From the NCBI GenBank assembly GCA_947475715.1, contig CANJNY010000044.1, positions 1 through 33,067 on the forward strand: a stretch of DNA of 33,067 nucleotides. Direction: 5' to 3'. This document shows positions 1 to 33,067 of this stretch, piece by piece. Position 1 is the stretch's first letter; each line of letters starts with the position of its first letter. The notes below the pieces were generated by a model that saw only the letters and a program-made list of their open reading frames with translations, searched no databases and was not told the origin of the DNA. The stretch is from Prolixibacteraceae bacterium. GTDB lineage: Bacteria; Bacteroidota; Bacteroidia; Bacteroidales; Prolixibacteraceae. Position numbers and translations under genes: made by a program.

Positions 1-195
1 ATCATGTCACCCTTTCAGGATTTTGATGGTTGATAATATTCTGTGATTTGCTATAATCATGTTACCCCTTCGGGGTTTGGATTGATGATTGTATTACCTG
101 TTTCGCTATAATCATGTTACCCCTTCAGGGGTTTGGATTGATGATTGTATTACCTGTTTCGCTATAATCATGTTACCCCTTCGGGGTTTGAAATA
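1..195. repeat. 55-56 bp tandem repeat with CCCCTTCGGGG hairpin
   Basis: The motif ATCATGTTACCCC (degenerate in the first copy) begins at 1, 56, 111 and 167, a period of 55, 55 and 56 bp. Each unit carries a short perfect hairpin, CCCC-TTC-GGGG or CCCC-TTCA-GGGG, followed by TTTGGATTGATGATTGTATT. The first copy is diverged and the array is cut by the window edge, so its full length is unknown. It lies in the 3' flank of the minus-strand gene ending at 309. No cas genes are near and there are no unique spacers, so this is not a CRISPR array. Confidence 0.85.
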
Positions 196-213
196 TCATG
201 CTGAAGAACATTG

Positions 214-317
214 CCCATTTGCAAATTAGTAAATTAGCACCTTGTCACATCATCGAATTGTCCCATTGTCGAATTATGGAATTGTCGAATTATGGAATTG
301 TCAAATCGTCAAATTAT
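214..317. repeat. Octamer tandem array (consensus CRAATTRT)
   Basis: Thirteen consecutive 8-bp units run from 214 to 317 without a phase break, for example CGAATTGT, CCCATTGT, CGAATTAT, GGAATTGT, CGAATTAT, GGAATTGT, CAAATCGT and CAAATTAT. Two 16-bp dimers at 268-283 and 284-299 are identical. The last units overlap the stop codon (309-311) and final Ile codons of the neighbouring minus-strand gene. Confidence 0.7.
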
Positions 318-1421
318 TTCATTCAGCTTCTGATAGATAGCCAGCAAGAAATCTCGGTTATCGGCAGTCAGGTAATGCATCTCTCCCCCCATCCGGTTAA
401 AGGTTTTGCAATAACGGAGGTAATAACCGGGATTATCCATCGGAGGTTCTCCGTCCTTATTCCAGTCCCATTCTGATTTGGCAAGGTCGACAATCAACAT
501 ATAATGGTTATCGATATGGCCCCCCTCCTGCATAATGAGATTTTGAGACATTGACAATGCTTTTTCAAAGATCATCGGTGACATCACTGCTGAACCGATA
601 GACATATAAACGCCATAGTCGAGATTGCTTACACTCTTTGCAAAACTCAGGAAATCGTTCTGAGCCACACGTCCAATGGCAGCACCATGATTCATCGGAT
701 GGTTGTAAATAATATCACAGCCAAACATAGGATGACCAGTAAATGGAATCCCAAGTTCAAAAGCCCGCGCTTGAACGGAATACCGTTTATAAGGGTGAGG
801 GATGCTCATGAATCCAGACTTAAGCTTAAATTTCTGAATCACACCTGCAAAATCAGCAGCTGCAGCAGCTTGCTCAGGATTCGTAGCAAGAAGATTAATT
901 ACTTCCTGATGTAAGGTTGAGATTTCAGGAATCTCTAATCCTTCCAAGGAGATCATCTTCCCTACCGACTCACCATAACCAAGCCCTTGATAAGCGCCAA
1001 CGATTAGTGCCAGATTGATATTAAAACCGGTATGGTCCCAGATTCCAAACTGTCCGAGTTCAACATTTTCGCGCACATCCTCGCTCGATTTTCCCTGGAA
1101 GGCAAACTCCCAGTCATGGATAATACCCGCGCCATTGGTGGAGAGGTGGGTTACCCAACCCTCTTCCATTAATGCAATCAAAGTTGGTGCCATCCCGTTT
1201 TTAATGGTATGGGCACCGAAAGTAAGCATTCGGGAACGCCCACCCTCGCGGGCCATACGGATACGGACCACTGTTTTCTCAATCAGGCTAACCCCTAACT
1301 CCGAGAGGTGTGCCGGTTTTTGAGTTACAGGGACGTGATCCTTCTCAATATAAACCTTGTTTTTCCGGTCGACCAGTTTTTTTACCGATAACCGGTCGCG
1401 GTCCAATTTTGGGTAGGGCAT
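309..1421 (-). CDS. Conserved protein of unknown function, possibly deoxyhypusine-synthase-like fold
   Basis: This is a 370-residue soluble protein with no signal peptide or membrane segment. I do not recognise the family with confidence. Visible features are a Gly/Asn-rich motif at about 94-105 (STNGAGIIHDWE), a GHPMFGCDIIYNHP segment at about 229-242, a MSIGSAVMSP segment at 273-282 and a QEGGHIDNH segment at 298-306. The pattern of a THLSTNGAG turn, a later IIYNHP segment and a serine-glycine loop vaguely resembles NAD-binding deoxyhypusine synthase homologs, which is an inference only. It starts 3 bp after the stop of the PfkB-HAD gene, so the two are surely co-transcribed and probably act in one pathway. 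The final codons come from an octamer repeat array. Confidence 0.8.
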   Translation of the reverse strand: MPYPKLDRDRLSVKKLVDRKNKVYIEKDHVPVTQKPAHLSELGVSLIEKTVVRIRMAREGGRSRMLTFGAHTIKNGMAPTLIALMEEGWVTHLSTNGAGIIHDWEFAFQGKSSEDVRENVELGQFGIWDHTGFNINLALIVGAYQGLGYGESVGKMISLEGLEIPEISTLHQEVINLLATNPEQAAAAADFAGVIQKFKLKSGFMSIPHPYKRYSVQARAFELGIPFTGHPMFGCDIIYNHPMNHGAAIGRVAQNDFLSFAKSVSNLDYGVYMSIGSAVMSPMIFEKALSMSQNLIMQEGGHIDNHYMLIVDLAKSEWDWNKDGEPPMDNPGYYLRYCKTFNRMGGEMHYLTADNRDFLLAIYQKLNEII

Positions 1422-1424
1422 AAT

Positions 1425-3329
1425 TTATGATTTAATATTCAATAAACTAAGTATTTGTGACACCTGCGAGAAGTCTGGGATGATTACATCAGCGCCCGCC
1501 TTGATCAGGCGAGTACGTTTACTTTCGTTAAGACCGTAACGACGCAGTTCATTGCTGGCAACTCCGATAGAGATTCCGCCCCTTTTGTTTGTTTCACGCA
1601 TTTCGACCGGTCCATCACCAAAAGTGGCAACCTTCCCCAATGCAGATTCCCCTATTGAATCGAGAATACGGTCAAGTACGATTTTCTTGGCCTCCTTCGT
1701 GATATCTCCCACTGCTCCGTAGATACGCCCCTCGAAGAGGTGATCATAACCTAATACTTTTGCCTCGCTCTTTACATCGGCTTCGTCGGTACCACTTGCC
1801 AAATAAAGTTTAACTCCTGCGGTATGAAGTTTCTCAAGAAATAATACGGCATTTTTAAGTGTAAAATCTTCAAGCGAGAGTTCACCATTGGCATATTTCA
1901 ATTCACGCTCTTTAACCATGATCAGCAACTCGTCGTTGTAAATCTGTTTGTATCCAAATTCGTCGAGGATTTTATCTTCGGGAACACAACCGAATTCACG
2001 GATCAGCTCAATCAACCCTTTCATCTGAACAAGGGTCTGAATTCCTGTCGTCTTATCGATAAACTCATCCGAGCGTTCTTTAACTCTTTGATACAATGCC
2101 TCGTCTGCTTCAAAATATTTGTCTCCCAGAATTGCCTTGATCATCATTGGTGCCATAATCAGTTCCCAACCCTCACGCAGGGTGGAAATAGTACCATCAT
2201 GATCGAAAATTGCATGTTCAATCTGTGGCTGATGTTCCCATTTGTTTACAATCTCAATTTCAGTACCCGGAATATATTTGGCATGACGTTTATCTTCCGC
2301 AAGTTCAGAGGAGAAAATAAAATCGGGCTCAGCACCCATTGCAAGGATCTCTTCAGGGGTTGCCGTTCCACACTGGAACAGTTTCTGAACCGTAACACCT
2401 GCCACAAACGATCCAATCTGAGCTGCGACATTCATCGAATAGCCGGCAGCCAATGACGATGCGGCACCTGCAAGATAACTATCACCTGCACCAACAGTAT
2501 CGACCTTTGACAAGATCATAAGTCCCGGAATTTCGGATATTCCATTCTCATCAATGGTCAGGGAACCTTTACTGCCCCTGGTGATAAAGAGGGGTTTCTG
2601 GTACCTTTTATAAAGTTCATTTGCTGAAGATACAATTTCAGCGTAAAGGACAACCTCGTCAGGTTTTTTATCCATTCCGCACAACCGTGCAGCTTCGGTG
2701 TCATTCATTTTGCGGATAGCACCTGTATAATAATCGTTAAAATTACGGCTATCGACGATGAAGGTTTTTTGAGGGAATTGTGCAATTACCTCCACCAACC
2801 TTTGTTTAAAATAATCGATGTGAATTCCTGATGGAACCTGCTGGTTGATGATAACGATATCGACTTCCGGAATTTCCTTAACCAGACTGGCAATTAAACG
2901 GTCAGCTGTCTCGATGGATAATTGGTTGTAGTTACCAAAGTCTACACGATTTAACTCCTTGTCATCGATATAAGGTTTTGCATAGGCATGGGTGTACCAG
3001 TTATCCTCCTGGATAAGAAGATTTCGCGGCTCAATACCGGTAGCTTTCATTACGCGGACCATTTCGGCACCAAAAGGATCGGTTCCGATCACACCAAAGG
3101 CGCGGATATCCTTAATATTCATTGCGGCCAGGTTATTGGTAACGTTACCGGCTCCGCCCAAAGAATATTTCTGGGTTCTGACAGGACGTGTAGCCTGGTT
3201 TGTTTCAACCGAAATTTCACTCATCGCCTCATCGATGAACCAATAGGCATCGAGACAGAAATCTCCGATAACGGCAATCTTAACGGCGCTGATATCGGCA
3301 AGGATTTTTTGTAGTTGTTCTTTTTTCAT
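1425..3329 (-). CDS. PfkB-family sugar kinase fused to HAD-type phosphatase
   Basis: This 634-residue protein has two catalytic domains. Residues 1-335 form a PfkB/ribokinase fold of RfaE (HldE kinase) type: a GDFCLDAYW start, the SLGGAGNVTNNLA motif at 56-68 and the anion hole/base VGAGDSYLAG at 279-288 (D283). Residues about 365-630 form a HAD domain: motif I IFDHDGT (D376, D378), motif II LASGTD (S512) and motif IV FGDGPVE (D572). Both domains look intact, so it may phosphorylate a sugar or sugar phosphate and remove a phosphate elsewhere on the same molecule. This parallels the HldE kinase and GmhB phosphatase steps of heptose activation. It is cytoplasmic. The substrate is not known. A roughly 880-bp repeat region separates it from the upstream gene, so it probably has its own promoter, though I found no clear -7 box. 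Confidence 0.9.
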   Translation of the reverse strand: MKKEQLQKILADISAVKIAVIGDFCLDAYWFIDEAMSEISVETNQATRPVRTQKYSLGGAGNVTNNLAAMNIKDIRAFGVIGTDPFGAEMVRVMKATGIEPRNLLIQEDNWYTHAYAKPYIDDKELNRVDFGNYNQLSIETADRLIASLVKEIPEVDIVIINQQVPSGIHIDYFKQRLVEVIAQFPQKTFIVDSRNFNDYYTGAIRKMNDTEAARLCGMDKKPDEVVLYAEIVSSANELYKRYQKPLFITRGSKGSLTIDENGISEIPGLMILSKVDTVGAGDSYLAGAASSLAAGYSMNVAAQIGSFVAGVTVQKLFQCGTATPEEILAMGAEPDFIFSSELAEDKRHAKYIPGTEIEIVNKWEHQPQIEHAIFDHDGTISTLREGWELIMAPMMIKAILGDKYFEADEALYQRVKERSDEFIDKTTGIQTLVQMKGLIELIREFGCVPEDKILDEFGYKQIYNDELLIMVKERELKYANGELSLEDFTLKNAVLFLEKLHTAGVKLYLASGTDEADVKSEAKVLGYDHLFEGRIYGAVGDITKEAKKIVLDRILDSIGESALGKVATFGDGPVEMRETNKRGGISIGVASNELRRYGLNESKRTRLIKAGADVIIPDFSQVSQILSLLNIKS

Positions 3330-3380
3330 TTGTTTTTTTGCTTTTATATTATTTTATATCAATACTTTAAATTTCATGTT

Positions 3381-3628
3381 CAACCCCTTCAGGGTTGGGT
3401 TTGGCTTGTTGGTCGTTTCCTTTTCCGTGGGTTTCACCCACGGTTATTCAGATTGAACCCTTGCAGGGTTACTTAACCGCAGGTTTTGTCTGCGGCCATT
3501 AATATACAACCCGTAAAGTGTTACTTTAGCCGTGGATTTTACCTTTGGTCATCACTATTTAAGACGTATCGCGTTACTTTAGCCATAGTTTTCACCAACG
3601 GTAACTAATATTCAACCCTTGCGGGGTT
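3381..3628. repeat. Decaying array of two alternating palindromes (REP-like)
   Basis: Two hairpin types alternate. Type A is CAACCC-N4/5-GGGTT at 3381-3397, 3456-3470, 3507-3522 and 3613-3628, with a ruined copy near 3565. Type B is CCGTGGGTTTCACCCACGG at 3425-3443, with progressively degraded versions at 3477-3495 (compensated stem CCGCAG/CTGCGG), 3530-3548 and 3583-3601. Type B spacing is 52-53 bp. The remaining bases from 3330 to 3730 hold no gene I can support. REP-like arrays are often linked to RAYT transposases, but none is in this window. Confidence 0.75.
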
Positions 3629-3730
3629 TTAATTTCACTGCTTATCAAAATTAACAAAGATCTTGCATTTTAATTTTTGCACTCTGTATTTCAAATTTTA
3701 TTACTTTACTCTTAAATAATTCTACTTTCC

Positions 3731-4150
3731 CTTTTTAGAAGGTACTTTTTACTTTTCAGAGAGCACTAAACACTTTTTAGAAGGTACTTTTTACTTTTCA
3801 GAGAGCATTCAACACTTTTCAGAAGGTACTTTGTACTTTTCAAAGAGCACTCAACACTTCTCAGAAGGTACTTTGTACTTTTCAGAGAGCACTAAACACT
3901 TTTCAGAAGGTACTTTGTACTTTTCAAAGAGCACTCAACACTTTTCAGAAGGTACTTTGTACTTTTCAGAGAGCACTAAACACTTTTCAGAAGGTACTTT
4001 TTACTTTTCAGAGAGCACTCAACACTTTTCAGAAGGTGCTGTAAACTTTTGAGAGAACACATTAAACTATTCAAAGAGCACCTTAAACTATTCAGAGAGC
4101 ACATCACTCTACTTAGAAAACAATTTACACTTCTCAGAGAGTACATCACA
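3731..4150. repeat. Minisatellite: 20 contiguous 21-bp units, eight as 42-bp dimers
   Basis: The AGAAGGT anchor recurs exactly every 42 bp at 3737, 3779, 3821, 3863, 3905, 3947, 3989 and 4031. Each 42-bp unit is two related 21-bp halves that both start with CTTTTCAGA: one continues AGGTACTTTGTA and the other GAGCACTCAACA. After 4040 the dimer structure fades, but the 21-bp phase is kept through the unit at 4130-4150, giving exactly 20 units in 420 bp. T-tracts recur with the 21-bp period, about two helical turns. The array lies just downstream of the minus-strand gene ending at 4210. Because 21 is divisible by 3, chance reading frames stay open across it. Confidence 0.93.
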
Positions 4151-4209
4151 TACCTATTAAATCGAAGTATACTTTGCATTTTGACTTTGCATTTTGACCT
4201 TTAAACTTT

Positions 4210-5481
4210 TTATTTAGCCCTTTTACCGGCAGTCGGATAACAATAAATTGCCACATCTCCCGGTTCAACCTCTGTTGAATTTGCATACTCGGTTGCCGGG
4301 ATTAATGATCCGTCTTTGAGTACTTTTTTCACCGAATCATCGGTTGAAATAATAAGTTTCATAGCGTTTTTAAAATCCCTGTTAACGATCACCACAAAGG
4401 TGTTATTTCCATTTTCAAGTACAGAAACAACCGCGCCTTCCCCTATTGTTTCAAGAAGTTTAATTGGTTTGGGCAGCAGAGACAGCCGGGTTGTTTCACG
4501 AGGGATATCCATTCCCGTTTGGGCAACAGAGAGAATCTTTGCACCTAAAAACACCCCGGAGAGTTGCTGGATCTCATTACTTACCTTTTGCAAATGGTCG
4601 AAAACGATGGTCCTTTTTCCCTGCGCATCGAGCGGGGAACCGAAGCCGCGGAAACTCCAGTATTCAATTCCCTGTGCTCCATAAGCAAGGTCTGCATAGA
4701 TTTGCAACCTCAGGGAGGCAAGGGTTGGGATATCGTGTACGAAGGTTTTTTCAGGTTTATAGCTGTTATATAATTGGTAAAAATCATTTAGCGAGGGTTG
4801 AACGGCATCATCTGAGTAAGCCAAGTAGGAGGTGGTCAAGGCAAAAGCCCAGTATGGTCTCCCCTCGGTTTTATATTTATTGGCAAAGAATTCAAGATTC
4901 TCAAACCAACGGGGATGCAATCCACCATCCACAACCGGGTAAAAGTCGAAAGAGATATAGGGTGCCGGAAAAAGGTTATCAAACGAGTCAATATATTCTT
5001 TATAATCCTTTGTTCCGAACTTACTCTGATTTGAATTGATGTTCGGCAGAAGGTTTACAAAACAATAATGGTTTCCGTCTGCACTTTTAATTCGTTTTTG
5101 CCAGTCGGCCAATTCCTGAAACTGCACCTTGAAAGGTTCATCAGAGAGGTAATACCCTTCAAGTGCAGGGTGGTTTTTGAATCTGTTTACAGTTTTCTCA
5201 GGTTCAGCTTTTAGTTCCGGACATGAGATCATCAGCTTTATGCCTGCTTTTGCGGCAGCGTCCAGGGCAGTGGCAATTGCATCGGCACTTGAAAAGAAAG
5301 CGATATCAATATTCACCCCGACATCTTTAAGTTTTTTATAACTGGAGACAGACACCTCACTCTGGGCTATCCCTCCCCATGACATCACCGGAATGAGACC
5401 TGTTTGTTTCAACTTTTCCTGCGACATAGCTTGTCCCAATGAGGCAATTACAAGAATGCCAAGTACTATCAGATTTTTCAT
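4210..5481 (-). CDS. Exported TIM-barrel protein, paralog 1 of 4 (putative novel glycosidase)
   Basis: This 423-residue protein has a signal peptide (residues 1 to about 20, mature start near QEKL). The body looks like a (beta/alpha)8 barrel of about 290 residues: SCPEL (86-90), YYLSDEP (110-116, E115), SFDFYP (177-182, D179), WAFALTTS (211-218) and AYGAQGIEYW (266-275, E273). A roughly 110-residue beta-rich C-terminal domain follows, with an EGAVVSVLENGNNTFVVIVNR-like core and a VEPGDVAIY end, similar to GH42-type C-terminal domains. It differs from its three paralogs by an insertion of about 27 residues near 222-248. The start is 6 bp after the previous gene's stop, so it is the last gene of the mannosidase operon. 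The family is not recognised; a clan GH-A-like glycosidase is the best guess. Confidence 0.85.
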   Translation of the reverse strand: MKNLIVLGILVIASLGQAMSQEKLKQTGLIPVMSWGGIAQSEVSVSSYKKLKDVGVNIDIAFFSSADAIATALDAAAKAGIKLMISCPELKAEPEKTVNRFKNHPALEGYYLSDEPFKVQFQELADWQKRIKSADGNHYCFVNLLPNINSNQSKFGTKDYKEYIDSFDNLFPAPYISFDFYPVVDGGLHPRWFENLEFFANKYKTEGRPYWAFALTTSYLAYSDDAVQPSLNDFYQLYNSYKPEKTFVHDIPTLASLRLQIYADLAYGAQGIEYWSFRGFGSPLDAQGKRTIVFDHLQKVSNEIQQLSGVFLGAKILSVAQTGMDIPRETTRLSLLPKPIKLLETIGEGAVVSVLENGNNTFVVIVNRDFKNAMKLIISTDDSVKKVLKDGSLIPATEYANSTEVEPGDVAIYCYPTAGKRAK

Positions 5482-5487
5482 TCTTAG

Positions 5488-6684
5488 CTATTTTTTAGTA
5501 GGATACATATAAATTGCAACATCTCCCGGCTCAATTTCGGTAGTATTTGAATAGGCTGCGGACTTAACGACTGTTGCGTCCTTTAGTACCCGTTTTAATG
5601 ACTCATCGCCTAAGATTGTGATTGGAAGGCTCTTGTTCAGATCGCGGTTGACTACCATAAAGAAGGTGTTGGCGCCATTTTCAAGGATAGAAACCAGTGC
5701 CCCGGCACCTTCAGTCTCGAAGACTTTTATGGCTGACGGAAGTGTACTTAACTGCAATGTTCCTTTAGGAATCACAACACCGGTATGCTTAACGGAGACC
5801 ACTTTTGCACCTGCAAATACAGCTGCCAGATTTTGAATCTCATTATTTACTGCTTTAATTCGGTCATAAACCACCGTCCGTTTGCCGTCCAATCCGATTG
5901 GAGCACAACGCAATCCCGGAGACATCCAATAAGCCCAAAATTCCAGACCCTGGGCACCATAGGCCAGATTACTATATAACTGAAGTCTTAAAGCAGGAAT
6001 TGTCGGAATCGGATGGAGTTCATTATAGGAGCTTGCGAGTCCGAATGCCCAGAAAGGTTTGCCTAACTTCTTTGCTTCGGCAGAAAACACTTCCAGACCG
6101 GCATACCAGCTTTCGTGAATTCCCTCGGTGAGGATCGGATAAAAATCAAAGGAGAGAAGTTGTGATGGCACTTCGGTGGCAAAAGTATTGACATACTCAG
6201 CATAGTTAGCTGTTCCAAGTGCATCTGATTTTGTTGTATTGATGCTCGAAATCAGATTCACAAAACAGAAATGGTTTTTATCGATGGCTTCAATTCGTTT
6301 GGCCCAGGCAGCAAGATCTGCGAAATCTTTCCGGACGGGTTCGTCCCGAAGGAAATATCCTGCAAGAGCGGGATGGTTGATAAACCGTTTTACCGTCGTT
6401 TCGGGATCGCTTTTTAGCTCAGGACACGAGGTGACCATTTTTATTCCAACCTGCTGAGCCAGATCGAGCCCCTTTTGCATTGCATCGGCTGAGGCATAGT
6501 TTGAAAGATTCACATTGATCCCCATCTCCTTTAACTCGCGGAATCGTTCAGGATTGGATTCAGTTTCAGGAATCCCTGCCCATGCCATGATGGGGAGGGG
6601 CTTTGAAGATGTTAGTTTTTCCTGTGCACTAATCTTGAAAAAGATGATTAGTACCAATGTGCCAAGTAACAGTATTTTTCTCAT
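5488..6684 (-). CDS. Exported TIM-barrel protein, paralog 2 of 4
   Basis: This 398-residue protein has an N-terminal signal peptide (about 1-20). It shares the full family pattern: SCPEL at 86-90, FLRDEP with E115 at the same residue number as in paralog 1, SFDFYP (D180), WAFGLASS and AYGAQGLEFW (E248). The first-strand motif is AWAGI where paralog 1 has SWGGI, and the C-terminal domain ends EIEPGDVAIYMYP. It is the closest neighbour of paralog 1 (6-bp gap), and the shared beta-8 Glu suggests these two are a pair by local duplication. It lies 196 bp downstream of the GH92 gene; that gap holds a small TCCCTAAAGGGA hairpin and no gene. Confidence 0.85.
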   Translation of the reverse strand: MRKILLLGTLVLIIFFKISAQEKLTSSKPLPIMAWAGIPETESNPERFRELKEMGINVNLSNYASADAMQKGLDLAQQVGIKMVTSCPELKSDPETTVKRFINHPALAGYFLRDEPVRKDFADLAAWAKRIEAIDKNHFCFVNLISSINTTKSDALGTANYAEYVNTFATEVPSQLLSFDFYPILTEGIHESWYAGLEVFSAEAKKLGKPFWAFGLASSYNELHPIPTIPALRLQLYSNLAYGAQGLEFWAYWMSPGLRCAPIGLDGKRTVVYDRIKAVNNEIQNLAAVFAGAKVVSVKHTGVVIPKGTLQLSTLPSAIKVFETEGAGALVSILENGANTFFMVVNRDLNKSLPITILGDESLKRVLKDATVVKSAAYSNTTEIEPGDVAIYMYPTKK

Positions 6685-6880
6685 TCGTTAATTTAGTTAT
6701 CCGGTAACCCGGTAAAAGTTTTTAGTAAGCTTCTCAACATTGTTCAAAAGGGAACGGAACCCCACCTGATTTTGAAATTCAGTCCATATTATATCCCTAA
6801 AGGGACTATAAATAATTCACTAAAAATCCATTCATCATTTTATGCAAAACCTGAATCTATTAAATTCAAGGCCCAATAAA

Positions 6881-9205
6881 TTATTTCGTCATAGACGGTG
6901 GAGCAGCAGACTCCTCGCTGCCCCAGCTTTTATTTGGTTCTGCCCCCATAACAAAGACCAGTATGCCTCCGTTTTTAATACCCGAATGATCGAACCAGGG
7001 TTTATTCAACGGTTTACCATTCAAGGTTGCAGACTGAATATATTTGTTCGCTTTGGAGGAATTACGGCATTCGATCACGAATTTCTCTGCATTTCCAAAG
7101 GTTTTATCCAGATGGATCGTCACTTTACTAAAAAGCGGACTTCCAATGGAATAGATATTCTGGCCTGGAGCTACCGGATAAAAGCCCATTGAACTTAGGA
7201 CATACCACGCCGACATCTGCCCCATATCTTCATTTCCACATAATCCTGCCGGACCGGTAGTGTAGAGGTCATCCATTACTTTACGGGCCAAATCCTGGGT
7301 TTTCCATGGAGCACCTGCATAATTATACAAATATACCGTGTGATGACCAGGTTCGTTACCATGTGCGTACTGTCCAATCAAACCCGTTATATCGGGGACT
7401 GAACTTTTTATTTCAGAACTTGTCGTAAAAAGTGAATCCAGTCTTGCCACAAAATTTGGCCGTCCACCTGAGAGGTTAATTACCCCTTGCACATCATGAG
7501 GTACAAAGAGTGTATATTGCCATGCATTTGCCTCGGTATAATGACGATCCTTACCGTGTCCCACAAATTTGGGATCAAATGGATCAAGCCATTTTCCATT
7601 ACTGTCTTTTGGGCGTGCAAACCCGGTGGTTAGATCCATTACATTTTTATAATTTAAAGCCCTTTTCATAAAAAGTTCATAGTCATCCATCTTCCCTGCC
7701 TCTTTTGCCAACTGAGCAACGCACCAGTCATTGAAGGCATATTCAAGGGTTCTGGAAACAGATTCACGCACCTTGTCATAGGGTATATATCCGTATTTGA
7801 GATAATCCTGCAATCCCGTACGGCCTTCGGAACGATGATTTGAAGGAGGAGTCTCCATCGCATTTTTCCGCACCGCTTCGTAAGCTTTCTTTAAATCAAA
7901 ATTTTTAATCCCCTTTTTATAGGCATCTAAAATTGCAACAACAGGATGGTCTCCGATCATATCATTGGTATAGCTGTTTCCGAACTGCTGAGGAGTTGGC
8001 AGCCAGCCGCCCTGCAGGTATTGGGCAATCCAGGTATTGACTCCATCATTGCTTCTTGAGGGTTCTACCAGGGTTAAAAGAGGCATTTCTGCCCGGAAAG
8101 TATCCCAAAGTGAAAAATCACTCCGGTAGGTAAAACCATTGGTTGAATGCACTTTGTCATCCAATCCCATATATTTTCCATCCACATCGCTGAATGTAGC
8201 AGGGAAGAGTAAGGAGTGGTAAAGAGCGGTGTAGAAGGTTTCCATTTTTTGATTGACAGACTTAACATCACTGGTCTTGTCCATTTCAATTTCAATCCGT
8301 GACAAGGCTTTGTTCCACTTTGCCTTTGCGGACTCTTTAACCTGATCAAAGTTTCTTAGAAGTATCTCCTTTTCAAGGTTTAGACGAGCCTGGGCAATAC
8401 TGGTATAGGAGATTCCAACCTTCACCTCAACGGTTTCATTTTCAGAAGTAACATAATCGACCCATGCCCCAATCTGAGTTCCTGAGCCCTCTTTTGAATT
8501 TGGTTTAATATCTTTCTTATCCCATGTACCGGACGCTTTGAATGGTTTGCTGAATTTTGCAAAGAAATATACGTTTTGATTATCTACAAATCCATCAGAT
8601 CGGCGGTGCCCTTCAATTTCGGTATTGTTTATAATTTTAATCTGAGCACTTGTACACTTGTCGCCGATCCCATGATTCATATCGATTAAAATATGGGAGG
8701 CTTCCGATTTAGGAAAAGTATATTTATGGTATCCGGCACGTTCAGAAACGGTCAATTCTACTTTAATTCCATAATCCTTGAGCTTAACAGCATAGTAACC
8801 TGCAGAAGCGGCCTCTTCGGTATGTGAAAACTGTGAACGGTATCCTTCACCGGGTTTATCTTTAGTACCTGGTACAATTTTAAGTTCGCCGGTTGTGGGC
8901 ATGAACATAATATCCCCCCAGTCTCCCGCACCCATACCGCTGCGGTGGAGGTGACTGAAACCCATCACTGAGCTGTCACTGTAATGATATCCTGAGCACC
9001 AGTCCCAACCCTGGATGTCGGTATCGGGGCCAAGTTGAACCATTCCGCCCGGAAGAGCAGCTCCGGGAAATGTGTGACCATGAAAGTCGGTTCCCAGAAT
9101 AGGGTTCACATAACCGGCATAATTTACAGGAGCCAGGCCTGCCCGCAGAAGGGCGGTAGATGCAAACAGCATTGCAATTGCAAGAGTTCCAAATCGAATC
9201 AGCAT
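6881..9205 (-). CDS. GH92 exo-alpha-mannosidase
   Basis: This 774-residue exported protein has a signal peptide covering about residues 1-22. GH92 hallmarks are complete in the N-terminal half: NPILGTDFHGHTFPGA (34-49), QLGPDTDIQGWDWCSGYHY (57-75) and GFSHLHRSGMGAGD (82-95). The C-terminal half carries HGNEPGHH (615-622, with E618 as likely general acid), GNEDMGQMSAW (657-667, whose N/E/Q residues match the Ca2+ site I recall for the family) and an IGSPLF...IQSATLNGKP region. The family removes alpha-linked mannose with inversion and needs Ca2+. Near the end the sequence reads WFDHSGI (737-743), where many relatives have H-x-D-I, an odd point discussed separately. It sits between two pairs of the TIM-barrel paralogs in the same transcript. 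The linkage specificity cannot be read from the sequence. Confidence 0.95.
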   Translation of the reverse strand: MLIRFGTLAIAMLFASTALLRAGLAPVNYAGYVNPILGTDFHGHTFPGAALPGGMVQLGPDTDIQGWDWCSGYHYSDSSVMGFSHLHRSGMGAGDWGDIMFMPTTGELKIVPGTKDKPGEGYRSQFSHTEEAASAGYYAVKLKDYGIKVELTVSERAGYHKYTFPKSEASHILIDMNHGIGDKCTSAQIKIINNTEIEGHRRSDGFVDNQNVYFFAKFSKPFKASGTWDKKDIKPNSKEGSGTQIGAWVDYVTSENETVEVKVGISYTSIAQARLNLEKEILLRNFDQVKESAKAKWNKALSRIEIEMDKTSDVKSVNQKMETFYTALYHSLLFPATFSDVDGKYMGLDDKVHSTNGFTYRSDFSLWDTFRAEMPLLTLVEPSRSNDGVNTWIAQYLQGGWLPTPQQFGNSYTNDMIGDHPVVAILDAYKKGIKNFDLKKAYEAVRKNAMETPPSNHRSEGRTGLQDYLKYGYIPYDKVRESVSRTLEYAFNDWCVAQLAKEAGKMDDYELFMKRALNYKNVMDLTTGFARPKDSNGKWLDPFDPKFVGHGKDRHYTEANAWQYTLFVPHDVQGVINLSGGRPNFVARLDSLFTTSSEIKSSVPDITGLIGQYAHGNEPGHHTVYLYNYAGAPWKTQDLARKVMDDLYTTGPAGLCGNEDMGQMSAWYVLSSMGFYPVAPGQNIYSIGSPLFSKVTIHLDKTFGNAEKFVIECRNSSKANKYIQSATLNGKPLNKPWFDHSGIKNGGILVFVMGAEPNKSWGSEESAAPPSMTK

Positions 9206-9240
9206 ATTAATTTTAGTCTGTTAATTTATAATACTTTAAA

Positions 9241-10461
9241 CTACCTTCGTTCCGATGGAAACATAAACACTGAAATATCTCCCGGATCAAGTTCCAATGT
9301 ACTTTCATAGTTACTGGCAGGTACAAGTGTTCCGTCCTTAAGCACTTTTTTCACTGTTTCGTCGCCGTAAACGGTAAGGTTGATACTGTTGAGAAAATCC
9401 TTATTGACCACGACCAGAAAGGTGTTCTCCCCGTTTTCCAATACTGAAACCAATGCAGGAGCGCCGTTGGTATCCAAAACTTTTATTGGTTTTGGAAGTG
9501 TTGTCAGACGAATCGTTCCAACAGGAATCATCCCTTTGCCCGTATGCCGGACACTGATCGTCTTTGCCCCTAAGAAGAGAGGTGATAGAGCCTGGATTTC
9601 AGCGCTCATCTGTTTTACCCGATCAAAGACAACGGTCCTTTTGCCGGCAGCATTAATCGGTCCACCGCGGTCATCTTCCTGAGCTGCCGATGTGGGGGTT
9701 CTATCCCAATATTCATAATAGCAAATTCCCTGGGCTCCATACGCCAGGTTGCTAAACGACTGAAGTCTTAGGGCCGCAAGAGTCTGAGGCATGATGTGAT
9801 CGGCATCATAATTAGAGGTTAGTGCAAAGGCCCAAAAAGGTAATCCTGCCTTTTTAGATTCTGTTGAAATAAGCTCCAGATTCTGATACCAGCTCTTCGA
9901 TAAATGGTTTGCCATTACCGGATAGTAATCAAATGAGACAACCTGAACAGGTAATTCTTTTAAAAATTCGGATACAAAGGTTTTATAACTATCAGCCTTT
10001 AATAACGAAGGGCCCGCAAAATCGGGCCATATATTCACATAAAGAAGATGTTGCTTATCGACCGTTTGAATCCTCTTGCACCAGTTTTTTAATTCAGGGA
10101 AAAGTGACATTCCCGGCTCATCATAAATATAGTAACCACCCATTGCAGGATGATTCATAAATAAACCGGCGGTCTTTTCGGGTTCACTTTTTAATTCAGG
10201 ACATGAAAGCAGAAGTTTAATACCGGCCTTTTCTGCAAGATCAAGCCCTTTTTTCATTGCCGCGATATCCGGAAAATTATCGATAACCAGATTTATGCCT
10301 GACTCCTTAACCTCCAGGAAGCGGGTCAGATTGATCTGATTCATTGGAATAAAGGCGTAAGCATTAATGGGCATTACACCTTTGTTTGCAAGTTTTTCCT
10401 GAGCACAAAGTGACGCGGCAAGAAAAACAAAAAACGCTATCAATGAATTTATCCGGGTCAT
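9241..10461 (-). CDS. Exported TIM-barrel protein, paralog 3 of 4
   Basis: This 406-residue protein has a signal peptide ending near residue 20 (mature QEKL). Conserved family residues are SCPEL (86-90), YIYDEP (E115), SFDYYP (D178) and AYGAQGICYYEYW. The beta-8 position that is Glu in paralogs 1 and 2 is Cys here (C247), with another Glu three residues on (E250). Its first strand reads AYAFIP, and the beta-2 end (DNFPDIAAM) is the most divergent of the four, suggesting a different substrate pocket. With paralog 4 it shares an extra loop rich in Arg-Gly-Gly-Pro-Ile before AAGKR. The start lies 3 bp after the stop of paralog 4, and GH92 follows 35 bp later, so these genes are tightly coupled. 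Confidence 0.85.
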   Translation of the reverse strand: MTRINSLIAFFVFLAASLCAQEKLANKGVMPINAYAFIPMNQINLTRFLEVKESGINLVIDNFPDIAAMKKGLDLAEKAGIKLLLSCPELKSEPEKTAGLFMNHPAMGGYYIYDEPGMSLFPELKNWCKRIQTVDKQHLLYVNIWPDFAGPSLLKADSYKTFVSEFLKELPVQVVSFDYYPVMANHLSKSWYQNLELISTESKKAGLPFWAFALTSNYDADHIMPQTLAALRLQSFSNLAYGAQGICYYEYWDRTPTSAAQEDDRGGPINAAGKRTVVFDRVKQMSAEIQALSPLFLGAKTISVRHTGKGMIPVGTIRLTTLPKPIKVLDTNGAPALVSVLENGENTFLVVVNKDFLNSINLTVYGDETVKKVLKDGTLVPASNYESTLELDPGDISVFMFPSERR

Positions 10462-10464
10462 TCT

Positions 10465-11688
10465 TTATTTTTTTGCCGTTGGGAACATAAAGATTTCGGC
10501 ATCACCCGGGTCGAGTTCCATGGAGTTTTCATAAGCGCTTGCAGGGACTACTGTTCCATCTTTAAGCACTTTGTTCACCGATTCATCGCCAAATACGGTG
10601 ACATTAATACTGCTCAGAAAGTCCTTATTTACAATAACCAGAAAGGTATTCCCGCCGTTTTCCAATACCGAAACAAGTGCCGGAGCACCGTTTGTATCGA
10701 GAACTTTGATTTCCTTTGGAAGTGTTGTCAGGCGAATAGTTCCACCAGGAATCATCCCTTTACCGGTATGTCTTACAGAGACCACTTTTGAACCAAGAAA
10801 AACTCCCGAAAGGTTTTTAATCTCCTGGCTCATAAGTTTAACACGGTCATAGACAACGCTTCGTTTTCCGGCTGCTGTAATCGGAGCTCCGCGCTGGTCT
10901 TCACCGGATGGGGCATTCATTGAGGTGGCTGACCAGTAAGTGAAATATTGTATCCCCTGTGCACCGTAAGCCAGGTCACTGTAAACCTGAAGACGCATGG
11001 CCGCAAGGGTTTGCGGGGTCACATGATCATTATCGTAATTTGTAGTCAATGCAAATGCCCAGAAGGGCAAACCTGCCTTTACTGCTTCACCCGAAACCTG
11101 CTCAAGATTATTATACCAGGTTTTGGAAATACGATCCTTCATTATGGGATAATAGTCGAAGGAGATAAACTGGACGGGTATCTGTTTAATGTACTCCCTC
11201 ACATAGACCAAATAATCCTTGGTTCCAAGTTGTATTGAGTCGGCATGATTAGGGAAAAGATTCACGTAACAAAAATGTTTTTTGTCGATTGCCTTAATTT
11301 GTCTGCCCCATTCGCCAAGTCCTTTTAACTGACTTATTGAAGGTTCATCCTGAAGGTGATATCCCACCAGTGCGGGATGGTTCATGAACCGTTTAACCGT
11401 TTTCTCCGGATCAGTTCTTAATTCGGGACAGGAGATCACCATCTTAATCCCGGTCTTCTGTGCAACATCCAGTGCTTTCTGCACTTCTTCGGCATTTGAA
11501 TATCCGTTAAACTGATAAGTTATTCCTGCCTCCTTCATTTCGAGGTAACGTTCAACCGTTGTTTCACCGGATGGAATACTATACCAGGCAAGAATTGGGA
11601 TTTCACCGTTAGATGCCAATTTTTGCTGACCATTTGAAAGCCCGGCCGACAAACAGAATAGCAGAATGATAAAGAAATATTTTTTCAT
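10465..11688 (-). CDS. Exported TIM-barrel protein, paralog 4 of 4
   Basis: This 407-residue protein has a signal peptide (about 1-20, mature QQKL). Family landmarks are SCPEL (86-90), HLQDEP (E115), SFDYYP (D178), WAFALTTNYDNDH (210-222) and AYGAQGIQYFTYW with Gln247 at the beta-8 site. Its C-terminal domain (KEIKVLDTNGAPALVSVLEN and onward) is almost identical to that of paralog 3, which marks paralogs 3 and 4 as a recent duplication. It is separated from the MFS gene upstream by 102 bp containing three 15-bp GTGACT palindromes, which could form hairpins in the mRNA and lower or partition expression. The function is inferred, not known. Confidence 0.85.
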   Translation of the reverse strand: MKKYFFIILLFCLSAGLSNGQQKLASNGEIPILAWYSIPSGETTVERYLEMKEAGITYQFNGYSNAEEVQKALDVAQKTGIKMVISCPELRTDPEKTVKRFMNHPALVGYHLQDEPSISQLKGLGEWGRQIKAIDKKHFCYVNLFPNHADSIQLGTKDYLVYVREYIKQIPVQFISFDYYPIMKDRISKTWYNNLEQVSGEAVKAGLPFWAFALTTNYDNDHVTPQTLAAMRLQVYSDLAYGAQGIQYFTYWSATSMNAPSGEDQRGAPITAAGKRSVVYDRVKLMSQEIKNLSGVFLGSKVVSVRHTGKGMIPGGTIRLTTLPKEIKVLDTNGAPALVSVLENGGNTFLVIVNKDFLSSINVTVFGDESVNKVLKDGTVVPASAYENSMELDPGDAEIFMFPTAKK

Positions 11689-11707
11689 AGGTTTATTTTC
11701 GGAGTGA

Positions 11708-11780
11708 AGTCACCGGGTGACTGTTCGTGTCCTTTAGTCATCGGGTGACTGTTCAGGACATGAAGAGTCACCCGGTGACT
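11708..11780. repeat. Triple 15-bp palindrome AGTCACCGGGTGACT
   Basis: Three copies of the near-perfect palindrome AGTCACCSGGTGACT occur at 11708-11722, 11736-11750 (one substitution) and 11766-11780. The last two are separated by GTTCAGGACATGAAG. A related hairpin lies at 23859-23904, where the same CCTGAAG loop end is followed by AGTCACCC. Located between the MFS gene and paralog 4, the element can form intercistronic stem-loops. It has no adjoining T-run. Confidence 0.85.
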
Positions 11781-11790
11781 AATGCAATAA

Positions 11791-12951
11791 TTATGCAGCC
11801 TGGCTCTTTCTTACGAAGAAGGAGACCCAAAGGATATAAATCATACATCCGCCAACCACAAAAATGCTGGCAAGAGGACCGGAGGTTGAGCTTACATAAC
11901 CCATTACCAGTGGAATAAATGCGCCACCCGAAACAGACATAATCAACAATCCGGAGATCTCATTGGCACGTTCAGGCATTTTAGCCAATGCAAGAGAGAA
12001 AATAATCGGGAACATATTTCCAACGCCCAAGCCGATGATCATAATTGATGCATAAGCAACGGTATAACTCGGAGCGAGGAAAACGCCAACAACGCCAACC
12101 AAAGAGAGTATTGCGATTAAAAACAAGAAGAGACGAGGTTTGATCCAGTTCAGAATAATAGCTCCAAGGAAACGGGAGATTGTCTCACCTGCAAAGAAGA
12201 AACTGATTCCAAGAACAGCAGTATCCAAGCTAATTCCGTATTTTGACATCAATACGTTTGCAATATTTGTATTGATTGCAACTTCAGCGCCTACAATAAG
12301 AAAAATTGACAAAGCCATCAAAGCGACAAAACGGTTTTTTAGCAAACCAAGGCATGAGCCGAATGATGCCGGTTTACGGTCTGGTTTTGATTCTACAATC
12401 GGAGTCATTGAAAGCCATAGCGCGCCAAGTAAGGAGGTAATCCCATAGACTGCGAAAACCAGTTTCCAGTCGCCAAATGATCTGGCAAGATAGGATGCAA
12501 TAATTGGCCCTCCAAAAGAGACAATTGCCTTTACAAACTGTGAAGTAGACATGTAACTTGCCAGTTTATCCGACGGAGAAACATCCTGCAGCAGTGGGTT
12601 TGCAGAAACCTGAATAATCGTGTTTCCGATACCCAGCAGGATGAATGAAGCAAACATCATCGGGAAGGAATAATAGATAAACGGAAGACCCAAACCAATG
12701 GCCTGAATAACCATACCCAGATTCAACATATTGCGTTTGCCGATTTTATCCTGCAATACACCAGCAGGAACCCCAAGAATAAAGAACCACAGCAATACCA
12801 TCATGGGTAGGAATTGAGCCACAAAATCGGTAAGCTTAAAATCCTGCTTAACATACCCTGTTGCTACGCCGATAATATCGACAAAACCCATGATCACAAA
12901 GGAGAGCATCACAGGGACTAATTTATTCATCTGAACTTTTGAAGTACTCAT
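11791..12951 (-). CDS. MFS sugar permease, FucP/GlcP-like
   Basis: This 386-residue protein consists of hydrophobic helices throughout, about 12 membrane segments. Features fit the FHS (FucP/GlcP) sugar:H+ symporter group of the major facilitator superfamily: a short cytosolic N-terminus, an acidic residue in helix 1 (FVIMGFVDIIG), the loop motif PAGVLQDKIGKRN after helix 2 and an IIQVSANPLL helix 4. It is the only transporter in the window and lies between GH38 and the TIM-barrel genes, so it most likely imports the monosaccharide or small glycan released outside the cytoplasm. Mannose is the best guess from the neighbours. No SusC/SusD system accompanies it. Confidence 0.88.
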   Translation of the reverse strand: MSTSKVQMNKLVPVMLSFVIMGFVDIIGVATGYVKQDFKLTDFVAQFLPMMVLLWFFILGVPAGVLQDKIGKRNMLNLGMVIQAIGLGLPFIYYSFPMMFASFILLGIGNTIIQVSANPLLQDVSPSDKLASYMSTSQFVKAIVSFGGPIIASYLARSFGDWKLVFAVYGITSLLGALWLSMTPIVESKPDRKPASFGSCLGLLKNRFVALMALSIFLIVGAEVAINTNIANVLMSKYGISLDTAVLGISFFFAGETISRFLGAIILNWIKPRLFLFLIAILSLVGVVGVFLAPSYTVAYASIMIIGLGVGNMFPIIFSLALAKMPERANEISGLLIMSVSGGAFIPLVMGYVSSTSGPLASIFVVGGCMIYILWVSFFVRKSQAA

Positions 12952-13012
12952 AATTTGATTTTTAGTTATATTAATTTAGTTGAAAATTCGCTTAATGATT
13001 CCTCATATTTCC

Positions 13013-15583
13013 TTATTCTTCGAGCAGATTGACCTGCTTAATTTTTCCTCCGATTTTACTGATCCGGAGTGTTTTGATCTCTGAAGGACGGAAACTCCCT
13101 GTCCACTTAAGATGGGCAAACTTCAGGTCGATTGCTGCAGTGGTCTGCTGACCTGTAGATTCAACCAGGCGAACGATGGTATCTTCACCGTTTTCAGCTT
13201 GCTTAACAGAAGTGACAATCACATTTGAGGAGTCAACGGCAAGGAAAGAGCCGGATTTCGGCAATTTACCACCATGTATACCCTGATAGGTAACCGGGGA
13301 CGGGGTCATGAATTCTTCGGCAATCCTCACGATATTACTTTTCTGCCAGCTCTCCTTATGAGGCACCAGTAACATACGCATAGTTTGTATTCCCTGATCC
13401 ATCCACATATATTCTTCTTTCAGATTGAGAACCTTAGGGTTATGATGGGCATAGACTGCAGAACGGGAAACAGAGATCCGAAGATCGTTGCCGGTAACGT
13501 TGTAACCATATTTTGCATCGTTGAGGACAGTTAGTCCGAATGAGGCCCCTGCACGGGTTCCACTCACATCGACCCAACGCTGACCCGGTTCTTCTTCGCC
13601 ATTAGTCACCCTTTCGATAAAACCATAACCTGTTTCGTAGGTTGATGTTGGAGATTCCACATTTACCGGGAATGAGAACTTAACCATTTTAAGATGTTCG
13701 TGCCAGTCAAGGGTCACCTTAGCCTCAAGATTTCGGCTACCTGCATAAAGTGTCCAGTCAATGGTGAGATTGGAAAGATTAAAGAAGGTAATTACACGGA
13801 TTGTCGCCCTAAGGGGTCCATTCTCCAGTACTTTGATTGTTGCATTTCCAAAAGAACCGATTTCATCGGCAAAGGTTTTGATGTCGTGGCTCCAGGTATC
13901 GCTGGTATCATTCAGGACAATGGCTTTACCACCACTCTCACCACCTGCAAATAGCTCCTTTCCACTCTCTTTATCGAACATGCCAAATGTTCCGTTTGCG
14001 TTAAAACGGACAGTTAGCAGCTCATTTTCCAAGGTATTATCTTTCGCACTGGCGGTGTTCTTATGGCTATAATCGCCACCATCCCAGAGCCTAAACTGCC
14101 TGTATCCCATAGCGGGTATCGTTGCATTGAAAATCAGTTTCCTCCGACTTCCTGCCTGTGATGATCCGAGGGTCCACTGATGGGCAAGCGGATTTCCGAG
14201 TTCGTCATCAACACGCGAAGATTTGTGCATTGTTCCCCAGTTCAGATCGTACTCAATATTTTGATTAACTTCCCAGGCATGTGAATTAAAGGCAATTATA
14301 TACTGAGAATCGGGATCCTCGGTAGGCACCTGTGATTCGAGTTTCTGAAGGGCAACATAATTTGACTGATTGGCAATATCGAGTGCATAACCATACCCTT
14401 GTGCGGCGGTGGCTGAATGATCCATGAGTGAGCTTCCAGCCAAACTATCGTGGAATTGCAGGAATAGTACCCTTTTCCAGGCAGCGGAAAACTCCCCTTT
14501 GGGATATTTTGCACCCCATCCCTCAGAGCCAATGGCTGCAATCTTCTCTGCAGCTATTAATGCGAATTCAGAGATACGGTTCCCCTTCTTGATAGCGGCT
14601 TCGGCGGTATAACAACCTCTTGCATGATGCTGTAAATCATCTTTTACAACAGGAATCTCCAGTTTTTTATCAGCACGAACTTCTTTGAAGAATAAATCAT
14701 GATTGCTAAAAAGAACCTTAGGAGCATCTTTTTCTTTCTGTATTTCGACTATTGAACGGATATTTTCCTTGGTTGCTCCGCCGCCATGATCACCTGCCCC
14801 AAAATATTGAACAAAACTTTTTGAAGACTGGTCTTTAAATCGTTCAATCGTTTGTACCATCCGGTTTCTGACTGATCCGCCATCCCCATAACTAATTGGA
14901 ATCCGGTAGGTAAGTACCTGTGTACCATCTGTTCCCTCCCACCAAAATAAATCGGAAGGGAGCGTTTTTTCGTGAGGCCCGGGACGCATAAACACGTAAC
15001 TATCCATTCCCTGTAATTTGAGGATCTGGGGTAAAGTGCTGGTATGTCCGAATGAGTCTGGATTAAATCCAATTTTAGCTTTGTGTCCGACCAGTTTTTG
15101 CAGGGTCAGCTGTCCGTAAAGCCCTTGTCGGACCATTGCTTCGCCACCCGGGATATTTACATCGGGTTCAATCCACCATCCTCCAATAATACTCCAGCGC
15201 CCTTCATCAATACGCTTGCGAATCTGAGCCATCATCTGAGGATCGTTGTCTGCAACCCACTGGTAAAAGAGTGCAGAACTGGAGGTGAATTTAAAGTCCG
15301 GATTTTCGTTCATCCGGTCAAGGTTAGACTTGAATGTACTGTAAACAATTGAGATCCCCTCTGCCATCGGCCAAAGCCAAACCGGGTCGATATGTCCATG
15401 TCCAACCATATGGGCTGTGTATTTATTGGCATCGGCAGGCCAGGGGACTACTTTTTTCACATCCTCCGCAAAGAGTTTTGTCGTGGAGGCCACGGCCAGC
15501 ACTGCTGAAGCTGTACCTGCACGGCCAATAAAAGATCTGCGGGAAATCTGATTATTTCCGTTTGGTTTTTTTTTCGAGTTCAT
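13013..15583 (-). CDS. GH38 alpha-mannosidase, Tat-exported
   Basis: This 856-residue protein begins with a twin-arginine signal, SRRSFIG at residues 14-20 followed by an Ala-rich hydrophobic stretch to about 39. The zinc/active-site motif GHGHIDPVWLWP (61-72) supplies H64 and D66, FNPDSFGH (173-180) supplies the likely nucleophile D176, and QFHDSLAG (375-382) supplies H377, matching the four zinc ligands of GH38 enzymes. C-terminal beta-sandwich domains (about 470-856) complete the normal family layout and length. GH38 retains configuration while cleaving alpha-mannosides. Tat export implies a folded, zinc-loaded enzyme in the periplasm or beyond. It lies 151 bp after the SIS gene and 61 bp before the MFS gene. 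Confidence 0.95.
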   Translation of the reverse strand: MNSKKKPNGNNQISRRSFIGRAGTASAVLAVASTTKLFAEDVKKVVPWPADANKYTAHMVGHGHIDPVWLWPMAEGISIVYSTFKSNLDRMNENPDFKFTSSSALFYQWVADNDPQMMAQIRKRIDEGRWSIIGGWWIEPDVNIPGGEAMVRQGLYGQLTLQKLVGHKAKIGFNPDSFGHTSTLPQILKLQGMDSYVFMRPGPHEKTLPSDLFWWEGTDGTQVLTYRIPISYGDGGSVRNRMVQTIERFKDQSSKSFVQYFGAGDHGGGATKENIRSIVEIQKEKDAPKVLFSNHDLFFKEVRADKKLEIPVVKDDLQHHARGCYTAEAAIKKGNRISEFALIAAEKIAAIGSEGWGAKYPKGEFSAAWKRVLFLQFHDSLAGSSLMDHSATAAQGYGYALDIANQSNYVALQKLESQVPTEDPDSQYIIAFNSHAWEVNQNIEYDLNWGTMHKSSRVDDELGNPLAHQWTLGSSQAGSRRKLIFNATIPAMGYRQFRLWDGGDYSHKNTASAKDNTLENELLTVRFNANGTFGMFDKESGKELFAGGESGGKAIVLNDTSDTWSHDIKTFADEIGSFGNATIKVLENGPLRATIRVITFFNLSNLTIDWTLYAGSRNLEAKVTLDWHEHLKMVKFSFPVNVESPTSTYETGYGFIERVTNGEEEPGQRWVDVSGTRAGASFGLTVLNDAKYGYNVTGNDLRISVSRSAVYAHHNPKVLNLKEEYMWMDQGIQTMRMLLVPHKESWQKSNIVRIAEEFMTPSPVTYQGIHGGKLPKSGSFLAVDSSNVIVTSVKQAENGEDTIVRLVESTGQQTTAAIDLKFAHLKWTGSFRPSEIKTLRISKIGGKIKQVNLLEE

Positions 15584-15734
15584 TGTTATGGTAAGTTATT
15601 GGTATGTCGTTTATAAATCGGCTGAATGCTTTTAGGCTGGTCGTTTATAATTTTCAAACTATTCTTTTTCTAATAGTCAAAATTGCCAAAGCCGAATTGC
15701 CTGATTCTTCTTAAAAGCATTACAGGGTAAACAC

Positions 15735-15748
15735 CTAAAGCGTTTTAG
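15735..15748. promoter_or_regulatory. Second LacI-type operator-like palindrome CTAAAGCGTTTTAG
   Basis: CTAAAGCGTTTTAG differs at a single base from the palindrome at the ROK promoter (CTAAATCGTTTTAG). It lies inside the last codons and stop of the SIS gene, 150 bp upstream of the GH38 start. LacI-family proteins often use auxiliary sites for looping. With only two sites, chance similarity cannot be excluded, and no -7 box is seen next to it. Confidence 0.3.
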
Positions 15749-16391
15749 CCTGATTTCCAAAGAAATGGTTCTCTACCATCAGGCAAAGAACATGATAAAC
15801 CGGCAAATGCAACTCCTGAACAAAGGCTGTCCGTCGCCCGGGGACATTAATCAGGATATCGCAATGGTTTTTCATTTTTCCGCCAGTCTCGCCGGTAAGA
15901 CCGACCACAACCATCTCTTTAGCTTTGGCAGTAATCAATGCATCGACAACATTTTGGGAGTTTCCTGAGCTGCTTATTCCAAGGATTATATCCCCGGGAT
16001 TTCCATAACCCACCACCTGCTGTGCAAAAATAAGATCTGCGTCTGTATCATTTGCCACTGCAGTTATCAGAGCGGAGTGGGCCGTGAGGGAAATAGCAGG
16101 TAAGGCATGCTGAAGTTTTTCGGCAAGATATGCACCTCTTTCGCCAGCTGATTCCAGCAGATTCTTTTTCAGGTCTCCACTGATTCGTCGCTTACTTTCA
16201 AAACCTTTCATCAACTCTCCCACGATATGATCCGAATCGGAACAACTTCCGCCATTTCCGCAAATCAATACCTTCCCGCCATTTTCGTAGCATTTGATCA
16301 GACTCGCGACTGTTTTAGCGATTTCATCTTTAACCACTAATAGTTGTGGATACCGGGTTACTAATTCTTCTAAAAAAAAGCTGTTTTCCAC
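15735..16391 (-). CDS. SIS-domain sugar-phosphate isomerase, GmhA-like
   Basis: This 218-residue cytoplasmic protein shows the SIS-domain phosphosugar site CGNGGSCSDSDHIVGELMKGF (44-64; E59 corresponds to the catalytic Glu of GmhA), ISSSGNSQNV (139-148) and VQELHLPVYH (191-200; H195 corresponds to the catalytic His). GmhA converts sedoheptulose 7-phosphate to heptose 7-phosphate. Length and motifs fit, but related SIS proteins act on other ketose phosphates, and here the gene follows a ROK kinase by 11 bp in a mannosidase operon. Isomerisation of an imported phosphorylated sugar is therefore equally possible. The 3' end carries an operator-like palindrome. Confidence 0.88.
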   Translation of the reverse strand: MENSFFLEELVTRYPQLLVVKDEIAKTVASLIKCYENGGKVLICGNGGSCSDSDHIVGELMKGFESKRRISGDLKKNLLESAGERGAYLAEKLQHALPAISLTAHSALITAVANDTDADLIFAQQVVGYGNPGDIILGISSSGNSQNVVDALITAKAKEMVVVGLTGETGGKMKNHCDILINVPGRRTAFVQELHLPVYHVLCLMVENHFFGNQAKTL

Positions 16392-16402
16392 TTTCCTTAT
16401 AT

Positions 16403-17392
16403 TTAAAATTTATCTTCGTAAATAGCCACACATAAAGCAGCATAATCGCCGATTGCATCACCCAGTTCTGCCGGTTTAATCTGACAAACATCAACAGCCG
16501 AAGGGATTGCCTCAAGTTGTAACACTCTGTCTATGATTGGTTTAAAAAGGTCCACATTGCGGGCATAAATACTTCCGATAACAATACACTCAGGATTTAA
16601 GATATCAATCAGTATTGCCAAGCCCTGACCAAGGTACTCAGCAGAAATGCGAATAACCTCGTAGGCCACAGGATCACCTGCCTGAGCAGCGATCGCCACC
16701 ATTTTGGTATCGATCTGGTCAATCATCTCCATTGAAGGGCAGAAATCAACTTGTTGACCATTTGCCAATCGTGCTGTAACCATTGATTTTGCGAGCTGGG
16801 CAATTCCCCCACCGCTACAGAAACCCTCAAAAGAACCCGCTTTTCCAAATCCGACAGGACCTGTCTTATCGAGTCTGACATGGCCAACTTCACCACCCAG
16901 ATCATTCGTGCCACTATACAATCGCCCGTTTAAGATCAAACCGGAACCCATACCGGTGCCAAAGGTCAGAAAGATCATGTTTGAAGTTCCCTTCCCTGCC
17001 CCCATTAGCCATTCTGCCAGTGCGCATGCGTTGGCATCATTCTGAATAGCGACATCGACTCCAAACTCATCCCTGAATAGCTTTGTTATTGGAACACTAT
17101 CCCATCCCGGAAGGTTGGGTGGAGAATAAATCATCCCCGTTTTGGAATCGAGCGGACCACCACAACTGATTCCAATCCGTTTGAGATTAAAACCGGAAAA
17201 CTCATCCAGAAGCGTCCTTATATGACTCTGAAAATCAGCCAATATAGCCTCATATCCCCGTTCTACCCTTGTTTCAAAAAATATTTTCTTCTTTATTGAA
17301 AAAGAGGCATCACCTACTACGATGGCACATTTTGTTCCGCCAATATCGAGACCCAGATAGATATCTCCCTGAGTTTGATTAATTTCAGTCAT
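16403..17392 (-). CDS. ROK-family sugar kinase
   Basis: This 329-residue cytoplasmic kinase has the ATP phosphate loop GLDIGGTKC (14-22), the substrate/base motif QNDANACALAE (117-127; D119 as base), a second phosphate motif TFGTGMGSG (143-151) and GGEVGH (166-171; E168 and H171 contact the sugar). There is no DNA-binding domain, so it is an enzyme and not a repressor of the NagC/XylR kind. The usual ROK zinc motif with three cysteines after EVGH is missing; that stretch reads GPVGFGKAGSFEGFCSG. It is the first gene of the long minus-strand operon, directly behind a Bacteroidota promoter with a LacI-like operator. Likely substrates are mannose or another hexose released by the mannosidases. 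Confidence 0.92.
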   Translation of the reverse strand: MTEINQTQGDIYLGLDIGGTKCAIVVGDASFSIKKKIFFETRVERGYEAILADFQSHIRTLLDEFSGFNLKRIGISCGGPLDSKTGMIYSPPNLPGWDSVPITKLFRDEFGVDVAIQNDANACALAEWLMGAGKGTSNMIFLTFGTGMGSGLILNGRLYSGTNDLGGEVGHVRLDKTGPVGFGKAGSFEGFCSGGGIAQLAKSMVTARLANGQQVDFCPSMEMIDQIDTKMVAIAAQAGDPVAYEVIRISAEYLGQGLAILIDILNPECIVIGSIYARNVDLFKPIIDRVLQLEAIPSAVDVCQIKPAELGDAIGDYAALCVAIYEDKF

Positions 17393-17412
17393 ATTACTTT
17401 TGTTATGAATTA

Positions 17413-17426
17413 CTAAATCGTTTTAG
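17413..17426. promoter_or_regulatory. LacI-type operator CTAAATCGTTTTAG
   Basis: This 14-bp near-palindrome has arms CTAAA/TTTAG and a central CG, the layout expected for LacI-family proteins. It abuts the -7 box on its downstream side for the minus-strand ROK gene, so a bound repressor would cover the start of transcription. The only LacI protein in the window is at 19951-20979. The assignment is by position and symmetry only. Confidence 0.5.
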
Positions 17427-17456
17427 CAAAAATATAAAATTTTTATGATCTGCAAG
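17427..17456 (-). promoter_or_regulatory. Bacteroidota-type promoter for the ROK-to-TIM-barrel operon
   Basis: Read on the minus strand, TATTTTTG (17434-17427) is an exact match to the Bacteroidota -7 consensus TAnnTTTG. Eighteen bases upstream is CTTG (17456-17453), one mismatch from the -33 TTTG. The ROK start codon follows 34 bp after the -7 box. Confidence 0.6.
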
Positions 17457-17625
17457 ATTTTCTGATAATTAAATCTCTATTCAGGCAGTTTAAAAAAAAC
17501 AGGCTAAAATACATGGCAAGTTGGTTAAAATTGTTGTTGTAAAGTATAAAATAAAGAGAGAGCTTGTGCCAATACTTAAAACGACTAAATCAAAATAATT
17601 ATTTCACATATAACATTGCATAAAA

Positions 17626-19755
17626 ATGAAACTTCTTATACTTTTTATTTCCCTGCTCCCATTTGGTGTTTCAGGGCAATCGGTCCAAACAAGAGCTTAC
17701 TTTCAGGATCTGGCTATTCACTACAATTTAAATCAAGGGATGTCGGATGAAAAAGTCATTTCCATTGATACGGACCATGGGGCCGTTGTTGCGGTGCGCG
17801 AAAATTCTGCGATAAAATGGGATGGACAAAAATGGAATCCAATGAAGGGAGAAGTGACGAAAAAGAGTTTGAAAATTCCGGCACTTCCCGAAGGTTCAGG
17901 GAAGGTGCTTTCTTCTGTTGAATGGAATCATGGATTTGCCGCAGGTACCGATAACGGGTTGTTTTTTTATTCTGCCGAAACTAAAGCATGGAAAGAGATT
18001 TATCCCCGGGATGAGCACTATAAATGGGCGCCATACGATGTTGGAGCCCTCACCGTTGATGCAAGGGGTCACCTTTGGTTTGGTGCTGAGCAGGGAGTTG
18101 GTTGTTTTGATGGTCAAAAGTGGAAACTTTATTCCGGGAAGGAAGGATTGCCATTTAATCATTTTACCTGTGCAGCTGCTTCGGATGAGGTGGTGTGGTT
18201 TGGAACCGAAACAGGAGCGATCCGGTTCGAGCAAGGGAATTTTTATTATCGCTTTAGTTTGCGCTGGTTGCCAGGGGATCATGTGAATGACATCCTGATA
18301 CAAAAAGATGGTACAGCATGGTTTGCCACAAACAAAGGGGTTGGAGAGATTATCCGCAAACAACTAACGCTCGATGAAAAAGCCTCATATTTTACTCTTC
18401 AGACTGAAACGCGTCATCAAAGAATGGGTTTTATAGCACCCAGCGAATTAAAAGTTCCCTTTGATGTGAGTTCGTCCACACCGGGAATCTCGGATAATGA
18501 CGGAATGTACACTTCGATGTATGGGGCGGCGCAGGCTTTCCGGTATGCAGTAACCGGCGATGAGGAGTCAAAAAAACTGGCAACCCGCAGTTTAAATGCC
18601 TGTAAATGGCTTGTTGACATCACGCATGAACCGGGTTTTCCGGCCCGGGTTATCGTTCCCATTGACTGGCCTGAACCGCTGAAAGATCCGGAATTTAGCC
18701 ATCAAATGAATCTGGCCGCCCATAAAAATGATCCGTTCTGGAAAGATATCAATCCGCGTTTTGTGAAGAGCAAGGATGGGAAACATCTTTGGAAATGTGA
18801 TACCAGCTCTGATGAACTTGCAGGACATTATTTCTTCTATGGGATCTATTTTGATCTGGTTGCAAAAACGGAAGAGGAAAAAAAACCGGTACGCGAAGTG
18901 GTGGCGGCAATTACAGATCATCTGATTCGTCACGGATTTAATTTGAGTGACTTTGATGGCAAACCTACCCGATGGGGTAATTTTTCGCCGGAATACTGTA
19001 ACTCGGTCTGGGGTTGGGATCAGCGCGGATTAAATTCAATGATGATGTTGTCGTTTCTCAATGTGGCCAAACACGTGACCGGAGATTCCAAGTATGATCA
19101 GGTTGCGGCAATGCTTCGAAGCAAGTATAACTATCATATCAATGCGATGCATGGTAAGGAGTTTTTCCCTCCGGAGAATGTTGTGCCATGGGATAATAAT
19201 CTTTGCCTGATGAGTATGTATGGTTTGATGAACTACGAAGAGAATCCTGAACTTTTAATTATGTACCGCACCTCGTTGCAGAATTCATGGTTGCAAATCA
19301 GCAAACAGCAGAATGCATTCTGGGATGCTATTTATGCCTCACTGGCCAATAATTTCGCAAAAAAAACGGAGGAAGGTTATTTCAGCTCCCCGAATGTTTT
19401 TCCCGAAGCAGGAGGTTTTGTTTCTCATATCACCGATGAATTAAAGAACGTTCCATCCCTTGGAGAAGGAATTTTGGAAACCCTTCAGCGGATTCCCCTT
19501 GATCTTATTGGTTATCAAATGGATAATACACACCGTTTGGATATTGTTTTCGATCCGGCACCCGGACAAAAACCCACGATGGGTTGGCGAATTGGTGGAT
19601 ATGCAGTTCCTGTTGAAGAGCGGGGTCATGTAAGGCAGGACCGGGATGGTTTTGCATTAAATTTCGAAGAAGTAGGTGGTGGTCATTCGGAACAGGAAGG
19701 GACATTTTACCTGTTACCTTACTATATGGCGCGCTATCACCAGTTAATAAAATAA
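17626..19755 (+). CDS. Exported two-component-propeller-like / alpha-helical barrel fusion protein
   Basis: This 709-residue protein has a signal peptide (about 1-17). Residues 20 to about 265 show Reg_prop-type beta-propeller blades: LWFGAEQGVGCFDG, VWFGTETGAIRF and AWFATNKGVGEI. This is the fold of the sensor half of Bacteroidota hybrid two-component systems, but no membrane segment, histidine kinase or regulator domain follows. The remaining roughly 440 residues are helical with paired conserved patterns (DGMYTSMYGAAQAFRYA, DTSSDELAGH near 392-401, RWGNFSPEYCNS), which suggests an alpha/alpha toroid like that of several glycosidases and lyases. The only plus-strand gene, it diverges from the ROK operon across 233 bp. 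A paralog lies at 30187-32463. The function is unknown. Confidence 0.85.
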   Translation: MKLLILFISLLPFGVSGQSVQTRAYFQDLAIHYNLNQGMSDEKVISIDTDHGAVVAVRENSAIKWDGQKWNPMKGEVTKKSLKIPALPEGSGKVLSSVEWNHGFAAGTDNGLFFYSAETKAWKEIYPRDEHYKWAPYDVGALTVDARGHLWFGAEQGVGCFDGQKWKLYSGKEGLPFNHFTCAAASDEVVWFGTETGAIRFEQGNFYYRFSLRWLPGDHVNDILIQKDGTAWFATNKGVGEIIRKQLTLDEKASYFTLQTETRHQRMGFIAPSELKVPFDVSSSTPGISDNDGMYTSMYGAAQAFRYAVTGDEESKKLATRSLNACKWLVDITHEPGFPARVIVPIDWPEPLKDPEFSHQMNLAAHKNDPFWKDINPRFVKSKDGKHLWKCDTSSDELAGHYFFYGIYFDLVAKTEEEKKPVREVVAAITDHLIRHGFNLSDFDGKPTRWGNFSPEYCNSVWGWDQRGLNSMMMLSFLNVAKHVTGDSKYDQVAAMLRSKYNYHINAMHGKEFFPPENVVPWDNNLCLMSMYGLMNYEENPELLIMYRTSLQNSWLQISKQQNAFWDAIYASLANNFAKKTEEGYFSSPNVFPEAGGFVSHITDELKNVPSLGEGILETLQRIPLDLIGYQMDNTHRLDIVFDPAPGQKPTMGWRIGGYAVPVEERGHVRQDRDGFALNFEEVGGGHSEQEGTFYLLPYYMARYHQLIK

Positions 19756-19773
19756 AGGTTCTTAGTACACAAG

Positions 19774-19915
19774 ATTTGTAGAAAAGATGAATAACCGCTG
19801 TGGTGAGGTAAACCGTACCATAATAATTATTTCATCTTAGATATGTCATCAAAGAAGATATTGCGGTACGCTGTACCTTGTCAAATACATTTTATTCCTG
19901 TTCTACAAATAGAAC
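19774..19915. repeat. Compound palindromic element between convergent genes
   Basis: ATTTGTAGAA (19774-19783) is inverted exactly as TTCTACAAAT (19901-19910). Inside are GGTAAACCGTACC (19807-19819), GGTACGCTGTACC (19865-19877) and an AAGATGAATAA/TTATTTCATCTT pair. The right end also forms a perfect GTTCTA-CAAA-TAGAAC hairpin (19900-19915). The nested symmetry fits a MITE- or REP-like unit or a bidirectional terminator between the plus-strand fusion gene and lacI. No T-run supports a plain terminator. Confidence 0.6.
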
Positions 19916-19950
19916 CTGTGCGCTGCGCCTTTGAGGGTTACAGTCAGCTG

Positions 19951-20979
19951 TTATGATCCGCACGATTTACGGATGATCAAATCGGTTTTAAAGGTTACAT
20001 TCTGAAATTTAACAGGAGCATCAGGATGTTTGATTTCGTTGAGCAAAATCTGGACAGCGGTTTTTCCAATCTCCTTAAGGGGTTGGTTTATAACCGTGAC
20101 CGGGCTAACACAAATTTTATAAGCATCCGGGTTGTCGAAACTTACGATGGCCACATCATCAGGAATCTTTAAGCCTAATGCTGCAATCGATTCAATACCG
20201 TTGATCCCAAGCTTACTTGTTGAAAAAAGGATTGCATCTACCCTGTTTTGAGATGACTTTCCAACGAGTTCTTTTATTGCCCTGGCAACATCCTTGTTCT
20301 CATGCGAGAAAGGGAGACCTTTAATAAGGCTTTCATCAACCGGAATTCCGGCATCACGGAGTGCCTGTTTATAACCTTCGGTTCGGTCCTGCATATTTAC
20401 CAGATCGAGATTCACCGTTATATTTGCAATTTTCTTTCTCCCTTTTGCGATCAGGTGGTTTGTTGCCCGGTAAGCGGCATCGAAATTATCGATCCCAATG
20501 TGGTTGCATTCAATCTCCGGAAAATACCTGTCAATCAATACAAAAGGAATATTTCCGCGGGCGAGTGCCTTTATTTGCTCCTCACTGTTTTTAGGGGGAG
20601 AGATAATATAGCCATCCACCTGGCTCTGTTGTAACATAGCGATCTGCTGCTCCGATTTTTCCGGATTCTCGTCCGAACTGCAAAAAATCACCCGATAACC
20701 AAACCTGCTGGCCTCCTGCTCGATCTCACGCCCCAGAATTCCGAAAAAGGGGTTGGCAATATCCGCAATTATTAATCCGATTGTATTGGTTCTCCCGGTG
20801 CGCAAACCCTGAGCGATTCGGTTGGGCTGATAATTCAACTCTTTAGCAACTTCCAGAACTTTTTTGCAAATATCCTCACTGATTCGAAACTCCTTCCCCT
20901 TTCCGTTTAAAACAAACGAGACCAGGGTTTTGGAGACACCCAGATGTTTCGAAATATCGCTAAGCGATGTTTTTTTCAT
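19951..20979 (-). CDS. LacI-family transcriptional regulator
   Basis: This 342-residue regulator has a canonical N-terminal HTH (SLSDISKHLGVSKTLVSFVLNG, residues 5-26), a hinge region YQPNRIAQGLRTG, and a periplasmic-binding-protein-like effector domain beginning NTIGLIIADIANPFFG. Length and layout are normal for the family, which binds CG-centred palindromes and releases them on binding a sugar or sugar phosphate. Its gene lies below a strong terminator and ends 195 bp from the convergent propeller-fusion gene. The obvious target is the palindrome at the ROK promoter 2.5 kb away. The effector cannot be read from the sequence, but a mannose-related sugar is plausible. Confidence 0.95.
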   Translation of the reverse strand: MKKTSLSDISKHLGVSKTLVSFVLNGKGKEFRISEDICKKVLEVAKELNYQPNRIAQGLRTGRTNTIGLIIADIANPFFGILGREIEQEASRFGYRVIFCSSDENPEKSEQQIAMLQQSQVDGYIISPPKNSEEQIKALARGNIPFVLIDRYFPEIECNHIGIDNFDAAYRATNHLIAKGRKKIANITVNLDLVNMQDRTEGYKQALRDAGIPVDESLIKGLPFSHENKDVARAIKELVGKSSQNRVDAILFSTSKLGINGIESIAALGLKIPDDVAIVSFDNPDAYKICVSPVTVINQPLKEIGKTAVQILLNEIKHPDAPVKFQNVTFKTDLIIRKSCGS

Positions 20980-21037
20980 TTCAGTTTAAGTATCGGTTAT
21001 CTGATTGCATTTTTCATTATTGGTAAAAAACCCCAAT

Positions 21038-21073
21038 AAAGATGGGATGAATCAGCTGTTTCATCCCATCTTT
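21038..21073 (-). terminator. Strong hairpin terminator below the oxidoreductase gene
   Basis: A perfect 13-bp stem, AAAGATGGGATGA (21038-21050) with TCATCCCATCTTT (21061-21073), encloses a 10-nt loop. It starts 35 bp past the stop of the Gfo/Idh gene and separates it from lacI. On the minus strand the stem runs into TTT, and a further TTTTTT follows after ATTGGGG. Confidence 0.8.
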
Positions 21074-21107
21074 TATTATCAATTGCCAAAAATATACAAA
21101 ACAATGT

Positions 21108-22478
21108 TTAAAACAACGGATGATCGACAATCTCTTCCTTTGCCCGGTCATAATACATTTTTTTTCCTTCCCTGTAACTGCGGGTTGCCATGATCGTACC
21201 TACCGAATGCCAGAACCCCGAATTGATATGTCCGTTCGTCTCTTTTCTGCTGCGCATACAATCGGCCCAGTTATCCAAATGGTATTTGCTGTCGTCGCTC
21301 AACAGTGCAGGAGGAAGCTTCATTCCATACTCTTCAGTGGTTATCATTTCAGCCTTACCAAGTTTAACCAATTCTTTAAGTCCTTCATAAACATCAAATC
21401 CCCCGGTCAGACCCTGATGCTCAGGAATATAAAACCATCGGGGAGAACCTTCACCTCCATGCGCAAATAATGATCCTTCCTTTCCGCGGATAAGGCTGTA
21501 ATCGCCAAATTTATTCGCGTAACTTGAAGAATATGAATAAAGTAATTTAGCATCATTATAGGTTGCCAACGCCTGAAAGGTATCGGGATTCTCGCGAATA
21601 TCGGGCCAGCCGAAGATTCCTCCGTTTGAGACCATTGTATCGGGAATGGCAGTATCGGTATAAAAATGGACCAGCCCTATGGCATGCGACATCCATTGAG
21701 AGGTTATCCCTCCGGAGTATTCCCGGAAAACGCGGAACTCGCAATATTTCCATGGATCAAACGGAACAGCCGGTTTACCCATCAACCATCGCTTCCAGTC
21801 GACGTCTTCCTCCCGGATTGCAGCAACATTGGGATTTTCGGGATTATGCCACCGTGGTCCGTTATCATTCCAAACCTGTTCAATCTTTGTGATCTGCCCC
21901 AGTTTTTCGGAGCGGACAATATCACGAACCTTACGCTGGACCGGATCACTAACCCATTGGGAACCCATCTGAACCACCTGCTGTGAATTCAGGACAGCCT
22001 CCCTGGCCAGCTTAGCATCTTCAATACTCTCTGCCAAAGGCTTTTCGCAATAGCAATCTTTGCCTGCCTTGACCACCTCCGCCAAAATCTTTGCATGTTG
22101 GAAATCGGGTGTGCCGATCATGACCGCATCCAGACCCGGCATAGCAAGCATCTGATCGAAATATTTAAATTGCTGAACATCATTTCCAAACATCGCTTTG
22201 CAGCTGACTGCTTTGGCCTCCCGATTTCGGGTCCACAGATCACAAACAGCAACGACACCCAGGTTTTTCTCCTTCGCCGACATCATGACCATGTTTTGAT
22301 GACCCCTACTTCGGGATCCACAACCCAGAAACCCGATATTAATCCGGTCGTTTGCCCCAAGAATACGGTTATACGAGGCTGCACTCATCGATGAGGCACT
22401 CATTGTAATTGTTGTGGCTGTAACTCCGGCAGCCGTTTTTCCGAGAAAATTCCGTCTTGAAATTCGTTCCTTAGTCAT
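21108..22478 (-). CDS. Gfo/Idh/MocA-family oxidoreductase, Tat-exported
   Basis: This 456-residue protein begins with a twin-arginine signal (ISRRNFLGKTAAG, residues 6-18, then an Ala/Thr-rich hydrophobic stretch). The mature part opens with the NAD(P)-binding Rossmann motif INIGFLGCGSRSRGH (46-60) and carries the family signature CYCEKPLAES (142-151) and a SHAIGLVHF segment (265-273). Family members oxidise or reduce sugars with a tightly bound cofactor, and some (GH109) use NAD to cleave glycosides. Tat export fits folding with the nucleotide bound before transport. It lies 37 bp after the S41-like gene and before a terminator. The substrate is unknown; co-location with GH78 and GH20-like genes suggests a step in glycan breakdown. 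Confidence 0.9.
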   Translation of the reverse strand: MTKERISRRNFLGKTAAGVTATTITMSASSMSAASYNRILGANDRINIGFLGCGSRSRGHQNMVMMSAKEKNLGVVAVCDLWTRNREAKAVSCKAMFGNDVQQFKYFDQMLAMPGLDAVMIGTPDFQHAKILAEVVKAGKDCYCEKPLAESIEDAKLAREAVLNSQQVVQMGSQWVSDPVQRKVRDIVRSEKLGQITKIEQVWNDNGPRWHNPENPNVAAIREEDVDWKRWLMGKPAVPFDPWKYCEFRVFREYSGGITSQWMSHAIGLVHFYTDTAIPDTMVSNGGIFGWPDIRENPDTFQALATYNDAKLLYSYSSSYANKFGDYSLIRGKEGSLFAHGGEGSPRWFYIPEHQGLTGGFDVYEGLKELVKLGKAEMITTEEYGMKLPPALLSDDSKYHLDNWADCMRSRKETNGHINSGFWHSVGTIMATRSYREGKKMYYDRAKEEIVDHPLF

Positions 22479-22515
22479 TGTGTTTAGTTTTATTTTTTAA
22501 TCATAGGTCAGGAAA

Positions 22516-23838
22516 TCAAAGTAAACTTAATACATATTTCATAATTTCTTCCGATTTTGCACTATCCGGATCAACACCTTTATTATTCAGATTTTCACCT
22601 TCGGGGGTAAAGAAATCGCAATCGGGAAGGATTAGATCATATTCGCTGTTAAGGGGAATATTTTCAGCTACAAAGGTTAATCCGGCACTCTTTTGGCCAA
22701 TAATGGTTCCAAGTTTCCTGTTCTTTACCACAGCGGTGATCATCTCGGCAACTCTGGAAGTCTTTGAATTGATTATTAAATAAACCTTTCCATTGAACCT
22801 CTTTTCACCGGGAATAATATTCAGATAACGCCCCCGCTCCTTATAGAGCTCACCGGAACGAAAATCCTTATCGCAAACGCATTTAAAAAGTTTAGGATAA
22901 TCCTGCGCCAAAGGAGAGCCCGAATTTCCTTCATTCCATTTCCGGGTCAGGTAAACACCTGCTGAAAAAGGGCGATCAGAAAGATAATTAAGGATTACAT
23001 TTGCAGCCACCGGGCTTATCCGGTTATTCCCGCGCAGGTCGATGATCAGATTCCGATATCCCATTTTATTCACAATTACGGCAATACTATCCATCTCTTT
23101 TTGATTTTTCGGAAGCGAGTTGCCATCGAACATTGCCGTATTTACTTTTATTTCGCTGAATCCCACCCTGTTTTTTGCCCCTGAAGCCATTTTATTTGGT
23201 CTGGACTTACTAATCTCAAATGGTGAAAACGGAAGTTTTTTGCCCAGCCAGAAACAGGTAGCCGCGAGTTCGTAATCATCCGAAATCAGCAACCTGAGTT
23301 CATTCACCTTCTTCTTAAATTCAACCCATTCATCCGACTTAAGCCATTGGGGATTGAATATATTCTTTTCAGCAACCAAAAAACCCGTTGAAATCAATGA
23401 TGAATAATCTTTTATTGGCTTGTTATTTGGAACTTTTATCCCGGTTAACCGATGAGCTTTATCTCTGTCGATATAATCCCCCTCGAAATGATTACCCGCT
23501 ATTGAACCTGAAAACTGGAATTGTTTATCGAAGTAATTAAAGTTTCCGTTCATAAGCAGACTATCATTTTTGAGACGGGTCTTCCCCTCAATAAATACGA
23601 TCTCGGGATATTTTAGCTTCCCTGCAGCTTTTGCCAGAGAGTAAGTGAAGATCCCCGCCAGGTCTTTCAAAGCATCCTTGCGCGTAAACGCCTCGAAGGT
23701 ATTTTTACCACTGTTTACTTCGATAGTCAGTAAAATCTCATCACCATACTCATTTGCAATCTTCCAGAAGGTTTGGGACGATGCGGGGGATGTTTGAAAT
23801 ATCAGAATTATAAAAAGGAGAAAATAGAATATTTTCAT
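22516..23838 (-). CDS. S41-like peptidase-fold protein with doubtful active site
   Basis: This 440-residue protein has an N-terminal signal peptide (about 1-21). The C-terminal 200 residues look like the S41 (tail-specific/tricorn-core) fold: NLIIDLRGN (263-271), VYLIINSKT (352-360), LGTIIGQKSAGL (376-387) and a final GVDPD (421-425). At the catalytic loop the family usually reads N-x-x-T-x-S-x-A-E, but this protein has NSKTSRVAE (357-365), placing Arg362 where the nucleophilic Ser is expected; Ser361 is one residue off. The glycine pair after the LRGN motif is also absent. It may be an inactive homolog or binding protein. Roughly 130 residues of beta-rich N-terminal domain precede the fold. 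The gene lies between GH20-like and Gfo/Idh genes. Confidence 0.7.
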   Translation of the reverse strand: MKIFYFLLFIILIFQTSPASSQTFWKIANEYGDEILLTIEVNSGKNTFEAFTRKDALKDLAGIFTYSLAKAAGKLKYPEIVFIEGKTRLKNDSLLMNGNFNYFDKQFQFSGSIAGNHFEGDYIDRDKAHRLTGIKVPNNKPIKDYSSLISTGFLVAEKNIFNPQWLKSDEWVEFKKKVNELRLLISDDYELAATCFWLGKKLPFSPFEISKSRPNKMASGAKNRVGFSEIKVNTAMFDGNSLPKNQKEMDSIAVIVNKMGYRNLIIDLRGNNRISPVAANVILNYLSDRPFSAGVYLTRKWNEGNSGSPLAQDYPKLFKCVCDKDFRSGELYKERGRYLNIIPGEKRFNGKVYLIINSKTSRVAEMITAVVKNRKLGTIIGQKSAGLTFVAENIPLNSEYDLILPDCDFFTPEGENLNNKGVDPDSAKSEEIMKYVLSLL

Positions 23839-23858
23839 TCGTTGTTAATTTCCCTTGT

Positions 23859-23904
23859 AGTGGGGGGGGTGACTGACCAGATCCTGAAGAGTCACCCTCC
23901 CACT
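23859..23904. repeat. Long hairpin related to the triple GTGACT palindrome
   Basis: The left arm AGTGGGGGGGGTGACT (23859-23874) pairs with AGTCACCCTCCCACT (23890-23904), with one extra or mismatched G in the left arm. The loop GACCAGATCCTGAAG matches the CAGGACATGAAG linker of the element at 11708-11780. It lies in the 81-bp gap between the GH20-like and S41-like genes. Confidence 0.8.
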
Positions 23905-23919
23905 AAGTAAACAAATTTG

Positions 23920-26556
23920 CTATTTCGTAAGCCAGGTCTTTCCTGTCCAGTTGATCTCCCCGGTTTCGGAAAGACCAAATGAGCGGTCATCGCTATACCA
24001 TTCCGTATGCATTAGCCCCATAAAATCAGGATTTCCTGCATTTTTCAGCAAGATACGTTCCCAGGCCTGATGATTCACCAGATGATCCCATGGTGATCCA
24101 TAAGTTCTGAAACCCCTACTCAACAGATAGTTAGTGCCCATCTCAAGCAGGTCCCTTTGCTGATAATTCTCAGCAGTATAAAACCAATGAGCCATGATAA
24201 TATCTTTTTTGAGAAGCTCCCCGGTTTTTTCAAGCAGTTTTAACCCTGCATTGTGATAAGGGTTCACACAGTCGGCCCACATGATCATATCCACTTCAGG
24301 GTCATGGCTTTTAATGATGTCCCTCATCCGGTTTATTTGATATGCTGCCAGTTCATACTCTTTCATATTCCGTTTTTTACAACGGCTGTCGCTGTTTACA
24401 AGACCCAGTTCATCGTGATTAACATGCAGTTTTTTCGGTTTAAATGTTTCAACAATTACTTTAACTAACCGGTCAAACTCCTTATATGCCAATTCTTCAG
24501 ATGGGCATGTTTTCGAAAACCGATGGGCCCTGCTGTCAATGATATCCCCTGTAAAAAACATTGTCCCATTCGCGGGAATACGTCCGGAACTAACCCTTTC
24601 GATCACAGGTGGAGCAGCAGAGACGATCCTGTAATCCTTTTCTGCCTCATAGACGAAGCCCCCTTTGATTGCAGAGGTGAATTTAGGACGGGAGCTTTCG
24701 ATGTTTAGAAGTCGTTCAAATTTCAGATCGGTTCGGTCGCCTTTAAAAGTTATTGGTTCATTTTCCATCAGGAATCCCTCCTCCCACGAAGGATCCCCGG
24801 TGATCCAAAGTAAGGGGATTGGTTCGGTCTGGAAACTTTTGATATAGTCGAAATATTCAAGCAGTCCCTTTTTGATTTCAGGATTGTTTAAATTTCTGTA
24901 ATCCGACGAACGGACCACTATTTCATTGTATTTCAAGTCAATATACTCAAGAATCCGCTCCTTGCTCTTTTCTGTCATTGGAACAGGAAGGTATTGAAAG
25001 GTGGCGCGGTGCGCGGCAATTGGAAAGTCCAGGATAGTTGCCGAGGGCAATGCGACATTCATTTCAAACAGTTGCTTTAACGTTACCAGACCAAAGTGTA
25101 AACCCCTGATGCCTGCACCAATCACTTTAATATGTTGCTGATCAATGATGATCTTATACGCTTCGTCATTGGGGAAAGTGATCTCCCTGGCTTCTGGAAA
25201 GTCTTTTTGTAATCCAAGAAGAACGGTTCCCTGCTCAGATTTAGTGAAATGTCCACCCCGTTTTTCGCTCATATCCTTTTGGATCCGTGCAATATCTGCA
25301 TTTACTTTCCCCCCGGTGTAATCAGAGAAGGAAAGTGCCTTATCTGTGATAAATTCTCCGTTATTCTGCAGTTCAATATTTTGGATCTCAGGAAATACCT
25401 TATGATATGGTGACGGGGCATTTTTTAACTTAGCAAGCCATTTTTCATAACGATCGGCGACCTCTTTTTGTGTCCAGGCATCCATCGGTTCCAGATTGCC
25501 GGCCCGGGCATCATCGGCTAACTGAAAGGCCATGCATTTGGAATTCTTAAGTTCCTGTTTCCCATAAAAAAGGGATGAATCAGGGAGCGGAAGTTTCAGA
25601 AAATGTTTGTAGGTATCGGTGATTTCAGGGGCTTTTCCGGCAAACAGGTAATTCCGGAGCAGCGATTGTTCCCCGTTGGCCAGTTGAACGGAACACGAAA
25701 CAGGATGAACGCCGTCAATCAGATTGAGGGATGACTTTTTCAGAACAATAGTTTCCCCAAGATTTGTCTTTAGCGTTGCAACAACATGGTTTCCATCCTG
25801 ATCCATGATCTTTACAATGGCCGGAATTTTATGCTGCAATAATTCGACTTTATACTTTTGTCCGGCAAAGATCTGATATTCATCGGGTGTTTCAGTGATC
25901 TCGGGGCGTATGTATAAATATACACTCTCCTCAACCCGTTTAACCGTTTGAGCCAGATCGAGGAAACGGAACTGAAAACTCCACTTACCAAATCCCTGCG
26001 AGATCTTAACGCAGAAATGGTTTTCCCCTTTCTTTAAGGTAATTGCGACAAGATCACGATCCGGCTCTTCGGAGCCCATTGTATTATGCTCGAGGATCCG
26101 CTCGCCGTTGAGCCAAATCCGAACCCCATCGTTGGAAGTAACCGACAAAACCATTTTCTTCTCAACCGATGATTGTACAACGCAGGCAGCATAGGCAATG
26201 GTCTGATCTGAGGGTGTCAATATTTCATTCAGGGGGATCAAGCCGAAGGGATTTCTGAAGCGTTCCCATTTTACGATATGTCCATCGGGATGAGTGACCT
26301 CCATCCCCTCGAAGGGGCGAATCTTCCCTTCTCCTCCATATTCCATAAGGTAATCCTTATAATGGCCCAAAGAGGTTGAATCAAAACGGTATTCATTAAT
26401 CCCCTTGGGCAGTGGATTCGGGAAAGGTCCGCACAGAAGCCAGTCACGAAGAAACTCTCCGGGCTTGGGATCCAGATAAACGGGGCCGGTCGTGGCCCCA
26501 GACACATTAGTGGCTGTCAAAATCCAAAGAAATAATAATTGCAATACTCTTTTCAT
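23920..26556 (-). CDS. GH20-like exported beta-N-acetylhexosaminidase family protein
   Basis: This 878-residue protein has a signal peptide (about 1-20). The N-terminal part, to about residue 200, looks like a carbohydrate-binding beta-sandwich (VTSNDGVRIWLNGERIL, LKKGENHFCVKIS). The middle carries a GH20b-like domain (YKIIIDQQHIKVIGA-type segment followed by GIRGLHFGLVTLKQL), then a TIM barrel entered by FPIAAHRATF. The key catalytic motif reads LHVNHDELG with D715-E716, where classical GH20 has H-x-G-G-D-E. MWADCVNP (759-766) and HTEWYSDD close to the C-terminus supply candidate sugar-site aromatics. The Asp-Glu pair supports substrate-assisted HexNAc cleavage, though the family placement is tentative. 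It follows GH78 by 190 bp. Confidence 0.78.
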   Translation of the reverse strand: MKRVLQLLFLWILTATNVSGATTGPVYLDPKPGEFLRDWLLCGPFPNPLPKGINEYRFDSTSLGHYKDYLMEYGGEGKIRPFEGMEVTHPDGHIVKWERFRNPFGLIPLNEILTPSDQTIAYAACVVQSSVEKKMVLSVTSNDGVRIWLNGERILEHNTMGSEEPDRDLVAITLKKGENHFCVKISQGFGKWSFQFRFLDLAQTVKRVEESVYLYIRPEITETPDEYQIFAGQKYKVELLQHKIPAIVKIMDQDGNHVVATLKTNLGETIVLKKSSLNLIDGVHPVSCSVQLANGEQSLLRNYLFAGKAPEITDTYKHFLKLPLPDSSLFYGKQELKNSKCMAFQLADDARAGNLEPMDAWTQKEVADRYEKWLAKLKNAPSPYHKVFPEIQNIELQNNGEFITDKALSFSDYTGGKVNADIARIQKDMSEKRGGHFTKSEQGTVLLGLQKDFPEAREITFPNDEAYKIIIDQQHIKVIGAGIRGLHFGLVTLKQLFEMNVALPSATILDFPIAAHRATFQYLPVPMTEKSKERILEYIDLKYNEIVVRSSDYRNLNNPEIKKGLLEYFDYIKSFQTEPIPLLWITGDPSWEEGFLMENEPITFKGDRTDLKFERLLNIESSRPKFTSAIKGGFVYEAEKDYRIVSAAPPVIERVSSGRIPANGTMFFTGDIIDSRAHRFSKTCPSEELAYKEFDRLVKVIVETFKPKKLHVNHDELGLVNSDSRCKKRNMKEYELAAYQINRMRDIIKSHDPEVDMIMWADCVNPYHNAGLKLLEKTGELLKKDIIMAHWFYTAENYQQRDLLEMGTNYLLSRGFRTYGSPWDHLVNHQAWERILLKNAGNPDFMGLMHTEWYSDDRSFGLSETGEINWTGKTWLTK

Positions 26557-26603
26557 AATTAGTTCGTCTTAGTTTAATTTGTTTCCAATTCCGGTTCGCT
26601 TTA

Positions 26604-26627
26604 GAGAATATCGTATTCAATATTCTC
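26604..26627. promoter_or_regulatory. Perfect 8-8-8 inverted repeat upstream of the GH20-like gene
   Basis: GAGAATAT (26604-26611) and ATATTCTC (26620-26627) are exact inverted copies with 8 bases between them. They lie 48-71 bp above the start codon in the 190-bp gap after GH78. It could be an operator for an unknown dimeric regulator or a weak intercistronic hairpin. It does not match the LacI-like site. Confidence 0.35.
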
Positions 26628-26746
26628 CCAATTTTTGAATATATAGTTTTTAAGAATTACGAAGTGTGCTATTTTCGACTTTTGTAAATAAAAAACAAGC
26701 AGAATAAATGAAGACAACATATTCGCCTTCGAAAATCACAACTGAT

Positions 26747-29700
26747 TTATTTCTGAAACAGCACCATTGCCGGAACCTCCTGCTTTTCAACGCCCGGACC
26801 TGAATATTTCACCAGCAGGTACATCCCTCCTCCTGCCTGAAAATAGTCGATCTTTATCGGAAAGATTCCCTTAACCAATATGATCTTTCCCGTTTTCTCA
26901 ATATCGGCACCATGAGGTCCATCATGATCAACGACCAGCCTGTTATCTATAAACAACTTGCTGCCGTCATTCGACTGGATAAAGAATTCATAGGTTCCTT
27001 CGTGGTTGATTTTAATCTTTCCTTCAAATGACAAGGCGAATTCATCTCTGGTTGAGACGATATCATCAAGACTAAACTTATAAACTATCCCCGATTTAAT
27101 TGGTGATAGTTTTGAAAAGTCGGGAATCTTCATCCATGCTCCATCATAATATTTATACGAAATTCCATTAATTTTCGGATTGATGAAGTCGATATAATTT
27201 GATTTTACAAAGCTTGATTCATAGCCTTTCAACATGGCCCTGGCCTTGATTGTTGTTGGTTTGGAAACATAAAACGGTTTCTGAAACAATGTAGAAGTGC
27301 TGTCAGGATCTGTATTATCAGTGGTATAGCGAATATGGGCCTCAGCAACATCAGAGGTTATATTGACTAAAACAGAATCATGCAACTGGATAAGGGTATC
27401 CCCCGGGTGGATGATTGGATTGGAAAGGATGATATTTTTGAGTAAATTCTTTGCACCTTTGGAGAGAAACCGGTAACTACCTGATTCAACTTCATAAACG
27501 GCATATTTACCTTCGTTTCTCACAAATTTCACGTGCCCATTTTTCCTGACTGGATTTTCACCCTCTGAAACCCCCTCTTCGGTAGCCGCCAGTACATAAA
27601 CCGTTGCAGTGGTATTGGCAGGAATGGAGATATTTAACAGATAATTCTCCCCCTCAAATTTCCATTCCGATTTAACTGTGCCATACATTGACTCATACGA
27701 AGCTTTTGCAAAGGTGAGGCTGCTTACCGGTGTTGGTTTGATGATTGCGTGTTTAAATCCAGGCTGCAACGGATCGGGTGAGATACCTCCGAGATTTTGA
27801 TAATACCATGCGCAAACACTTCCGAACATTGGGTGACTGTGTGAGACATCACCCTGGAAAGTTTCCCAAATGGTTGTAGCCCCCTTTTCGATCATCCAGC
27901 CAAAACCGGGAAAATCGCGCTGATTCATCAGGGTATAGGCCAGATCGGCCCGATCGAGTTTTGTTAACACCTCGAGCAGCAACGGGGTCCCCAGAATTCC
28001 GGTGTCAAAGTGAACCTTATTGTCGCTAACTACATTTTTGACCAGGTTATCGAAGACCGCACTGACATTCTTAGCCTCGGCAATTCCAAAGCCAATCGGG
28101 TAAATATTTGCCCCCTGCCGGCCAATTGAATAACTCGATTTTTCTGAATTATAATAGACGGTATTTATCGCTTTTTGAGCATTTGCAGCCAGCCGGGTAA
28201 AAAGTGCCTTGTCCTCCGTTTTAGAAAGAATACCTGAAATCTGAACCATCATATCAAGGCAAAAATAATAATAACAGCTGTTTACGAAGTCTGCCGGGAT
28301 ATCTACAATCTCTGGGGGAACCCACTCACCAAGTCCCTGACCCGAAAGAATTCCATCCTTGTTTAGGGAATTTTTCATGTATTCGATCCAATGCTTCATC
28401 CCGTCATAATGGTGTTGAAGGATTCGTGTATCGCCATAATACTGATACATATACCAGGGGATAATCACGTAAGCTGCGCCCCATGGAGTTCCGCCACCAC
28501 CGTCCTGATATGGGGTTGTATTGGGCACATAACCGGTTTTATGGTTTTGACCATCGGAGATATCATTGAGCCATTTGGTGTAAAACTGCGACATGTCGAA
28601 ATTATAAATCGCGGCCCTGGCCGAAATCTGACCATCTCCGGTATATCCGCGCCGCTCCCTGTGAGGACAATCACTCGGAACGCCGCCATGGACATTGCCA
28701 AGCTGAGTCCACTGATAGTTATCCAGAATTTTATTGAGCAGGGTATTGGAGCACTCGAAACTCCCTGTTTTGGCAATATCGGTATTTACCACGCGCCCAT
28801 CTATATTTTCAAGAGTCAGTTGTGCAGGCGACCCGAAAACATCAACATACCTGAACGCGTGCCAGGTAAAACGGGGTTCCCAGATCTCTGTCCCCTCGCC
28901 CTTCATGACATAAGTATCTGTTTGATTATACGTTGGGCCAAACTCCTCAATAAATCGAAGTTTAATTTTTGTCCCTTTAGGACCTGTAAGCTTTATTCGA
29001 GCCCAGCCAGAGAATAACCTGCCCATATCAAAGCGATACACCCCTTTGTCGGGTTCTATGACCGATAATGGCTGAATCGTTTGGGTAACACGATCAGGCG
29101 GTGAAATCTGCCCCTTTAATGTTCCTGTAGGTGCGCGTACGATTTCTGCTTTCACCCATTTCGAATCGTCAAATCCCGCGTCGCTCCAACCTTTTTGCTC
29201 CAAACGGGCATCATATATCTCGCCTGAATGTAACCCATTATAGAGAATCGGACTTATCGATGTTTTCCATTTTTCATCACTGGTTATCAACTCATTACTC
29301 CCATCTTCATAGTCAATTTTAAATTGGGCAATAAGTCGTGGCGTATCATACCACAGCATCGTATCGTTGGGTCTGTCGGCTTGGAAATACCAACCATTAC
29401 CGAGGATTATCCCCAGTGCATTTGCCCCGTTTTTTAGCGAAGAGGTGATATCAAAAGTCTCATAGAGAACTGTCGAATTCATATTTCCTATCCGCGATTC
29501 AGACCATTGTTCAACCTTTTGACGGTCATAATTAGTTTGGTTTGGAGAAAGGACATGATCCCCAATTTTATTCCCGTTGATAACTAATTCGTAATATCCA
29601 AGACCACTGACATAAGCGCGAGCCTGTTTGATCTTCTTTGAAATGGAAAATTCCTTTCTGAATTCAGGAGAGGCATACTTTAATTCACCTGTGGTTATGG

Positions 29701-30151
29701 GGGAACCAATCCATTTGGCTTGCCACTGTTGAGCAGTTAACAATCCCATCTCCCACTTGGAGATTGTACTCCAGGCAGATTGATTTTTTTCCTCATCCCA
29801 GATCTGGACCTTCCAGCTCACCTGCATCCCCGGTGTAAGTGGTTTACCTCCATATATAACTTGGTTCGACTGATCTGAATCTATCTTGCCTGAATCCCAG
29901 AGATCCGGACTATTAGCATCCAACTGCTCCTTATTTGTAGCTGCCAGAACCCGGTATGCAGTCTGCCTGGCACCTCGCCCCTCTTTTTTCATTTGCCATG
30001 AAAGTCGTGGCGCACTTACATCCATTCCGATTGGATTTTGGACATATTCAGTGCGGAGGTTAATGACCTCGGGCGGAGCAATGGTTTTTGAAGATTCGCA
30101 ACTGACCATAACAAGGATCAGCAGAAAAAAATTGATAAATCGCATTTTCAT
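26747..30151 (-). CDS. GH78 alpha-L-rhamnosidase lipoprotein with CHB_HEX-C-like and PA14 modules
   Basis: This 1134-residue protein starts with a lipoprotein signal (ILVMVSC, Cys18). N-terminal beta-sandwich domains (about 25-460) precede an (alpha/alpha)6 barrel with DCPHRERRGYTGD (494-506; E499 and D506 as likely catalytic carboxylates) and ATTIWETFQGD (758-768; E763), followed by SHSHPMFGSV (770-779). All of these are GH78 signatures. After the usual C-terminal beta domain come a chitobiase C-terminal-like module (about 910-990, IRYTTDNTDPDSTS) and a PA14 module (about 993-1130, with NHEGTYEFFIQSNDGSKLFIDN). Ordinary GH78 enzymes lack these extra 220 residues. A lipid anchor plus binding modules suggests surface display. 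It is preceded by the propeller fusion gene (35 bp) and followed by the GH20-like gene. Confidence 0.93.
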   Translation of the reverse strand: MKMRFINFFLLILVMVSCESSKTIAPPEVINLRTEYVQNPIGMDVSAPRLSWQMKKEGRGARQTAYRVLAATNKEQLDANSPDLWDSGKIDSDQSNQVIYGGKPLTPGMQVSWKVQIWDEEKNQSAWSTISKWEMGLLTAQQWQAKWIGSPITTGELKYASPEFRKEFSISKKIKQARAYVSGLGYYELVINGNKIGDHVLSPNQTNYDRQKVEQWSESRIGNMNSTVLYETFDITSSLKNGANALGIILGNGWYFQADRPNDTMLWYDTPRLIAQFKIDYEDGSNELITSDEKWKTSISPILYNGLHSGEIYDARLEQKGWSDAGFDDSKWVKAEIVRAPTGTLKGQISPPDRVTQTIQPLSVIEPDKGVYRFDMGRLFSGWARIKLTGPKGTKIKLRFIEEFGPTYNQTDTYVMKGEGTEIWEPRFTWHAFRYVDVFGSPAQLTLENIDGRVVNTDIAKTGSFECSNTLLNKILDNYQWTQLGNVHGGVPSDCPHRERRGYTGDGQISARAAIYNFDMSQFYTKWLNDISDGQNHKTGYVPNTTPYQDGGGGTPWGAAYVIIPWYMYQYYGDTRILQHHYDGMKHWIEYMKNSLNKDGILSGQGLGEWVPPEIVDIPADFVNSCYYYFCLDMMVQISGILSKTEDKALFTRLAANAQKAINTVYYNSEKSSYSIGRQGANIYPIGFGIAEAKNVSAVFDNLVKNVVSDNKVHFDTGILGTPLLLEVLTKLDRADLAYTLMNQRDFPGFGWMIEKGATTIWETFQGDVSHSHPMFGSVCAWYYQNLGGISPDPLQPGFKHAIIKPTPVSSLTFAKASYESMYGTVKSEWKFEGENYLLNISIPANTTATVYVLAATEEGVSEGENPVRKNGHVKFVRNEGKYAVYEVESGSYRFLSKGAKNLLKNIILSNPIIHPGDTLIQLHDSVLVNITSDVAEAHIRYTTDNTDPDSTSTLFQKPFYVSKPTTIKARAMLKGYESSFVKSNYIDFINPKINGISYKYYDGAWMKIPDFSKLSPIKSGIVYKFSLDDIVSTRDEFALSFEGKIKINHEGTYEFFIQSNDGSKLFIDNRLVVDHDGPHGADIEKTGKIILVKGIFPIKIDYFQAGGGMYLLVKYSGPGVEKQEVPAMVLFQK

Positions 30152-30186
30152 AATTAACTCTTAATTATCGTTTAGTTTGGTTTTTT

Positions 30187-32463
30187 TTATAGTTTCTGAA
30201 TAATCTCAAGATAACGGGCCATCCAATAGGGGCAGAGCCAAAATACCGGCTCTCTAACTTTAGTCAGATCACCTTGTATGGCGGACCAAGGATTTCTGTC
30301 CCATCTCACCGTTGCGCGCTCACTTGCCGGGGGAAGCTCGGTAATCTGAACCTCCTCGAGAACCGGACTTCTTACCACATGAACATCCTCACGCAAGGTA
30401 TGATCAATGGGCCAATCCAGCAGATCAAGAGGAGTATCTCGAAGAAAATCTATCGTTTGTGGGATATTTATTTTCTTTCCTGTCGCGAAGGCGTAATTCA
30501 GGTTATTCATGAGGTTTTCCCCTGCCGGCTGAATGGACATCCACTCTTCAATCAACTGATTATAAAATTGTTTAAGCTTCGGATCTTTCTCGTACCGCAA
30601 TAGAATTGGGAATAGATAACCCTCTAGCGTACGGTCAAAATAGATTTGCCATGCCGGATTCTTCTTGTTCAGCCGGGAGACATTATCCAGGTACCCCTCA
30701 TCTTTAATCAACCGTCGATACTCCTGCTCATATTTCTGATCGCCTGTTAAATGGAACGCAAACTTAAGGTAGGCAAGCAGTTCAAACGAGTTAATACTTC
30801 GTTCGGAGGACCAATCAGGATCGCGGTTAAGCTGATCTGGAGACCAAACGGCCCAATGGGTATGTGTTCCGTCAACATCAATCAAATTATAATTTGTTTT
30901 TATCAACTGGTCCATAATTTTTTTCACATGGTTGCGAATAAGAATCTTCTCCTCTGCACCTGCAGCATATTCATAATAATAGAAATAACCCATCATATGG
31001 CCATCCATCTCATCAGGACTGGTATCATTTTTCCAAAGCCATTTGCCATCTGCTGTTTTATGCCATCTTATTTCGACAGGTTTAAAACGTGGATCAGCTA
31101 CCAGCTCCTCAGCCAGTTCCTTCTTTGTATAGGTTTTATTCATATCGTTTACCTGAGTCCAATTAGCGGGGACAATAGATCGCGCAAAGAATCCCTCGGT
31201 CCCGGTAATGGTTTGAAGCGACTTTAAAAAATCAAATGCTTTGCGTGCTTTCACTTTAGCATCCGGATCTTTTGTAGTGGCGTACCGAAAACTCTCCATT
31301 ACGAGATAACCACTGGTATATTCCCCATCGTTATCGTCATCCGAATTTTGCCATGAGGCAGTATCTCCGGGAGTATCCAATCTTAACGAACCACAAATCC
31401 ACGGTTCACGCATATGTTTTGTCATAAGCTGATGGTAAAAATTATCAGCCTTGTCTGCCAAGGTCATTTGACGCACGTGTATTTTGCTTACTCCTTTGGC
31501 AGTAGCGATCCAGGCATTCCCCTGCTGATCAAAAGTGATATCGTTAACTTTATTATCTGTTAACCATCGTTTTGAAAATCGAAGAGAGTGCGACCAATCC
31601 TTTGCATACCGAACCACACCCATATTTGTCCCAACCCACATTGTCCCATCAGGCGATTGTCGAATACAGTTGATATGGACCGATGGAATACCCTGTTGAG
31701 GGGTGAGATTTTTCATAAGCCTATCTTCCTTAAGAATAGAGACACCGCCCATAACGCCGGCCCATATATTCCCCTGTTGATCAACAGATACTGCCCTGGC
31801 ATAGCAACTGATCAGCTCCGAAACATCCTGAAACAATCTGGATTTGCCGTTATTAAACCGGTAAAGTCCATCCTGGGTGGCAACCCAAAGATTTCCTGAT
31901 GCATCGGTTATTGCATCCCGGACAGTACGGGCAACCTTAAGATTTTGCTTCACCCATTTACCCGACAAATAACGCCATATTCCATTGGGACCTAATGCAT
32001 AATTGCCACTCCCATCTTTACAGATTTTGGATATTGGAGCCTCAACACCCTCTTCTTTCGTTAATTTAGCATGACCGAACCGGTAAATACCATCCCAGGT
32101 ACCCAGTAAAATATCTCCGTTATCATTAGCAATCACGCTATAAGCGGGTCCCCGATCTTCGCCTGAAATAATTGGTTCCCAATCACGTGTCCCGGGTTGT
32201 TTACGAAAAACTCCTGATGCCGTAGCGATCCAGATATTACCCAATTTATCACTGGCGATTCCTCTTACCTGATTATCTAAAAGGCTAGTGCCGATGTTAT
32301 AACCATCGTGAAACTCCTGGGCAAAAGGGAGATCCTTATAAGAGAGCGTATCACTTGGGGATTCTTGTTTTTGTATGACCTGTGCTGTGGCAGGCAAACA
32401 CAACAGGGAGCCAAATACTAGTTTAATAATTTGCAGGCGAAACTTTTTTTTATAATTTAACAT
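30187..32463 (-). CDS. Exported two-component-propeller-like / alpha-helical barrel fusion, second copy
   Basis: This 758-residue protein has a signal peptide ending near residue 28 (after a basic N-terminus). Propeller blades repeat across about 35-320: IWIATASGVFRK, LWVATQDGLYRF, IWAGVMGGVSIL, MWVGTNMGVVRY and AWIATAKGVSKI. The C-terminal roughly 430 residues are helical and colinear with the protein at 17626-19755: DGEYTSGYLVMESFRYA, DTSPDEMDGH (about 480-490) and HWAVWSPDQLN. The hydrophilic D-T-S-x-D-E-x-x-G-H motif is the best candidate for an active site. More blades are recognisable here than in the paralog. It lies 35 bp above GH78 and 47 bp below the DHFR-like gene, so it is probably part of the rhamnosidase transcript. 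The role is unknown; it could be an enzyme with a propeller scaffold. Confidence 0.87.
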   Translation of the reverse strand: MLNYKKKFRLQIIKLVFGSLLCLPATAQVIQKQESPSDTLSYKDLPFAQEFHDGYNIGTSLLDNQVRGIASDKLGNIWIATASGVFRKQPGTRDWEPIISGEDRGPAYSVIANDNGDILLGTWDGIYRFGHAKLTKEEGVEAPISKICKDGSGNYALGPNGIWRYLSGKWVKQNLKVARTVRDAITDASGNLWVATQDGLYRFNNGKSRLFQDVSELISCYARAVSVDQQGNIWAGVMGGVSILKEDRLMKNLTPQQGIPSVHINCIRQSPDGTMWVGTNMGVVRYAKDWSHSLRFSKRWLTDNKVNDITFDQQGNAWIATAKGVSKIHVRQMTLADKADNFYHQLMTKHMREPWICGSLRLDTPGDTASWQNSDDDNDGEYTSGYLVMESFRYATTKDPDAKVKARKAFDFLKSLQTITGTEGFFARSIVPANWTQVNDMNKTYTKKELAEELVADPRFKPVEIRWHKTADGKWLWKNDTSPDEMDGHMMGYFYYYEYAAGAEEKILIRNHVKKIMDQLIKTNYNLIDVDGTHTHWAVWSPDQLNRDPDWSSERSINSFELLAYLKFAFHLTGDQKYEQEYRRLIKDEGYLDNVSRLNKKNPAWQIYFDRTLEGYLFPILLRYEKDPKLKQFYNQLIEEWMSIQPAGENLMNNLNYAFATGKKINIPQTIDFLRDTPLDLLDWPIDHTLREDVHVVRSPVLEEVQITELPPASERATVRWDRNPWSAIQGDLTKVREPVFWLCPYWMARYLEIIQKL

Positions 32464-32510
32464 GAATATTTAGTTGTTTTTAAAACCGATTATTTAATCT
32501 TTGATCTACT

Positions 32511-33065
32511 TTAATTTCCGCATTGACGAATACGCTCATAATGCACTTGTACGAGTCCTTTTTCATAATGGGTTGAATTGATAAGCTTAAGATGACTTTC
32601 GGGTCTTCCGTTCTTAAAAAGAGGAATACCATCACCCAGTAAAACCGGGATGATCGAAATAACAAACTCATCGATAAGATCTTCCCTAAGAAGTTCATTG
32701 ACAATTTCGGCTCCTCCGTCGCAATAGATATGCTTCCCTTCGGCTTCTTTGAGTTTAATAATCAGCTCCTTCAGATCTCCTGAATAAAACCTGAAAGTGC
32801 TTTCCGTAAGAACTGGTCGGTCATGCCTTGTGATAATATAAACATCTTTGTCATGATGGGGATATTCAAAACCCATAGCTACAACATTATCATAGGTCTT
32901 TCTCCCGATAATCACGGTATCTGTCGATTTTATAAATTCAAAATAGCCATAATCCTCCCCTGCCTGATCCACCACAGACAAAAAATCAATATTGTCATCG
33001 CGCTTTGCAATATAGCCGTCCAGACTCATTGAAATAAATAAAATCACTTTTCTGTTTGTTGTCAT
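32511..33065 (-). CDS. Dihydrofolate reductase / RibD C-terminal-like reductase
   Basis: This 184-residue cytoplasmic protein belongs to the DHFR-like group that includes RibD C-terminal reductases and stand-alone YyaP/YwjB-type proteins. Visible motifs are FISMSLDGYIA (10-20), TVIIGRKTYD (50-59) and HIYCDGGAEIVNELL (112-126), the NADPH-binding glycine segment. The start codon at 33063-33065 lies 2 bp from the window edge and leads straight into the conserved first strand, so the gene appears complete. Such genes are often unlinked housekeeping or stress functions, and nothing ties it to the glycan genes apart from its strand and the 47-bp spacing to the propeller fusion. Confidence 0.88.
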   Translation of the reverse strand: MTTNRKVILFISMSLDGYIAKRDDNIDFLSVVDQAGEDYGYFEFIKSTDTVIIGRKTYDNVVAMGFEYPHHDKDVYIITRHDRPVLTESTFRFYSGDLKELIIKLKEAEGKHIYCDGGAEIVNELLREDLIDEFVISIIPVLLGDGIPLFKNGRPESHLKLINSTHYEKGLVQVHYERIRQCGN

Positions 33066-33067
33066 AC

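Follow-up and report, generated by a model that had tools for sequence, protein, structure and literature searches.

Four paralogous GH42-related proteins lacking the strand-7 nucleophile Glu and their possible substrate-assisted mechanism

In the window, the whole 33,067-nucleotide stretch of Prolixibacteraceae DNA analysed here, four paralogous proteins, P0001 to P0004 (P1 to P4), were found that lack the Glu serving as nucleophile in GH42 enzymes and carry an invariant Asp directly before the putative acid/base Glu. We consider it possible, if short of probable, that P1 to P4 represent a GH42-related group with a clan GH-A fold, unclassified by Pfam, NCBIfam and PDB searches, and that they are secreted glycosidases acting on a 2-acetamido or 2-amino sugar by means of a D-E pair and substrate assistance. 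The four genes and the two glycosidase genes beside them are as follows:

4210..5481, minus strand: P0001 (P1), family member, sister group of P2, longer by about 25 residues behind strand 7
5488..6684, minus strand: P0002 (P2), family member, with Gly at the nucleophile place
6881..9205, minus strand: GH92 glycosidase between the two pairs (Pfam GH92, 612.5 bits; TIGR01180, 724.8 bits)
9241..10461, minus strand: P0003 (P3), sister group of P4, with clade-specific E250 and R254 (P4 numbering); Pfam GH42, 25 bits
10465..11688, minus strand: P0004 (P4), with the D114-E115 pair and A213 at the GH42 nucleophile place; Pfam GH42, 28.2 bits over 171-292
13013..15583, minus strand: GH38 alpha-mannosidase-like protein of the same cluster (Pfam GH38N, 211.7 bits)

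The four ORFs (423, 398, 406 and 407 aa) align end to end as one family, sharing 48-58% identity to P0004. All contain SCPEL (86-90), DEP with Glu 115, SFD[FY]YP, WAF[AG]L and AYGAQG, and the Asp of SFD[FY]YP falls at position 178 in P0004 and P0003, 180 in P0002 and 179 in P0001. Each protein has an N-terminal hydrophobic, signal-like segment, as judged by eye. An earlier note had described four secreted paralogs of 398-423 residues with shared motifs, encoded around a GH92 and after a GH38; the alignment agrees with this description, the GH92 gene separating the two pairs and the GH38 gene lying upstream in the reading direction.

The AlphaFold2 model of P0004 (mean pLDDT 95.5) is a (beta/alpha)8 barrel followed by a C-terminal beta domain, in agreement with the TIM barrel and shared C-terminal domain proposed in the earlier note. 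The strand assignments of that note were also borne out in the model: strand 4 spans residues 107-114 and is followed by E115, while strand 7 (209-214, WAFAL) is free of Glu. In all four proteins this strand (PFWAFALTT and similar) contains neither Glu nor Asp at any position. In a fold search, the top Foldseek match was the GH42 structure 5e9a (E 8.2e-12), and no GH20 or GH123 structure was among the matches listed (best 50 of 1652). The GH42-like barrel of GH164 (Bs164 beta-mannosidase) also ranked high among these matches; unlike the family, Bs164 retains both catalytic Glu residues, 160 and 297 (PMC7105311).

The earlier note had left the family unplaced, as a possible new one. Indeed, no curated Pfam or NCBIfam family covering the proteins was found, and sequence searches of the PDB returned no full-length solved relative; nevertheless, the family can be placed near GH42. 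Aligned profile to profile by hhalign with ten proteins scoring far above the Pfam GH42 cut-off (118-462 bits), it gave a probability of 98.8% and an E value of 7.3e-17 with the barrel aligned, and GH42 chains were the top hits when PDB sequences were searched (E 4.9e-7 and 5.4e-7). With Pfam HMMs, P0003 (25 bits) and P0004 (28.2 bits) exceeded the GH42 cut-off (21 bits) in the C-terminal half of the barrel only, and 38 of 53 members matched the GH42 model at E ≤0.1. DUF4434 was matched at this level by 13/53 members; in P0001 the match, below the cut-off, lies around the DEP motif, and two genes above the DUF4434 cut-off are found on another contig (C99) of the same genome. Partial literature searches on DUF4434 with glycoside hydrolases, nucleophile-less GH42 relatives, clan GH-A substrate assistance, and heptose catabolism or PULs retrieved no paper on the family.

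The family resembles GH42 (5e9a, 3tts) in the sequence of the barrel, and has in common with it an acid/base Glu behind strand 4, the SWDxYP motif of strand 6 and a GA-rich run into strand 8. The alignment to GH42 places E115 at the acid/base, D114 at the residue before it and A213 at the nucleophile. In 5e9a, E115 and A213 fall on chain residues 182 and 339 (counted by hand); the acid/base and nucleophile are published as Glu157 and Glu314 (PMC7105311), the offset of 25 being the same for both. Taken alone, the match to 5e9a in strand 4 is weak (5.2 bits, i-Evalue 63); it leans on the profile-profile alignment. Unlike GH42, the family has Asp before the acid/base in place of an Asn-Glu pair (in the ten GH42-model hits this residue is Asn in five and Ser in five), has no Glu nucleophile on strand 7, and, in the model, lacks the middle (trimerisation) domain of the three-domain architecture, the 407 residues of P0004 forming a barrel directly joined to the beta domain. 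Among clan GH-A features, the fold and strand 4 are present and the feature of strand 7 is absent.

Could these proteins simply be ordinary GH42 beta-galactosidases whose missing Glu is an alignment error? Two of the four window proteins do exceed the Pfam GH42 cut-off, and in our own alignment the Glu is one or two columns off in 4/10 of the GH42-model hits, so single columns can slip. However, two methods placed the nucleophile at the same column, which holds A, T, G, V or I in every relative counted (89/89 and 7/7, see below), and neither the Glu-less and Asp-less strand 7 nor the absent middle domain fits such an enzyme. A plain GH42 assignment was rejected on two tested features, and we regard it as very improbable.

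For conservation analysis, at least 99 related proteins were extracted and 89 kept (length at least 365 aa; L062 and L036:3-1280 removed). D114, E115, D178 and Y180 are invariant in all 89, down to sequences with 27% identity to P0004, while position 213 is A in 74, T in 6, and G, V and I in 3 each. The removed L062, aligned separately, retains D-E-P and has Ile at 213. Later searches gave ten further rows, of which two were the window's own and one (L147) was identical to L015; the seven counted as new (≤58% identity to any of the 89) all have D-E, position 213 being A in six and I in one. Conservation across the 89 members excludes chance as the source of the shared motif pattern. It also favors E115, which meets the GH42 acid/base in the alignments, as the likely acid/base, as the earlier note had inferred from DEP. 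Two other candidates of that note fared less well: E89 is conserved in only 81/89 relatives (the remaining eight have K, G, A, S, R, D or N) and was rejected as catalytic, and D178 is disfavored as a new nucleophile, since it aligns with the SWDxYP Asp of GH42, a family in which catalysis is carried out by two other Glu residues.

No acidic residues other than D114, E115 and D178 occur in all 89 members, a pattern that would also suit an inverting glycosidase, with E115 as the acid and D178 (or D114) as the base activating a water in the space of the missing Glu. However, D178 and Y180 match the Asp and Tyr of GH42 SWDxYP, so that their conservation may be of older origin, and no family of clan GH-A is known to invert, which also counts against inversion; we hold it to be unlikely. 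Less likely still, the proteins no longer catalyse and, as pseudoenzymes or binding proteins, present glycans to GH92 and GH38: the nucleophile is missing from every member examined, yet the invariance of D114 and E115 over such divergent sequences indicates a patterned change rather than decay.

In the alignment, a small or aliphatic residue (A213) takes the place of the strand-7 nucleophile Glu, and from this we infer the mechanism and substrate of our preferred, substrate-assisted reading as follows. E115 would act as the general acid/base, and the D114-E115 pair would work with a group of the substrate itself standing in for the missing residue. The likely substrates would be beta-linked 2-acetamido (or 2-amino) sugars, located in a branched glycan that contains the linkages attacked by GH92 and GH38 as well. 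The substrate-assisted N-acetylhexosaminidases of GH20 and GH123 resemble the family in having Asp and Glu side by side in a TIM barrel, and neither is known to carry a Glu nucleophile on strand 7. Homology to GH123 was not found and was dropped (hhalign probabilities 0.6% and 0.3%, from two small profiles built on three and two sequences). Two precedents have an Asp before the acid/base accompanying a nitrogen at C2: in the GH123 DE motif the Asp stabilises the 2-acetamido group (PMC11087588), and in GlmA, a GH35/GH42-like glucosaminidase whose GH42-like barrel bears a D-E motif, the C2 amine is bound by Asp178 (PMC6566704). Unlike the family, GlmA still has a nucleophile on strand 7 (Glu347), and it leaves GlcNAc dimers uncleaved; hence the D-E pair alone is no proof of substrate assistance.

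The gene neighbourhood bears on the sugar. Besides GH92 and GH38, the window encodes the following:

309..1421, minus strand: GSU2086-family protein (NF052581, 321.6 bits, cut-off 250)
1425..3329, minus strand: PfkB kinase fused to a HAD phosphatase, the kinase half nearest HldE domain I (below the rfaE_dom_I cut-off)
11791..12951, minus strand: MFS sugar transporter, GluP/FucP-like (Pfam MFS_1, 122.8 bits; TIGR01272 below its cut-off)
15735..16391, minus strand: SIS-domain protein, phosphoheptose isomerase GmhA-like (below the gmhA cut-off)
16403..17392, minus strand: ROK-family sugar kinase (Pfam ROK, 175.9 bits)

The SIS protein retains the H-x3-E and Q-x7-H motifs. It need not be the genome's sole mannose-6-phosphate isomerase, since a separate type I PMI gene is present (46.3 bits, cut-off 22). 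In a scan of genome contigs that gave at least 34 well-flanked family loci, P4 occurred together with the SIS, MFS and PfkB/HAD genes in 12 of 34, with ROK in 11 of those 12, the GmhA-like isomerase, ROK kinase and PfkB/HAD protein being the most constant neighbours of P4. These sugar-phosphate genes resemble heptose-7-phosphate enzymes; they fit mannose or heptose better than GlcNAc and pull against an amino-sugar substrate. GSU2086 is a weak general marker of heptose genes: at 13 other loci scoring above its cut-off, BLAST (E ≤1e-4) found no relative of the SIS or PfkB protein of the window within about 1.5 kb per side (less in L134), and among eight neighbouring ORFs from 5/13 scanned, one had heptosyltransferase-like hits below cut-off.

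The linked genes would suit retaining enzymes for hexosides or heptosides that have no enzymic nucleophile, in which the 2-hydroxyl of a mannose- or heptose-type substrate (the epoxide route, as in GH99) or a residue from elsewhere takes its place. Also in line with this are one cluster of the SIS/MFS/PfkB-HAD type (L025) without a GH92 or GH38 relative at ≥50% identity, and a Planctomycetaceae neighbour gene that matches GH99 below threshold (19.3 bits, cut-off 33). Against it, 22/34 well-flanked loci have none of the eight cluster genes tested, and the GH99 arrangement differs from a D-E pair on strand 4; we consider this explanation unlikely, if the least so of the alternatives. In other loci the family is paired with GH78-like, GH29-like, GH2 or GH127 genes. 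An evolutionary account joining both lines is doubtful in our view: a GH42-type enzyme would have lost its nucleophile, recruited the substrate's 2-acetamido group and arrived at substrate assistance anew in clan GH-A, and would then have divided into four specialised paralogues within a cluster feeding an unusual manno-configured or heptose-like sugar to a GmhA-like isomerase route.

The paralogues fall into four clades, each with its own fixed residues near the strand ends, and are four old orthologous groups. They share the catalytic pair and differ in its surroundings, and therefore probably cut different linkages of one glycan. Clan GH-A is among the best-understood glycosidase groups and is defined by two catalytic Glu residues. 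A conserved branch that systematically lacks one of them and has an Asp beside the other would offer a natural test of a mechanism switch in retaining double-displacement enzymes, and would give the clusters with which Bacteroidota of lakes, soils and guts degrade glycans one more, unassigned enzyme activity.

The four secreted paralogues of the family are encoded on the minus strand:

4210-5481, minus strand, P0001 (P1), 423 residues
5488-6684, minus strand, P0002 (P2), 398 residues
9241-10461, minus strand, P0003 (P3), 406 residues
10465-11688, minus strand, P0004 (P4), 407 residues

The four ORFs align over their full length, with 48-58% identity to P0004, and each begins with a hydrophobic, signal-like segment (judged by eye). 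The motifs listed in the earlier note, SCPEL, DEP, SFDxYP, WAF[AG]L and AYGAQG, were found in all four by alignment. An NCBIfam search of the four gave no match above cut-off. Against Pfam, P0004 and P0003 matched the GH42 model at 28.2 and 25 bits (cut-off 21), both partially, in the C-terminal half of the barrel, P0002 reached 11.9 bits with the same model, and P0001 matched DUF4434 at 17.9 bits (cut-off 30).

AlphaFold2, supplied with 53 aligned members, predicted P0004 to be a barrel (mean pLDDT 95.5, pTM 0.92), as the earlier note had proposed, with strands at residues 32-34, 58-60, 82-85, 107-114, 139-144, 175-177, 209-214 and 245-249 and a beta domain starting at 301. Among the best 50 of 1652 Foldseek matches in the PDB, the top one was the GH42 structure 5e9a (E 8.2e-12, TM 0.62 by query length), followed by GH39, GH164, GH51, GH5, GH158 and other barrels of this type; the putative fucosidase 4h41 was also among the matches listed. 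A search of the PDB sequences with the 53-member profile retrieved GH42 structures, led by 3tts at E 4.9e-7 and 5e9a at 5.4e-7, and profile-profile comparison with ten proteins whose Pfam GH42 scores are 118-462 bits gave a probability of 98.8% (E 7.3e-17, residues 20-303).

In this comparison, the GH42 acid/base Glu corresponds to E115 (P0004 numbering), the residue before it (Asn in half of the ten, Ser in the other half) to D114, and SWDxYP to SFDxYP, while the nucleophile Glu of L092, a GH42-model protein, falls on A213. The strand-7 Glu occupies the expected column in six of the ten and lies one or two columns off in four, showing that single alignment columns can slip that far. For 5e9a, PMC7105311 names Glu157 as acid/base and Glu314 as nucleophile; the chain positions aligned to the family, 182 and 339 (the latter by our own count), differ from these by an equal offset of 25, the strand-4 segment of that alignment being weak when taken singly (5.2 bits).

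All 89 members have D114, E115, P116, D178 and Y180; E89 occurs in 81. Position 213 is A in 74, T in six, and G, V and I in three each. Seven later-found members, 44-58% identical to the nearest of the 89, all have the D-E pair, with P116 and E89 each in 6/7 and position 213 being A in six and I in one. The active-site change of the family is well supported.

Without a strand-7 Glu, the GH-A double displacement is unavailable to the family. GH123 enzymes use the Asp of their DE motif to stabilise the 2-acetamido group (PMC11087588); in the GH35/GH42-like archaeal GlmA, Asp178 binds the C2 amine (PMC6566704). In both, the Asp preceding the acid/base goes with a nitrogen at C2, and the family has the same Asp-Glu order; no homology to GH123 was seen in comparisons with GH123 profiles built from three and two sequences. 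GlmA, which does not cleave GlcNAc dimers, retains its nucleophile, whereas the family has a small or aliphatic residue there, which would make room for an acetamido group. Based on these precedents and the vacated nucleophile place, we favour substrate-assisted catalysis, which would act on a 2-acetamido sugar. Near the family in L032, a GH2 protein (2449-5097) has an exo-beta-D-glucosaminidase Ig-fold domain (91.5 bits, cut-off 26.3) and is read away from the cluster, with ~900-aa ORFs on the same side in L025, L028 and L029; this glucosaminidase-type domain could bear on the amino-sugar reading.

In the maximum-likelihood tree, P1 (15 rows, 100/100), P2 (15, 100/99), P3 (8, 100/100) and P4 (28, 97/91) each form a clade of their own; P1 is sister to P2 (100/96), and P3 to P4 (100/99). 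The clades differ in the residues fixed close to the strand ends: residue 113 is S/G/A in P1, R/K in P2, Y in P3 and I/Q/M in P4; residue 249 is W in P1 and P2, Y in P3 and F in P4; E250 occurs in 8/8 P3 and R252 in 14/15 P1. The P2-P1 pair is also present in L041 (titled Acidobacteria) and L048 (titled Cytophagaceae); the tree program flagged some of their rows for long branches or composition. The duplications are therefore old and gene order is largely kept, suggesting that the paralogues have distinct roles. In two draft genomes, the P4 gene is broken across two frames (L032:9998-11192, L046:9986-11034), by assembly error or as a broken copy.

The family is sparse in distribution. The species-genome scan gave at least 56 loci, mostly of Bacteroidota; among those listed, one each is titled Acidobacteria, Planctomycetaceae, Verrucomicrobiia, Anaerolineales and Candidatus Zipacnadia, the last two being distant relatives. 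Nine of 395 genomes in the phylum draw matched at E <=0.001; for two of them, the window's own and that of a distant member, E was below 1e-20. In the order draw, 30 of 295 genomes matched at E <=0.001, nine of them below 1e-50, own genome included.

Three genes of a possible heptose or mannose entry route lie within the glycan-degradation cluster:

309-1421, GSU2086-family protein
1425-3329, PfkB + HAD (kinase-phosphatase) fusion
15735-16391, GmhA-like isomerase (SIS)

Eight neighbouring genes were counted, at >=50% identity to those of the window, in the 34 loci whose flanks reach at least 3.5 kb before the family genes and 3 kb after them. SIS and PfkB/HAD occur together in 12 loci, which include all occurrences of MFS (12), ROK (11), GH92 (9), GH38 (8), GSU2086 (7) and LacI (6). 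In the other 22, none of the eight was found at this identity; two of these, L020 and L053, have GH92 matches at 36-43%. L025, which has no GH92 or GH38 relative at >=50% identity, carries ROK, SIS, MFS, P4 and PfkB/HAD; an amidohydrolase-family gene (8625-9995) lies there between MFS and P4, with ORFs of like length in the same position in L011, L015, L028 and L032. After GSU2086, L033:7233-10787 encodes a GlcNAc 2-epimerase-like protein, a sodium-solute symporter and a 3-keto-disaccharide hydrolase, and similar-sized ORFs follow GSU2086 in L010, L011 and L035.

Other settings include SusD (L049), Alpha_L_fucos (L057, which also has SusC/D-sized ORFs), GH2 (L032, L043), GH127 (L056), GH78-like proteins (L040, L042, L043, L056) and DUF4838 (L053, L057), the last in Chitinophagaceae proteins with a GH67 N-terminal domain (L057:15831-17717, L053:11252-13138). 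GH78-like ORFs recur in L011, L015, L040, L042, L043, L047, L055 and L056. The window itself encodes a GH78 protein with chitobiase C-terminal-like and PA14 domains (26747-30151), a GH20-like protein (23920-26556; catalytic match barely sufficient, 24 bits, cut-off 22.3) retaining a D-E pair (HVNHDELG, residues 715-716), and a GFO/IDH/MocA oxidoreductase (21108-22478) whose glycoside 3-dehydrogenase match is far under cut-off (97 vs 750 bits). Tat-signal matches (cut-off 16.7) were found in this oxidoreductase (17 bits) and the GH38 protein (13013-15583; 18.8 bits).

SIS most resembles phosphoheptose isomerases (PDB E 3.7e-37; gmhA 151 bits, cut-off 209) and retains the H-x3-E and Q-x7-H motifs; the PfkB half is nearest to HldE domain I (128 bits, cut-off 345). 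In their own genome, SIS gives the sole gmhA match and PfkB scores highest among six rfaE matches, all under cut-off. Geobacter GSU2086 is flanked by GSU2085 hldE and GSU2087 gmhA, according to PMC5585712. The three genes could form a heptose or mannose entry route. These observations point to a manno-configured sugar, possibly a heptose, as the one the cluster handles, and speak against a pathway for GlcNAc alone. This line is in tension with the amino-sugar mechanism.

Together, our data indicate that the family is real and conserved, and that it forms a branch near GH42 with altered catalytic residues. Some longer proteins that match weakly follow a similar pattern (in L063, for example, ISDEPSA and, where strand 7 falls, Pro-Gln), so, judged from sequence, a wider group may share the active-site change.
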